From positions 1 to 64,000 of the forward strand of contig NZ_WESC01000015.1 of NCBI RefSeq assembly GCF_009184905.1: a DNA stretch of 64,000 nt, written 5' to 3'. The stretch is from Parvibaculum sedimenti (lineage in GTDB: Bacteria > Pseudomonadota > Alphaproteobacteria > Parvibaculales > Parvibaculaceae). Of this stretch, positions 1 to 64,000 are shown one piece after another. How positions within the stretch are numbered: position 1 is the first letter of the stretch; every line of letters starts with the position of its first letter. The notes below the pieces were generated by a model. That model saw nothing but the letters and a program-made list of their open reading frames with translations. It had not been told where the DNA came from and searched no databases. A program made the translations under genes and the position numbers.

Positions 1-41
1 ATAACCGATCCTCATCACCGGAGAGCCGCTGAAACAGCTCA

Positions 42-149
42 ATGAATAGTTATTGGGCTGAGTTTTTCAACGATATCCACCAGAAGCGGACATTCACACG
101 CAAGTTACTCAACGGTCGGAGGGCGAGATTTACCAAAGCGTCGCTTTGA
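42..149 (+). CDS. possible 35-residue small ORF overlapping the SIR2-like gene
   Basis: A short ATG-initiated frame encodes a basic peptide (MNSYWAEFFNDIHQKRTF...). Its TGA stop overlaps the ATG of the next gene in a TGATG arrangement, the usual sign of translational coupling. I see no strong ribosome binding site before it and recognise no family. It may be a leader peptide, the end of an upstream gene lost from this window, or chance. Confidence 0.2.
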   Translation: MNSYWAEFFNDIHQKRTFTRKLLNGRRARFTKASL

Positions 150-1285
150 TGTTCATTCATTTCGCGAAACTGTCCTCCTTCACTGAGGACGAGATTGCCC
201 GCGCCGCGAGCTCATCAGAATACTGTATATTAGGATGGGCGATATATGAATTTCTCGATTTCACGGGCCGCGACCACGTGACTCTAATCCGTCATCGCCA
301 AGATCTGCCGACGCTCGAACGCATGTTCACGCACCTGCGCACGCGCATGGGCCTCTTTGTCGTGGGCGCTGGCGCGTCGGCGGGATCGTCGCCGCTCGGC
401 CGGGATTTCTGGTGCGAGTCTCCATTGGACTATCTCCGCGACCTGCGTTCCTTCCCGGCTACCGTGACGCCACGGGGTCCGCTGACGCAGCGCATGATTG
501 ACCATTCGGGAATTGAGGTCGGAGACATTTTTCCCGGTCGCGAGCTCCGCCTCGGCACTGACGAATATCCATTTCGCGAGATTTTGAAGCGCTTGCCCGA
601 TGGATTTTCTCGGGAGCACTTGAAGCACGTACTTGCTCGCGCAAGGTATTTCGCGCGAACCGAAGGGACCGTTACGGACAACTATAGGGTCTTCCGTGCG
701 TTCTACCCCTCAGTCATCGCCGACTACAATCACGACGGCCTGGCCCGAGAGTTTTGCGGCGCGCAGCATGCGATTGTTGAAATGCACGGAACGATCCCTC
801 CGGTCTATGGGTCGCCCGAGTTCGGCGCGTGGATTTCGAGCCTGCGCGAATTCGACATCGCGGTGGCGCCTGACGATTTGGTCATGGGGCTCCCGGAGTC
901 GTGGACCGACGCGCGCCTCTATCGGCGCTTGTCATGGGTAATGAGCAAGACCCCGCATCAAGTCGTAATTATTGGCTATAGCTTCGCCCAGATGGGAAGC
1001 GGTTACGACGACGCGGTGACGCTCGCTTGCTTCGTCCAGAGGTTCAAGCACTACCCCGGTCCAATCCTCGTTGTCAGCCCCGGTCCGACGGAGCTTTGCC
1101 AGATGCTTTCCGATGCGCTCGAAATCAAGACCGTCTATCCGATCAAACGCTATTGGAACGTGCTCGCGCATGCATATTTGGAGACACAGCGAGACCCGGA
1201 CAAATTCCGATCTTTGGACCACGCACATGGGTTTCTATACGATCGATACGGCAGCGGTCAGGCATTCCCGATTCTGCCCCGCTGA
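149..1285 (+). CDS. SIR2-like domain protein (putative NAD-consuming effector)
   Basis: The 378-residue protein has an N-terminal extension of about 65 residues and then a SIR2-like core. Visible motifs are GAGAS (about residues 73-77, NAD-binding loop), NHDGL (about 194-198, conserved Asn and Asp), MHGT (His near 213, the usual catalytic position) and IIGYSF (about 275-280). SIR2-like proteins outside the classical deacetylases often act as NAD hydrolases in phage defence (for example ThsA, DSR and SIR2-HerA systems). That role is inferred here because no recognised partner such as HerA or a TIR protein is visible. The frame is open upstream to position 62 but has no ATG or GTG there, so I chose the ATG at 149; a TTG lies just before it at 146. 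The gene converges with the HEPN-like gene. Confidence 0.6.
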   Translation: MFIHFAKLSSFTEDEIARAASSSEYCILGWAIYEFLDFTGRDHVTLIRHRQDLPTLERMFTHLRTRMGLFVVGAGASAGSSPLGRDFWCESPLDYLRDLRSFPATVTPRGPLTQRMIDHSGIEVGDIFPGRELRLGTDEYPFREILKRLPDGFSREHLKHVLARARYFARTEGTVTDNYRVFRAFYPSVIADYNHDGLAREFCGAQHAIVEMHGTIPPVYGSPEFGAWISSLREFDIAVAPDDLVMGLPESWTDARLYRRLSWVMSKTPHQVVIIGYSFAQMGSGYDDAVTLACFVQRFKHYPGPILVVSPGPTELCQMLSDALEIKTVYPIKRYWNVLAHAYLETQRDPDKFRSLDHAHGFLYDRYGSGQAFPILPR

Positions 1286-1306
1286 GTCAAGTTCCTAACG
1301 CGGCGG

Positions 1307-2056
1307 CTAAACCTCTACAAAGAATGGGATCGAGACTTCATCGAACCTCGGCGCACCGATGACTTCGGTAATGCCCTCCGCGTCAATCTCCTTGCCGAAG
1401 TGCTGGACCCATAACGCTGCGAAGAACGAGTGCGCAAAATCGACCAGATTGAGGGCGGCTTCGCGTAGCTCAGTCATTAGCTGCATTTGCAGAGCCGCGA
1501 GGTCCGCCACGCCTGCCTCTGCCGCAATGCCCTTGGTCGAAATCACATCGCAAAATAGAAACATGGAATTGAAGCCATGGTGCGAGAAGTAGACTTTCCA
1601 CATGCCGTCAAAATCCGCGTCGGCAATCGCAGCCTGAAACGCTTCCTCGGTTTCATGCGCTTTCGGGTAATGGAAGCCGTAGTTGTTTCGGACGGCGGCC
1701 AGAAGTGCCGACTTGCCCATGAGCTTCTTCAGATAGGCAAGGGCATCGCTGCCCTTTTTGTCGAGCCTTTCCCCGTAGTCCTTGCCAATCTTGCTCCCTA
1801 CGAATAGCCGCTTGACGACAAGCAAGGACTCGAACACAGCGCTAACCGCGAGCCGGACAAGCATCTGCGTTTGCACGCCGGTCGTGTATTGCTCGACCTC
1901 GCTCTTGGAATCGAGCGTGGTCGCGAAGACCAGAAGCTTCTCAAACATCAGCACCTGATTTGCCATATGCCCTAACTGTAATAGGCATACGCGCTCCTCC
2001 GTCGGTAGCTTGAGCAAAGAGTCCTTCGGGATTGGGATGCGATAGACTTGGATCAC
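1307..2056 (-). CDS. uncharacterised protein with a HEPN-like RN-x4-H motif
   Basis: This 249-residue, mostly helical protein starts at GTG, with AAGGAG about 8 bases upstream, which decides the start. I do not recognise the family with certainty. Residues 123-129 read RNNYGFH, which fits the R-x(4-6)-H active-site motif of HEPN ribonucleases, usually with Asn, Asp or His after the Arg. The motif sits at the start of a helical stretch in the middle of the protein. HEPN proteins are common as toxin or abortive-infection RNases. The neighbour is a convergent SIR2-like gene 21 bases away, so the two are close but not co-transcribed. A nuclease role is inference; it could instead be a non-catalytic helical protein. 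Confidence 0.45.
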   Translation of the reverse strand: MIQVYRIPIPKDSLLKLPTEERVCLLQLGHMANQVLMFEKLLVFATTLDSKSEVEQYTTGVQTQMLVRLAVSAVFESLLVVKRLFVGSKIGKDYGERLDKKGSDALAYLKKLMGKSALLAAVRNNYGFHYPKAHETEEAFQAAIADADFDGMWKVYFSHHGFNSMFLFCDVISTKGIAAEAGVADLAALQMQLMTELREAALNLVDFAHSFFAALWVQHFGKEIDAEGITEVIGAPRFDEVSIPFFVEV

Positions 2057-2608
2057 GTCACACTCTCCTTGTTGCTCTCGGCGCGCTAAACATCATCTTT
2101 GAAAGAGACCGTGGCAGTCTGCTTCGGGTCATAAGTCCTGACCCCAAAAACTTATCCCCTTCCCATCCTCCGCACCCATATTAATTGCGACCCGCTCCAC
2201 GAAGGGCGTTCGGCGCTCGCAAAGCTCCACTGGAGCTTTGCGCGGGGCTCTGCCCCGGCGCACCTCACCCGGAATGGCCGAATACGTGGAGAGGGAATGC
2301 GGCGTCCTGCGTCGCGGGGACAACCAGCCCCGCGCCCCGGGAGGGATGAATGGGTAGGCGAACACTACGGTTCGCGGAGCGCTCCGGCCGATAAAAGCCG
2401 GATGTCGCTGGTGCGGGTTGGCATCCCTAAAATCGCCGTGCGCGGGGCGGGCTTTGCCGCCCCAACACGTGCCACGCGTCACGCGTTGAACGCGGGCGGT
2501 GGAGCAGAGGCCCCGCGCATCCTTCTTTCGGGGAGGTTCGCGAGTTGCGTGCCGAAACCCCGGAGGCGGAGCCTTGCGGGGATGAGGGTGTTTGCCGGTT
2601 CCCGTTTT
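2057..2608. other. intergenic stretch, no gene recognised
   Basis: Open frames exist on both strands here, but their translations are Arg/Pro/Ala-rich, match no family I know and have no convincing start sites. The GC-rich text, with short inverted pieces such as GCGGGGCTCTGCCCCG near 2240-2260, looks like intergenic repetitive DNA leading into the REP-type element that follows. Confidence 0.4.
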
Positions 2609-2692
2609 CGTCATGGCCCGCTTCATGCGGGCCATCCACGCCTTCCTTGTCCACCTCAAGACGTGGATGGCCCGGACAAGCCGGGCCATGAC
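2609..2692. repeat. REP/BIME-type palindromic repeat
   Basis: Two hairpins stand in opposite orientation. The first has the stem ATGGCCCGC with a TTCAT loop (about 2613-2634). The second has the stem ATGGCCCGG with an ACAAG loop (about 2667-2688). The outer arms CGTCATGGCCCG and CGGGCCATGACG are also complementary. This paired layout is that of bacterial interspersed palindromic elements, and similar CATGGCCCG repeats are common between genes in alphaproteobacteria. It lies just past the stop of arsM and may act as a transcription end or mRNA stabiliser; that role is inferred. Confidence 0.65.
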
Positions 2693-2699
2693 GGTTGGT

Positions 2700-3746
2700 T
2701 CAACAGCACCCGCCGCCGGTAACGCCCGCCGCCTCATCAAACGGAATATTCGTCCCGCAGCCTGCGAAAATCCCGAAGTGGCGCGAGAAGTCGCCGATGA
2801 AATCGAAATGGGGTGCAAAACGGGTTTCGTTCAGCATACGGAATGTATTGCCGCAGACCGGGAAGACGCGGCCTTTCTCGATGGCGTGGTGCTTGTCGAG
2901 GATGAAGACATCCTCGCATTCCGGGATCCCGCCCTTGTAGATCACTGCCTGTCCGTGGTCCTCGCAAGATGGCTCCAGCCCGTCGAGCTTGAAGAGCCGG
3001 TAGGTCGCGGAGAAGAAGCGGGCGGGGCCGAGTCTCGCGCGCATCTTCGCGTCGTTGACGGCAAGCGGACGGTCGGCGACGAGGCGCGGATCGGCAAAGC
3101 CCGCGGCCCTGGCGAGGTTGAGGAAATCGTTCCAGTAGAGCGCGCCCGCGAGGCATTCGCCCAGCAGCACCGGATCGTCGCGCAGCGTCGCCGGCAGCCG
3201 CCGGTCGGCATAGACGTCCGCGAAATAGAGTTCGCCGCCCGGCTTCAGCAGCTTCCACGCGCCTTCGAGCACGGCGCGCTTGTCCGGCGAAAGATTGATG
3301 ACACAGTTCGAGACGATGACGTCGAAGCTTTCCGGTTCGAGGCCGAGCGCGCCCAGCTCCTCGATATAGCCGTCGATGAAGGCGACGTTCGGCTTCGCAT
3401 AGCCATAGGCTCGCGTCTGCCCGTCGATATGGGCGCGGGCATGGGCGAGCTGTTCCGCTGTCATGTCGACGCCGACGACCGAGCCTTCCTCGCCGACGAG
3501 GCGGCTCAGGACGAAACAGTCGCGGCCTGCGCCGCAGCCGAGATCGAGCACGCGCGCGCCCTCGATCGCGGCGGGCACGACGAGGCCGCAGCCGTAATAG
3601 CGCGAGAGAATGTCGTCATGGATTTCGGAGAGTGCCGCGCGGATATGCGGCGGCACGTCGCTCGCGTCGCAGCAGGCATCGGTCTTGAGATCGGCCGAAC
3701 CGCCCAGCACCTTTCCGTAATAATCCCTGATGCTCTCGACCGTCAT
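2700..3746 (-). CDS. arsM: arsenite S-adenosylmethionine methyltransferase
   Basis: The protein (348 residues from the ATG at 3746, preceded by GGGAGCGG) methylates As(III) using SAM, giving methylated and volatile arsenicals in the cytoplasm. The SAM-binding motif LDLGCGAGRD lies at about residues 68-77. C77 in GRDC, C148 in SNCVINL and C197 in GECLAGALYW correspond to the three cysteines that bind arsenite in characterised ArsM proteins. The protein ends in a CC pair. An upstream in-frame ATG at 3806 would add 20 residues, but these are unlike the family and lack a ribosome site. No other ars gene is nearby, so it stands alone. It is divergent from panD. Confidence 0.93.
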   Translation of the reverse strand: MTVESIRDYYGKVLGGSADLKTDACCDASDVPPHIRAALSEIHDDILSRYYGCGLVVPAAIEGARVLDLGCGAGRDCFVLSRLVGEEGSVVGVDMTAEQLAHARAHIDGQTRAYGYAKPNVAFIDGYIEELGALGLEPESFDVIVSNCVINLSPDKRAVLEGAWKLLKPGGELYFADVYADRRLPATLRDDPVLLGECLAGALYWNDFLNLARAAGFADPRLVADRPLAVNDAKMRARLGPARFFSATYRLFKLDGLEPSCEDHGQAVIYKGGIPECEDVFILDKHHAIEKGRVFPVCGNTFRMLNETRFAPHFDFIGDFSRHFGIFAGCGTNIPFDEAAGVTGGGCC

Positions 3747-3936
3747 GTTCCGCTCCCGCTGGCTCTTTCGTTCGGTCAGGGTGCATGGGCGGAGGCCCAA
3801 GTCCAATCACAAAGAGGCGAGGGCACAAAGAGGCGAGGGGCGGGCGCCCTCGCGCCGCATGGACTTCCCCCGCCGTTTTCGTTAAAACCCGCGCCAAAAG
3901 AAGGGCCCTCGGGGCCCATGCGACGGGAGTGCGCCC

Positions 3937-4293
3937 ATGATCCTCACCATGATGAAGGCCAAGATCCACCGCGCGACGGTGACCCAGTGCGACCTCAATT
4001 ACGAGGGCTCGATCACCATCGACCGCGATCTTCTGGAAGCCTCGGGCATTCTCGTCAATGAGCAGGTCGATGTGCTGAACATCAACACCGGCGCGCGCTT
4101 CACGACCTATGCGATCGAGGGCGCGGCGGGCTCCGGTATCATCGGGATCAACGGCGCGGCCGCGCGGCTGGCGCAGGCGGGCGATCTCGTGATCGTCATT
4201 TCCTATGCGCAGATGGAAGAGGCGGAGGCGAAACGCCACTGCCCCACAGTGCTGCTGATGGACGCGAAGAACCGCATCCTCGAACCGGCCTGA
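3937..4293 (+). CDS. panD: aspartate 1-decarboxylase
   Basis: PanD converts L-aspartate to beta-alanine for pantothenate and CoA synthesis. The 118-residue precursor has the self-cleavage site G24-S25 in YEGSITID, which yields the pyruvoyl cofactor, and the catalytic Tyr58 in TTYA, both in the numbering of the E. coli enzyme. The start ATG at 3937 gives this register; ATGs at 3949 and 3952 are in frame but less likely. The length is normal for the family. It is a single gene, with no panB or panC alongside. Confidence 0.95.
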
Positions 4294-4296
4294 TTT

Positions 4297-5043
4297 CTAT
4301 TCGATCTCGATCACGAGCGAGACGTCGGACGTGACCTTCTGCGTGCCCGCCGCAACGGGCACAGGCGCGCTGTCACGCATCGCCATCGCCTTCATCGCAT
4401 AGACGGGCTGGGGCGCGTATCCGCCGCTTTCCGAGATGGTCACGATCTTGCCAAGGGCGACGCCTGCCGCGCCCGCATAGATCTTTGCCTTGCGCAAGGC
4501 ATCCTTCACCGCCTCGGCGCGGGCCTCATCAAGGAGCGGTTCCGGCTTGTCGATGCCGAAGCTGATGCCGCCGAGCTGGTTCGAGCCGAGCGAGACGAGC
4601 TTGTCGAGCGTCGCGCCGAGTTCCGCGAGCTTCCTCACCGTGACTGTCACCTGATTGCGGACCTGATAGCCGCGAATGACCGGCGCCTCGATGGCGCCGT
4701 CAGGCCGCGTGGGCGGTTGGGCGTAGACGGGCGACACGGAAAATTCTGAAGTGCGGATATCGTCGCGCGCGATCTTCATCGCTTCGAGGCCCTTGAAGAC
4801 CTCGTTCATCGCCTTCGTATTGGCGGCCAGCGCGTCCGCCGCCGTCTTGCCTTCCGTCAGGACGCCTGTTTCGACCGTCGCGATGTCGGGATGGGTGGTG
4901 ATCTCGCCCGTTCCCGTAATCGTGAGTGTCCGGCGCGGCGCTTCCTCGGCGCGGGCTGGCCCGGCAGCACCCATGAGGGCGCCGAGGGCTATCGCGCCTG
5001 CCAGCGCGGCGGCGAAGCGGTTGAGCGGCATTCTGGCGGGCAT
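4297..5043 (-). CDS. SIMPL-domain (DUF541) secreted protein
   Basis: The 248-residue product begins with a Sec signal peptide (MPARMPLNRFAAALAGAIAL..., probable cleavage after ARAEE or just before). It then has a SIMPL/DUF541 domain: TLTITGTGEITTHPDIATV at the start, the RGYQVRNQVTV segment in the middle, and a C-terminal VTSDVSLVIEIE strand. Family members are periplasmic or outer-membrane proteins of poorly defined role (YggE, BP26), some linked to oxidative stress. The start at 5043 is preceded by GGGAGG; the frame runs upstream to 5094 without better signals. It ends 3 bases from the stop of panD, so the two genes converge. Confidence 0.8.
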   Translation of the reverse strand: MPARMPLNRFAAALAGAIALGALMGAAGPARAEEAPRRTLTITGTGEITTHPDIATVETGVLTEGKTAADALAANTKAMNEVFKGLEAMKIARDDIRTSEFSVSPVYAQPPTRPDGAIEAPVIRGYQVRNQVTVTVRKLAELGATLDKLVSLGSNQLGGISFGIDKPEPLLDEARAEAVKDALRKAKIYAGAAGVALGKIVTISESGGYAPQPVYAMKAMAMRDSAPVPVAAGTQKVTSDVSLVIEIE

Positions 5044-5170
5044 CGGGTCCTCCCGGTTGGTTGCAAAGGGAAGCTTCCCGGCGGAAACCGGCAAAATTGC
5101 GGCGTTCAGTCGGGCGGAAATATCTGCTATATGGTCCCACCCTCGGCCTTTGGGCCGAAGCGATATCTGG

Positions 5171-5247
5171 GGGCCTGTAGCTCAGTTGGTTAGAGCGGAC
5201 CGCTCATAACGGTTTGGTCGCAGGTTCGAGTCCTGCCGGGCCCACCA
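5171..5247 (+). tRNA. tRNA with CAT anticodon, probably tRNA-Ile2
   Basis: The cloverleaf folds fully. The acceptor GGGCCTG pairs with CGGGCCC. The D arm is GCTC/GAGC, the anticodon stem GACCG/CGGTT has loop CTCATAA (anticodon CAT), and the T arm is GCAGG-TTCGAGT-CCTGC. The 3' CCA is encoded. A CAT anticodon can be initiator Met, elongator Met or the lysidine-modified Ile2. The variable-loop text TTGGTCG resembles ileX-type tRNA-Ile2, which I prefer. Accessory DNA starts directly behind its 3' end, as at many tRNA integration sites. Confidence 0.9.
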
Positions 5248-5270
5248 GCCGCTTTTTTGTGGGGATGTGT

Positions 5271-5298
5271 GGGGACAAGTTCAAGCTGACTCAAAACA
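5271..5298. repeat. repeat end, copy A (GGGGACAAGTTCAA family)
   Basis: The 28 bases from GGGGACAAGTTCAA to the run ending CAAAACA recur exactly at 13636-13663. The first 14 bases recur inverted at 8080-8093 with one mismatch. The copy starts 23 bases after the tRNA 3' end. See the entries for the other copies. Confidence 0.7.
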
Positions 5299-5991
5299 TG
5301 CTGAAACTGATTCAACCCTAGAATGGCTCTAGGTTGGGTTGGCGGGCAGCTGCATGAAATTTATAAGTCATTGAAAGTAGGGGATGATTTGTCGAGTCAT
5401 CCCACCCGGTGCCCGTGGCCGATTTTTTCTCACGATTTTAGCTAAATTGTCTGTATACGCACTTTTAGCTCTGAAAGCCACCGGATCGGCATTTCTGGCT
5501 ACATTGAGTCATTTAGAGCTTGTTGTTTCACGGACTCAAAGTGACTCGACTGGTCCTAAGCTGTCTTAGACGACGTGCTGTGCGGTGAAAGCGCGAGTGA
5601 ACGGCACGTGCGGAGGCGACGGATTCCGGAATTGCCATCAATGTTCGCGTATTGGTGCCCAGCCGTGTCGATATTGAGAGTAGGCAGTTAGCTTCGGGAG
5701 CCTGTGAGTACTCCGTCATTGGTGGCGGCTTCTTTCCAAAAAAGGAAGGAGCTGCTTCCGCCTGGGCGCTAACCCGCGGGATTCGGAGGATAGTTGGCTA
5801 AAATTTGGAATGATGCTTGGAGAGGGTCGACCTTATAGCCTTGCTGACGTCGGCTAAGCGCCGATATCGTTGATTTAATCGATGCGAGATCGAGCGATCG
5901 TCCGTTGGACGATGATTTCGAGCCCGCGGTCCGGGTTTTCTGACGCCAAATGGCTTTTGCAGCGCCGGGGCCGTGCCCGGCGGCGTCGGCT
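5299..5991. other. non-coding accessory DNA behind the tRNA
   Basis: I find no supportable gene in these roughly 690 bases. There is a short hairpin near 5318-5335 (CCTAGA/TCTAGG). The open frames are short, lower in GC than the neighbours and without homology I recognise. The right part (about 5930-5991) is probably the end region of the damaged IS element whose transposase follows. Confidence 0.4.
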
Positions 5992-6502
5992 TCATGCCGC
6001 CGCGTAGCCGACGGTCGGCGTCGCTCGAAGCTTTGCCAGCTTCCTCAGGTTTTGCGCGGTGGCGGCGAGGAGGAACTCGTCTCTGGCCCCCTTCGGTCCG
6101 CGTAGCCGCAGTCGACCGAGTTTGAGGATGCGCTTGAGATGGGCGAACAGCATCTCGACCTTCTTGCGCCGATGCCGCGAACGCTCATAGGCCGGCGTCT
6201 TCGCCAGGGCACGGGCGACATCGCGGGCATCCTCGTCGAGGTCGCGCGGCACCTTGCGCTGCGGCGTGTTCGGGCAGCACTTTGCCTTGAAGGCGCAATC
6301 CCGGCAGTCGGACTTGCTCGAACGATATAGCCGCGTCCCGTCCTTGCTGATGCCCGAACGTGGCGTCGCATAGGTCCGTCTGAACTGCACCAGCAGCTTT
6401 CCGCCCGGGCAGGTGTAGTGATCCTGCTCGGCATCGAAGACGAAGTCGGATCGCGAGAAGGTGCCGTCGGTCCGGTTCGATTTGTCGAAGACGGGGATGT
6501 TT
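5992..6502 (-). pseudogene. IS1182-type transposase, C-terminal remnant
   Basis: Reading from about 6502 to the TGA at 5992, the frame gives IPVFDKSNRTDGTFSRSDF..., then a Cys-rich stretch (CRDCAFKAKCCPNTPQRK) and RHRRKKVEMLFAHLKRILKLGRLRLRG near the end. These are hallmarks of DDE transposases of the IS1182 group (DDE_Tnp_1_6 C-terminal domain). The N-terminal half, with the first catalytic Asp residues, is missing: an in-frame stop lies at 6512 and the upstream sequence belongs to something else. It is a truncated, non-functional copy. Confidence 0.75.
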
Positions 6503-6505
6503 TGT

Positions 6506-6757
6506 GAAATTCAATATCCATATCCACGGCATCCCGGCTGTCCTTATGGCCATGTGGAGAACCAGCGGTTCCTGACGGAGGGCATTGATCTCGCCTTGCG
6601 GGATCTCGCGCCCTCGCAGGGGCGGATGAAAATCGTGCGATGCGAGGACTGGAACAACACACCTCGAAACTTCCATGATGCGCGCAAAGCAGCCGCAACT
6701 CGTGGATCTCGATGCACGGAAATGGTCGCCGCCTTACGCCGCGAATTCGCCATGTGA
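6506..6757 (+). pseudogene. 3' end of an unrecognised gene cut by the IS remnant
   Basis: From the point where the transposase homology stops, the plus strand holds an 83-codon open frame with coding-like third positions (EIQYPYPRHPGCPYGHVENQRFL...AALRREFAM). It has no start codon of its own at the junction; the only upstream ATG lies inside the antisense of the transposase. It looks like the C-terminal part of a gene interrupted by the insertion element. I do not recognise the family. Confidence 0.35.
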
Positions 6758-7296
6758 GGCGCGGCAAGAGCTACTTGCAGACTCAGTCAGAGGCACATCG
6801 AGGGCAGCGCCAATAGGTTTGTGATGTGACGTTGCATCTGCTTCGCAGATAGCGCCTATCGCATCAAAGAAGGGGCTTGCCGCTGTATCGTTGGTATAAA
6901 TTTCGAAGCTCGGACGCCGCGTAGATCTACTTTCTATGCGAACCGACACTTCGGCGCTCATACGGACTGGGAGTGGATCGCGAGTGCCTCTGCGATGAGG
7001 GTCGAATTTCCGTCTCGCGCTGGATACGGGCGTCCAGGGATCACTTTGGCAGGGACTCGGCTGTTTATCGCTGGGGTGATCGACCGGATCTGAAATGTGA
7101 AGCCTCCGCATAGCTGAGGGGGATTGCGGGGGAACGCTGGCGCGGAGGCTTCGATAGATCCGTCTCCATCGGGGGGAAATGGAGACTGTTTGTAGTCTGT
7201 CGCCAACATGCGGGGAGGATAAGATCGTAATTCTACTTATCCGGCTCCTGCATTGACCTGTCCCCGGAAAACTGGACCATTTTTAGGACGGAATCC
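6758..7296. other. accessory DNA, no gene recognised
   Basis: A minus-strand frame of about 75 codons (about 6734-6961) is open but lacks a ribosome site and family signature, so I do not call it. The text just before 7297 (CCGGAAAACTGGACCATTTT) resembles the end sequence of an insertion element. An inverted repeat at 7099-7152 is listed separately. Confidence 0.35.
7099..7152. repeat. 11-bp perfect inverted repeat
   Basis: GAAGCCTCCGC at 7099-7109 is the exact reverse complement of GCGGAGGCTTC at 7142-7152, with 32 bases between. It could be a protein-binding pair, a hairpin or a relic of an element. No gene overlaps it. Confidence 0.4.
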
Positions 7297-7524
7297 ATGA
7301 ACTCCGGTGCTTCGATCATCTCGGCGGTTGAATTCGGCAGGAGGGCAATCAGGCTCCGCCGCAAGGCGGTAGGGCTCAGCCAGACCGAGCTCGCTACCGC
7401 TATGGGCACCACCCGACAGCTGCTCTCAGCGTTGGAGAGGGGCGCACGCGGAGTATCAATCGACATGGCGTTGGTGGCTGCCACCGAGTTCGCTCTCGAG
7501 CTCCGACTGGTATCCAGATCATGA
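7297..7524 (+). CDS. XRE/HipB-type helix-turn-helix regulator
   Basis: This 75-residue protein is almost entirely one Cro/C1-type HTH domain (residues about 10-65: IRLRRKAVGLSQTELATAMGTTRQLLSALERG). AGGACGG sits 7-13 bases before the ATG. Its TGA overlaps an ATG (ATGA at 7521), opening a frame that stops after 11 codons (MTREIDLPWRH). HipB-type antitoxins are usually followed, with such an overlap, by hipA, so this looks like an antitoxin whose partner has been lost. A stand-alone regulator is also possible. Confidence 0.65.
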   Translation: MNSGASIISAVEFGRRAIRLRRKAVGLSQTELATAMGTTRQLLSALERGARGVSIDMALVAATEFALELRLVSRS

Positions 7525-7990
7525 CCCGCGAAATTGATCTTCCTTGGAGGCACTAACGGGCCTATCGGCCCACAGATCAGGATTTCGACTGCGCATAGAG
7601 CTTTTCCGCTATTGCTTGGCGCCGAAGTGCCGCTTTAGTCCAGTGTGTCGGCTGAAAAGGATACATTCGAGGCGACAGGAAGACGCGTCGGCGCAATGAG
7701 TACGCGGCGCGCCTCGACTAGGAGTCCTAGACTTCCGGTAGTTGTTGGAATTTTGCCCACGCGGCGGCGCAGCCTTGCGAACTTCGTTTCAAGTGCTGTC
7801 GATGCACCGCAGCAGCTGCCAATATTGATCCATGGACTTACGCTGACGACGATCTTCTCCAGGTAGGGCAGGCCTAAGTCCAAGAGCGAATGGTCGAGAA
7901 TATGGATAGCGTAGAAATTTGCCAAGGGCGAACAAATGAAATCAAGCACTAACGGACAGTGAATCATTTTAGCCTGTAAGGTGCGCCGTT
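7525..7990. other. accessory DNA, no gene recognised
   Basis: After an 11-codon frame that overlaps the regulator (7521-7556), there is a minus-strand open frame of 110 codons (7635-7967) and a plus-strand frame of 73 codons (7645-7866) on the same DNA. Neither has a clear ribosome site or family signature, so I leave both uncalled. Confidence 0.35.
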
Positions 7991-8093
7991 TGAGTCACTT
8001 TGAACCTGTGAAACGAACCTGTGAAACGAGTCTGCGCCTCGCTGCGGGCCCAAGGTTTCCTGCGGATTTATGAATCACTTTGAGCTTGTCCCC
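7991..8093. repeat. roughly 100-bp dispersed repeat, copy B
   Basis: The segment starts TGAGTCACTTTGAACCTGTG and ends TTGAGCTTGTCCCC. It aligns by eye over its length with 13537-13626 (shared blocks include CCCAAGGTTT, TTTGTGAA-like text and CTTGTCCCC), with scattered differences and a small duplication of CCTGTGAAACGA in this copy. Its last 14 bases mirror the first 14 of copy A at 5271, so the pair could be the inverted ends of a 2.8-kb segment. Confidence 0.6.
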
Positions 8094-8119
8094 AAATGCC
8101 GCAAACGGCGATATGCTGT

Positions 8120-9322
8120 TTATGTTGGCATCCTGCCGATATCCCGGTAGCGCGTTTCCCAGTTTCCGACCCAGGCGAAGATCTCGTCGGCCGGAAGGGG
8201 CTTGGCGACGAAGTAGCCCTGGGCGGCGTCGCATGCCCGGTCGCGCAGGAAATCCCAGTCGGCGCGATCTTCGACGCCCTCCGCGACGGTCTTCATCTCG
8301 AGTTGCCGCGCAATGTCGAGGCTCGCCTCGACGATCGTCTGGAGGGAGCTGTCATGCGCCGCGCCATGGACGAAACTCCGGTCGATCTTCAGCTCCGTGA
8401 AGGGAACGTCCCGAAGCTGGGCGAGCGATGAGTAGCCCGTGCCGAAATCGTCGATCGACAAGCCGACATGCTTCAGGCGAAGACGTGTCAGGACATCAAG
8501 CGCCGCCAGCGGATTCTTCATCAGCTTTCCTTCGGTCACCTCAAGGACCAGAGTGGAAAGCGGCACCCCTTCATGACCGGCAATGGCGACGAGCCAGTCT
8601 GGAAAATCGAGCCTGCACAAGCTGTCCATGGAGACGTTGACGGCGACGGAGAGGCCGAGGCCGACTTCCCTCCATGCGCGCGCCCGGCGCAAGGCGCAGG
8701 TCAGCATGATCCGCGTAAGATCGTCGATGAGGTCGTGCTGCTCCGCGACCTCTATGAAGCGGGCAGGCGCGACAATGCCGTCCTCCGGGTGTTGCCACCG
8801 CACGAGCGCCTCCACGCCGACGACCGCGCCGCTGCCGATGTCGACCTTGGGCTGATAGTAGTCGATCATCTGCCCGCGCTCGATGGCGTGTGCGAGTTCA
8901 TCCGCGCCATAGCCCCTTGTCGCATCCGCTTCCGCGGTGATCTTTTCCGAGGGCCGTTTTCCGAGCGCGTCGCGAATCTGTTCCTGCGTGAACGGCTTTT
9001 GCAGAGCGCCTGCCACATCGAGCCTGTGTGCACGGGCGAGTTCGGTCACCGTCTTCAGTATCTGCCTGTTTTCTCCGCTGATGAGTATCAACCGGCCGGC
9101 ATATTCGATACGCGCCAAATGGCGAACGAGTTCCACGCCATCCATCTCCGGCATCTGCAGATCGCAAAAGACGATGCCGACCTTGGAGGCATTGTCGCCC
9201 AGCATGTCGAGCGCGTCCTGCGCTCTGGTATGCGAGTGCACCTCTGCGAAGCCGAGATTGGCCAGCTGGCGTTCGAGGAGCCTGAGGGCGAAGGCTTCGT
9301 CGTCGATCAATACAATCTGCAT
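8120..9322 (-). CDS. response regulator with EAL (c-di-GMP phosphodiesterase) output
   Basis: The 400-residue protein has a receiver domain (about 1-120; acidic pair D7-D8, phospho-acceptor D54 in FCDLQMPEMDG, K109) followed by an EAL domain (about 145-390). The EAL domain keeps its signature (E171-A-L), EVTE (261-264), DDFGTGYSS (D291-D292) and K312 in KIDRSF, so it should hydrolyse c-di-GMP. It starts 19 bases downstream of the hybrid kinase stop and is probably co-transcribed with it, so the kinase's Hpt domain is its likely phosphodonor. The gene is intact although it lies among broken genes. RocR-type proteins have the same architecture. Confidence 0.9.
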   Translation of the reverse strand: MQIVLIDDEAFALRLLERQLANLGFAEVHSHTRAQDALDMLGDNASKVGIVFCDLQMPEMDGVELVRHLARIEYAGRLILISGENRQILKTVTELARAHRLDVAGALQKPFTQEQIRDALGKRPSEKITAEADATRGYGADELAHAIERGQMIDYYQPKVDIGSGAVVGVEALVRWQHPEDGIVAPARFIEVAEQHDLIDDLTRIMLTCALRRARAWREVGLGLSVAVNVSMDSLCRLDFPDWLVAIAGHEGVPLSTLVLEVTEGKLMKNPLAALDVLTRLRLKHVGLSIDDFGTGYSSLAQLRDVPFTELKIDRSFVHGAAHDSSLQTIVEASLDIARQLEMKTVAEGVEDRADWDFLRDRACDAAQGYFVAKPLPADEIFAWVGNWETRYRDIGRMPT

Positions 9323-9341
9323 GGCCGTCTCCCGGGCGTAC

Positions 9342-12300
9342 TCATATATGCTTCTCCGCCAGCAGCTCGGAAATGCGAACCTCGACGGCTGCGATGGCCG
9401 TTTCGACCCGCGCCTTGCATTGTTCGACCGTGTTGCCGTGTTCCGTCTTTCCCGCGTTTTCGAGTTCGGCGCAGAGGTCGCCGAGAGAAACGGCGCCGAC
9501 CGAACGCGATGACGACTTCAGTCTGTGCGCGACCGCGCCGACCTTCCTGTAGTCGTCGCGATTGCAGGCGTCTCTGATCTCGCCCGCCGCGGCGCGTGCA
9601 GCCAGCAGGAAGTGCTCGAGGAATTCTCGGATGACCGACTCTTCGCTGCCGATCAGCGATTTCAGAACCTCGATATCCAGGACGCCATCGACGCTGTCGG
9701 CGGGAGCGCTTGTGGAGGGCTCCGGTGCAACTGCCGGCGGTGCGGGCATCCACCTGTCCAATGCCGACCTGAGAAGATCGAGCTTCACCGGCTTCGTCAG
9801 ATACTCGTCCATGCCCGCCATCCGCGCCCGATTGGCCTCGCCATGCAGCGCATTGGCCGTCAGCGCGAGGATGGGCATACGGTCTCCGCTCTCCTCCTTG
9901 AGGCGTATCGTTGAGGCGAGCGTGTATCCGTCCATTTCGGGCATGTGAAGATCGGTGAGAAGCAGCGCATATTTTCCGTCGCGCCAGAGACGGAGCGCCT
10001 CCTTGCCGTTGGCGGCGACTTCCGCTGCATAGCCGAGCAGCGCCAGTTGCCGAAGGATGACCTTCTGGTTTGTCTCATCGTCCTCTGCGATGAGGATCAG
10101 CGTGCCGGCTATGCGGGCATCGGCGACGCTCGGCGGCTCCACCTGCTCCTGGAACGATTGTTGCGGGCTGTCCTGTACCATCTCCGGGGAGGCGAAACCG
10201 GCGGCGACGGCAACCGCGCGTAGGAGGATATCCCGCCTGAGAGCGTCGCCGTCGATTATGACGATATCCGGCGGTTGAACGCGCACATGCTGCTGCGGGT
10301 GGCGCATGATGACCAGATGCCGGGCGTCGGGAGCGTCGGCAAACGCCCTGTGCAGGGAGTCCTCCGAAAAGTCCTCGCATGTGGCACCTTGCACGACGAC
10401 GACTGTGCCGCGATGGAGGGCAGCCTGCCTGGTCTCCTCGACGCTGGAAACGATCTGCACGTTGACCCCGGCGCGATCGAGATAGGCGCGCAGATCGTCA
10501 GTATTGATGGCGCCGTCATCGATCAGGATGCAGCTGCATCCCGCGATATCGGGCCGCGACCGCCGGCGCGCTTCCGGTGCCAGCTCGAATGGTAAGCATA
10601 CGGTAAAGGCCGAACCGACGCCCGGCGTACTTGTCACCTCGATTTCGCCATTCATGAGATCCGCGAGACGCTTGCATATCGCCAGTCCAAGGCCGGTTCC
10701 TCCGAACAGGCGGGTCGTGGATATCTCCGCCTGCGTAAAGGGCGTGAAGAGATCCTTGAGCGCTTCAGCCGGAATACCAATGCCATTGTCCTCAATCCGG
10801 AATGCCAGGCGGAGAGGCGATGAATTCCGAACGTCGACGCGAACATAAACATGTCCCCGCTTCTCCGGGCGTCCGGCGGAAAACTTTATTGCATTACCCA
10901 CGAGGTTGTAGATCACCTGCCGCAAGCGCACGTCGTCCGAGAGCACGTAGTCGGGGATATCGGGTGAGACGAAGACGTCCAGATCCACATCCTTGCCGGA
11001 GGCGACCGAGACCATAGAATTGCACAGGCCTTCGACCAGATCTCCGATGGAGAGCGGCTGCAGCTCGAATTCCAGCCGTCCCGCTTCGATCTTCGAGAAG
11101 TCCAGGATGTCGTCGATGATGACGAGCAGCGTGCCTGCCGACTCGTGTATGGTTCGCACCAGATCGGCCTGATGCTCGGACAGGCGGCTATGACCGAGGA
11201 CTTCGATCATGCTCATGACGCCGTTCATGGGTGTCCGGATTTCGTGGCTCATGGTGGCGAGGAACGCGGACTTGGCGCGATTTGCCTGTTCAGCGTCCGA
11301 GCGGGCACGGGTCAGTTCCTCGATGAGGCGATTGCGGTCGCGCAAGTCATGCAACGTGCCGACGAACAGCTCCTCGCCATTGAGGGTCACTTCGTTGGCA
11401 GTCAGATGCAGCGGCACGAGTTCTCCGCTTTTATGCCGCCCGGAAAGTTCGCGGCCTTTGCCTATGATATGCGCCTCCCTGGTTCTCAGGTAACGACTGA
11501 GGTATTCATCGTGCTCGCTCCGTTCCGGTTCCGGCATGAGCATTGAAATGTTGCGGCCGACGATCTCTTCGGGGGCATACCCAAGCACACGTTCCAGAGC
11601 CGGGTTGGCGCCGAGGACGATGCCTCGCGCATCTATGGTAATGACAGGATCGTGCAGGTTGCTCAGATAGGCCCTCTCCCGTGCGCTCGCCGTGGCGAGA
11701 CGAGCATAGAGCTTGCCGTTCTCGATCAGCAGCGCGACGAGCACGACGCTTGCAGTCACAAGTCCGTATACGCGTCCCATGTACCAGCCGACGTCATAGC
11801 GGCCGTGGTTCAGGACGGCGGCCAGCGCAACGTCGAATATCCAGATGCACATGATGACCATAAGCCACATGTCGAGCAGCGTGTGCTGCGTGCGCTGCCA
11901 AAGCAGCGCCAGCGCGACGAGGCTCAATGCCCAGACGGCGATGGCGACGAGCAACTTTTTATCGGTATCCATATCGCCCGTCATGATCTCCGGCAGCAGG
12001 CGAGACCCGGAAGTGGCGAGCAGCAGGAGCATGGAGGCGATTGCGAGCGCCGCGAGCCAGGCCGCCGCCGCCGTCCACATAAGAGGGATGCGGCGTTCGC
12101 GCTGGGTCTCCGTCTGACCGGTCAGGATTGCATAGGCAATGATGAACAGCGGAAAGGTGCCGTGCCAGAAGAAGTAGAGCCACGCCGTGGTTTGAGGGCC
12201 GGAGCCCAGGAGGCCGGCAGGCGCAAACAGGCCAGGAAAGCTCAGTGCATGAAAGGCCGCCATAGCCGCATTGAAAAAGTATGCAGCGGCGATCACGAAC

Positions 12301-12599
12301 AGCTTGCGTGAGCGGAGAATGTCGTACTGGCCCAGGAGCAGGATGGATGTAATGACGTCGCTGATGATGACGGCGGTCTGGTAGATCGGAAGGAAGGCCG
12401 GCAACGATGTGAGTGGCGTCTTGGCAAATGGAGCTGTGATGATGAATGCCAGAACGGAAACCATCATGATCGCGAACGCGAGACGCCGATCGTGCGGAGT
12501 GGGGCGCACGGTCGACAAGAACGATGACTCCGCATCGGCCTGGGGCACCGCTTGCGTCTTGATGCGCGAGGCGGGAGCGGAAAGTTCCGGCGACGCCAT
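9342..12599 (-). CDS. membrane hybrid histidine kinase (MASE4-PAS-HK-REC-REC-Hpt)
   Basis: The product (1085 residues from the ATG at 12599; a GTG at 12605 is an alternative) starts with about eight membrane helices (about 40-298) resembling the MASE4 sensor module. Then come a PAS domain (about 310-425), HisKA with H452 in FLATMSHEIRTPMNG, and HATPase (about 555-675, NAIKFS and FGGTGLGLAI). A receiver-like domain at about 685-800 has Gln instead of the phospho-acceptor Asp (VVVQGATCED). A true receiver follows (about 833-950, D883 in LTDLHMPEMDG), and last an Hpt domain (H1025 in AHRLKSSSRS). This is a full phosphorelay in one protein. The REC-EAL gene just downstream is the probable output. 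Upstream, 12600-12861 holds no recognised gene. Confidence 0.9.
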   Translation of the reverse strand: MASPELSAPASRIKTQAVPQADAESSFLSTVRPTPHDRRLAFAIMMVSVLAFIITAPFAKTPLTSLPAFLPIYQTAVIISDVITSILLLGQYDILRSRKLFVIAAAYFFNAAMAAFHALSFPGLFAPAGLLGSGPQTTAWLYFFWHGTFPLFIIAYAILTGQTETQRERRIPLMWTAAAAWLAALAIASMLLLLATSGSRLLPEIMTGDMDTDKKLLVAIAVWALSLVALALLWQRTQHTLLDMWLMVIMCIWIFDVALAAVLNHGRYDVGWYMGRVYGLVTASVVLVALLIENGKLYARLATASARERAYLSNLHDPVITIDARGIVLGANPALERVLGYAPEEIVGRNISMLMPEPERSEHDEYLSRYLRTREAHIIGKGRELSGRHKSGELVPLHLTANEVTLNGEELFVGTLHDLRDRNRLIEELTRARSDAEQANRAKSAFLATMSHEIRTPMNGVMSMIEVLGHSRLSEHQADLVRTIHESAGTLLVIIDDILDFSKIEAGRLEFELQPLSIGDLVEGLCNSMVSVASGKDVDLDVFVSPDIPDYVLSDDVRLRQVIYNLVGNAIKFSAGRPEKRGHVYVRVDVRNSSPLRLAFRIEDNGIGIPAEALKDLFTPFTQAEISTTRLFGGTGLGLAICKRLADLMNGEIEVTSTPGVGSAFTVCLPFELAPEARRRSRPDIAGCSCILIDDGAINTDDLRAYLDRAGVNVQIVSSVEETRQAALHRGTVVVVQGATCEDFSEDSLHRAFADAPDARHLVIMRHPQQHVRVQPPDIVIIDGDALRRDILLRAVAVAAGFASPEMVQDSPQQSFQEQVEPPSVADARIAGTLILIAEDDETNQKVILRQLALLGYAAEVAANGKEALRLWRDGKYALLLTDLHMPEMDGYTLASTIRLKEESGDRMPILALTANALHGEANRARMAGMDEYLTKPVKLDLLRSALDRWMPAPPAVAPEPSTSAPADSVDGVLDIEVLKSLIGSEESVIREFLEHFLLAARAAAGEIRDACNRDDYRKVGAVAHRLKSSSRSVGAVSLGDLCAELENAGKTEHGNTVEQCKARVETAIAAVEVRISELLAEKHI

Positions 12600-12861
12600 G
12601 ATCACTCTCTTCGTTTATTGAACGCTGGAGCGATGGAATTCTTGCATAGGATGTCGGGATACGCGGCAGCCCGTTTACGCAGGAAGTGTAGATGGCTCTT
12701 GAAAAAATCTCCATGAGCCGAAAGGAACGGGACGTCGATGACCGCAGAGATTGCAGGGGGAATGATGGCTATATGATCAGTTGACGGCGCAAATAGAGAG
12801 CGAACCGCGTGGTTCTGGAGCAGGCTTATAAAAATGGTCGTTTTGCGTGAGTCAATGAGAG

Positions 12862-13083
12862 GTGGCCGGCTTATCGCGGCGGCTGATCGAACTTTTCGAG
12901 AGCTTCGGGTTGCCGCTCGCCGTGTTGCTCAATAGCGCCTGCTACGATCATTGCCCTGAGCTGGTCTCTGCCTTTCCCAAATGTGGCGACGAGATCGTTG
13001 CGCATGGGTGCACGAATTCCGAACACCCCAACGGTATGTCGGAAGAGGAAGAACGCGCGACGATTGCGGAAGTCACCGCCGCT
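12862..13083 (+). pseudogene. polysaccharide deacetylase fragment
   Basis: The frame RLIELFESFGLPLAVLLNSACYDHCPELVSAFPKCGDEIVAHGCTNSE... resembles the middle of NodB-type polysaccharide deacetylases of the PuuE-like group, including GDEIVAHGxTNSE. Both the N-terminal catalytic part and the C-terminal half are missing. The similarity stops near TIAEVTAA at about 13080, where a different coding fragment begins in another frame. It is a gene remnant. Confidence 0.6.
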
Positions 13084-13087
13084 AGGG

Positions 13088-13423
13088 GGCAAGAACAAGA
13101 GCCGCGAGCAGCGTCTCGAGGCGATGGCGAAGAGCCAGGCGGCCCAGGATGAGCCGGCGCTCGCCAAGACCGCCGCGAACACGCCCAAGGCAAAGGCTGC
13201 ACTCGGCGAAGCCTATGCTTCCTACGGCAAAATCGACAAGGCGATTGCCCTCTACAAGGAGGCGCTCGGCTCCTCATTCGCGGAGGCCGACCTCGCCCGG
13301 CTTCATCTCGGCCAGGCCCCACTTGCCAAGGGCGACACCGCCGCCGCAACCAAAGCCTTGCAATCCGTCAAGAACCCCAAACTCTCCGGACTCGCAAACC
13401 TATGGATCGTCGCCGGGAAGTAG
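13088..13423 (+). pseudogene. C-terminal fragment of a TPR protein
   Basis: The frame (KNKSREQRLEAMAKSQ...SGLANLWIVAGK) contains one clear tetratricopeptide unit (AKAALGEAYASYGKIDKAIALYKEALG) and part of another. There is no start codon with a ribosome site, and the upstream sequence is the deacetylase fragment in a different frame. I read it as the 3' end of a TPR gene joined by rearrangement. No function can be assigned. Confidence 0.5.
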
Positions 13424-13536
13424 ATGCAGGCCGCGCATATCGCAGTTCGATACTTTGCAGCGCCTGCACCCGGAGGTCACCTCCGACCACGTCTGCGAGT
13501 GGTGCAAGGTGGAACAATTCCGACTTGGCCAACATG

Positions 13537-13665
13537 AGTCACTTTGAGCCTGTGAAATGAATCTGTAGCTCGCTGTGGCCCCAAGGTTTTCTAAGGATTT
13601 GTGAAACACATTGAACTTGTCCCCACATTTGTGGGGGACAAGTTCAAGCTGACTCAAAACAGGCT
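13537..13665. repeat. dispersed repeat copy C with a long terminal hairpin
   Basis: 13537-13626 matches the 100-bp repeat at 7991-8093. It is followed by a second end that matches copy A at 5271 exactly for 28 bases (13636-13663). The two ends meet tail to tail. TTGAACTTGTCCCCACA (13613-13629) pairs with its complement at 13632-13649 with a single bulged G, giving a 17-bp hairpin. No T-run follows, so it is not a typical terminator. The right edge reaches the stop codon of the TetR gene. Confidence 0.65.
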
Positions 13666-14291
13666 CAAGCGGCTGATTTCTCCGCGGAGTGAGGCTTGCC
13701 GAGCCCGGCGATGCCCTCGAAAAGCAGGTCTGTCGCCATGGCAGCGAGCTGATCGGGCGACACCGGGCCGTCGGGTCTGAACCATGTATGGGTGAAGTTG
13801 ATCGTGCCGAAGAAGAGCATGGTTGCCGGACGGAGCAATTTGCGCTGACGACGGAAGCGCGGCTGTATCTGGACGAAGAGCCTCTCGACCACGGCGACGA
13901 GTTTGCGCTGCTGAAGAACGATTTTCCTTCGCCGTGCTGCGGGCAGGTTCTTGAGTTCGTTGAGAAGTACCTTCTGATGCGCGGCCGCATCGACATAAAG
14001 CGTCATGAAGTCCGATATGAGCCGCCGGAGACGGGCTTCGGCAGGTGCCTTCATGATCTCGATCTGCTCGGCAACCTCCGACAGCTTGTCGAGATGCAGG
14101 CGCATGGCGTCGTATAGAATATCGTCCTTCGACTGATAATAGTGATAGAGAAGCGCTTTCGAGGTTCCGCAAGCCTTCGCAAGATCGGCGATCGAGGCAC
14201 CCGCGAAGCCGCGATCGGCAAAAAGGCGCGCGGCCCTGTCCACGATTTCTTTTCTGCGCTCGTCGTAATTCGCAGCCTGCGGCCGTGCCAT
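13665..14291 (-). CDS. TetR/AcrR family transcriptional regulator
   Basis: The 208-residue protein has an N-terminal TetR HTH (about 10-56: RRKEIVDRAARLFADRGFAGASIADLAKACGTSKALLYHYYQSKDDIL). A helical ligand-binding domain follows. It lies 156 bases from the divergent AraC gene, next to the aromatic degradation cluster, and is a plausible repressor of it. The gaacgANcGnTCAATTAAT elements before both alpha-subunit genes could be its operators (inferred). The TGA stop sits at the edge of the dispersed repeat, so the original C-terminus may have been altered by its insertion. Confidence 0.85.
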   Translation of the reverse strand: MARPQAANYDERRKEIVDRAARLFADRGFAGASIADLAKACGTSKALLYHYYQSKDDILYDAMRLHLDKLSEVAEQIEIMKAPAEARLRRLISDFMTLYVDAAAHQKVLLNELKNLPAARRRKIVLQQRKLVAVVERLFVQIQPRFRRQRKLLRPATMLFFGTINFTHTWFRPDGPVSPDQLAAMATDLLFEGIAGLGKPHSAEKSAA

Positions 14292-14447
14292 GACGTTTCG
14301 AAGCCTCCGGTCACCGCCCGTTTGCGGCTCGCTCTGTTAGTCATAATCGGATTGCGCCTTCGAGGGCAATCGCCGTTCGCTCCTTCGATGGGGGTTGACT
14401 CTTTCCCGATAACCGTTCGCAGTTGAGGCAGGAGAAGGGAGAGAGGG

Positions 14448-15389
14448 ATGGATATTGAGGAGCAGGTGCTGCTGACCGACGTCCATATGGACGGGGTCAA
14501 GTTTTCGATCGCACGGCTGCGCGCCCCTTTTTGCGTGAGCACAGCGCCGGGGCCGATCAGCTATTGCTATCTTCTGCGAAAGGGGAGGCTGTGGCTCGAA
14601 GTCGGCTCGGCGGAGCCGACCCTTATCGCTCTTGAAGCTGGCACGATCGTTGGCCTGACCGGGACCATTCCACACCGCTTCAGAAGCGGCCCGGGGCAGC
14701 TCCGCGTGAAAGAGGAGAGGCTCGTTACGCACGGCTTTGCCGAAGAGCACGAGGGCGACGCGCCCTTCGAGCTGATTGTCGGCGAGATTCCGCAGGAAGC
14801 GCTGGCCCTTTCCGGGCTTTTCCTGGGGGCGATGGTGCTCTCGCCCTCCAGGGCGGAAAAGGTGTGCCGCCGCATCTGGAAGGCGGCTGACCTTGTCGAG
14901 GAAGAGCTGCGGGACACGGAGACTATGGGGGGCAGCTCGCTCGTCATTCGTCGCCTGGCCGAGCTCATGCTGATTAATATTGCGCGATGGGTAATCTCCC
15001 AGGCGACGAGCGAGGAGGCGGGCGGCCTCCGCGCGCTCGCCGACATGCGGATATTACGCGCCATGGCGGCCTTCACTCGCGAGTCGCTGAAGAATTGGAC
15101 GGTGAAGGAATTGGCCGACATCGCCGGCATGTCGCGAACGGCCTTTTCCGAGCGCTTCCACGACTTGATAGGTCTTTCACCGCTTCAATGCGTTACCCGA
15201 ACGAGGTTGCGGACCGCGTCCGCAGCCCTGACGCGCGGTGGCCAGAGCCTTGAGGAGGTTGCGGCCATGGCGGGATACAGTTCAGCGGCCGCGTTTATCC
15301 GGGCATTTCGGCGTGAGTTCCAGACAACCCCTGCGCGGTGGCGGGCAAACCGCGGGCCCGAGCCTTTCGAGCAAGGATTGCGTGAATAA
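14448..15389 (+). CDS. AraC-family regulator with cupin_6 sensor domain
   Basis: The 313-residue protein has an N-terminal cupin-type effector domain (about 10-190; MDGVKFSIARLRAPFCVSTAPGP, HRFRSGPG) and a C-terminal pair of AraC HTH motifs (about 205-300: WTVKELADIAGMSRTAFSERFHDLIGLSPLQC and LEEVAAMAGYSSAAAFIRAFRREFQTTPARWR). A purine-rich GGAGAAGGGAGAGAGGG precedes the ATG. It ends 113 bases before the first dioxygenase gene, in the same direction. It is probably an activator of the catabolic genes, as cupin_6 AraC proteins often are for small-molecule catabolism. Confidence 0.88.
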   Translation: MDIEEQVLLTDVHMDGVKFSIARLRAPFCVSTAPGPISYCYLLRKGRLWLEVGSAEPTLIALEAGTIVGLTGTIPHRFRSGPGQLRVKEERLVTHGFAEEHEGDAPFELIVGEIPQEALALSGLFLGAMVLSPSRAEKVCRRIWKAADLVEEELRDTETMGGSSLVIRRLAELMLINIARWVISQATSEEAGGLRALADMRILRAMAAFTRESLKNWTVKELADIAGMSRTAFSERFHDLIGLSPLQCVTRTRLRTASAALTRGGQSLEEVAAMAGYSSAAAFIRAFRREFQTTPARWRANRGPEPFEQGLRE

Positions 15390-15395
15390 TTAACC

Positions 15396-15414
15396 GAACG
15401 AACGGTCAATTAAT
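15396..15414. promoter_or_regulatory. operator-like element before alpha subunit 1
   Basis: GAACGAACGGTCAATTAAT stands about 90 bases before the first alpha-subunit ATG, within an imperfect palindrome (CCG...CGG flanked by TTAA). Nearly the same sequence occurs before the second alpha gene (16847-16865). Shared sites in front of paralogous genes suggest one regulator, most likely the TetR or AraC protein next door. Confidence 0.5.
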
Positions 15415-15502
15415 ATGTACAATCGGGTAGGAAGAGTCTGGTTCTGATGAGTTAGCGTCTCCGACAAGAGAGAAAGCTAACGCTCAGGGAGGGGCTGGTC
15501 GA

Positions 15503-16807
15503 ATGTCTTCGATGTCGTGGAGGGAGGCATCCGATCTGTTTGACGAGAAGGCCGGTACGATCAACCCGGCGATCTATGCAGACCCGGCGATCTATGAGCT
15601 TGAACTCGAGCGCGTATTCAGCCGCTCCTGGCTCCTCATCGCCCATGAGACCCATATTCCGAAGGCCGGCGACTACCTCTCGACATATATGGGCGAAGAT
15701 CCGGTTGTTGCGGTGCGGCAGAAGGATGGCGGCGTCAAGGTCTTCCTCAACCAATGCCGCCATCGCGGCATGAAGATCTGCCGCACAGATGGTGGCAACG
15801 CCAAGTCCTTCACCTGCACCTATCACGGCTGGGCCTATGATATCGGCGGTAATCTGGTTCAGGTGCCGGTCGAACAACAATCGTTTGCCTGCCTCGACAA
15901 AAAGCAATGGGGTGCACGTCAGGCCCGCGTCGACAGCTACAAGGGGCTGATCTTCGCGACCTGGAACATGGATGCGCCGACGCTCGCCGACTACATGGGC
16001 GATGCGGCGCTTTATCTCGACGCTGTTCTTGATCGTTCTGAAGCGGGCACGGAAGCAATCGGCGGCATCACGAAGTGGGTCATTCCCTGTAACTGGAAAC
16101 TCGCCGCCGAACAGTTTGCGAGCGACATGTATCACGGTCTTTTCTCGCACGGTTCGATCTTCACGACGGCCGAGATTCCGACGTCGCCTCTGGGGCTCGG
16201 ACGTCAGTTCCGCGCCTCAGAGGGCGGTCACGGAACCGGATTTTTCGTGCGCTCCGTTCCGGAGTTGAGAATCACCAATGCCGGAGAGTGCGTGCCTGGC
16301 TATGACCCGGTTGCGGACGAACAGGCTGCGGTCGCCAGGCTGGGGACGCGCGCTCAGCTTTTCGTGCAGCACATGACCATCTTCCCGACATTCTCGTTCT
16401 TCGCCGGGTTCAACACGCTGCGGGTGTGGCATCCGCGTGGCCCTAATGAGATCGAGGTCTGGGCCTTCACCATTGTCGAGAAGGACGCGAGCGAGGCAGC
16501 CAAGGAGCAGTTGCGTCTGTCGAGCACCCGTTCCTTCAGCCCGGCGGGCACCTGGGAACAGGATGATGGAGAGAACTGGGTCGAAATTCAGCGCGTGCTG
16601 AGAGGCTATGAGGCTCGGAGAACGCCGTTCAATGCCCAGATGGGCATGGGGCAGGACTACGGGGTCGATCCGGACCTGCCGGGGAGGTTCAAACAAGCGC
16701 TCTCGGAAGGGGCTGCGCGAGGGTTCTACGCGCACTGGTTGAAGCTGATGACCGAGCCTGTCGGCGAGCATGCTGAGTGTGGCTCGGTCGCGCGAGCCGC
16801 GGAGTGA
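15503..16807 (+). CDS. aromatic-ring-hydroxylating dioxygenase alpha subunit (paralogue 1)
   Basis: The 434-residue oxygenase large subunit carries a Rieske 2Fe-2S site (C85-x-H87 ... C105-x2-H108). The mononuclear iron site has H211 and H216 in SDMYHGLFSH, D208 as electron-transfer bridge, and an acidic third ligand in the EQDDGENW segment. It would catalyse cis-dihydroxylation of an arene with O2 and electrons from the ferredoxin downstream. It closely resembles the second alpha subunit except around the active site: it has Ala206 where the paralogue has Cys (FAS versus FCS), LF instead of AT between the ligand His residues, and a shorter loop afterwards. GGGAGGGG lies 7 bases before the ATG. 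No beta subunit follows directly. Confidence 0.92.
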   Translation: MSSMSWREASDLFDEKAGTINPAIYADPAIYELELERVFSRSWLLIAHETHIPKAGDYLSTYMGEDPVVAVRQKDGGVKVFLNQCRHRGMKICRTDGGNAKSFTCTYHGWAYDIGGNLVQVPVEQQSFACLDKKQWGARQARVDSYKGLIFATWNMDAPTLADYMGDAALYLDAVLDRSEAGTEAIGGITKWVIPCNWKLAAEQFASDMYHGLFSHGSIFTTAEIPTSPLGLGRQFRASEGGHGTGFFVRSVPELRITNAGECVPGYDPVADEQAAVARLGTRAQLFVQHMTIFPTFSFFAGFNTLRVWHPRGPNEIEVWAFTIVEKDASEAAKEQLRLSSTRSFSPAGTWEQDDGENWVEIQRVLRGYEARRTPFNAQMGMGQDYGVDPDLPGRFKQALSEGAARGFYAHWLKLMTEPVGEHAECGSVARAAE

Positions 16808-16846
16808 CGAGCCGGCCTCGGGCTTTGACAATAAAAATCAATATCT

Positions 16847-16865
16847 GAACGATCGATCAATTAAT
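16847..16865. promoter_or_regulatory. operator-like element before alpha subunit 2
   Basis: GAACGATCGATCAATTAAT repeats the 15396-15414 element with two differences. The core TGAACGATCGATCA (from 16845) is palindromic at 12 of 14 positions. A TTGACA at 16825 stands just upstream, so a repressor bound here would cover a promoter region. It lies in the 134-base gap between the two alpha genes, suggesting a second promoter for the rest of the operon. Confidence 0.5.
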
Positions 16866-16941
16866 GCGAACGCCCTGATAGGAATGGCAGGTGTGGTGCG
16901 TGTTACGAAAATCGAACCATATCGTTCTCTGGGAGGAGACA

Positions 16942-18288
16942 ATGTCGGTGACCAAGAGGAATGACGCCGGTGCTGCGCCGTCCGTCAGCTTGACGGACCT
17001 GTTCGACGAAAAATCCGGGACGATCAGCCCGGCGATCTATGCCGATCCGCAACTCTATGAGCTTGAGCTTGAGCGTGTGTTCAGCCGCTCCTGGCTTTTT
17101 ATCGCTCACGAGACCCATATTCCGAAAGCCGGTGACTATCTGGCGACCTATATGGCCGAAGACCCCGTCATCGCGGTGCGGCAGAAGGACGGCGGCGTCA
17201 AGGTCTTCCTCAACCAATGCCGTCACCGCGGCATGAAGATCTGCCGTACAGATGGTGGCAACGCCAAGGCCTTTACCTGCACCTATCACGGCTGGGCCTA
17301 TGACATTGGCGGCAATCTGGTTCAGGTGCCGCTTGAGCAACAGTCCTTTGCCTGTCTCGACAAGAAGCAATGGGGCGCGCGTCAAGCCCGCGTCGACAGC
17401 TATAAGGGACTGATCTTCGCGACCTGGAACATGGATGCGCCGACGCTATCCGATTATCTGGGCGATGCGAAAAGCTACCTCGATCTGATCCTTGACCGTT
17501 CGGAAGGCGGGACCGAGGCGATCGGCGGCATCGTCAAATGGGTCATCCCCTGCAATTGGAAATTTGCGGCGGAGCAGTTCTGCAGCGACATGTATCACGG
17601 GGCCACCTCGCACATGTCCCCGATGATGGCGGCGTCTCCGGACACGCTACCCGGAGATCCGACCGACTTCTCGGGGCGTCAGTTCCGCGCGAGCCGCGGT
17701 GGGCACGGCACTGGGTTCTTTGTCGAAGGTGCGGAGTGGCTTTGGCGCGTCGGTCAGGCGGGAGAACACGTGTCCGGCTTCGACATCGCGGCGGCCGAGC
17801 AGCGTACCAATCTCCACCGCAGCGGTAAGCGGCCGGTCGGGTTCTCGCAGCATATGACCGTCTTCCCGAACTTCTCGATCTTCGCAGGCGCAAACACGGC
17901 GCGCGTCTGGCACCCGAGGGGCCCGGGTGAAATCGAGGTCTGGGCCTTTGGCCTCGTCGACAAGGCAGCAAGCGACGCGGAGAAGGAACAGATGCGCCTC
18001 ATGACGCTCCGAACCTTCAGCGCCGCGGGCACCTGGGAACAGGATGACGGCGAGAACTGGGTCGAGGTCCAGAGGGTGCTGCGCGGTCATGAAGCCCGGC
18101 GCACACTCTTCAACGCCCAGATGGGCGCCGGCGCTCCGCGCGGCGAAGACCCGACTTTTCCCGAAACGATCACCAACGCCTTTGCCGAAGAAGCTGCGCG
18201 TGGGTTCTACGCGCATTGGCAGAAACTGATGACGGATGTTGACGGGTCGTTTTCCAAGGCAGGGAGCTACGCAGATGCCGCAGAATAA
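16942..18288 (+). CDS. aromatic-ring-hydroxylating dioxygenase alpha subunit (paralogue 2)
   Basis: From the ATG at 16942 (GGGAGGAG just upstream) the protein has 448 residues. The Rieske ligands are C93, H95, C113 and H116. The catalytic iron ligands are H219 and H224 in CSDMYHGATSH, with D216. The FCSDMYH text is typical of biphenyl, ethylbenzene and related dioxygenases. An in-frame ATG-less extension to 16891 exists but has no start signals. It overlaps the beta-subunit gene by 14 bases, so this alpha subunit is translationally tied to beta and is the likelier main partner. The substrate cannot be read from the sequence. Confidence 0.93.
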   Translation: MSVTKRNDAGAAPSVSLTDLFDEKSGTISPAIYADPQLYELELERVFSRSWLFIAHETHIPKAGDYLATYMAEDPVIAVRQKDGGVKVFLNQCRHRGMKICRTDGGNAKAFTCTYHGWAYDIGGNLVQVPLEQQSFACLDKKQWGARQARVDSYKGLIFATWNMDAPTLSDYLGDAKSYLDLILDRSEGGTEAIGGIVKWVIPCNWKFAAEQFCSDMYHGATSHMSPMMAASPDTLPGDPTDFSGRQFRASRGGHGTGFFVEGAEWLWRVGQAGEHVSGFDIAAAEQRTNLHRSGKRPVGFSQHMTVFPNFSIFAGANTARVWHPRGPGEIEVWAFGLVDKAASDAEKEQMRLMTLRTFSAAGTWEQDDGENWVEVQRVLRGHEARRTLFNAQMGAGAPRGEDPTFPETITNAFAEEAARGFYAHWQKLMTDVDGSFSKAGSYADAAE

Positions 18289-18847
18289 TTCCCTTCAGAG
18301 CGCAACGACCGACATCGTCGAAATGGGCCGCACAATTACGCCGGCCCTTCAGCAGGAGATCGAGCAGTTCCTCTATCACGAGGCTGAATTGCTCGATGAC
18401 CGAAAGATCGCCGAATGGGTCGATCTTATGGCCGACGACATCCACTACTTTATGCCGCTGAGGACGACGCGCGGTCCGCGCGACCGTAATCTCGAACTGT
18501 CGGGCGCACACGACATCGCCTATTTCGACGAAAGCAAGGCTTCGTTGCAGCTGCGCCTGCGCAAGCTCCAGACCGGAACCGCATGGGCGGAGGAGCCGCC
18601 TTCGCGGACGCGTCACCTCGTCACGAATGTGCGCATCTCGACGACCGCCAAGGCCGACGAGTATGAGGTCAAGTCGGCGTTTCTTCTCTATCGGAACCGC
18701 TCAGAACGCCAGACCGATATTTTCGCGGGCGAAAGAACGGATGGATTGCGCCGGGTGGATATGCCTGCCGGCTTCAAGATATTCAAGCGCCTGATCCTGC
18801 TTGATCAGGCGACGCTCGAAGCGAACAACCTCAGCATTTTCTTCTGA
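18275..18847 (+). CDS. aromatic-ring-hydroxylating dioxygenase beta subunit
   Basis: The 190-residue small subunit belongs to the SnoaL-like cone-fold beta family. It shows IEQFLYHEAELLDDRKIAEWVDLMADDIHYFMPLRTTRG near the N-terminus, SRTRHLVTNVRI in the middle and the ending FKIFKRLILLDQATLEANNLSIFF. It has a structural role in the alpha3-beta3 oxygenase. The ATG at 18275 lies inside the end of the alpha gene with GGGAG 8-10 bases upstream. It is the only beta subunit in the cluster, so it may serve both alpha subunits. Confidence 0.92.
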   Translation: MPQNNSLQSATTDIVEMGRTITPALQQEIEQFLYHEAELLDDRKIAEWVDLMADDIHYFMPLRTTRGPRDRNLELSGAHDIAYFDESKASLQLRLRKLQTGTAWAEEPPSRTRHLVTNVRISTTAKADEYEVKSAFLLYRNRSERQTDIFAGERTDGLRRVDMPAGFKIFKRLILLDQATLEANNLSIFF

Positions 18848-18856
18848 GGCGCGGCG

Positions 18857-19179
18857 ATGGCATTTGTTCGCGTTTGTTCCGAAGACGAGGTTGCGCCCGG
18901 TGAGGCACTCCGCACCGAAAGCGCGGCAGGGCCGGTCGCGCTTTTCAATGTTGATGGCGAGTTCTTTGCGATCGAAGACACCTGCTCGCACGGTCAATGG
19001 TCGCTATCTGACGGTTATCTGACGGGCGATCAGATCGAATGTACGCTGCACATGGCAAAGTTCTGTGTACGCACTGGAAAAGCTTGCTCATTGCCTGCGA
19101 CGAAAGCGGTGAAGGTGTTTCCTGTACAACGTCAGGGGTGTGACGTGCTGATTGATTTTGAAGACGGACACTTCGCAGC

Positions 19180-19183
<4 letters not shown>
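18857..19183 (+). CDS. Rieske-type ferredoxin of the dioxygenase
   Basis: The 108-residue Rieske protein (ligands C43-x-H45 and C62-x2-H65) is of the BphF type and carries electrons from the reductase to the oxygenase. It begins 9 bases after the beta subunit. Its TGA overlaps the reductase start, so the electron-transfer pair is coupled. The length is normal for the family. Confidence 0.93.
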
Positions 19184-21239
<2,056 letters not shown>

Positions 21240-21291
21240 GCGAAGAAGTTATGGCCCGGCCAATCCGGGTCTGGAACGGGAGGGATGTGAC

Positions 21292-22176
21292 ATGGCCGAA
21301 CTGTCGAATTTGGGCTATGTGGTTTTCGGAGTCAGCGATCTCGCCGCGTGGGAAGATTTCGCCGTCAACATCGCCGGATTGCAGATCGGTCATAAAACCG
21401 ACGATGCGATGGCATTGCGGATGGACGAATATGAACATCGCATCGCGTTGGAGACGAACGCGGCAGACGATATTCTCGCGGCTGGCTGGGAACTCGATAC
21501 CGAGGACGAGCTCGACGAATATGTCGACGCCCTGAGAAAATCGGGTGTCGGCATCGCGGATGGCGGCGAGGAACTCGCCGCGCGCCGCTGCGTCGAGAGA
21601 ATCTATGTCTGCGATGACCCGATGGGCTTCAAGCACGAGTTCTTTTACGGTCCGCGCGTCGCTTCGCTCTCAAACCCCTTCCGCTCTCACATGTTGCGCG
21701 GCGCCGGTTTTGAAACCGGCCGGCTCGGCATGGGGCACATTCTGCCAGGAACGAACGACTACGCAGCCTCGGTGAATTTCTACAAAAGCATTCTTGGACT
21801 GAAGATCACCGATTACATTCGAGAGGAAGTGGCTCCCGGATTCGTCGTGGACGCGACCTTCTTTCATTCCGCTACCGGGCGTCATCATTCGCTCGCCACG
21901 GCCATGATCCCCGGCCCGAAGCGCCTCAATCACTTCATGATTCAGGTGAAGGATTTCGATGATGTCGGCCTTGCATATGATCGTGTTCTGAAGGCCGGAT
22001 TGCCGGTGGTGCTTTCGCTCGGCCATCACCCCAACGACAAGATGTTCTCGTTCTACGTACAGACGCCATCGGGCTTTGCCATGGAGTTCGGCCATGGCGG
22101 TATCGTCGTCGATGACGAGAACTGGAAAATCGTTTCGTATTCGCAGCTCAGCGACTGGGGGCACAAGCGCGCCTGA
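21292..22176 (+). CDS. type I extradiol (catechol 2,3-type) dioxygenase, BphC-like
   Basis: The 294-residue two-domain vicinal-oxygen-chelate enzyme cleaves a substituted catechol next to the hydroxyls. The Fe(II) ligands are H149 (GMGHILPG), H214 (LNHFMIQV) and E265 (FAMEFGHGG), with H199 as the probable catalytic base. The start is the ATG at 21292, with GGGAGGG 6-12 bases before it; the frame is open upstream inside the dehydrogenase gene but is antisense-like there. The size fits 2,3-dihydroxybiphenyl 1,2-dioxygenases and related enzymes. Confidence 0.94.
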   Translation: MAELSNLGYVVFGVSDLAAWEDFAVNIAGLQIGHKTDDAMALRMDEYEHRIALETNAADDILAAGWELDTEDELDEYVDALRKSGVGIADGGEELAARRCVERIYVCDDPMGFKHEFFYGPRVASLSNPFRSHMLRGAGFETGRLGMGHILPGTNDYAASVNFYKSILGLKITDYIREEVAPGFVVDATFFHSATGRHHSLATAMIPGPKRLNHFMIQVKDFDDVGLAYDRVLKAGLPVVLSLGHHPNDKMFSFYVQTPSGFAMEFGHGGIVVDDENWKIVSYSQLSDWGHKRA

Positions 22177-22282
22177 ATTCAGCGCAGAAAACGCTCCATT
22201 CGCCAGCCGCAGGATACGCAAGAGATAGATGAATGCCCGGGACGAACAATCCCGATCGGAAAAATCAAAGCAGGAGAGACGA

Positions 22283-23134
22283 ATGCCTGACACACATGTT
22301 CTGACTGAGGCCGAAACGAGCAAGTTCGTTGAGGCCAATGGCGTAAAGGTTCACTACAACGAGGCGGGAACGGGTGCGCCGCTGATCCTCATCCATGGTG
22401 GTGGCCCCGGCGCTGGCGGCTGGTCGAATTACAACCGCAACATGGGACCCCTGTCGAAGCACTTTCGCGTTATCTGTCCCGATCTTCCCGGCTTCGGGAA
22501 GTCGGACATGAAGCCGCTGGGCAGTCCCATGCCTGGCTGGTATGCCGAAACGATGGCAGCCTTTCTGCGCGCACTCGGACTGGAGAAGGCGCATTTCATC
22601 GGCAACTCACTCGGCGGCATGGTGACGCTCAAGCTCGCGCTCGAACATCCCGAGATGGTCGATCGCATGGTGCTTATGGGTACAGGCGGCAGCCTGCCGG
22701 TTTTCAGCACATTCCCGACCGAAGGCATCAAGACGCTGCTCTTCTTCTATGACGCTCCCGGGCCGTCGCTGGAGCGTCTCAAGGGCTTTATCGGACAGTT
22801 CGTCTACGATCCTTCCCAGATCACGGAAGAGTTGTTGAAGCAGCGCATGGAAGTCGCCCTCGACCCGCGCATTATCGCGAACCCGCCGATGCGTCCCAAT
22901 CCCAAGACGCCGCCGGAAGAACTCTGGCGTGACGCGCGGTTGACGAAGTTGCCGCATGAAACGCTCATGATCTGGGGGCGTGAGGATCGCGTGATGCCGA
23001 TCGACATGGCTTTCCCGCTTCTGAAGCAGATCCCGCGCGCGCGGCTCTTCGTCATGCCGCAATGCGGGCATTGGGCGCAGTGGGAGCATGCCGAAGAGTT
23101 CAACCGAACCGTCACGGGCTTCTTCAGCGCCTGA
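22283..23134 (+). CDS. meta-cleavage product hydrolase (alpha/beta fold, BphD/MhpC-like)
   Basis: The 283-residue C-C bond hydrolase splits the ring-cleavage product into 2-hydroxypenta-2,4-dienoate and an acid. The catalytic triad is S109 (GNSLGG), D235 (WGREDR) and H263 (CGHWAQWE). The oxyanion segment HGGGPGAGGWSNY lies at 38-50. GGAGAG precedes the ATG at 22283; the frame runs back to 22229 without a ribosome site. The identity of the acid product, and so the original substrate, is not visible. Confidence 0.93.
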   Translation: MPDTHVLTEAETSKFVEANGVKVHYNEAGTGAPLILIHGGGPGAGGWSNYNRNMGPLSKHFRVICPDLPGFGKSDMKPLGSPMPGWYAETMAAFLRALGLEKAHFIGNSLGGMVTLKLALEHPEMVDRMVLMGTGGSLPVFSTFPTEGIKTLLFFYDAPGPSLERLKGFIGQFVYDPSQITEELLKQRMEVALDPRIIANPPMRPNPKTPPEELWRDARLTKLPHETLMIWGREDRVMPIDMAFPLLKQIPRARLFVMPQCGHWAQWEHAEEFNRTVTGFFSA

Positions 23135-23157
23135 GATTGATCAGGGAGGGATCGGTC

Positions 23158-23958
23158 ATGGTTTCGAATACGACCGGCGTAGCGTCGTCACAAGTGATGG
23201 CGGACGCACTTTACGATGCGCGGCGGATTGGTAAGTCCATTCCGCCGCTGAGTGCGACGTATGGTCTCGCCGATCCTGTGGCGGCCTATGGGGTCCAGGA
23301 CATCAACACCGGGCGCTGGGTTGCGGAGGGCCGCCGGATCGTGGGACGGAAGATCGGCCTGACGTCGAAGGCAGTGCAGCAGCAGCTTGGCGTCAGCGAG
23401 CCCGACTACGGCATGCTCTGGGGAGATCTCGCCTACAAGGATGGCGATGAGATATCCGTGAAGCCTTTCCTGCAGCCTCGGATCGAGGCGGAGATCGCCT
23501 TCGTCATGGAGAGCGAAATCCGTTCGCCCGATGCAACGCTGACGGAACTCATGTCGGCCATCGGCTATGCGCTGGCCTCGGTCGAGATCGTCGACAGCGC
23601 CATCGCCGACTGGAAGATCACACTCGCCGACACGATTGCGGATAATGCGTCGGCCGGCGGCTTTGCCCTCGGCACCAATCCGCGCAAGATCTGCGATGTG
23701 GACCTGAAGCTCTGCGGGATGCTGATGTCGAGGAACGGGGTGCATGCCTCTCTCGGGGTCGGTGCTGCCTGCCTCGGCCATCCGCTCGTCGCGGCGCTCT
23801 GGCTCGCACGCAAGATGGCCGAGGTCGGGCGACCGCTTGAGGCGGGTGACATTGTGCTTTCCGGTGCGCTGGGGCCGATGGTCTCCGTGGCCGCCGGCGA
23901 CTACTTCACCGTCGAGATCCAGGGCTTCTCGCCTTTCGGCGTCAGCTTTGTCGCATAG
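23158..23958 (+). CDS. mhpD: 2-keto-4-pentenoate hydratase
   Basis: The 266-residue enzyme hydrates 2-hydroxypenta-2,4-dienoate to 4-hydroxy-2-oxovalerate. The family motifs are GRKIGLTS, PRIEAEIAFV (metal-binding acids), ASVEIVDSAIADW and the C-terminal GDIVLSGALGPMV. AGGGAGGG stands upstream of the ATG at 23158. It belongs to the MhpD/BphE/XylJ family; the symbol names the family, and orthology to the E. coli gene is not proven. Confidence 0.92.
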   Translation: MVSNTTGVASSQVMADALYDARRIGKSIPPLSATYGLADPVAAYGVQDINTGRWVAEGRRIVGRKIGLTSKAVQQQLGVSEPDYGMLWGDLAYKDGDEISVKPFLQPRIEAEIAFVMESEIRSPDATLTELMSAIGYALASVEIVDSAIADWKITLADTIADNASAGGFALGTNPRKICDVDLKLCGMLMSRNGVHASLGVGAACLGHPLVAALWLARKMAEVGRPLEAGDIVLSGALGPMVSVAAGDYFTVEIQGFSPFGVSFVA

Positions 23959-23983
23959 CTGAAATTTGTCATTGGAACGAGTC

Positions 23984-24928
23984 ATGTCTTCAAAGGTCAA
24001 GGTCGCGATCATCGGTTCCGGGAACATCGGGACGGACCTGATGATCAAGGTGATGCGGTTGTCGCAGGTGCTGGAGATGGGGGCCTTTGTGGGTATCGAC
24101 CCGGAGTCGGACGGGTTGAAGCGGGCGGCGCGGATGGGCGTGCCAGTGACGGCGGAGGGCGTCGAAGGTCTGGTGAAGATGCCGGGCTTCGACGAGATCG
24201 CGATCGTCTTCGACGCGACCTCGGCGGGTGCGCATGCGCATCACGACGCCGTGTTGCGCGCGCATGGCAAGCGCGTGATCGATCTGACGCCGGCGGCCAT
24301 CGGGCCCTATACCGTGCCGCCCGTCAATCTCGACGCGAACCTCGATGCGCCCAACGTCAACATGGTGACCTGCGGCGGGCAGGCGACAATCCCGATCGTG
24401 GCCGCGGTGAACCGCGTCGCACCGGTCCATTACGGCGAGATCGTAGCCTCCATCGCCTCGAAGTCGGCAGGCCCCGGCACGCGGGCCAATATCGACGAGT
24501 TCACCGAGACGACCTCGAAGGCGATCGAGGTCGTCGGCGGCGCGAAGCGCGGCAAGGCGATCATCGTGTTGAACCCGGCCGAACCGCCGCTGATCATGCG
24601 CGACACGGTCTATTGCCTCTGCGACGACGCGGTCGAGGCGGCCATCGAGGCCTCGGTCGAGGAGATGGTGCGCGAGGTGCAGTCCTATGTGCCGGGTTAC
24701 AGGCTGAAGCAGAAGGTGCAGTTCGAGCGCATCGGCCACAACAGCCGGCTCTATATCCCCGAAATGGGCGAGGCCTTTGCCGGCCTCAAGGTGACGGTGT
24801 TCCTTGAGGTCGAGGGCGCGGCCCACTACCTGCCGGCCTATGCCGGCAATCTCGACATCATGACCTCGGCGGCGTTGAAGACCGCCGAGCGCATGGTCGA
24901 GCGCGGGCTCAGGAGGGCCGCCGAATGA
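23984..24928 (+). CDS. mhpF: acylating acetaldehyde dehydrogenase
   Basis: The 314-residue enzyme makes acetyl-CoA from acetaldehyde, NAD+ and CoA. It has GSGNIGTDL at 11-19 (NAD-binding) and the catalytic C129 in [10 protein letters not shown]. Its stop overlaps the aldolase start (ATGA), matching the physical complex in which acetaldehyde is channelled between the two. Third codon positions here are richer in G and C than in the dioxygenase genes, which may mark a separate origin for this pair. Confidence 0.95.
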
Positions 24929-25965
24929 GCAAGCTCTACATCCAGGACGTGACGCTGCGCGACGGCATGCATGCGATCCGGCACCAGTACGACCTCGACC
25001 ATGTGCGGGCGATTGCCATCGCGCTCGACGAAGCGAAGGTCGACGCCATCGAAGTGGCGCATGGCGACGGCCTGTCGGGCTCGAGCTTCAATTATGGCTT
25101 CGGCGCCTATACCGACTGGGAGTGGATCGCGGCGGTCGCCGGTGTGGTCAAGCATGCCACGGTGACGACGCTGCTGCTTCCCGGCATCGGCACAGTGCAT
25201 GACCTCCGCCACGCCTATGACCTCGGAGTACGGTCTGTGCGTGTGGCAACGCATTGCACCGAGGCCGACATCTCGAAGCAGCATATCGAGGCGGCGCGGA
25301 ACCTCGGCATGGATGTCTCGGGCTTCCTGATGATGAGCCACATGAGCGCGCCGGAAGCCTTGGCGGGGCAGGCGAAGCTGATGGAGAGTTATGGCGCCCA
25401 TTGCGTCTATGTGACGGACTCGGGCGGAGCGCTGACCATGGACGGGGTCGCCGAGCGTCTTCAGGCCTATGACCGGGTGCTGAAGCCCGAGACCGAGCGC
25501 GGCATCCATGCGCATCACAATCTGAGCCTCGGCGTCGCGAACTCGATCGCTGCGGTGCAGAACGGCGCCATCCGCATCGACGCCTCCCTCGCGGGCATGG
25601 GCGCAGGCGCGGGCAATGCGCCGCTCGAAGTGTTCATCGCCGCCGCCGATGTCTATGGCTGGGAGCATGGCACCGACCTTTTCAGGCTGATGGATGCTGC
25701 CGAAGACCTTGTCCGCCCGTTGCAGGACCGGCCCGTCCGCGTTGACCGCGAGACGCTGAGCCTTGGCTATGCAGGCGTCTATTCGAGCTTCCTGCGCCAT
25801 GCCGAAAAGGCCGCCGGAACCCACGGCCTCGATGTGCGCCAGATCCTCCTCGAGCTCGGACGGCGGCGCATGGTCGGTGGCCAGGAAGACATGATCCTTG
25901 ATGTCGCACTAGATCTCAAAAAGAAGATGTTGGCGCCGGAGGCGGCCAGCGTCGACTTACCCTAG
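24925..25965 (+). CDS. mhpE: 4-hydroxy-2-oxovalerate aldolase
   Basis: The 346-residue class II aldolase splits 4-hydroxy-2-oxovalerate into pyruvate and acetaldehyde. It shows [14 protein letters not shown] near the start (R12, D13, H20), the metal-binding HAHHN segment near residue 194-198, and the DmpG communication domain at the C-terminus. It is the last gene of the degradation cluster and ends 4 bases from the stop of the convergent HD-GYP gene. Confidence 0.95.
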
Positions 25966-25969
25966 TGCA

Positions 25970-28945
25970 TTATCGCGAAGTGCGTTCGGGTTCCGACTCT
26001 GATGCGGTGAACTTCGCGTCGCCCGATTCGATGACCTCAACACAAGCTTTGACGACGGACGGATCGTAAATCGTCCCGCTTCCTTGTTTGATCTCGGCCA
26101 GCGCTGCTTCAAGGCCCAGAGCCGGGCGATAGGGCCGGTGCGACGTCATGGCGTCGATTACGTCGGCCACCGCGATGATGCGCGCTTCGAGAAGAATCTC
26201 GTCTCCCTTGAGGCCATTGGGATATCCGGAGCCATCCATGCGTTCGTGGTGCTGAAGGATGATCTGCGCAATGGGCCAGGGAAACTTTACATGTTTCAGA
26301 ATGTCGTAGCCGGTTTGCGGATGTGTCTTGATGAGTTCGTATTCGACGTCGGTGAGCCTTGCGGGTTTGCTCAGAATCTCAGCTGGCACGTTGATCTTGC
26401 CTAGATCGTGGACGAGCCCTGCGAAGTGGAGGCCGCGAATTCTGTCGGCGGGGAGCCCCATCTTGCGCGCAATCGCCTCCGCGATTTCGGTAACGCGGCG
26501 CTGATGGCCGGCTGTGTAGAGGTCGCGCATCTCGACGGTGTTGGCGACCGCTGCGATGGTGCCCTCCATGGCCTCCGCCATATTGGCCGTGTATTCTTCG
26601 CGTGCAAGCCGGTCTTCGATCGTTTCGACGCCAAACGCAAGGTCGTTCGCCAGTTCCTCCAGAAGTCCGACTTCATCGGCGCCGAAGGCGTCGGTTTCAT
26701 TAGCGTAGATCGTCAATGTTCCGTATACGCGTCCATCCGCGACCTTTAAGGGCAGTGCGATGCTCGAGCCATAGCCTCGTTGCAGTGCCGCGTCTCGCCA
26801 GAGCGCGACGCGCGGATTATTTGCGAAATTCTGGTTGATCTGGGTGGTACCGGTCCTGAACGCGGTTCCCGTCGGGCCTTGCCCCCTTTCCGTATCGGAC
26901 CAGGTGACCTTGGCTGACTTCAGATAATCTTCGTCCGTACCGCTCGAAGCTACGGGAAGGAGTAATTTCTCCGGGTCGTTCCGAGGAGTTCCGATCCATG
27001 CCATCCTGTAGCCGCCCGCTTCGGTGATGACCCGGCACATATTCTGAAAGAGTTCCTGTTCGCTGGCAGCACGGATGAGCGCCTCATTTGCGCGGCTGAG
27101 CGTCAGTAGGGCACGTGAGGTGTGCTCGGCAATTCTTCTGGCTTTCACGCGCTCGGTGATGTCGATGACGATAGCTGAAATGCCTGCAAGGATGCCTTCT
27201 GAATTATAGATGGGGGAGTATATGAGCGAGACGTTGACGAGGGTGCCGTCCTTGCGCCGTCGGACGGTTTCGTATCCGTTGACCTCGTGGCCCGCGCGTA
27301 CTTTTTCGATTAACTGCGCGATTTCATTCGGGCGATCCGGCGGCAGAAGGATATTGGCGGAACGGCCTACGATTTCGGACGCGCTGTAGCCGAACAGTTT
27401 TTCCGCGGCGGGATTCCAGGTTTTGATGTTGCCACTCAGGTCTTCGCCAACGATCGCGCCACCTGACGAATCGACGATCATGGCCAATTGGGTGAGTGCG
27501 TCTATTCGTTCGCGTCTTTCGGTGATGTCGCGGATGATGAGCTGTAGCCAGCGCTTGCCACCGGTCTTTGTCCAGCGCGCTTTGATCTCGACTGGAAAAA
27601 CGCTCCCGTCCTTGCGCCTCTGGACGCTTTCGAACACCGAGGGAGAGCCGTCTCGGTCGGTGCGCATCCTGTCTGGATTGAGGTAGTCGGGACTGGTGCC
27701 GGCGGTATGCAAATCCTGCGCAGATCGCCCGATCAATTCGTCAGCCGCATATCCATAAGCGGAGAGCGCGCGCTCATTGGCTTCTTTCACCCGTCCGGCA
27801 TCATCGACGAGTAGAATAATTTCGTCGGTGTTTTTGCTGAGGTGATCAAACCGCTGCGATATTTCGCGCTCGCGCAGCTCCGCCCTCAGTTGTCGGACAA
27901 TCAGGTCGGCCTGTTCCCGTCGTAAAATTTCCAGAAGTGAAACGCCTGCTATGAGGATGAGCAGCACGGCACCCCCAAGGCCGATCATGCGCAGCCTTCG
28001 AAAAGGTGCATAAAGTTCATCGGCGTCGACCTTGGTCTCCAACAGCCAAGGCGTCTTCGGTACATCGGTAATGGTCGCCAACACGGACGCGCCGCGATAG
28101 TCCACACCTTCCATGGTGCCCCTGAAGCCCCGGGCGGCGGCACCGGCGGGGGTATCCGATGCGAGGGGTAACTGCAGCAGGCGTGGACGCCGTAGAGAGG
28201 AGGGGGCCGTGGCGTGGCGTGGGGTCGTGAGGAACTGCACGGCATCGCCGACACGCATCACGATGTTGGTTTCGGCTGTGAGGCTCTTCCCGGGCCACCT
28301 GTCGATCAGGGAGAAGAGGTCGAGCTGTGGATCTATTATGAAAAAGACAACCGCAATGGCCTTGCGCGCGTCCCGTTGGGACATAACAGGCGCGCATATG
28401 ATGATTTCGGTGGAATCAGGATGCTCAGGCACAAGCCGGATGTTGGAGATTTGTGGCGTGCGGGTCTGCAGAGCCGCGCTTTCGAGTTGACGGATAAATG
28501 GGTCGATTGTCGGGGCCCCACCGTCCGCGCTCAAAAGCGCTATGCCGGTGGTGTTGGAGAGAAAAATCTCGCCGTAATTCCGGTAGACACCCATGGTAGC
28601 CATGCGCAACCGAATTCTCTCGGCGCGATCATCCGCTGGTGAGCCGTCAGAAAGCCATACCTCGATATCGCGCGTTAAAGAGATCTGCCTGGCGAGCACC
28701 TCAGCATCGGAAATGCGGCTTTCTACCCAGTGAGTAATCGCTTCGCTATTGAGGCGCGCCACGACCGAGAGGTCTTCGCTGGCGTAACGCTTCAGCGCAT
28801 CCAGCTCGTTTTGTGCGATGAAATAGTCGGTTGCGAGGATCGCGAGGCTAAAGAGCCCAAAGAAAGCAATGGGACGCCAGAAGCTCGCTAGCGCATTCCA
28901 TAGACGCGCTTCGGATTTTTCTGGGTGAACCTTCGTTGAGGGCAT
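25970..28945 (-). CDS. membrane dCache-PAS-PAS-GAF-HD-GYP sensor (c-di-GMP phosphodiesterase)
   Basis: The 991-residue protein has a membrane helix at about 27-45, a periplasmic dCache-like sensor (about 50-325) and a second helix near 330-348. Two PAS domains follow (about 375-495 and 500-625), then a GAF domain (about 640-780) and a C-terminal HD-GYP domain (about 790-970). The HD-GYP signatures are complete: HDLGKI, HHERMDGSGYPNGLKGDEI and VADVIDAMTSHRPYR, so it should degrade c-di-GMP. It lies next to the Tad pilus cluster, transcribed divergently from tadD, and may tie pilus output to an extracellular signal; that link is inferred. Confidence 0.9.
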   Translation of the reverse strand: MPSTKVHPEKSEARLWNALASFWRPIAFFGLFSLAILATDYFIAQNELDALKRYASEDLSVVARLNSEAITHWVESRISDAEVLARQISLTRDIEVWLSDGSPADDRAERIRLRMATMGVYRNYGEIFLSNTTGIALLSADGGAPTIDPFIRQLESAALQTRTPQISNIRLVPEHPDSTEIIICAPVMSQRDARKAIAVVFFIIDPQLDLFSLIDRWPGKSLTAETNIVMRVGDAVQFLTTPRHATAPSSLRRPRLLQLPLASDTPAGAAARGFRGTMEGVDYRGASVLATITDVPKTPWLLETKVDADELYAPFRRLRMIGLGGAVLLILIAGVSLLEILRREQADLIVRQLRAELREREISQRFDHLSKNTDEIILLVDDAGRVKEANERALSAYGYAADELIGRSAQDLHTAGTSPDYLNPDRMRTDRDGSPSVFESVQRRKDGSVFPVEIKARWTKTGGKRWLQLIIRDITERRERIDALTQLAMIVDSSGGAIVGEDLSGNIKTWNPAAEKLFGYSASEIVGRSANILLPPDRPNEIAQLIEKVRAGHEVNGYETVRRRKDGTLVNVSLIYSPIYNSEGILAGISAIVIDITERVKARRIAEHTSRALLTLSRANEALIRAASEQELFQNMCRVITEAGGYRMAWIGTPRNDPEKLLLPVASSGTDEDYLKSAKVTWSDTERGQGPTGTAFRTGTTQINQNFANNPRVALWRDAALQRGYGSSIALPLKVADGRVYGTLTIYANETDAFGADEVGLLEELANDLAFGVETIEDRLAREEYTANMAEAMEGTIAAVANTVEMRDLYTAGHQRRVTEIAEAIARKMGLPADRIRGLHFAGLVHDLGKINVPAEILSKPARLTDVEYELIKTHPQTGYDILKHVKFPWPIAQIILQHHERMDGSGYPNGLKGDEILLEARIIAVADVIDAMTSHRPYRPALGLEAALAEIKQGSGTIYDPSVVKACVEVIESGDAKFTASESEPERTSR

Positions 28946-29256
28946 GCTGGATCAAGGCGTCAATCGCAAAGCTCGTCTCGTCGGACGCGCGATGATGCCC
29001 GGGAAACCGGAATTTCTGGGCATACGCGCCTTTGCAAAAGTAGTGCGGCGACTGACCGCGCGCGAGCGGTGACTATTGTAGCGCAGGGGCAAAGTATTCC
29101 GATGTGACATGGATGTTCGTTGCAAAAGCGGAATGCTTGACGTCGCAATATGAAACAATATCAGGCAAAGTTCGTTGACATTTTGGTGTGGACGACTGGT
29201 ACAGCGAAGCGAGCTGAACTAGGATTTCAGGCGGCCGTTCAAAAAGGATGTGCGCC
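28946..29256. other. divergent promoter region between the HD-GYP gene and tadD
   Basis: These 311 bases have no gene. A TTGACA at 29175-29180 points towards tadD but has only a weak -10 candidate (TACAGC, 19 bases on). The AT content is higher than around it, as expected of a shared regulatory region. No clear operator was seen. Confidence 0.35.
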
Positions 29257-30069
29257 ATGATGATACGCTCACGGAAAAATGGGAAGTTCAGAAAGGCGGC
29301 ATTTGCCTGCCTTTCGGCTGCGTTGTTGCTTGCCGGATGCGCCGATCTCGACATTCAGGGCAAGGGCGCGGCATTGGCGAAGAAGGACGCCCAGGCTGCC
29401 GTTGATCGGGGCGGCGCGCCGCTCAGGCTTGCCCGTGCGGCGAGAGACGTTGGTGACTTTGCATCTGCCACGGATCTCTACAAACGTGTTCTCGCCGCCA
29501 ATCCGGATGATTTCGCTGCCATGGCGGAGTTAGGTTCGACCCAGCTTGAGATGGGTGCCATTTACGATGCAATCGATACATTCAACAAGATTCCATCATC
29601 TTCGCCTTCGCAACTCGATGCACAGCTCGGCCAGGAGCGGGCGCAGCTGATGCTATCAAATCCCGTCAAGGCGCTTGAATATGCGGACAAGGCGATGGCA
29701 ATCGCGCCGAAGAATATTCGCGCGATGGTCGGACGGGGAGTAGCGCTCGACATGCTTGCGCGGCATGAGGAGGCGCAAGAGGCCTATCGCGCTGCGCTTG
29801 CCTTGACGCCCCACGACATGGGCGCCACCAGCAACCTTGCCCTGTCGCTCGCTATGACCGGGCAATATGATGATGCCATCCGCATTCTGACGCCTATTGC
29901 GCGGGCGCCCGAGGCCACGGCGCGCATCCGCCAGAACCTTGCGCTTATCTATGGCCTGAAAGGCGACGACGACGCGGCACGCGCGCTCAACCGCGTTGAT
30001 CTCGACGAACAGACGACCGAGAAAAACCTGCAATTTTATGCGGCCGCGCGGGAGCGTGTCGTTAAATAG
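29257..30069 (+). CDS. tadD: TPR lipoprotein of the Tad pilus (TadD-like)
   Basis: The protein of about 270 residues begins with a lipoprotein signal (lipobox LLLAGC, acylated Cys near residue 28). It then carries several tetratricopeptide units (for example FASATDLYKRVLAANPDDFAAMAELG and ALEYADKAMAIAPKNIRAMVGRGVALD). TadD-type proteins help outer-membrane assembly of the Tad secretion apparatus. I chose the ATG at 29257 because AAGGA ends 9 bases before it; ATGs at 29248 and 29260 are also in frame. Confidence 0.78.
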   Translation: MMIRSRKNGKFRKAAFACLSAALLLAGCADLDIQGKGAALAKKDAQAAVDRGGAPLRLARAARDVGDFASATDLYKRVLAANPDDFAAMAELGSTQLEMGAIYDAIDTFNKIPSSSPSQLDAQLGQERAQLMLSNPVKALEYADKAMAIAPKNIRAMVGRGVALDMLARHEEAQEAYRAALALTPHDMGATSNLALSLAMTGQYDDAIRILTPIARAPEATARIRQNLALIYGLKGDDDAARALNRVDLDEQTTEKNLQFYAAARERVVK

Positions 30070-30084
30070 CAGGGCAGGCTGCCG

Positions 30085-30462
30085 TCAGCTCGTTGGATAG
30101 CAGGATTTTGCCGCCAGGTTCACCGTATCCCCGACCCAGGGGATGATGAGCTGGAACGTAAGAGAGGCATAAACGCAAATGTCGCTCGTTCCCGTTGAAA
30201 CGGTGAATGCGCTACTATCTATATTCATGCCATAGGCTTGCGTAACGGCGTAATTCTTGATGCTTGTGGCGGAACCGCAAGTCGTGGTGTTAACTGCGGC
30301 GCAGCGTGCGGCGGCCTGCACGGCACGGTCGAGGGTGGTCTGCGTCCAGAGAAGACGCCCGACATCGACGATGCCTATCGTGAACAGCAATACGAGTGGA
30401 ACGACGAGTGCGAATTCAATCGCTGCGGCGCCGCTTGTCCCCAGGCATACCGGCCTTTTCAT
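30085..30462 (-). CDS. TadE-like minor pseudopilin 2
   Basis: The 125-residue protein has the TadE/TadF pattern: a short basic leader, then SGAAAIEFALVVPLVLLFTIGIVDVGRLLW (a Glu and an N-terminal membrane helix, as in prepilins processed by CpaA) and an extracellular part with Cys residues. It begins at an ATG that overlaps the TGA of the previous TadE-like gene (ATGA). It is transcribed opposite to the main Tad operon. Confidence 0.8.
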   Translation of the reverse strand: MKRPVCLGTSGAAAIEFALVVPLVLLFTIGIVDVGRLLWTQTTLDRAVQAAARCAAVNTTTCGSATSIKNYAVTQAYGMNIDSSAFTVSTGTSDICVYASLTFQLIIPWVGDTVNLAAKSCYPTS

Positions 30463-30890
30463 TGAATTCTCACGATGGCATGGGCCGTCAGCGTCGCCGG
30501 AATGGGAAGTCCCAGATAGGACAGTATCGTCGTGTGCGGGATAGTTGCGTCGACACGAACATATTGTCCGGGACTGCCGCCGCCGGTGCATGTAGCAGTG
30601 CAGAGGGTTGTCGTGACGCCGGTCGCCGTGGGGCACCCGCAAAAGGTTTGTGGTGAGGGCGTTGCCGTGATCCCGGTCTCGGCGGTTGCGCCTGTAATCG
30701 CGTTTGAAATACCGGTGGAGTCCCAGCCGTACTGGGTGGCGTAACTCGCCCCCGCTTCCACGGCCTCATGCACCATCATCGACTCGCGGATAGAAAAGCC
30801 GACCTCGACAAGTCCCGCCAAAAGGATCAGCAGGACGGGTGCGAGAAGGCCGAATTCAATTGCGGCCGTGCCTGCATCGTTTCTCCGCAT
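30459..30890 (-). CDS. TadE-like minor pseudopilin 1
   Basis: The 143-residue protein starts MRRNDAGTAAIEFGLLAPVLLILLAGLVEVGFSIRESMM, a TadE-type leader with processing after Gly, a Glu and a membrane helix. Its extracellular part holds several Cys residues (CGCPT, CTATC). AGGAG precedes the ATG by 10 bases. It is the first of a two-gene unit with TadE-like 2; minor pseudopilins probably prime Flp pilus assembly. Confidence 0.8.
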   Translation of the reverse strand: MRRNDAGTAAIEFGLLAPVLLILLAGLVEVGFSIRESMMVHEAVEAGASYATQYGWDSTGISNAITGATAETGITATPSPQTFCGCPTATGVTTTLCTATCTGGGSPGQYVRVDATIPHTTILSYLGLPIPATLTAHAIVRIQ

Positions 30891-31544
30891 GGTCGCATCG
30901 CTCCTAATCGACGAGTTTGGGTGAGCCGTTGATAATCGGCAGGACGCCCATATTCGCCGCGGATTCGGCGCCATGTTCCAGCGACGGCCTGCGACGATGT
31001 TCCAGATGCATCGCGTCGATCGCGACAGGACCGATTGGCCCTGAAAAGGCCAGAACGTAATGGATGGCGATGCAGTTGTGTTTATCCAGCATGAATCCGG
31101 GCATCGGCAATCTCACGAAGCGAAGCGGCATCTTCGAGTGCCTTCAGGTTTCGTATCACCGCTACGAACTTCAACGACGACAAAGACATCGGCATTGCGG
31201 TCATCCCATCCGGGTGAGGCACTGTAAAGAATGCGCCAGATTGAGGTTGTTTGATATGGCGGAATGTTTTCCGAAAGAAAATAAAAGAGATGTAGGCGGA
31301 CAAAACTGAAATTTCGCGAACCGGGTAAAATTCATAATTTAAGGCATGCTCATCAAAATGTGTCTCAATGTGGGCAATTCGAAATGCCAGTTTCCTGAAT
31401 TCTTTGTTGACCTGTCAGGACATTAGGCGCGTTGTAAAGAGGCTTAATGGGTGCGATTACGGAAACGGATGATCAGCACCTATTGATGAGACTGGAGAAA
31501 AAGGCCGGCACCTGCCCGGCGATAACATATGAGGATCGTGCGCG
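30891..31544. other. gap between the tadE pair and flp, with unrecognised short frames
   Basis: A minus-strand frame (30904-31131) ends 14 bases before the tadE ATG, with moderately coding-like third positions (LDKHNCIAIHYVL...GSPKLVD). A second minus frame (31082-31303) overlaps it in another phase. They could be the pieces of one decayed gene or chance. I recognise no family and see no clear ribosome site. The part from about 31300 to 31544 is AT-richer and must hold the flp promoter; TTGACC at 31408 is a possible -35 box. Confidence 0.35.
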
Positions 31545-31742
31545 ATGTCCATTCTCAGAGACACTTCGAAGAAGATAGCGACGGCTCTTTCCATCAAGTC
31601 GGAGAGTGGCGTTACCGCGGTCGAGTATGGCTTGATCGCATCGCTGGTGGCGCTGGCAATTATCGTTGGTGCGGGTTTGCTCGGCACCAATCTCAACTCG
31701 CTGTTCAACTACATCGCCGGTAAAGTTTCGACGCCGACATAA
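31545..31742 (+). CDS. flp: Flp/Fap type IVb major pilin
   Basis: The 65-residue prepilin has a leader of 22 residues ending in Gly and the processing site G22-V23 followed by TAVEYGLIASLVALAIIVGAG. E27 and Y28 are the conserved Flp pair. Mature pilin would be about 43 residues. It forms the surface fibre assembled by the Cpa/Tad machinery downstream. It precedes cpaA by 100 bases. Confidence 0.93.
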   Translation: MSILRDTSKKIATALSIKSESGVTAVEYGLIASLVALAIIVGAGLLGTNLNSLFNYIAGKVSTPT

Positions 31743-31842
31743 GCGCTGGCGCAACCAGCTTGGGTTGAGGAGCGCTTTCGTCTCAATGTGAAGCCTGGGC
31801 GGAGTTGCTCCCCGTCACCTATGGCGCCGAAGCGAGGCAGTC

Positions 31843-32376
31843 GTGACCACGTCGGCGATAGCGCTCTGGGGCGTTGCATTTTCAGCGGTGCTTGCGGGCG
31901 TGGCGCGGGACCTGCAGGACAGGATAATCCCAAACGCTTTGGTGTTGATCGTGTGCGCGGCAGGCGTCGCGATGCAGTGCGTCGGCGAGGGCTGGAACGT
32001 TTGGCATAGCCTGTCCGTTACGACGGCGGTCTATCTCTGCGCGGCGGCGCTTGCCTATTGGGGCTTTATGGGCGGTGGCGATGCGAAGTTGATCGTTGCA
32101 TCCACCCTGCTGGTGCCGCCGGGCCAGGTTGTGGCGCTGCTGCTGAGCATCGCCTTGGCAGGTGGTCTGCTCAGCTGCTTTTACCTGGCTGCGCAGCTTG
32201 TGTTGAAGCGGAGACGGCTTGCGACCCCGGTGAAGGACGCAGGCGTGAGGAGGGGAGGACGCATTTCCAATCTTATACGGACAGAAGCCGAGAGGATCTT
32301 GGCAGGTGAGCCAATGCCATATGCCATCGCCATTCTCGGCGGGTTGGCCTTTCACTTCTTCGTCGAGGTTATCTGA
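31843..32376 (+). CDS. cpaA: prepilin peptidase CpaA/TadV
   Basis: The 177-residue membrane aspartyl peptidase cleaves the Flp leader. The catalytic Asp residues are D23 (DLQDRIIPN) and D80 (GGGDAKL). It has about four to five membrane helices. The start is GTG at 31843. It overlaps cpaB (TGATG at 32374-32378). Confidence 0.9.
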   Translation: MTTSAIALWGVAFSAVLAGVARDLQDRIIPNALVLIVCAAGVAMQCVGEGWNVWHSLSVTTAVYLCAAALAYWGFMGGGDAKLIVASTLLVPPGQVVALLLSIALAGGLLSCFYLAAQLVLKRRRLATPVKDAGVRRGGRISNLIRTEAERILAGEPMPYAIAILGGLAFHFFVEVI

Positions 32377-33239
32377 TGCAATTTCGGAACATCGTGTTGA
32401 TGCTGGGGCTCGTTGCGCTGTTGGTTGGAGTTGCGCTCGCGATTGTCTGGGCCCGGTTGCCGGCGGAAAAGCCACAACCTGAGGATGTAGCCATGCGGCA
32501 TCCCGCAATTCTCGTTGTAACGACCGATATTCCGCAAGGGGCGCAGTTGCGCGCCGATCAGATCGCGTGGAAAGAAGTACCCGCCGCCGATATTACTCCT
32601 GCGAACATCGTACGTGGTCAGGTGTCATCGGATCTCTATGTCGGCGCCGTCGCGCGCCGCGCTTTCGGCGTTGGTGAGGCGCTTGCGCGCAACGCGCTGG
32701 TGCTGCGCGGCGAACGAAATTTCCTCGCTGCGACCCTGACACCGGGAATGTACGCAGTCTCTCTCTCGGTCGATCCGGCGCAGATTGTGGCCGGCCTTCT
32801 GCGTCCCGGCGATCATGTCGACGTCATATTGTCCCAGGCTCTTGGCGACGCGAACGGCATTGCGAATGCGGTGGACGGCACGGTTCTCAGGGACATTCGG
32901 GTCTTGGCCGTCGATCAATGGTTCGCGGGGACAAATACCCCGGCGGAGGCGGCCGTGCCAATGGCGCCCGCCGCAACGAAGATGCCGACAACGATCACGC
33001 TGGAGGTCACGGAGGTCGATGCGAAACGACTTCTGGTGGCAACGCAGATCGGCCACGTCACGCTCGCGCTACGCTCGCTCGAAGGAAGCTTTGTCGTTTC
33101 GGACGTGTCGCTCGAGGGCGCAATGCCGGTCTGGTCTGACGAGGTGTCGTCGGCATTCCGCCCCGCGCGAGAGACCTCCGTTGCGAGCGCACGCGGTACG
33201 GTGCGGATCATACGCGGTTCAAAGGTGGGGACTGATTGA
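32376..33239 (+). CDS. cpaB: Tad pilus assembly protein CpaB/RcpC
   Basis: The 287-residue periplasmic protein has an N-terminal membrane anchor (about 7-25) and an SAF domain (about 43-105, TTDIPQGAQLRADQIAWKEVP). The CpaB core follows with YAVSLSVDPAQIVAGLLRPGDHVDVI. It works with the secretin CpaC at the outer membrane. Its stop overlaps the cpaC start. Confidence 0.9.
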   Translation: MQFRNIVLMLGLVALLVGVALAIVWARLPAEKPQPEDVAMRHPAILVVTTDIPQGAQLRADQIAWKEVPAADITPANIVRGQVSSDLYVGAVARRAFGVGEALARNALVLRGERNFLAATLTPGMYAVSLSVDPAQIVAGLLRPGDHVDVILSQALGDANGIANAVDGTVLRDIRVLAVDQWFAGTNTPAEAAVPMAPAATKMPTTITLEVTEVDAKRLLVATQIGHVTLALRSLEGSFVVSDVSLEGAMPVWSDEVSSAFRPARETSVASARGTVRIIRGSKVGTD

Positions 33240-34711
33240 TGCAGCTCATGATGCGATCCGACAGGACGGGGCGTACAAGGCGCGAGACCGCAGACCGCGG
33301 CATGCAGATGATGTCTGCGCTCTCCATCGGCTTGTTCCTCGTTCTTTTTGCGGTAAGCCTCACCGTGCATTCTGGTCGAGCCTATGCCGCAGAGACCGCG
33401 ACGCAGGGATCTGTTGTCGTCGAGGCCGACAAGGCAAAGCTCATCCATCTTGCCGCACCCGCGGCTACGGTATTCGTAGCCAACCCTGATGTCGCAGATA
33501 TCCAGGTGCCGGACCCGCAAACGGTCGTCGTGCTGGGCAAGCGCGCGGGGGCAACGACCGTCTATGTCTTTGACGGGGCGGGGAAGGCAACTGGTTATTC
33601 GGTTCTGGTCCGGCATCAGACCGGAGATGCGGCGGCAGACATACGCCGCAACGTGCCGGACGCGAATGTGGCCGTTTCCAGCACACCCAAAGGCATCATA
33701 GTCAACGGTAGCGTCACCTCTCCGCTCGACGCCAACCGGATGAAGGCCATTTCGTCGCAATATCTCGGGCCGAAGGAGCAGGTGATCCTTAATGCTGGCG
33801 TCACAAGCTCGACGCAGGTGAATCTGCGGGTGCGCGTGGCGGAGGTGTCGCGCGATGCTCAGAAGGAGTTCGGCTTCAACTGGGATGCGCTTTACAACAA
33901 CGGCAAACTTGCCATCGGTCTGCTCACGGGTCGCGCGCCGGCTTCGGCCTTCGGCACCTTTACTCGCGATACCTCTTCCAACAACCTGGATTCGCTCGGT
34001 GTCGGCTACAAGAACGGCAACTGGAATGTGGCTGCGCTCATCGATGCATTGAGGGAAGAAGGGCTCGTGAGCATTCTTGCAGAACCCAACCTCACGACGA
34101 CTTCGGGTGAGCCAGCGAACTTTCTGGCAGGTGGCGAATTTCCCGTGCCGGTATCTCAAGGAACTCTAAGTTCATCTGCGATAACGATCGAATGGAAGCG
34201 CTACGGCGTGAGCGTCGATTTCACGCCGACTGTTCTCAACGGAAACCGGATCAGCGTGAAAGTGCGTCCGGAAGTCAGCGAACTGTCGACTAACGGTGCT
34301 GTGACGCTCAATGACATCACGATCCCCGCTGTGACGGTAAGGCGGGCGGAAACGACGGTAGAACTTGCAAGCGGACAAAGCTTTGCGATCGCCGGGCTTT
34401 TCCAGAACAATGTTCAGAACGAAGTACGCGATTTTCCCTGGCTTGCCGACATTCCGGTCCTCGGGGCCCTTTTTCGTTCGACGAGCTTCCAGCGGCATGA
34501 GAGCGAACTGGTGATCATCGTCACGCCCTATATCGTCCAGCCCGTATCAAACCCTGATGCATTGGGCTTACCGACGGACGGCCTCGTTTATGCGAGCGAT
34601 CTGGAGCAGCTCTTGCTGGGCCGCTTGACCGCTGTCAAGGCAGGCACACCCACGCCGGCCTCTCCCAATCAGCCGCATCTCAATGGGGCGGCGGGATTTA
34701 TTGTGGAATGA
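33239..34711 (+). CDS. cpaC: Tad pilus secretin CpaC/RcpA
   Basis: The 490-residue protein has a signal peptide (about residues 20-45), N-terminal secretin subdomains (LIHLAAPAATVFVANPDVADIQVPDPQTVVVLGKRAGATTVYVFD) and the secretin core (about 250-430) with GEPANFLAGGEFPVPV and ELVIIVTPYIVQP near the end. It forms the outer-membrane channel for the Flp pilus. The ATG overlaps the cpaB stop; a TTG one codon upstream is possible. Confidence 0.92.
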   Translation: MQLMMRSDRTGRTRRETADRGMQMMSALSIGLFLVLFAVSLTVHSGRAYAAETATQGSVVVEADKAKLIHLAAPAATVFVANPDVADIQVPDPQTVVVLGKRAGATTVYVFDGAGKATGYSVLVRHQTGDAAADIRRNVPDANVAVSSTPKGIIVNGSVTSPLDANRMKAISSQYLGPKEQVILNAGVTSSTQVNLRVRVAEVSRDAQKEFGFNWDALYNNGKLAIGLLTGRAPASAFGTFTRDTSSNNLDSLGVGYKNGNWNVAALIDALREEGLVSILAEPNLTTTSGEPANFLAGGEFPVPVSQGTLSSSAITIEWKRYGVSVDFTPTVLNGNRISVKVRPEVSELSTNGAVTLNDITIPAVTVRRAETTVELASGQSFAIAGLFQNNVQNEVRDFPWLADIPVLGALFRSTSFQRHESELVIIVTPYIVQPVSNPDALGLPTDGLVYASDLEQLLLGRLTAVKAGTPTPASPNQPHLNGAAGFIVE

Positions 34712-34715
34712 ACAG

Positions 34716-35126
34716 ATGACGCAAAGCAGACGTAAGTTTCGAGTCGTCTCCATGGCCGCGGCGTCAATCGTCCTTTCGGCAATGATGGTTCCGCACGGGC
34801 CGGCAGCGGCAGAGGTGGCTTCGGACCCCTGCAGCGGGCGATTGACAACTGACATAGTCAGTGATCACGCCAACGCACCAACATTCGGCGGAGGCTGTGT
34901 AAACAAAAACAACATCGAGAATATGGTTCAGCAGAAGAGCGACCTGATGCAAGGACGCCCGCTCGGGCCCGCGAATGCAGAGCGCGAGGCTCAGGCAGTC
35001 AGGCGCTATGAGGAGGGTAAGGTCAAGACGGAGTCCGACTACAAGGGAACCTCGCCAGTCTCGATTTTCGGCGCACCTGCCTCGTCGGGCGGACAGTCCG
35101 GCTCTTCCTCGTCGGGAGACCAGTAA
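34716..35126 (+). CDS. cpaD: short CpaD-like pilus assembly protein
   Basis: The 136-residue protein has a signal peptide (to about PAAAEVA) and the CpaD C-terminal pattern FGGGCVNKNNIENMVQQKSDLMQGRPLGPANAEREAQAVRRYEEGK. CpaD proteins are usually around 200 residues or more, so the N-terminal half is reduced or absent. No lipobox Cys is evident at the signal cleavage site. Position between cpaC and cpaE supports the call. The stop TAA overlaps the next ATG. Confidence 0.75.
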   Translation: MTQSRRKFRVVSMAAASIVLSAMMVPHGPAAAEVASDPCSGRLTTDIVSDHANAPTFGGGCVNKNNIENMVQQKSDLMQGRPLGPANAEREAQAVRRYEEGKVKTESDYKGTSPVSIFGAPASSGGQSGSSSSGDQ

Positions 35127-36334
35127 TGCAAGGCCGTCCAAATACAACTGACGATATGGTGCAGGGTCAGGCTGCGTATGTTGCCATGCTCTATCTGAAC
35201 GACAGCTATAGCGAGAATGTGCTCCAGACACGTCTGAATGTGATCGGCGTCCAGAACCCCTATATCGGCAAGGGCGGAATTGTCGGCGCAATCAAGGACC
35301 TTGCGAAGATGAGATCGCCGCGCCTGCTGATCGTCGACATCTCCGGCGTAGATGATCCGCTTGAACGTGTTCACGAGCTGGCCGCGCTTTGCGATCCACA
35401 GGTCGGCGTGATCGTGGTCGGAGAGACCAACGACGTCGTTCTTTACCGGAGCCTGAAAAATGCGGGCGTTTCGGAGTATTTCTTCAAGCCTATCGTCGGC
35501 GATGTTGTCGGGCACACCTGCAATGCGTTGCTGAATGGCGCCGTCGAGCAAACGAGCCCCGGTATCGGCATTGGAAAGCTGGTGCTCCTGCTCGGCACGC
35601 GTGGTGGCGCCGGCGTGACGACAATTGCGACGCAATTGTCGCTGTATCTGGCAAATGAGCGAAAGCGGCGAACCGTTCTGGTCGATCTGGATCTGGAAGC
35701 CGGCGATGTCGCGCTTCAGCTTGGCGTCGAACCGCAACGTGCGCTTGGCGAAGTTCTCGCTCATCCGGAGCGCATCGACGATCTCTTTCTTGAACGTGGT
35801 GTCACCCATATCTCCGACAGGCTCGATCTTCTTGCCTCGCTTGAGCCGCTTGACGACGCCGCGCATTATGAAGAAGACGCGGTTCTCTCCTTGCTGACAA
35901 ATTTGGTGCGCACCTATCGCTATGTCTTCGTCGATCTTCCGGTGCACAGCGCAATTCATCTTCCGCGGCTTATGCGGCAACCAGGCACCTGCTTCCTGAT
36001 CAGTGATTGCACATTGACGGCAGCTCGCGATGTCGCGCGTTGGCGAACGGCGTTGGGCGCGAATTCCGTCAATCGGACGACCTTCCATATTCTGAACAAG
36101 AAGGGAGCCGATTTTGCTTTGCCTTTCGATGAGTTCCTCCACGCGGTGGGAACGCCACCCGATGTTGTCATTTCATACAAGCACGAAGTAGGACGTGCCT
36201 CGGTTCTTGGCGCCACCGAAGTCGTGAAATGCCGTTCGTTCATGCAGGAGCTCGGCCCGGCTCTGCAGATTATTTCGGGCGAAGGGGTTCACGCGCCCAA
36301 GCGCGGATTTCTCCGTGGGATATTGGGCGGATGA
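35126..36334 (+). CDS. cpaE: pilus assembly ATPase-like CpaE/TadZ
   Basis: The 402-residue protein has an N-terminal atypical receiver-like domain (about 10-130) and a C-terminal MinD/ParA-type domain from about 150. The deviant Walker A reads GTRGGAGVTT: Arg stands where ParA/MinD proteins usually have the signature Lys of KGG, and Val where the P-loop Lys would be. Walker B is VLVDLDLEAGDV. TadZ proteins localise the Tad machinery to a pole and often have weak or no ATPase activity. The ATG overlaps the cpaD stop and the end overlaps the cpaF start. Confidence 0.9.
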   Translation: MQGRPNTTDDMVQGQAAYVAMLYLNDSYSENVLQTRLNVIGVQNPYIGKGGIVGAIKDLAKMRSPRLLIVDISGVDDPLERVHELAALCDPQVGVIVVGETNDVVLYRSLKNAGVSEYFFKPIVGDVVGHTCNALLNGAVEQTSPGIGIGKLVLLLGTRGGAGVTTIATQLSLYLANERKRRTVLVDLDLEAGDVALQLGVEPQRALGEVLAHPERIDDLFLERGVTHISDRLDLLASLEPLDDAAHYEEDAVLSLLTNLVRTYRYVFVDLPVHSAIHLPRLMRQPGTCFLISDCTLTAARDVARWRTALGANSVNRTTFHILNKKGADFALPFDEFLHAVGTPPDVVISYKHEVGRASVLGATEVVKCRSFMQELGPALQIISGEGVHAPKRGFLRGILGG

Positions 36335-37737
36335 GTACGTTCACTTTCGGCAAAAAGCCAACCGAGGAAGGGCCCGTGGGCGGAGAGTCCGCTGAGCCAA
36401 AGACGCCCTCGGACATGAGGCCCTTCACAGCACGGCCGGATGTAGCCGCTCGCTTGAAGACGAACATCAAGGCCGTCGAGTTTATTCAGGATCAGGTTCT
36501 GACGATGGTCGAGCCCGCCCTTGCGGTTCGTCTATCGCCCGACATGCTGCGCAAGCGTGTAGAGGAACTGATAGCGGTAGTTGCGGCGCAGCATCAGCTT
36601 CTTATCAATCAGGAAGAGCAGCGTGCGCTCGCAGAGCTGATTGTGGACGATATGGTGGGGCTTGGTCCCATTGAGCCACTCCTGAATGATGAGACAGTGT
36701 CGGACGTCATGATCAATGGCCCGAGCATGGTCTATGTCGAGCGCAAGGGTAAGTTGCAGCTGACGCCGGTTCATTTTCGAAATGATGCGCATGTAATGCA
36801 TGTGGCGCAACGCATCGCGTCCTCCGTGGGCAGGCGTATCGACGAATCCAGCCCCATGCTCGATGCGCGTCTGCCGGACGGGAGCCGGGTCAATGCGATT
36901 ATTCCGCCATTGAGTCTCAAGGGACCTTGCATCTCGATCCGCAAGTTCTCCAGAAATGTCATGAATTTCTGGCGGTTCACGGAACTTGGCACCGTTTCGC
37001 GCGAGATGGCGCGCGCATTGGAGATCGCAGCGCGCTGCCGGCTCAACGTTATCGTCTCGGGTGGCACAGGCTCGGGGAAAACCACCTTTCTCAATGCTCT
37101 CTCGCTCATGATCGATCACGGTGAACGCATTGTGACGATTGAGGACGCGGCGGAGCTTCAGATGCAGCAACCGCATGTCATCCAGTTGGAAACGCGCCCC
37201 GCCAATATCGAGGGAAAGGGCGAAGTGACGCAACGCGATCTCGTGCGCAATGCGCTGCGGATGCGCCCCGACCGCATCATTCTGGGCGAGGTGCGCGGTG
37301 TCGAGGCGTTCGACATGATGCAGGCCATGAATACCGGCCACAACGGTTCCATGTCGACAATTCACTCGAATTCCGCCCGGGACGCGCTGGCTAGAATCGA
37401 AAATATGATCCTGATGGCGAATGTGAATGTTCCCCTTCAGTCGATCCGTATGCAGATCGCGAGTGCGCTCGACCTTATCATTCATACGGAGCGTATGCGC
37501 GACGGCGTGAGGCGTGTCACGGAGGTGGTTGAGGTTGCGGGCATCGAACACGAAACGATCTTGCTGGGCTCTCTGTTCACTTATCGTTATGTCGGCCAGA
37601 ATCCGGATGGATCTCTCAATGGATATTTCAAGTGTGAGGGCGGCCGCCCGCGATTCCTGCCGCGCGTTGAATATTACGGCTTCGGCGATGAATTCCTGGA
37701 GGCGTTGACGCCGACGAAGCCACCGGAGCGCAAGTGA
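36331..37737 (+). CDS. cpaF: Tad secretion ATPase CpaF/TadA
   Basis: The 468-residue type IV secretion-type ATPase powers pilus assembly. The Walker [15 protein letters not shown] sits near residues 243-256, followed by the Asp box [16 protein letters not shown], Walker B ILGEVRG, and the His box [18 protein letters not shown]. The start at 36331 overlaps the cpaE stop (ATGA); the longer frame from 36229 lies inside cpaE. The end overlaps the tadB GTG. Confidence 0.95.
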
Positions 37738-38696
37738 GGACGCTCATACCATATATTGCAATATTTCTGCTGCTCCTGTTCGGAGCCGGAACTGCATTTG
37801 GCGCCTTTGCTATCAGAAGAGAAAAGTACCGAAATATTCGTCGCCGGGCGAAGCTTCTCTCGCCGACGCTGCCGCCATGGCTGAGCGCAAAGGATGAAGA
37901 AGCAGATCTATCTCTGCCAACGGTGATTGCACATCGCATCCGTGGTTTCTTTTGCGTAGGCATCCCGCACCGATGGGGAATGACCGTGAGTGGCGGCGTT
38001 CTGATCGCCATCGGTGTCGTCTCCGCTGCCGTGGCGTGGCTCTTCCTTTCCGCCTTGTTGCATCTACCGATCTATATCGTCGTGCCCGGCGTTGTTGCGG
38101 CTTTCTATGTTGGGCCGAGGCAAGTTCTGAAGACGCAGCAGCGGCGCGTCGAGGATCAATTCACCGATCTGTTTCCGGAGGCGGTCGACATGGTGACGCG
38201 CATGGTCAGGGCGGGCCTGCCGATCAATGTCGCATTTCGTGCGGTCGGTGAGGAAGCGCCGCCCCCCGTGAACAGGATTTTTTCCGAGCTTGCGGCCGAG
38301 GAAAAGATCGGTGCTCGTTTTGACGAAGCGCTCGCGTCGGCCGCCGATCGTGTAGGCCTACCCGATTTTCGTTTCTTCGCCGTGGCCGTGGCGTTGCACT
38401 ATTCGACCGGCGGCAACATCGCGGTGACCCTGGAAATTCTGTCCGATATCGTACGCAAACGAAAGGCGACGAGGTTGAAGGCGAAGGCGACGACGGCGGA
38501 GGTGCGGACTTCGGCCATGGTGCTGGGCGCGCTTCCATTTGTTGTCATTGGCGGATTGTTGGTTCTGAGCCCGGCTTATCTCGCGCCGCTGACCACGGAC
38601 CCACGCGGAAACGTCATCATTGGCCTTGCAATAGGGTTTCTGGCTGCTGCCTATTTTTCAATGCGCTGGATGATGCGCAGGGCGACGAGGATTTAG
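37734..38696 (+). CDS. tadB: Tad inner-membrane protein TadB
   Basis: The 320-residue protein has an N-terminal helix, two more near 80-125, a T2SSF domain (about 145-270, FPEAVDMVTRMVRAGLPINVAFRAVGEEAP) and C-terminal helices. It forms the inner-membrane platform with TadC. The GTG start overlaps the cpaF TGA (GTGA). Confidence 0.92.
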   Translation: MRTLIPYIAIFLLLLFGAGTAFGAFAIRREKYRNIRRRAKLLSPTLPPWLSAKDEEADLSLPTVIAHRIRGFFCVGIPHRWGMTVSGGVLIAIGVVSAAVAWLFLSALLHLPIYIVVPGVVAAFYVGPRQVLKTQQRRVEDQFTDLFPEAVDMVTRMVRAGLPINVAFRAVGEEAPPPVNRIFSELAAEEKIGARFDEALASAADRVGLPDFRFFAVAVALHYSTGGNIAVTLEILSDIVRKRKATRLKAKATTAEVRTSAMVLGALPFVVIGGLLVLSPAYLAPLTTDPRGNVIIGLAIGFLAAAYFSMRWMMRRATRI

Positions 38697-38722
38697 CTGC
38701 GGGATGTAAGGAACAGGATGCT

Positions 38723-39664
38723 ATGGGTTTCCTTGTCACGAACCAGCCCGGTGTAACGCTGCTCATCGCGGCGCTGGCGCTCATCTGGGCGGGATTCGTC
38801 TTGGTCATTTACGCCATGCATATCCGTCGTCAGGCCATCGACCGCCGGGTTGCTCTTGTCGAACCAAAAAAAGTCTCCAAGGTCGCCGAGAGGAACGGCG
38901 AAATGGAGCTTGGAAAACCGCAGGTACCGTCAGGGCTTCCCGGCGGCATGACCGAGCGCGAGCAGCATGAACTGATGCGGATATTCGCACGCTGGGGAAT
39001 ACCGATCGGTTATGCTGTTGCGGCTTACATGGCGCTGCGGCTGGCCACTGTCGTGGCGTTGGCAGTGCTTTCCTATCTGCTTTCTTCCTATCTTCCGGCC
39101 ATTGGGAGAAATGCGCCGCTCCATTATCTCATGTCGGCTGCAGTCGGCATGGCTGGATGGCTGCTGCCGCATTACGTGATACAGAAACTGGCGGCGCGTC
39201 ACGCGGCGACTGCCGCGAGGGGGTTGCCGGAAGCACTCGAATTGCTTGTCATCTGCGTCGAGGTCGGTCTCGCGCTCGAAGACAGCATCAAGCGCGCGGC
39301 GCAAGAGTTGCGGCACACAAATCCCTATCTCGCTGAAGAGCTCTATCTTACGTCCGCCGATCTTGAAATTCTGCCGAGCCAGGATCAGGCACTCCACAAT
39401 TTTGCAGAGCGGCTCGGAGTGCCCAGTGCACGCTCGGTTGTGAGTACGTTGACGCAGACGCTTCGGTACGGTACGCCGCTGGTGAGTGCGCTGCGCGTGG
39501 TTGCTGCCGAGTTGCGCAATACCTCGCTTCTGGAGATGGAGGAGCGCGCCAACAAGCTGCCGACATTGATGACACTGCCCATGATCCTCTTCATCATGCC
39601 GACGATCTTCCTTGTCGTCGGTGGGCCGGCTGTGCTTCGCGTAGTCGATATCTTCCTTAAATAG
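38723..39664 (+). CDS. tadC: Tad inner-membrane protein TadC
   Basis: The 313-residue protein is a second T2SSF protein with an N-terminal helix (about 9-31), two helices near 85-150, the T2SSF segment ARGLPEALELLVICVEVGLALEDSIKRAAQEL and a terminal helix FIMPTIFLVVGGPAVL. It lies 26 bases after tadB, ends the Tad operon and completes the platform. Confidence 0.92.
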   Translation: MGFLVTNQPGVTLLIAALALIWAGFVLVIYAMHIRRQAIDRRVALVEPKKVSKVAERNGEMELGKPQVPSGLPGGMTEREQHELMRIFARWGIPIGYAVAAYMALRLATVVALAVLSYLLSSYLPAIGRNAPLHYLMSAAVGMAGWLLPHYVIQKLAARHAATAARGLPEALELLVICVEVGLALEDSIKRAAQELRHTNPYLAEELYLTSADLEILPSQDQALHNFAERLGVPSARSVVSTLTQTLRYGTPLVSALRVVAAELRNTSLLEMEERANKLPTLMTLPMILFIMPTIFLVVGGPAVLRVVDIFLK

Positions 39665-39864
39665 ACGATTGGCCGGAGTAGAGGCGGCAGCTTCAAGCAA
39701 GCGCAGTGGTGTGCCTTTTGTAGCTCGGCTTGCCTGTTGCGTAGGCAAAAATGCGATGAACTGAAATTTTCCAGTCGGCTGCGGATAAAACGGCGATTGA
39801 AAGATTGCCAAAGCCGCGACGACCGCCTATCTCCGGCCAACCTGGACAAGGATAGAGCGGTCAA

Positions 39865-41253
39865 ATGACCTCAACGGCGGCGCGGGCGACGGGTTGGAGG
39901 GAAGTGCTTGGAGGCGGACGCTTTCCGCGTTTTGCGCTTCTTTGCCTCGGCATCTGGCTCAATGCCGCCGACGCGCTGATGACCTCCACGATCATGCCGA
40001 GCGTCGCCCGCGACATTGGCGGCTATGCCTATTTCGGCTGGGCGATTGCAGGCTTCATGTTGGGCTCGATCATTGCGGGAACGAGCGCGGGGCAGTTTTC
40101 CCTACGCTTCGGCGTGCGCCGCGCCATGGTCATCGCGGCATTGGCTTATTCGGCCGGCTGCGTCATTAGCGCCGCCTCACCAGAGATCGCGAGCTTCCTT
40201 GTCGGGCGCCTGCTGCAAGGCGTCGGTGCAGGCTGGATCGTCGGTCTTTGCTATGTCGCGGTTGGCACCATGTTCCCTGAGCACATGCTTGCCCGCGTTC
40301 TCGCTGCTGTTTCAGGTGTCTGGGGCGTTGCCACTCTGCTCAGCCCGCTCATCGGCGGCATTTTCGCCGAGGCAGGGCTGTGGCGCTGGTCGTTCTGGCT
40401 CTTTGCATTTCAGGGGATTGCCTTTGCCATTGCCGCGATATGGCTGCTCGACAGGGGTGGGGCAGCGTTGTTGCGCGATCCGTTGCCGCTCCGCCAGCTG
40501 GCGGTGCTGACGCTTGGCATTCTCTGCATCGCGGCGGCGGGTCTCGTCCCCGATGCAGCGCGCGCCGCTCTGCTCGGCCTTGCCGGTATGGCAATGCTCG
40601 TGTTTTTCGTGCGGCTCGACGGGCGCTCGCCGGTTCCGCTTCTGCCGCGGCAGACCGGCAATCTTTCGAGCGTCCCTGCCGCCGCTTATATGATGATCTT
40701 CATGCTCTCTGCTGGAACCATCAGCTTCGGCGTTTATGGCTCCGCGATCATGCAGGCATTGCACGGGAGTTCTCCGCTCGTTGCGGGCTATGTCATCGGC
40801 ATTGAAGCTTTCACCTGGACGGTGGCGTCGCTCTTCGTCGCGGGGCTCAGAAGCGAGTGGCATTCGTTTTATATAAGGCTCGGGACGAGTTTGATCGTCG
40901 TCGGTGTCTCGGGCCTTGCTTTCGCCATGCCGCGCGGTTCGCTTGCGGAGGTGATTGCCTGCGCGGTCCTGCTTGGCGGCGGCTTCGGCTTTTGCTTTGC
41001 CTTCATGACGCGCCGGCTGCTTGCCAGCGTTCCGACGGAGGAGCGCGCTGTCGCATCATCCGCGGTGCCGACAATGCAGCTTGTCGGTGGGGCAGCCGGA
41101 TCGGCGGGAGCGGGGGCAATTGCCAATTTCCTGGGCTTCGGACACGGGATCGACGCTGCGACGGCGGCTTCGGGTAGCTTCTGGCTTTTTGCCTGCTTCG
41201 TGCCGGTTGCAGCGATCGGCTGGTTTGCCGCCTGGCGTCTCGCGCGCCTTTGA
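39865..41253 (+). CDS. MFS transporter (DHA2-like drug/solute exporter)
   Basis: The 462-residue protein has 12-14 predicted membrane helices. The first helix has LNAADALMTSTIMPSVARDIGG, resembling motif D1 of drug:H+ antiporters; helices 2-3 carry a motif-A-like turn (SAGQFSLRFGVRRAMVIAA) and helix 5 GVWGVATLLSPLIGG resembles motif C of exporters. The substrate is unknown. It stands alone and converges with the AI-2E gene with 3 bases between. Confidence 0.85.
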   Translation: MTSTAARATGWREVLGGGRFPRFALLCLGIWLNAADALMTSTIMPSVARDIGGYAYFGWAIAGFMLGSIIAGTSAGQFSLRFGVRRAMVIAALAYSAGCVISAASPEIASFLVGRLLQGVGAGWIVGLCYVAVGTMFPEHMLARVLAAVSGVWGVATLLSPLIGGIFAEAGLWRWSFWLFAFQGIAFAIAAIWLLDRGGAALLRDPLPLRQLAVLTLGILCIAAAGLVPDAARAALLGLAGMAMLVFFVRLDGRSPVPLLPRQTGNLSSVPAAAYMMIFMLSAGTISFGVYGSAIMQALHGSSPLVAGYVIGIEAFTWTVASLFVAGLRSEWHSFYIRLGTSLIVVGVSGLAFAMPRGSLAEVIACAVLLGGGFGFCFAFMTRRLLASVPTEERAVASSAVPTMQLVGGAAGSAGAGAIANFLGFGHGIDAATAASGSFWLFACFVPVAAIGWFAAWRLARL

Positions 41254-41256
41254 AGG

Positions 41257-42291
41257 TTAGATCAGGCCCCGTGCGGAGAGCTCGTCCTTCACATAGGCAT
41301 AGTAGATCGGCGCGGCGATGACGCCAGCCACGCCGAACGCCGACTCCATCACAAGCATGACGACAAGAAGCTCCCATGCGCGCGAGCTGATGCGCGCGCC
41401 GATGATGCGCGCATTGACGAAATATTCGAGCTTGTGCATGCACACGAGAAAGACGAGGGAGCCGGCAGCCGCATAAGCCGAAATGCCGAGGCTCACCACG
41501 ACGATGACCGTGTTCGAGATCAGATTGCCGATGACAGGCAGAAGCCCTGCGATGAATGTCACTGCGATCATCGTTTTCACCAGCGGCAGGTGGATACCGA
41601 ACATGGGTAGCACGAAGAGGAGATAAATACCCGTCAGGGTGGTGTTGAGTGCGGATATGCGCACCTGCGCGAAGACGACGCGACGGAACGCCTCGCCGAG
41701 AAGCTGTGCCCTGACGAGAAGCGCGCCGCGCAGCGGCGGCATGGTCGATGGCTCCGGCGTCGCGTCGCCCATGGCGGCCAGTCCGCCGATGACCGCGCCG
41801 ACGATGATGTGAACGATCAGGCGGCCGAAATTCTCGCCGAGACTTTGCAGTGCTCCGGCATTCTCGCGCAGCCATTGTGAGGCCTGGGTCTGCCATTCCC
41901 CGGAATTGGCGGGCAGGTAGTCATGCGCCCAGACGGGGATGTAGCTCTTTGCTGCCTGAACAATTTCGGCCATGCGGCGCAGGAGCACGATTACGTTGTC
42001 GGAGCTGTCGGTGAAAAGCGACGTCAGACCCATGATGCCGGTGGTGAGCAGCAGGATGAAGGCGACGGAAAGAGCGGCGAGGGCGATGAGCTTGGCGCCG
42101 CGATGCGTGAGCCGGCCGACGCGCAAGCGCCCCGCGACGACATGGACGAGCTCATAGACGAGGACCGCGGCCAGAAAAGCCGCCAGCAGGCCGAGCTGGA
42201 GCACACCGAGAAGGGCAAGGCCAGTCAGGATCATGGCCGCCAGAACGTAGCGGCGGTCGTCCCTGATCTCGAAGCTCGTTGGCGCTGTCAT
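41257..42291 (-). CDS. AI-2E family (PerM/TqsA-type) membrane protein
   Basis: The 344-residue protein has an N-terminal pair of helices (about 17-50), a further helix near 62-85, a soluble middle part, and four or more C-terminal helices with the family's NTTLTGIYLLFVLPMFGIHLPLVKTMIAVTFIAGLLPVIGNLISNT segment. Members export or control export of diverse solutes; the substrate is not known. The start at 42291 fits the family; the frame is open to 42378 without a ribosome site. Confidence 0.82.
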   Translation of the reverse strand: MTAPTSFEIRDDRRYVLAAMILTGLALLGVLQLGLLAAFLAAVLVYELVHVVAGRLRVGRLTHRGAKLIALAALSVAFILLLTTGIMGLTSLFTDSSDNVIVLLRRMAEIVQAAKSYIPVWAHDYLPANSGEWQTQASQWLRENAGALQSLGENFGRLIVHIIVGAVIGGLAAMGDATPEPSTMPPLRGALLVRAQLLGEAFRRVVFAQVRISALNTTLTGIYLLFVLPMFGIHLPLVKTMIAVTFIAGLLPVIGNLISNTVIVVVSLGISAYAAAGSLVFLVCMHKLEYFVNARIIGARISSRAWELLVVMLVMESAFGVAGVIAAPIYYAYVKDELSARGLI

Positions 42292-42510
42292 ATTCGTGCC
42301 TTCTCTGCGCGCGTATCGCCGGCGCCTGATCCGCCCGCGCGGATCATACAAGTGCCGAGCATTTCGGCCTATATTCAATATAGGTGCGATACGCCTGCAT
42401 ATCAGGTGGGCGGGCTGTGGGTCGGCATCGTGGCCCCGTCATTGCCCGGCACCCTCTGATCGGCTAGAAGAGGCCACATCTTTTTTCTCCGAAATCGAGA
42501 GCGACGACGC

Positions 42511-44166
42511 ATGGCTTCCTATCAATATGTCTATGTCATGGACCGCCTATCCAAGACCTATCCGGGCGGAAAGCAGGTCCTGAAAGACATTCGTCTGTCC
42601 TTTCTTCCGGGCGTCAAGATCGGCGTTGTCGGTCTTAACGGCGCCGGTAAATCGACGCTGCTCCGCATCATGGCGGGCGTCGACAAGGACTTTACCGGTG
42701 AGGCCTGGGCGGCCGAGAGCGCGCGCGTCGGCTATCTTGCGCAGGAGCCGCAGCTCGATCCCGCCAAAGACGTGTTGGGCAACGTCATGGACGGCGTTAA
42801 GGAAAAGAAGGCGTTGCTCGACCGCTATAACGAGATCGCCGTCAACTATTCCGACGAGACGGCCGACGAGATGTCGAAGCTTCAGGACATCATCGACGCG
42901 CAGAACCTCTGGGATCTCGACAGCCAGGTCGAAATGGCCATGGACGCGCTGCGCTGCCCGGAAGGCGACGCCGATGTCTCCAAGCTCTCGGGCGGTGAGA
43001 AGCGCCGTGTGGCGCTCTGCAAGCTGCTGCTCGAAGGTCCCGATCTTCTGCTGCTCGACGAGCCGACCAACCATCTCGATGCGGAATCGGTCTCCTGGCT
43101 CCAGAGCTATCTGAAGGCCTATAACGGCACGGTCGTCCTCGTCACCCATGATCGCTACTTCCTCGACAATGTGACCGGCTGGATTCTCGAACTCGATCGC
43201 GGTTCGGGCATCCCCTATGAGGGCAATTATTCCTCGTGGCTGGAGCAGAAGCAGAAGCGGCTCGAACAGGAAGGCCGTCAGGAAGAGGCGACGCAGCGTA
43301 CGCTGGCCCGCGAACTCGAATGGATCCGGCAGAGCCCCAAGGCGCGTCAGGCCAAGAGCAAGGCGCGTATTCGCGCCTATGACGACCTGCTCGCCGAAGC
43401 AGGCCGCCAGCAGGATGGCAAGGCACAGATCGTTATTCCTGCGGGCCCCCGTCTCGGTGGCGTCGTGGTCGAGGCCGACCATCTTTCCAAGGCCTTCGGC
43501 GACAGGCTCCTCATCGACGATCTGTCCTTCCAGCTTCCGCCGGGCGGCATTGTCGGCGTCATCGGCCCGAACGGCGCCGGCAAGACGACGCTGTTCCGCA
43601 TGCTTACGGGCCAGGACAAACCTGATAGTGGCACGCTCAAGGTCGGCGATACCGTCGTCATGGGCTATGTCGACCAGAGCCGCGACTCGCTCGACCCGAA
43701 CAAGAATGTCTGGGAAGAAATCTCCGGTGGCACCGACATCATCGAACTCGGCAAGATCACCATGCCAAGCCGCGCCTATGTCGGCGCCTTCAACTTCAAG
43801 GGCAGCGACCAGCAGAAGAAGGTCGGCGTTCTCTCGGGCGGCGAGCGCAACCGCGTTCATCTTGCCAAGATGCTGAAGTCGGGCGCGAACCTTCTTCTCC
43901 TCGACGAACCGACTAACGATCTCGACGTCGATACGCTGCGCGCACTCGAAGACGCGCTGGTCGCCTTCGCCGGCTGCGCCATCGTCATCAGCCATGATCG
44001 CTGGTTTCTCGATCGCATCGCCACGCATATGCTTGCCTTCGAGGGCGACAGCCATGTCGAATGGTTCGAGGGCAATTATCAAGAATACGAGGAAGACAAG
44101 AAGCGTCGCCTCGGGCCGCAGGCGGAAATCCCGCACCGGATCAAATACAAGCGTTTCAGTCGCTGA
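42511..44166 (+). CDS. ettA: energy-dependent translational throttle protein, ABC-F family
   Basis: The 551-residue soluble ABC-F ATPase binds the ribosomal E site and gates the first elongation steps according to ATP/ADP. It has two nucleotide-binding domains: Walker [10 protein letters not shown] (41-49), LSGGEKRR signature and [11 protein letters not shown] in the first; GPNGAGKTT (about 352-360), LSGGERNR and [11 protein letters not shown] in the second. EttA-type features are the arm after the first domain and the ending KYKRFSR. A strong terminator follows. Confidence 0.95.
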
Positions 44167-44185
44167 TGCATTCGGCTTCCACAAA

Positions 44186-44225
44186 GAAAAACGGCGCGGG
44201 AATTTCTTCCCGCGCCGTTTTTCTT
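44186..44225. terminator. bidirectional intrinsic terminator
   Basis: A 13-bp stem (AACGGCGCGGGAA/TTCCCGCGCCGTT) closes a 3-4-base loop. An A-run stands before it and a T-run after it, so it can end both ettA (plus) and mlaC (minus), which converge here. Confidence 0.9.
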
Positions 44226-44244
44226 TGAACCGTTTGGCCGCCGC

Positions 44245-44922
44245 TTACTGTGCCGTGGTTGCCGCCGTCGTCGGAAGCTTGCCGTTCTCGGCATCGGCGA
44301 TCTGCTGCTTCAGGTGATCGAGAAGGGCAGTGAAGTCGCCGCCGTGATTGTTGATAACGGAGGTGAACGCGGAGCGCTGCTCCTGGGCAAGCCAGACGCC
44401 GACGACATTGACGTCGAACAGCTTGTAGCCGCCATCTTTCTTCAGCAACCACCAGGTGACTTTCACCGGCTCGCGGCCATTGGTGAAGTTGATCTGGCTC
44501 TGCACCAGCGCCTGCGTGTCGCCCTTCAGCTGCGAACCGGTAATGACGAGCTTTTCGTCATGATAGTCCGAGAGGCGGGTCACATAGACCTTCACCACGA
44601 AATTGTCGAAGAGCTTGATGTATTCGTTCTTCTGGTCGGGCGTCGGCGTGCGCAGGAACTGGCCGAGGCAGAAGGCGGCGATGCGCTGCATGTCGGCATT
44701 GGTGCCGAGCAGGGCAGCGAACTGGGCTTCCCGGCCGGTGCGGTCGAGGCTCTTGTCGCTGATGATCTTGATGGCCTGCTGCGAAACATTCGACACCCAT
44801 GCCTCGGCGGCGGGATCGGCATTTGCAGCTTGCGCCGGAAGCGATCCGACGGTCGAGGCAAGAAGGGCAACACAGAACGCGACCGGCGCGAATGCGGATC
44901 GCATGAAGTTAAGGCGGCTCAT
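44245..44922 (-). CDS. mlaC: phospholipid-binding protein MlaC
   Basis: The 225-residue periplasmic protein has a Sec signal peptide (cleavage after PAQAA) and the MlaC/Ttg2D fold (WVSNVSQQAIKIISDKSLDRTGREAQFAALL..., VYVTRLSDYHDEKLVITGS, KVTWWLLKKDGGYKLFDVNVVGVWLAQEQRSAFTSVI). It shuttles phospholipids between MlaA at the outer membrane and an MlaFEDB transporter not in this window. The ATG at 44922 has AGGAG 9 bases upstream. It lies 76 bases downstream of mlaA. Confidence 0.92.
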   Translation of the reverse strand: MSRLNFMRSAFAPVAFCVALLASTVGSLPAQAANADPAAEAWVSNVSQQAIKIISDKSLDRTGREAQFAALLGTNADMQRIAAFCLGQFLRTPTPDQKNEYIKLFDNFVVKVYVTRLSDYHDEKLVITGSQLKGDTQALVQSQINFTNGREPVKVTWWLLKKDGGYKLFDVNVVGVWLAQEQRSAFTSVINNHGGDFTALLDHLKQQIADAENGKLPTTAATTAQ

Positions 44923-44998
44923 GGCCTGATCTCCTGCAGACGAAAACGCGAAGCTCAATTTTTGCGTCGGCTTTGACACCGAACGCGGGGCGTCGCTC

Positions 44999-45817
44999 CT
45001 ATTTCGTAGGAGCAACAGCCTGCGGTTCGTTTGTGTCGAAATTTAGGTTTTCGATATCGGGAAGCTTTTCGCTCGACACATTGCCGTTGGCAATCTCGTT
45101 CACGCGCATCTGGCGATAGAGGCTGCGCACGGTGGCGTAATAATCGACGGACGTGCGTTCGATCTGATCAAGCGTCTTCAGGTTGCGCGAGCGAATATCG
45201 ACGCCATTCACGACGAAGCGCGCGACGGGTACCGTGTACGGACCGTTCCAGTAGATATAGGTGAGCGGGTCGAAGAACTGGTCGACAGCATAGCCGGCCA
45301 GGTCGCGGGGCGGCTTGGGCCCAAGGATCGGCAGGAAGAGGTAGGGGCCTTCCGGCGTGTCCCAGGTTGCAAGTGTCTGGCCGAAGTCTTCGTCATGTTG
45401 CGGATAGCCCATCCCGGTCGCGGGGTCGAAGAGGCCGAGAACGCCGATGGTGGTGTTGATGCCGAAGCGCGAGGCGGTCACGCCGGCACGGCCCCACTCA
45501 CCCTGAAGCGAGTCGTTGGCGAGGATGACCGGCGAGTCCAGATTGTCCATGAAGTGGCGGACGCTGTTGCGTGCCGGGTCGGGCACGACGCCCTGATACC
45601 AGGTCGCCACCGGCTTGAGGATGATGATGTCGAGGAAGCGATTGAGCTCGAAGAAGTAGCGGTTCAACGGCTCGATCGGGTCGTTGGTTTCTTCAAAGGC
45701 CTTCACGGCTGCCGGATTCGAGGCGTCGGGACGCGTTGCGCAACCCGCGAGTGCGACGGCCAACACGATACATGCCGTCTTGGCGCCTGCGTTCGCAATC
45801 CTTGCGACTACCGTCAT
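44999..45817 (-). CDS. mlaA: outer-membrane lipoprotein MlaA (VacJ)
   Basis: The 272-residue lipoprotein (lipobox VALAGC near residue 23) has the MlaA core: NDPIEPLNRYFFELNRFLD, the GVTASRFGINTTIGVLGLFDPATGMG channel segment and LPILGPKPPRDLAGYAVDQFFDPL. It removes mislocalised phospholipids from the outer leaflet and passes them to MlaC, the next gene. The start at 45817 fits the signal peptide; the frame runs open to 45880. Confidence 0.93.
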   Translation of the reverse strand: MTVVARIANAGAKTACIVLAVALAGCATRPDASNPAAVKAFEETNDPIEPLNRYFFELNRFLDIIILKPVATWYQGVVPDPARNSVRHFMDNLDSPVILANDSLQGEWGRAGVTASRFGINTTIGVLGLFDPATGMGYPQHDEDFGQTLATWDTPEGPYLFLPILGPKPPRDLAGYAVDQFFDPLTYIYWNGPYTVPVARFVVNGVDIRSRNLKTLDQIERTSVDYYATVRSLYRQMRVNEIANGNVSSEKLPDIENLNFDTNEPQAVAPTK

Positions 45818-46163
45818 CTTATCCCCACATCTCAATTTCGCTTCGAGCGTCCCGCTTGTCTGCACAGGCCCTGCATTCACCGGGCTTGAAGTCCCGGCGC
45901 CAAGGCGCTTTGCAGGCTCGGGTTAAATAGCTACCGCCGCAGCCTGGTTCCAATGTCCGGTTAAAATATTAAGCATACCGCTTAACACCTCATGAACGCC
46001 GTCGCCTCAGGTGTGCGGCATAGGCAGACATTCTCATGTGTCATTTTAATTATCAAAGTGAATCTTCGTTAACCAGCTAAGCCCCCGAGACTACTGCATT
46101 GAACGCTCGCAGGTGTTGCTGAAATGCTGCTGTGGAAAGATGTGAATTCGGAGTTGAGAACAC
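45818..46163. other. intergenic region between mlaA and the methionine-cycle operon
   Basis: These 346 bases hold no gene. They are AT-richer than the flanks and must contain the divergent promoters of mlaA and the arsR-methyltransferase gene. No known riboswitch fold was recognised; in particular I did not find a convincing SAM-II type structure. Confidence 0.4.
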
Positions 46164-46179
46164 ATAAAGATATGTTTAT
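46164..46179. promoter_or_regulatory. near-palindromic operator before the methionine-cycle operon
   Basis: ATAAAGATATGTTTAT is palindromic except for one base pair and lies 32 bases before the ATG of the ArsR-methyltransferase gene. Its ATAAA...TTTAT form and position suit autoregulation by an ArsR-type dimer, and it resembles what I recall of SahR sites that control SAM-cycle genes. The regulator assignment is an inference. Confidence 0.55.
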
Positions 46180-46211
46180 ATAGACTCCAAATTCACCGAT
46201 GGTGGCGTTGT

Positions 46212-47213
46212 ATGGAAGAGCTTCTGACAGGACTGAGAGCGGCGGGGGAGCCTACCCGGCTGCGTCTGCTCGCCATCCTGGCCAAGAGCGAGCTCACCGT
46301 CACTGAGCTCACACAGATCCTCCGCCAGAGCCAGCCACGGGTCAGCCGGCACCTGAAGCTGATGTGCGAGGCAGGCCTGTTGGACCGCTTCCGTGAGGGA
46401 AGCTGGGTCTTCTATCGCCGGGCCCATGATGGGCAGGGCGCGCGGCTCGCGACGCTCCTCACTGGCCTTGTGCCGGCAGGCGATCCGACCGTTGCGCGGG
46501 ATCTGGAGCGGCTTGAGGCTGTGCGCGCTCTTCGGGCGGAGCGGGCGGCGGCCTTCTTCAGCGCCAATGCCGAGCAGTGGAACCGCATCCGCTCTCTCCA
46601 TGTGCCGGAGGCAAAGGTCGAGGAGGCGCTTCTCGATCTCGCCGCAGGCCGCAGGACCGGAACGCTGGTCGACCTGGGTACCGGCACGGGGCGCATTCTC
46701 GAACTGATCGGCGCCAATGCCGAAACCGGCATTGGCATAGACCTCAGCCCCGAAATGCTCGGCCTTGCCCGCACGCATCTTGAGCAGGCTGGCGCCGACC
46801 ATTGTTCGGTGCGGCAGGGCGATCTCTACGATCTGCCGCTTCAGGATGAGACGGCTGATCTGGTGACGTTGCATCAGGTGCTTCATTATCTCGACGAGCC
46901 GGCGGCAGCGGTTGCCGAGGCGGCGCGTGTGCTGAAGCCCGGCGGCCGTTTGCTGATTGCGGATTTTGCGCCCCATGAGCTCGATTTTCTGCGCGAGGAG
47001 CAGGCGCATCGCCGCCTCGGCTTCACCGAGGAAGAGGTTCGTGGCTGGCTCGTACAAGCGGGCCTTGAAGTGAAGGAAGTACGCGAACTGCCGCCCGAAG
47101 GCGGCGACGAAGCGAAACTCACGGTCGTGATCTATGCGGCCGACAAGCTCAAAGCCGGCGCGGCGCAGAGGCGTAACGCGACGGGCAGTCAATTGGCGGG
47201 GGTAAAGGCATGA
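46212..47213 (+). CDS. ArsR-family regulator fused to a SAM-dependent methyltransferase domain
   Basis: The 333-residue protein has an N-terminal ArsR winged helix (about 1-90: AAGEPTRLRLLAILAKSELTVTELTQILRQSQPRVSRHLKLMCEAGLLDR) and a class I methyltransferase-like domain (about 130-310) with the SAM motif LVDLGTGTGRILELIG. It lacks the N-terminal Cys metal site of arsenic sensors. It starts an operon with metF and metH, with a stop overlapping metF (ATGA), so it probably senses SAM or S-adenosylhomocysteine and controls the methionine cycle, as SahR does. An enzymatic role of the methyltransferase domain is not excluded. Confidence 0.85.
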   Translation: MEELLTGLRAAGEPTRLRLLAILAKSELTVTELTQILRQSQPRVSRHLKLMCEAGLLDRFREGSWVFYRRAHDGQGARLATLLTGLVPAGDPTVARDLERLEAVRALRAERAAAFFSANAEQWNRIRSLHVPEAKVEEALLDLAAGRRTGTLVDLGTGTGRILELIGANAETGIGIDLSPEMLGLARTHLEQAGADHCSVRQGDLYDLPLQDETADLVTLHQVLHYLDEPAAAVAEAARVLKPGGRLLIADFAPHELDFLREEQAHRRLGFTEEEVRGWLVQAGLEVKEVRELPPEGGDEAKLTVVIYAADKLKAGAAQRRNATGSQLAGVKA

Positions 47214-48106
47214 GCGGGCAGGACACTAAAGCAGAGGCGGCGCGGACCAGCGTCTCCTTCGAATTCTTTCCGCCCCGGACGCCAGAGATGGAAGAGAACC
47301 TGTGGCGCGCGATCCGCCGCCTCGAACCGCTGCGCCCGGAATTCGTGTCCGTTACCTATGGTGCGGGCGGCTCCACGCGCGAGCGCACACATGCGACGGT
47401 GAAGCGCATCGTTCAGGAGACGACGCTGGCGCCCGCGGCGCATCTCACCTGCGTCGGCGCGAGCCGCGACGAGGTGAATGAGGTCATCCGCTCCTATTGG
47501 GAGGCGGGCGTGCGCCATATCGTGGCGTTGCGCGGCGATATGCCGGAGCTTGGCGCGACCTACCGCCCGCATCCGGAAGGCTATCAATCGACGCCGGAGC
47601 TCGTCGCGGGCATCAGGAAGATTGCCGACTTCCAGGTCAGCGTCAGTGCCTATCCGGAAGGACATCCGGAGTCGCCCTCCTTCGAGGCTGATATCGAGCT
47701 TCTCCGGCGGAAGGTCGATGCGGGCGCGACGCGCGCCATTACGCAATTCGCCTTCGATACAGAGCGTCATGCGCGTTTTCTCGAAGCTGTAAGGAAGGCG
47801 GGCATCGACGTGCCGGTCATCCCCGGCATCATGCCGACGACCAACTTCAGGGGCACGAAGCGCATGGCGGAGCGGTGCGGCGCCAGCATTCCGAAATGGC
47901 TCGATGACTATTATATTGGTCTCGACGACGATCTTGAGACGCGCAAGCTCATCGCGGCCTATGTCGCGGCAGAGCAGGTGAACCGCCTGCGCGCCTACGG
48001 CTTTGACCGCTTTCATTTTTACACGCTGAACCAGGCCGATCTCACCTTCGCGATCTGTCATGTGATCGGGCTACGGCCCGAGCGCGTGGCGGCTCCGGTC
48101 GCGTGA
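47210..48106 (+). CDS. metF: methylenetetrahydrofolate reductase
   Basis: The 298-residue flavoprotein reduces 5,10-methylene-THF to 5-methyl-THF, the methyl donor for methionine synthase downstream. It shows the N-terminal [32 protein letters not shown] (FAD site) and [12 protein letters not shown] segments, then [12 protein letters not shown] and PGIMPTTNF. Its length is normal. Confidence 0.95.
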
Positions 48107-48123
48107 AAGAAAGGACCGCCGAC

Positions 48124-49185
48124 ATGACCAGAGAAGAACGCATTGCCCGATTGAAGCGCGAGATCACGGAGCGTGTGCTCGTGCTCGACGGCGCGATGGG
48201 CACGATGATCCAGGGCTACAAGCTGACGGAAGCCGACTTCCGCGGCGAGCGCTTCAAGGATCACCCGGTGGACCTCAAGGGCGACAATGAGCTCATCTCG
48301 ATCGTCCGTCCCGACATTCTTCGCGACATCCATCTTGCATATTACCGGGCGGGCGCAGACTTTGCCGAGACCAACACCTTCAGCGCCACTAGCATCGCGC
48401 AGGCCGACTATCATCTCGAGGCGCTCGCCTATGAGATGAATGTCGAGAGTGCCCGCATTGCCCGTGAGGCCGCCACCATCGCGGAGGGTGAAGCGTCGGG
48501 CCGTGTCTGCTATGTCGCGGGCGTGTTGGGGCCCACGAACCGCACAGCCTCGATCTCGCCCAAGGTCAGCGACCCGGGCTTCCGCAATGTCAGCTTCGAT
48601 CAGCTTCGCGACGCCTATAAGGAGGCGACGCGCGGTCTCATCGAAGGTGGCGCGGACACGATCCTCGTTGAAACGATCTTCGACACGCTGAACGCCAAGG
48701 CGGCGCTCTTCGCGGTTGAGGAAGTGTTCGAGGAGGTTGGCTTCGAATTGCCTGTGATGATTTCCGGTACGATCACCGACATGTCGGGCCGCCTTCTTTC
48801 GGGCCAGACGCCGGAGGCCTTCTGGAATTCGGTTTCCCATGTGAAGCCGCTTTCCATCGGCCTTAACTGCGCGTTGGGCGCGAAGGAAATGCGCGCCCAT
48901 ATCGACACGTTGTCGCGTGTGTCCGATGTGCGCGTCAGCGCGCATCCGAATGCCGGCCTGCCAAACGAGATGGGTGAATATGACGAAAGCCCCGAGCACA
49001 TGTCGCATCTCGTCGGCGAGTTCGCGACGTCAGGTCTCGTCAATATTGTCGGCGGCTGTTGTGGCACGACGCCTGCGCATATTCACGCCATTGCCGAGGC
49101 GGTGAAGGGCGTGAAGCCGCGCACTCCCCCCGTCGTCGAGCCGCATCTGCGCCTCTCCGGTCTCGAAGCCTTCACCGCGCCGTAA
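48124..49185 (+). CDS. metH: methionine synthase, homocysteine-binding part (split MetH)
   Basis: The 353-residue protein corresponds to the N-terminal homocysteine S-methyltransferase domain of Met[14 protein letters not shown] at the start and the zinc ligands in GLNCALG and GGCCGTTP. It ends at the point where full-length MetH continues into the pterin-binding domain, which here is a separate gene 22 bases on. I chose the ATG at 48124 (AAAGGA 8 bases before) over the GTG at 48103 that overlaps metF. Confidence 0.92.
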
Positions 49186-49207
49186 GCCCGCTTAGAAAAG
49201 AAGTGAA

Positions 49208-51889
<2,682 letters not shown>

Positions 51890-51898
51890 AGCCCGGCG

Positions 51899-51982
51899 TC
51901 AGAACACGCCGAAGGTGACCGCGCCGACAAAAAGGAATGCGAGACCGGTAATGGCGTAACCGACTTTCGTGGAAAAGGTCAT
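51899..51982 (-). CDS. 27-residue single-span membrane protein
   Basis: The ATG at 51982 is preceded by GGGAGG at the right distance. It opens a 27-codon frame (MTFSTKVGYAITGLAFLFVG...) that is basically one hydrophobic helix of about 19 residues. It ends 10 bases from the metH stop, convergent. Size and composition suit a small membrane protein, but I know no family for it. Chance cannot be excluded at this length. Confidence 0.5.
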   Translation of the reverse strand: MTFSTKVGYAITGLAFLFVGAVTFGVF

Positions 51983-52217
51983 CTTGGCCTCCCGAGAGTG
52001 GTTGATGCGCAACGGGCGTGAGGCGAGAGTTTGCGCAAGTCGCGAGGTGACGCAAGCCTGTTTATTGTTGCGTCGTCGCCGCAACATTGTGACTTCATTG
52101 CATGGGTCAGAAAGGGCAGGATTCGGCCCCTGTCGTGGCCACTGTGCCCGGCATGCCATGCGCCATTTCGCGTCTGCGGCAGAATTCCCGCGACGTTCGA
52201 CTCAAGCGCGTGACATT

Positions 52218-55814
<3,597 letters not shown>

Positions 55815-55972
55815 GGCGAATAGGGGTCTTCGGTTTAACGGGCGGGGTATGTTCGCGCGCGATTGTAGGCAAGGAAGCGCGGCGGCGCATCGGCCCTCTC
55901 ATCACGATTTATTCAAAGCGTCCTGCGGAAATGTCCGGTGCGGACGCTGCGTTTTCGTCCTAAACTCTTTCT

Positions 55973-56689
55973 ATGTCCATTTGGGGAAAAATCGCGGGTG
56001 CCGGCGTCGGTTTGGCGGTTGGCGGGCCGTTGGGCGCGCTTCTCGGCGCCGTGGCGGGCCATTTTGTCATCGACCGCGCGCTGGGCGACGACGAGGTCGT
56101 GTTCACAGTCGCCCTTATTGCCCTTTCCGCCAAGATGGCCATGGCCGATGGAGAGGTGACGGAAGACGAGATTCGCGCCTTCGATCAGGTGCTGCATGTG
56201 CCGCCTTCCGAGCGCGGCAACGTCAATCGCCTCTACCGGATCGCCCAGCAGGATGTCGCCGGCTTCGAGGCCTATGCAGGCCAGATCGCTCGGGTCTACC
56301 GCGACAAGCCCGGCACGCTGGAAGACGTGCTCGACGCGCTCTTTCACATCGCCAAGGCGGACAATTATGTCCACCCCGCCGAAATCGAATATCTCCGTGC
56401 CGTGGCAGAGATTTTCGGCTTTTCCGAGGTCGAGTTCGCGCGTATTCGTGCGAGCCATCTCGGTACAAAATGCCTCGATCCCTTTCTGGTTCTCGGCATC
56501 ACGCCGGATATCTCCAACGAAGACCTGAAAAAGGCCTATCGCCGCCTTGTCCGGGAAAACCACCCTGACACGCTGATCGCCCGCGGCGTACCGGAGGAAC
56601 TGGTTTCCATCGCCAGCGACAAGCTCGCGGCGATTAATGTGGCCTATGAAAAGATTGTAAAGGCGCGCGGGCTTCAGGAAAGAGCCTAG
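55973..56689 (+). CDS. TerB-DnaJ protein (DjlA-like co-chaperone)
   Basis: The 238-residue protein starts with a glycine-rich hydrophobic segment (about 7-33, a possible membrane anchor). It has a TerB domain (about 45-160, ALIALSAKMAMADGEVTEDEIRAF and ALFHIAKADNYVHPAEIEYLRAVAEIF) and a J domain at the C-terminus (about 168-232) with the essential HPD in ENHPDTL. This is the DjlA arrangement: a membrane-tethered activator of DnaK. Confidence 0.88.
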   Translation: MSIWGKIAGAGVGLAVGGPLGALLGAVAGHFVIDRALGDDEVVFTVALIALSAKMAMADGEVTEDEIRAFDQVLHVPPSERGNVNRLYRIAQQDVAGFEAYAGQIARVYRDKPGTLEDVLDALFHIAKADNYVHPAEIEYLRAVAEIFGFSEVEFARIRASHLGTKCLDPFLVLGITPDISNEDLKKAYRRLVRENHPDTLIARGVPEELVSIASDKLAAINVAYEKIVKARGLQERA

Positions 56690-56751
56690 GCGCGGCCGTC
56701 GGGCTGGGCTAACAAGGGCGGCCCAGACCATCAGGTTCGTCCGCACCCGCC

Positions 56752-57621
56752 ATGACCCCGCAACACCTCGCCTTCATGATGCTCATAAACCTCGTCTGGG
56801 GTTTCGCGCTCATTGCGTCGAAGGTGAGCCTCGACCATTTCCCGCCCATGCTGTTCACAGCGCTGCGCTTCACGCTCATCGTCCTGGTGCTTTTCCCCTT
56901 CCTGCGGATACACGAAGGCCGCATGAGGCAGGTGCTCATCATCGCGCTTTGCGCAGGTCCTATCGGGTTCGGGTTCTTCTTCGCCGGTATCGCGCTGTCG
57001 AGGCCCTCGGTGGTCGCCATCGTCAGCCAGCTTGGTGTGCCTTTCTCCACCATCATGTCGGTGATCTTCCTGAAGGAGCAGGTTCACTGGCGCCGCTGGA
57101 CGGGCATCGCACTGTCCTTCCTCGGGGTCATGGTCATAAGCTTCGACCCGACCGTGTTTCAATTCATCGCCGGTGTGCTCTGTGTCATCGCGTCGTCGCT
57201 GGTCGGTTCGGTCGGAACGATCGTCCAGCGCCAGATTAGGAAGGTGGGCGTCTTCGAGATGCAGGCCTGGATCGCCGCCGTCGCGGCGCCGGTGATGATA
57301 GCGGCATCGCTCATGTTCGAGCATGACCAGTGGCGGATATTGACCAGCGCCAGCATGCTGCAATGGTCCGGCATTTTTTATACGTCCTTCGCCTCGAGCC
57401 TCATCGGCCATGCGGGCATCTATTATCTGCTGCAGCGCTATGAGGTCTCGCAGACGGCGCCGCTCACCTTGCTTTCGCCAATTTTCACCGTCATGTTTTC
57501 CGTGGCGTTGCTCGGCGATGTGCTGACGACGCGCATGATGGTTGGCGCGCTGATCGCGCTGAGCGGCGTGCTCATCATCTCCATCCGTCAGAGACGGATC
57601 GCCGTACAGGTCCCTGAATGA
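56752..57621 (+). CDS. EamA-family (DMT) transporter
   Basis: The 289-residue protein has ten membrane helices in two EamA repeats (about 4-135 and 150-285), with NLVWGFALIASKVSLDHFPPMLFTALRF in the first and GHAGIYYLLQRYEVSQTAPLTLLSPIFTVMFSVALLGD in the second. Members move metabolites such as amino acids or their derivatives; the substrate here is unknown. The ribosome site is weak. It overlaps the amidase gene by ATGA. Confidence 0.85.
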   Translation: MTPQHLAFMMLINLVWGFALIASKVSLDHFPPMLFTALRFTLIVLVLFPFLRIHEGRMRQVLIIALCAGPIGFGFFFAGIALSRPSVVAIVSQLGVPFSTIMSVIFLKEQVHWRRWTGIALSFLGVMVISFDPTVFQFIAGVLCVIASSLVGSVGTIVQRQIRKVGVFEMQAWIAAVAAPVMIAASLMFEHDQWRILTSASMLQWSGIFYTSFASSLIGHAGIYYLLQRYEVSQTAPLTLLSPIFTVMFSVALLGDVLTTRMMVGALIALSGVLIISIRQRRIAVQVPE

Positions 57622-58349
57622 GCCTTGCCATTCCGACGCGTCACTCGCCCAATTTCAACGAGCGTCCCGACGGCGCGCGCATCGAAATCCTCGTGCTGCA
57701 TTACACCGGCATGGCGACGGCCGAAGGCGCGATCGAGCTTCTGTGCAATCCGGAGGCGAAGGTTTCGTCCCACTACGTGGTCGACGAGACCGGCTATATC
57801 CTTCGCCTCGTCGACGAGGAAAGGCGCGCTTGGCATGCGGGCGTTTCGAGTTGGGCAGGGGAGCGAGACATCAACGGCCATTCCATCGGCATCGAGATCG
57901 TGAATGGCGGCCATGACTTTGGCTGCCCGCCTTATCCCGATGTGCAGATGGCGGCACTGGAAAGGCTTTGCCTTGACATCATGTCGCGCCATCCGATTTC
58001 GCCGCGCAACGTGCTCGCTCATTCAGACATCGCGCCGGAGCGGAAATCGGATCCTGGCGAATGGTTCGATTGGGCGCGTCTGTCGCGGGCCGGTATCGGG
58101 CTTTGGGTCGAGCCTGCTCCGATTGTCGAGGGGCCGGAACTCAGGCTCGGCGACCGCGGCGATACCGTCGCGCAGCTGCAATATCGGCTTGGCAGCTATG
58201 GCTATGGCGTCGAGGTTCTGGGCATCTATGACGCGAAGACGGAGGCGGTTGTCCGCGCCTTCCAGCGCCATTTCCGGCCTGCAAAGGTCGATGGGGTGGC
58301 GGATCTTTCAACCGTCGCCACCCTTCACCGGTTGCTCGAACTGATCTGA
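57618..58349 (+). CDS. N-acetylmuramoyl-L-alanine amidase (AmpD/AmiD type) with peptidoglycan-binding domain
   Basis: The 243-residue enzyme has an amidase_2 domain (about 15-155): zinc ligands His in LHYTGM and His/Asp in VLAHSDIAPERKSDPG. A PG_binding_1 domain follows (about 172-240, LRLGDRGDTVAQLQYRLGSYGYGVEV). It cuts the amide between muramic acid and the peptide, for wall turnover. No signal peptide is visible, so it is either cytoplasmic (AmpD-like recycling) or exported otherwise. Confidence 0.88.
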   Translation: MSLAIPTRHSPNFNERPDGARIEILVLHYTGMATAEGAIELLCNPEAKVSSHYVVDETGYILRLVDEERRAWHAGVSSWAGERDINGHSIGIEIVNGGHDFGCPPYPDVQMAALERLCLDIMSRHPISPRNVLAHSDIAPERKSDPGEWFDWARLSRAGIGLWVEPAPIVEGPELRLGDRGDTVAQLQYRLGSYGYGVEVLGIYDAKTEAVVRAFQRHFRPAKVDGVADLSTVATLHRLLELI

Positions 58350-58351
58350 GC

Positions 58352-59314
58352 TTACGGGATCAGCAGTACGCGACCGACAGCCTTGCGGCTCTCGATATAT
58401 TCATGCGCCGCCGCCGCATCCTTCAGCGGAAACTCGCGGTCGATCACCACCTTGAGCTTTCCAGCCGCCACGTCGTCGATATGGCGCTGGATATTGGCGT
58501 GAACCCGGTCGGTGAAGATTTCCGCTCCGAGGAAAACGCCGGAAAGCGACTGGTTGCCGCCCATCATAGTTGTTACATCGACGGTCATCGGTTCGCGGCC
58601 AGCCCGGCCAACAAAGGATACGCGTCCGCGATAGGCGAGCGACAGGATCGACTTCTGCAAGGTCGACCCGCCGACCGGATCGACGACGAGATTGACGCCG
58701 CGATTGTCCGTCAGGCGTTTTGCTTCCGCGACAAGATCCTGCGTCTTGTAATTGATGCCGTGATCCATCCCGAAGGCTTTGAGCTTTTCGAGCCGTTCGT
58801 CGCTCGACGCGGTTGCAATCACGGTCGCGCCCGCACGCCTGGCAAGCTGGATCGCAGCGAGGCCGACGGCGCCCGCGCCCGCCTGAATGAGCACGGTTTC
58901 ACCGGCTTTGAGGCGTCCGAACTCAAAGAGGCAATCATCCGCCGTGCCGAAAGGGACGGGTATGGCGGCTGCCTGTCTGATGTCGAGATTGTCAGGCACG
59001 GGCCACGCGGTGCGTGCGAAGACGGAGCGCTTCTCTGCATGCGAGCCATATACATTCACCGTGGTGACGCGCTGACCGACCTTCAGGTCCGTCACTTCTG
59101 CGCCGACCTCGATGATTGTGCCGGCGGCCTGATAGCCAACGATATGCGGATGGGTAACAAGTTCGCCGCCAGCGCGGTTCAGCGTGTCGCCGCCTTCGAT
59201 GCTCACCGCCTCGACCTTGATGACGATGCCCTGAGGCAGGCAGACCGGATCGGGCACATCCTCGTATTTCAGGACGCTGGGCGGGCCGTTTTCGTAATAG
59301 ACGGCGGCTTTCAT
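58352..59314 (-). CDS. quinone oxidoreductase-like medium-chain dehydrogenase
   Basis: The 320-residue MDR-family enzyme has a GroES-like N-terminal fold and a Rossmann domain with AGAGAVGLAAIQLARRAGATVIATAS (about 145-170). There are no catalytic or structural zinc-binding Cys sets, as is usual for NADPH:quinone reductases. It is expected to reduce quinones or enones with NADPH. GGGGAG stands 8 bases before the ATG at 59314; the ATG at 59320 is too close to it. Confidence 0.85.
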   Translation of the reverse strand: MKAAVYYENGPPSVLKYEDVPDPVCLPQGIVIKVEAVSIEGGDTLNRAGGELVTHPHIVGYQAAGTIIEVGAEVTDLKVGQRVTTVNVYGSHAEKRSVFARTAWPVPDNLDIRQAAAIPVPFGTADDCLFEFGRLKAGETVLIQAGAGAVGLAAIQLARRAGATVIATASSDERLEKLKAFGMDHGINYKTQDLVAEAKRLTDNRGVNLVVDPVGGSTLQKSILSLAYRGRVSFVGRAGREPMTVDVTTMMGGNQSLSGVFLGAEIFTDRVHANIQRHIDDVAAGKLKVVIDREFPLKDAAAAHEYIESRKAVGRVLLIP

Positions 59315-59426
59315 GGACATCTCTCCCCTGTTTGATGGCTTGTCAGGGCAATGTCGTGGCTGGGGGCGCGGACTGCAAGGTGCCGCCGGGCTTGCTATCG
59401 GCCTGATAGCCCCCTATCTGCAAGGG

Positions 59427-59801
<375 letters not shown>

Positions 59802-59963
59802 ACTTATCTCCTTCCCGCCATCCTCTCGCCATCACCGTCTGGCATCCCATGGTCCATCATGGGACAGTGCTGCGTGTTCTATTTATGTTCTCAAATATTC
59901 GTGCCGTTTTGATCTGTGTGGCCAAGTGTTGATCCCACCCAAATCCGCAGAAATACTAGGCTT
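59802..59963. other. spacer between rnpB and the MraZ boxes
   Basis: No gene is seen. CATGGGACAG at 59859 includes another TGGGA-type word outside the regular array. The region presumably holds the start of the division-cluster promoter. Confidence 0.3.
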
Positions 59964-60009
59964 TCCCATTGACGTTCCACGTTTTCCCATGTTATCCCAT
60001 GATGTCCCG
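59964..60009. promoter_or_regulatory. MraZ box array
   Basis: TCCCA-type pentamers stand at 59964, 59975 (TTCCA), 59985, 59995 and 60005 (TCCCG). Read on the other strand these are TGGGA words repeated every 10 bases (one gap is 11). MraZ binds TGGGN direct repeats with 5-base spacers in front of its own operon, which matches. The array lies about 100 bases before mraZ and should mediate autoregulation of the division cluster. Confidence 0.75.
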
Positions 60010-60110
60010 GATGCTAGTTGCGTCGGCTCTGCCGATACCCGCGTTTCGGGCGGGGAATGGGGCGGACCCGAAGGGACCGGGCCGCTTCGAACAGGGGATG
60101 AATACGGCCA

Positions 60111-60587
60111 ATGGAGTCGTTTCGGGGGCGCTTCACCAACAAGATCGATGCAAAGGGCCGCGTCTCCCTGCCGGCCAAGTTTCGTTCTGTTGCGACCTCG
60201 CAGGGCATGAGTGGCGTCGTCTGCTTCCCCTCGTTCCAGGGTTCATTCATCGAAGGCAGCGGGCCGCGCTTCGCGGACTCCGTTCTGCAGATGCTGGATC
60301 GTCTCGATCCCTTTTCTCCGGAACGCAACATGCTTGCCTCCGTGCTGATCGGCGATAGCGCCGAACTCATGTTCGACAGCGATGGCCGCATTCTTCTCCC
60401 CGAGGAACTGCGCGCGCATGCCGGCATCGCCGACGAGGCCACCTTTGTTGGCCTTGGCGAGAAGTTTCAGATCTGGGAACCGAAGGCTTACGAAGCCTTC
60501 CGCGCCGAAGCGCTGGAAAAAGCGCGCGCCTATGGCGATCTGCTGAAGTCGCCGACCGCGCTGCCGCCCGCCGGAGGTGCGCGATGA
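60111..60587 (+). CDS. mraZ: transcriptional regulator MraZ
   Basis: The 158-residue protein has two SpoVT/AbrB-like domains: FRGRFTNKIDAKGRVSLPAKFRSV at the N-terminus and LMFDSDGRILLPEELRAHAGI in the second half. It forms a ring that binds the upstream boxes and controls the division and cell-wall cluster. The stop overlaps the rsmH start (ATGA). Confidence 0.95.
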   Translation: MESFRGRFTNKIDAKGRVSLPAKFRSVATSQGMSGVVCFPSFQGSFIEGSGPRFADSVLQMLDRLDPFSPERNMLASVLIGDSAELMFDSDGRILLPEELRAHAGIADEATFVGLGEKFQIWEPKAYEAFRAEALEKARAYGDLLKSPTALPPAGGAR

Positions 60588-61588
60588 GTGAGCGTGTTCC
60601 CCATATTCCCGTGATGCTTGCCGACGTGCTGGAAGTGCTTCAGCCGAAGGATGGCGGCATCTATGTCGACGGTACGTTCGGCGCTGGCGGCTACACCAAG
60701 GCCATTCTCGGCAGTGCCGATTGCGCGGTGCTGGCGATCGACCGCGATCCGAGCGCCATTCTGCGCGGCCGCGATCTGCAATCGAAATTCGCCGGGCGCC
60801 TCACGCTGATCGAAGGCTGCTTCGGCGACATGGCGCGGCTTGTGCGCGAACTCGGCCATGAGGCGGTCGATGGTGTCGTGCTCGATCTCGGCGTCTCTTC
60901 CATGCAGATCGACGAGGCCGAGCGCGGCTTCTCCTTTCAGAAGGATGGTCCGCTCGACATGCGCATGAGCGGGCAGGGCGTCTCCGCCGCCGATGTGGTC
61001 AATACCTTCGACGAGAGCGATCTCGCTCGCATCATCGCCGTCTATGGCGAGGAGAAGCGCGCCCGCGCCGTTGCGCGCGCCATCGTCAAGGCGCGCGAGG
61101 CTGAGCGCTTCGAACGCACATTGGCGCTGGCCGACACCGTGGCCCGCGTCATTGGCCGTCGCCCGCAGGATCGTATCCACCCGGCCACGCGCACCTTCCA
61201 GGCGCTGCGCATCTATGTGAATGACGAGCTGGGGGAGCTTGCCCGGGGTCTTTCCGGTGCTGAGGGGCTGCTGCGCGAGGGCGGCCGTTTCGCCGCCGTC
61301 ACCTTCCATTCGCTTGAGGATCGCGTCGTGAAGCGCTTTCTCACTGCGCGCACGGGCCGCGCCGCCCGGGCCAACCGCTTCATGCCGGAAATCGAGGAAG
61401 TGGCGCCGTCCTTCCGCGAAATCGAACACAAGGCCCGCAAGGCTTCGGAAGCCGAGGCGGATATCAATCCCCGCGCGCGTTCCGCGAAGCTCCGTGCCGC
61501 TGAACGCACCGCCGCGCCTGTGCTGCCACTCGACCTCGCCGATCTCGGGCTGGCTCGCATGCCCTCCATCTTGGAGGGCCAGGCATGA
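60584..61588 (+). CDS. rsmH: 16S rRNA (cytosine(1402)-N(4))-methyltransferase
   Basis: The 334-residue SAM-dependent enzyme methylates C1402 in the ribosomal P site. It has HIPVMLADVLEVL, VDGTFGAGGYTKAIL (SAM loop), LDLGVSSMQIDEAERGFSFQKDGPLDMRM and FHSLEDRVVKRF. It is coupled by ATGA overlaps to mraZ before it and ftsL after it. Confidence 0.96.
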   Translation: MSERVPHIPVMLADVLEVLQPKDGGIYVDGTFGAGGYTKAILGSADCAVLAIDRDPSAILRGRDLQSKFAGRLTLIEGCFGDMARLVRELGHEAVDGVVLDLGVSSMQIDEAERGFSFQKDGPLDMRMSGQGVSAADVVNTFDESDLARIIAVYGEEKRARAVARAIVKAREAERFERTLALADTVARVIGRRPQDRIHPATRTFQALRIYVNDELGELARGLSGAEGLLREGGRFAAVTFHSLEDRVVKRFLTARTGRAARANRFMPEIEEVAPSFREIEHKARKASEAEADINPRARSAKLRAAERTAAPVLPLDLADLGLARMPSILEGQA

Positions 61589-61962
61589 TCCGCACCCTCA
61601 ACATCATTCTCATTCTTGCGGTGATCGTGCTGTCCGTTGGGCTCTATGATATCAAGTATCGCGCCGAGGCCGCCGACAGGCGCGCCGAGCAGATTGAACG
61701 CGACATTGCGAGCGAGCAGGAAGGCATCCGCGTCCTTCGCGCCGAATGGAGCTATCTGAACCAGCCTGAGCGGCTCCAGCAGCTCGCGCAGCGCTACACC
61801 ACGCTTGAAGCGCTGAAGGCCGCGCAGATCGGCTCCTTCCAGGACGTGCCGGTGCCGCACAAGACCGATGAGTTTTATGCGCCGATCACGCGCCGGCCGC
61901 CGGCAGGCTATGCCGGTATCGCGCCCGGAGACATCGGCGCGGGCGAAAGGGCAATCCAATGA
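61585..61962 (+). CDS. ftsL: cell division protein FtsL
   Basis: This 125-residue bitopic protein has a membrane helix at about 3-20 (TLNIILILAVIVLSVGLYD) and a periplasmic coiled coil (about 25-85, with the LRAEWSYLNQPERLQQLAQRY motif of FtsL/FtsB-type proteins). It links FtsB and FtsQ to FtsI/FtsW. Position between rsmH and ftsI supports the call. Confidence 0.92.
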   Translation: MIRTLNIILILAVIVLSVGLYDIKYRAEAADRRAEQIERDIASEQEGIRVLRAEWSYLNQPERLQQLAQRYTTLEALKAAQIGSFQDVPVPHKTDEFYAPITRRPPAGYAGIAPGDIGAGERAIQ

Positions 61963-63734
61963 TCGGCCGCCGCAACCAGTCGTCATCGCGTGGCCGGGGC
62001 GTTCTCGCTGGATACGATGCGATTGCCAAGCCGCGCATGCCCCATGAGATCGGGCTCGAGGAAGAAATCCGCACGCCGTCCGAGCGGCGCATCTTCCTGG
62101 CGCTTGCGCTTTTTGCCGTCTGCTTCTCGCTGGTTGGCGCGCGTCTGGTCGAACTCGCCATCGTCGGCGGTGACCGTGGACCGCGTCTTGCCGCCGCCGG
62201 CGAGCCAGATCCGATCCACCGCCCCGACATCGTCGACCGCAACGGCGAGGTCATGGCGACTGATATCGTGACGGCTTCTCTCTATGCCGATGGCCGCGCC
62301 ATCGTCGATCCGCAGGATACCGCCCGCCAGCTTGCAACCGTTCTTCCCGACATCAATCCGGAGGAAGTGGCTGCGAAGCTCGAAACCGGCCGGGCCTTCA
62401 TCTGGCTGAAGCGAGATCTGACGCCGAAGCAGCAATATGCCGTTCACTATCTCGGCCTGCCGGGGCTTGGCTTCCGCCGAGAGCAGAAGCGCATCTATCC
62501 CAACGGCCACACTTCGTCGCATGTCCTCGGCACGGTCGATCTCGACAATCGCGGCACGGCGGGCATGGAGCGCTATATCGACAAGTCGCTCCGTCTCGGC
62601 AAGGGCGAAGAGGGTGGACCCCGCGCCCAGCCGATCATGCTGTCGATCGACATGCGTGTGCAGTTCGCGCTGCGCGACGAGCTTGAGAAGGCGCAGAAGG
62701 AATTCAGCGCCAAAGCAGCCGTCGGCATCATCATGGACGTCCATACGGGTGAGGTCGTGGCCATGAGCTCGCTGCCCGATTTCGACCCCAACGATCCGAT
62801 GGTCGTGTCCGACGACGCACGCTTCAACCGCGCTACGCTGGGCGTCTATGAGCTCGGCTCGGTCTTCAAGGCGGTGACGCTGGCCTCCGCGCTCGATTCG
62901 GGCAAGGTGCATATCGATACACGGCTCGACGCGACTCAGCCGATCCATTATGCACGTTTCACCATCCACGATTACCACGCCGAGAACCGTTGGCTCTCGG
63001 TGCCTGAAGTATTCATGTACTCCTCCAATATCGGCACCGCGAAGATCGCTCTCGAACTCGGCACTCCTGCCTACCGCGAGTATCTGCGCCGTTTTGGCCT
63101 GCTTTCGAAGGCCGAAATCGAGCTGCCAGAAGCGGGCGACCCGTTGCTGCCGCCGCATTGGAGTGAGCTTTCGACCATGACCGTCTCGTTCGGCCAGGGC
63201 ATCGCCGTGACGCCGCTGCAGGTCGTGGCGGCGCTGGCGGGCATCGTTAATGGCGGCACCAAGGTCAAGCCGACGCTTCTTCACCATGAAAATGTGCCAA
63301 CGGGCGAACGACTCATCTCCGAGGAGACCAGCACCCAGATGCGCGGCCTGCTTCGCCTCGTCGTGACCGAGGGTACAGGCAAGAAGGCCGACGTGCCGGG
63401 TTATCCGGTTATGGGCAAGACCGGCACGGCTGAAAAGGCGATTGGCGGCGGCTATGCCAAGCACCGCCTGATCTCGTCCTTCCTTAGCGCCTTCCCCGCC
63501 AATGACCCGCGCTACACCATGATTGTCATGTTCGATGAACCGCAGGGCACGAAGGCGACTTATGGCTTCGCGACCGCGGGCTGGAACGCCGCGCCGGTAA
63601 CGGCGCGCGTCGTCTCGCGCGTGGCGCCGCTTCTCGGCATTCAGCCGATCGAGCAACCCCGCAACGACAACAACATGCTTCAACAGGCAAAGCTCGTGAC
63701 CTTCGAGCCGGAAACTGCAAATGGACGCGATTAG
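61959..63734 (+). CDS. ftsI: septal peptidoglycan transpeptidase (penicillin-binding protein 3)
   Basis: The 591-residue class B PBP has a cytoplasmic N-tail, one membrane helix (about 45-65), a pedestal domain (about 90-210) and a transpeptidase domain with S301-V-F-K304, S355-S-N357 and K487-T-G489. It cross-links septal wall with FtsW. The start overlaps ftsL (ATGA). Confidence 0.96.
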   Translation: MIGRRNQSSSRGRGVLAGYDAIAKPRMPHEIGLEEEIRTPSERRIFLALALFAVCFSLVGARLVELAIVGGDRGPRLAAAGEPDPIHRPDIVDRNGEVMATDIVTASLYADGRAIVDPQDTARQLATVLPDINPEEVAAKLETGRAFIWLKRDLTPKQQYAVHYLGLPGLGFRREQKRIYPNGHTSSHVLGTVDLDNRGTAGMERYIDKSLRLGKGEEGGPRAQPIMLSIDMRVQFALRDELEKAQKEFSAKAAVGIIMDVHTGEVVAMSSLPDFDPNDPMVVSDDARFNRATLGVYELGSVFKAVTLASALDSGKVHIDTRLDATQPIHYARFTIHDYHAENRWLSVPEVFMYSSNIGTAKIALELGTPAYREYLRRFGLLSKAEIELPEAGDPLLPPHWSELSTMTVSFGQGIAVTPLQVVAALAGIVNGGTKVKPTLLHHENVPTGERLISEETSTQMRGLLRLVVTEGTGKKADVPGYPVMGKTGTAEKAIGGGYAKHRLISSFLSAFPANDPRYTMIVMFDEPQGTKATYGFATAGWNAAPVTARVVSRVAPLLGIQPIEQPRNDNNMLQQAKLVTFEPETANGRD

Positions 63735-63736
63735 GA

Positions 63737-64000
63737 ATGCTGGCTGACATGCAGCTCGCGACGCTCATCGGACCAGATCACCCCAACCTCCCCGAAGGGG
63801 GCGGGACGGAGATCCTCGGCCTGACGGCGGATAGTCGCGAGGTGAAGCCCGGTTTCCTCTTCGCTGCATTGCCCGGAACGAAAGTGGACGGCACGCGCTT
63901 CATCCCGCAGGCGCTGGCGCAGGGCGCATCGGCGCTCCTCGTCGATGCGCTGGCCGAAGTCTCGTTTGATGTTTCGGGCGATGTGCCTGTCATTGCGGAT
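63737..64000 (+). CDS. murE: UDP-MurNAc-L-Ala-D-Glu:meso-DAP ligase, 5' part
   Basis: The visible 88 codons (MLADMQLATLIGPDHPNLPEG...LGLTADSREVKPGFLFAALPGTKVDGTRFIPQAL) match the N-terminal Mur_ligase domain of MurE, including the TADSREVKPGxLFxA signature. The gene continues past the window. The ATG at 63737 has its AGGA directly adjacent, so the ATG at 63749 (spacing 12) is a real alternative. Position after ftsI is the usual one. Confidence 0.93.
   Translation, partial: MLADMQLATLIGPDHPNLPEGGGTEILGLTADSREVKPGFLFAALPGTKVDGTRFIPQALAQGASALLVDALAEVSFDVSGDVPVIAD

Follow-up and report, generated by a model that had tools for sequence, protein, structure and literature searches.

Two tandem alpha subunits and one beta subunit in a Rieske oxygenase operon of Parvibaculum sedimenti, with evidence for gene conversion of the Rieske half

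Related oxygenases and the layout of the locus

Toluene 2,3-dioxygenase (3EN1) and the biphenyl dioxygenase of RHA1 (1ULI) are three-component Rieske oxygenases with an alpha3beta3 oxygenase, and they share 53–58% identity, the same fold and all ligands with the two alpha subunits described here. Compared with them, the present locus has two alpha subunits per beta, one residue fewer between the His ligands, and short, divergent active-site loops. Cumene dioxygenase, another relative, has a single alpha gene. Its loops 1 and 2 are described as capping the active site and setting activity and selectivity (PMC7889853), and its ferredoxin docking has been assigned to K117 of alpha and R65 of beta (PMC9361823). 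According to PMC1847435, electron transfer in alpha3beta3 oxygenases runs between adjacent alpha subunits, with the Rieske cluster of one supplying the iron of the next. The same source reports that at least six oxygenase gene sets of Sphingobium yanoikuyae B1 are believed to share one electron-donor system. As described there, whole oxygenase sets share the donor, whereas two tandem alpha genes share even the beta gene in the locus analysed here.

The stretch analysed (the window, 64,000 nucleotides of contig NZ_WESC01000015.1) carries two intact alpha genes of the toluene/biphenyl family in tandem. They are followed by genes for a single beta subunit, a single ferredoxin and a single reductase, found through the open reading frame list and family profiles, and then by meta-cleavage pathway genes. 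A preliminary description of this DNA had already recognized both the duplicated alpha and the single set of partners. The same tandem cassette is present in a second Parvibaculum genome (G006, locus L007), and the operon order is kept in relatives, L011 and L016 among them. The alpha subunits of the window are named W1 and W2 below, and those of L007 X1 and X2. The features are the following.

13665–14291, minus strand: TetR-family regulator (Pfam TetR_N and TetR_C_24), a conserved cassette member with an 81% identical orthologue at the equivalent position in L007
14448–15389, plus strand: AraC-family regulator with a Cupin_6 domain (Pfam; L007 orthologue 65% identical)
15396–15414, plus strand: 19-bp element of alpha 1, 88 bases before the ATG (86 bases before alpha 1 in L007)
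15503–16807, plus strand: alpha 1, with short loop 1 and LF motif (intact reading frame, Pfam and structure-database matches)
15539–15994, plus strand: Rieske half of alpha 1, putative homogenised tract (codon columns 21–172 of the four-way alignment)
16136–16204, plus strand: loop 1 of alpha 1, residues 212–234, counterpart of cumene dioxygenase loop 1
16244–16285, plus strand: loop 2 of alpha 1, residues 248–261
16847–16865, plus strand: 19-bp element of alpha 2, in the inter-alpha gap, 76 bases before the ATG (likewise 76 in L007)
16942–18288, plus strand: alpha 2 (intact reading frame, Pfam)
17002–17457, plus strand: Rieske half of alpha 2, putative homogenised tract
18275–18847, plus strand: single oxygenase beta subunit (ATG start; Pfam and NCBIfam; protein searches began at 18278, leaving out the initial Met)
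18857–19183, plus strand: Rieske ferredoxin (profile matches; 85% identical in L007)
19180–20406, plus strand: ferredoxin reductase (profile matches; 59% identical in L007)
20409–21239, plus strand: BphB/TodD-type cis-dihydrodiol dehydrogenase (TIGR03325 at 440 bits, below the curated cut-off of 460; 87% identical in L007)
21292–22176, plus strand: BphC-type extradiol dioxygenase (start inferred; longest reading frame 20839–22176)
22229–23134, plus strand: BphD/HsaD-type ring-cleavage product hydrolase (scores under curated cut-offs)
23062–23958, plus strand: 2-keto-4-pentenoate hydratase-like protein (start inferred near 23158; score under the curated cut-off)
23966–24928, plus strand: acetaldehyde dehydrogenase-like protein (named from a reading of the sequence; 88% identical in L073)
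24925–25965, plus strand: 4-hydroxy-2-oxovalerate aldolase-like protein (named from a reading of the sequence; 90% identical in L073)

A gap of 134 bases separates the two alpha genes. Alpha 2 most likely starts at the ATG at 16942 and not at the GTG at 16891, as judged from the preceding sequence and from the L007 relative, which aligns from the ATG. The 19-bp element has two matches in 3,701,047 bases at up to three mismatches, each one before an alpha gene, with one match for the reversed control. A TetR-type palindromic operator was also considered. The first pattern missed one of the two window sites (chance alone would give 1.09), and the alpha 1 site is not cleanly palindromic; the conserved 19-bp core was adopted for these reasons. 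Between the TetR and AraC genes this core is missing (the best match there has eight mismatches), which leaves TetR autoregulation through it unsupported. No sigma-70-like promoter was found near the elements in the stretches scanned in the window and L007, against 0.8 and 1.6 in shuffled sequences. Two terminator-like sites, both on the minus strand, were found in the window (1.6 in shuffles), and four in L007, each of them within alpha 1 (2.4 in shuffles).

The nearest alpha subunits found outside the genus (62–63% identity) belong to operons of three genomes in the G428 family (L074, L075 and L076) with the same order but, unlike the window, one alpha each; these operons contain no exact copy of the 19-bp element. 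The window's kind of pair is carried by only two of the genomes searched. At E ≤ 1e-120, three of 40 genomes of the family match, and adjacent alpha pairs occur in two of these three, the window's own genome and G006. Two of 398 phylum genomes and four of 385 class genomes match, with two alphas in the window's own genome only, considering the best four candidates per genome. At E ≤ 1e-100, 30 of the 398 genomes match, four of them twice (same four-candidate basis), and none of these four has adjacent alphas, their matches lying on different contigs or about 0.5 Mb apart. Among the 38 loci compared, only L007 has two such alphas without a beta between them. Plasmid records gave 934 matches, all below 60% identity among the best 40 of the 934 listed, a count of matches and not of gene arrangements. 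Nine of ten genes flanking the cassette in the window have no match in the L072 and L073 stretches, and the gene at 4297–5094 has a 61% relative there. Tandem duplication of carAa is known in carbazole degraders. The titles and abstract starts of openly licensed papers yielded, among the matches listed, none on tandem alphas with one beta or on gene conversion in Rieske oxygenases; PMC8552027 describes one bphA with bphE, and passages of PMC5006600 mention gene conversion solely as a laboratory tool.

Metal sites and copy-specific loops

Both alpha subunits score above the gathering threshold for the Pfam Rieske and Ring_hydroxyl_A domains. The invariant Rieske ligands (CxH...CxxH) are C85, H87, C105 and H108 in alpha 1, and C93, H95, C113 and H116 in alpha 2. 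The bridging Asp and the 2-His-1-Asp site correspond to D208, H211, H216 and D354/D355 in alpha 1, and to D216, H219, H224 and D368/D369 in alpha 2, again invariant in 28 aligned rows. These roles are presumed from the alignment and from general knowledge of the family. Four residues separate the His ligands in both alphas, against five in toluene, biphenyl and cumene dioxygenases. The shorter spacing is also found in L037, L038, L039, L041, L074–L076 and L079–L081; it varies among relatives and is not taken as defining the toluene/biphenyl type. The profile for HcaE 3-phenylpropionate dioxygenase (NF042946) scores 509 and 476 bits, short of its curated cut-off of 830. By alignment, the counterpart of the cumene dioxygenase docking residue K117 is a Lys in both alphas, and that of beta R65 is Arg68 of the beta subunit as searched (69 counting the Met). 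AlphaFold models of the alphas as single chains are of moderate confidence (mean pLDDT 76.7 and 74.1), and their weakly predicted regions take in parts of loop 1 (alpha 1) and of the loop 2 region (alpha 2), among others.

Alpha 1 and alpha 2 are 74% identical over their aligned part, with a strongly uneven distribution. The preliminary description called them almost identical over the Rieske half, where 145 of 157 residues indeed match. Extending this to much of the rest was too strong, since only 108 of 174 residues are identical in the catalytic remainder, falling to 9/27 for loop 1 and 5/16 for loop 2. The density of mismatches rises from 12.6% before codon column 176 to 36.4% after it (permutation p ≤ 5e-4).

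The two loops capping the active site are copy-specific differences, with 31–33% identity between the window copies. Loop 1 is indeed shorter in alpha 1 (23 residues) than in alpha 2 (27 residues), for 29 residues in cumene dioxygenase IP01 (1WQL). Another difference pointed out earlier, LF versus AT between the iron-ligand His residues, is also present in the window; LF is kept in L007 copy 1, and the AT of alpha 2 is replaced by TM in L007 copy 2. The Ala/Cys difference two residues before the bridging Asp exists as described but is not copy-specific, since L007 copy 1 has Cys; as single-alpha relatives have either residue, it was ruled out as a mark of specificity. The copy-1 proteins of the two genomes are identical at 17/23 positions in loop 1 and 12/14 in loop 2. 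The loops change faster in copy 2, with 6/17 identical positions in loop 2 between genomes, and the catalytic-half dN between genomes is 0.261 for copy 2 versus 0.142 for copy 1. Since divergence peaks in the two loops which govern selectivity in cumene dioxygenase, it is plausible that alpha 1 and alpha 2 differ in substrate range.

Evidence for gene conversion of the Rieske half, in the window and in an unrelated operon

When the two Parvibaculum genomes are compared, the catalytic halves pair copy with copy, whereas the Rieske halves group by genome. The quartet test on DNA of the Rieske half (456 sites) favors ((W1,W2),(X1,X2)), with p-AU of 1.9e-8 for the orthologue topology and 8.5e-4 for the third one. 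The catalytic half (669 sites) favors ((W1,X1),(W2,X2)), with p-AU of 2e-7 for the paralogue topology. With outgroups, the catalytic half supports W1+X1 (100/97) and W2+X2 (100/99) and rejects W1+W2 (8.5e-6) and X1+X2 (1.9e-7), and this orthologue pairing is repeated by DNA and protein with nearer outgroups. The Rieske halves of the window resemble each other also at silent sites, with a W1–W2 pS of 0.46 [0.35–0.57] against 0.67–0.77 in the remaining five pairs. Third-position mismatches follow the same trend, with 46/152 for W1–W2 versus 74/152 for W1–X1 (p 0.0015) and 83/152 for W2–X2 (p 3e-5). Only one of 157 Rieske-half positions has a copy-diagnostic amino acid in both genomes. Because the Rieske halves of the window are less diverged from each other than from their L007 orthologues, silent sites included, their likeness appears to be the product of intragenic gene conversion, which the preliminary description had overlooked. 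The breakpoint lies at codon column 176, just short of the catalytic motif.

Support from rooted trees is more variable. W1+W2 in the Rieske half obtains 70/66 in the 31-row tree, and 94/92 and 95/92 with the nearer outgroups of the 25-row set. The orthologue clades are rejected narrowly (0.037 and 0.049) in the 31-row tree, and are not rejected in the 25-row set (DNA 0.12 and 0.15, protein 0.13 and 0.08). For L007, X1+X2 obtains 97/89 and 95/81 with DNA; it is absent from the Rieske-half protein tree, and the X1–X2 third-position mismatches (68/152) do not differ from the orthologue values. The sites bearing on the direction of conversion are evenly divided (37 versus 37). The split between halves is not perfectly clean, with six conversion-pattern sites versus three orthologue-pattern sites in catalytic-half columns 361–380.

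Operons of the window's kind are not alone in having the tandem alpha-alpha-beta arrangement. A distant, Pfam-confirmed tandem is found in L079 and L080, from another alphaproteobacterial family, with alphas 28–30% identical to those of the window. As in the window, this operon of the G1027 family (L079, L080, L089) has a pair of alphas, which in L079 and L080 are about 77% identical, and a beta after the second one, with a homogenised Rieske half and a catalytic half kept by copy. Unlike the window, it belongs to a distant Rieske family, whose nearest solved sequence is the Rhodococcus naphthalene dioxygenase. The L079/L080 Rieske half (504 sites) groups by genome (lnL better by 86.6, alternatives with p-AU below 1e-50), and the catalytic half (648 sites) by copy (alternatives with p-AU 0.024). 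Over eight alphas from five genomes, copy 1 forms one clade in the catalytic half (100/99), a grouping rejected in the Rieske half (p-AU 1.6e-6). Inside a single genus, two genomes have Rieske halves that pair by copy (Q1+Q2 and S1+S2 are rejected), and P1+P2 does not form a clade in the Rieske half (p 0.13). Conversion in this operon would therefore be episodic and not continuous. All six G1027-family genomes match copy 2 of the distant pair, and three hold both copies; the others hold copy 1 with a cut start of copy 2, a copy-2 fragment, and copy 2 only (one each).

Alternative readings and the proposed account

Conversion could also be neutral, the Rieske halves being alike enough to recombine and the catalytic halves too diverged. 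Homogenisation would then have no function, although the active sites may still differ. The tract indeed stops where identity drops, many family-invariant columns fall in the Rieske half, and the conserved columns 361–380 of the catalytic half may have been converted too. That the pattern recurs in an unrelated family, and breaks at nearly the same position, suggests a shared constraint, yet shared conservation would give the same result, and we give this reading not far from an even chance. The catalytic halves might instead come from different donors, through domain replacement in one copy and not divergence after a single duplication. Their grouping against the nearest single-alpha enzymes (L074–L076) is weak (DNA 87/80, protein 65/34), and trees that join one copy or the other to them are not rejected. 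The four catalytic halves nevertheless stay together in the best trees, and both copies have the His spacing shortened by one residue, though other relatives have it too; such an origin looks improbable. It is less probable still that one alpha is a decaying or minor spare, with the operon running on the other only. The faster change of copy 2 in its catalytic half and loops would fit, but neither alpha has a broken reading frame in either genome, neither departs from the invariant Rieske ligands, bridging Asp and iron ligands, and synonymous exceeds non-synonymous change in both copies.

The account that we favor, and consider likely as a whole, combines tandem duplication, conversion of the Rieske half, and one beta subunit and electron chain serving two specialized active sites. 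The tandem duplication, of a unit of element plus alpha, would predate the separation of the two Parvibaculum cassettes. The catalytic halves would since then have formed separate lineages with different active-site loops, and the Rieske halves would have been homogenised within the genome by conversion ending just short of the catalytic motif. These Rieske halves would take electrons from one ferredoxin and sit against one beta. Each alpha would thus assemble with the common beta and be reduced by the common ferredoxin and reductase, and the two oxygenases, with different pockets, would feed one dihydrodiol dehydrogenase and one meta-cleavage pathway. The copy-specific upstream elements may let a regulator switch on each alpha. 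We infer the assembly with a common beta, the electron sharing, the different substrates, the promoter function and which regulator binds. The earlier proposal of one electron chain for two oxygenases agrees with the gene order, with its conservation in L007 and with the intact metal ligands and docking residues; one electron supply can probably drive two different active sites, and the part of the proposal concerning different substrate ranges is only plausible.

A bolder extension, which we find doubtful, is that both alphas enter the same trimers on the shared beta. These would be hybrid oxygenases with two kinds of active sites, tuned by the separate elements, and half-gene conversion would act as a recurrent keeper of compatibility between such tandem alphas, something to which the unrelated G1027-family operon points. 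Because the electron crosses between neighboring alphas, conversion confined to the Rieske half would leave each alpha a valid donor for either site.

The electron-receiving and substrate-binding halves of alpha seem to have evolved uncoupled from each other inside one operon, in two unrelated families, which offers a natural experiment. It makes testable both the idea that the Rieske half is an exchangeable module under constraint from ferredoxin and beta, and the existence of mixed alpha trimers. From a practical point of view, the locus provides two differently looped active sites, apparently on one electron chain.

The tandem alpha genes and their cassette

In the window genome (3.70 Mb, of the same genus as Parvibaculum sp. 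MAG isolate E19), two intact Rieske ring-hydroxylating dioxygenase alpha genes, W1 (15503-16807) and W2 (16942-18288), lie in tandem with 134 bases between them. An AraC gene and a divergent TetR gene stand upstream. Downstream come, in order, one beta, one Rieske ferredoxin, one reductase and a BphB/TodD-type dehydrogenase, followed by a BphC-type extradiol dioxygenase, a BphD/HsaD-type hydrolase, a hydratase-like gene and two more lower-pathway genes. Among solved sequences, both alphas are closest to toluene dioxygenase and biphenyl dioxygenase, whose folds are also the best matches of their predicted AlphaFold models. Neither copy has lost any of the Rieske ligands, the bridging Asp or the iron ligands, all of which are invariant. 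Elsewhere in the window, the ORF list reads as a methionine synthase apparently split over two adjoining frames (48103-49185 and 49208-51889) and, by appearance, a tight-adherence (Tad) pilus locus (about 29200-39700).

The TetR-to-aldolase-like cassette is also present in isolate E19, at locus L007 with the adjoining L072 and L073, where the matching alphas are called X1 and X2; the tandem pair was found in 2 of the 40 family genomes searched. Ten window genes flanking the cassette were compared with its surroundings in the other genome (L072, L073): nine are unmatched there, and the tenth, 4297-5094, has a 61% relative 4 kb upstream of TetR. Since the cassette is kept in two genomes with mostly different near neighbours, this catabolic unit (13665-25965) may be mobile or separately acquired. 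Between the cassettes, the ferredoxin is 85% identical, the dehydrogenase 87% and the reductase 59% (19180-20406 versus L007 8236-9459). Outside the genus, the closest alphas encountered (62-63% identity) come from L074, L075 and L076, single-alpha operons in three genomes of the G428 family; they have Ala two residues ahead of the bridging Asp and a short His spacing.

A short element precedes each window alpha:
15396-15414, 19-bp element before alpha 1
16847-16865, 19-bp element before alpha 2

The distances from element to start, 88 and 76 bases, are 86 and 76 in L007. A whole-genome search allowing up to 3 mismatches located the element at those two places only (reversed control: 1 match). 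An exact search of 81 loci retrieved it in 11, all overlapping pieces of the two cassette genomes. The element probably arrived with the duplicated unit, and it suggests separate control of each alpha; a promoter scan near the elements in the window and L007 recognised none.

Divergence at the active-site loops

W1 and W2 are 74% identical over their aligned part, but unevenly: 145/157 residues in the Rieske half, 9/27 in loop 1, 5/16 in loop 2 and 108/174 in the remainder of the catalytic half. DNA mismatch density is 12.6% up to codon column 176 of the four-way alignment and 36.4% beyond it (permutation p <= 5e-4), a step that falls about 35 codons ahead of the bridging-Asp motif. Loop positions were mapped via cumene dioxygenase, in which, according to PMC7889853, loops 1 and 2 cap the active site and their variants alter activity and selectivity. 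Divergence between the copies peaks in these two loops. The duplicated alpha diverging around the active site, as proposed in the preliminary description, is real, and both tandem genes are intact. The Ala/Cys difference near the bridging Asp, also listed there, proved not copy-specific once the second genome and single-alpha relatives were compared; as to the LF/AT difference between the iron-ligand His residues, copy 1 has LF in both genomes.

The copy 1 loops are kept between genomes (W1-X1, 17/23 and 12/14 identical), whereas those of copy 2 have changed (W2-X2, 13/28 and 6/17). Non-synonymous change in the catalytic half is nearly twofold higher in copy 2 (0.261 versus 0.142).

Conflicting histories of the two halves

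The catalytic half strongly pairs W1 with X1 and W2 with X2, in the quartet test and in trees with outgroups. The Rieske half gives a different pairing, W1 with W2 and X1 with X2, both in the quartet test and in two DNA trees with outgroups (X1+X2 97/89 and W1+W2 70/66 in the first; 95/81 and 94/92 in the second). Third-position differences there amount to 46/152 for W1-W2, versus 74/152 and 83/152 for the orthologue pairs, and pS to 0.46 versus 0.67-0.77 for the other pairs. Protein-level selection by itself would not leave paralogues more alike at silent positions than orthologues are, so the Rieske halves of the window genome appear to have been homogenised by gene conversion or equivalent intragenic recombination. 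With outgroups, rejection of orthology in this half is marginal in the first set (0.037 and 0.049), and orthology is not rejected in the second (0.12, 0.15 for DNA; 0.13, 0.08 for protein). For L007, X1 and X2 do not group together in the Rieske-half protein tree, and their silent-site divergence is not significantly different from that of the orthologue pairs. Catalytic-half columns 361-380 lean to the conversion pattern (6 sites versus 3); the test for the donor copy split evenly, 37 versus 37 sites.

A second, unrelated tandem alpha-alpha-beta Rieske oxygenase, with homogenised Rieske halves, occurs in the G1027 family:
L079 6369-9451
L080 7196-10377
L089 1480-4105

In L079 and L080 the tandem adjoins a single-alpha operon, and two alphas about 77% identical are followed by one beta. 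These alphas share only 28-30% identity with those of the window; among solved proteins, they match Rhodococcus naphthalene dioxygenase best. Quartet tests split them in the same way as the window pair: the Rieske half groups by genome, with lnL 86.6 above either alternative, and the catalytic half by copy (alternatives p-AU 0.024), with informative sites switching sides around columns 180-280. In wider trees, which cover eight alphas and five of the family's six genomes, all copy-1 alphas form one catalytic-half clade (100/99); in the Rieske half this clade is rejected (p-AU 1.6e-6) and grouping is by genus. Inside one genus, the Rieske halves of two genomes track copy, so that conversion, as read from these trees, predates the split of those two genomes and is episodic in this family.

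A probable shared electron path

In cumene dioxygenase, alpha Lys117 and beta Arg65 are described as critical for ferredoxin docking (PMC9361823). Both window alphas have Lys at the matching position, and the single beta has Arg at the matching place (residue 68 as searched, 69 counting Met). The homogenised half contains this docking Lys as well as the Rieske ligands. Several oxygenases running on one electron chain are already known (PMC1847435); among the titles and abstract openings listed by searches that covered part of the literature, none described half-gene conversion in tandem alphas. On sequence grounds, the two tandem alphas have remained different at the active site and alike where electrons enter, and an unrelated family offers a parallel.
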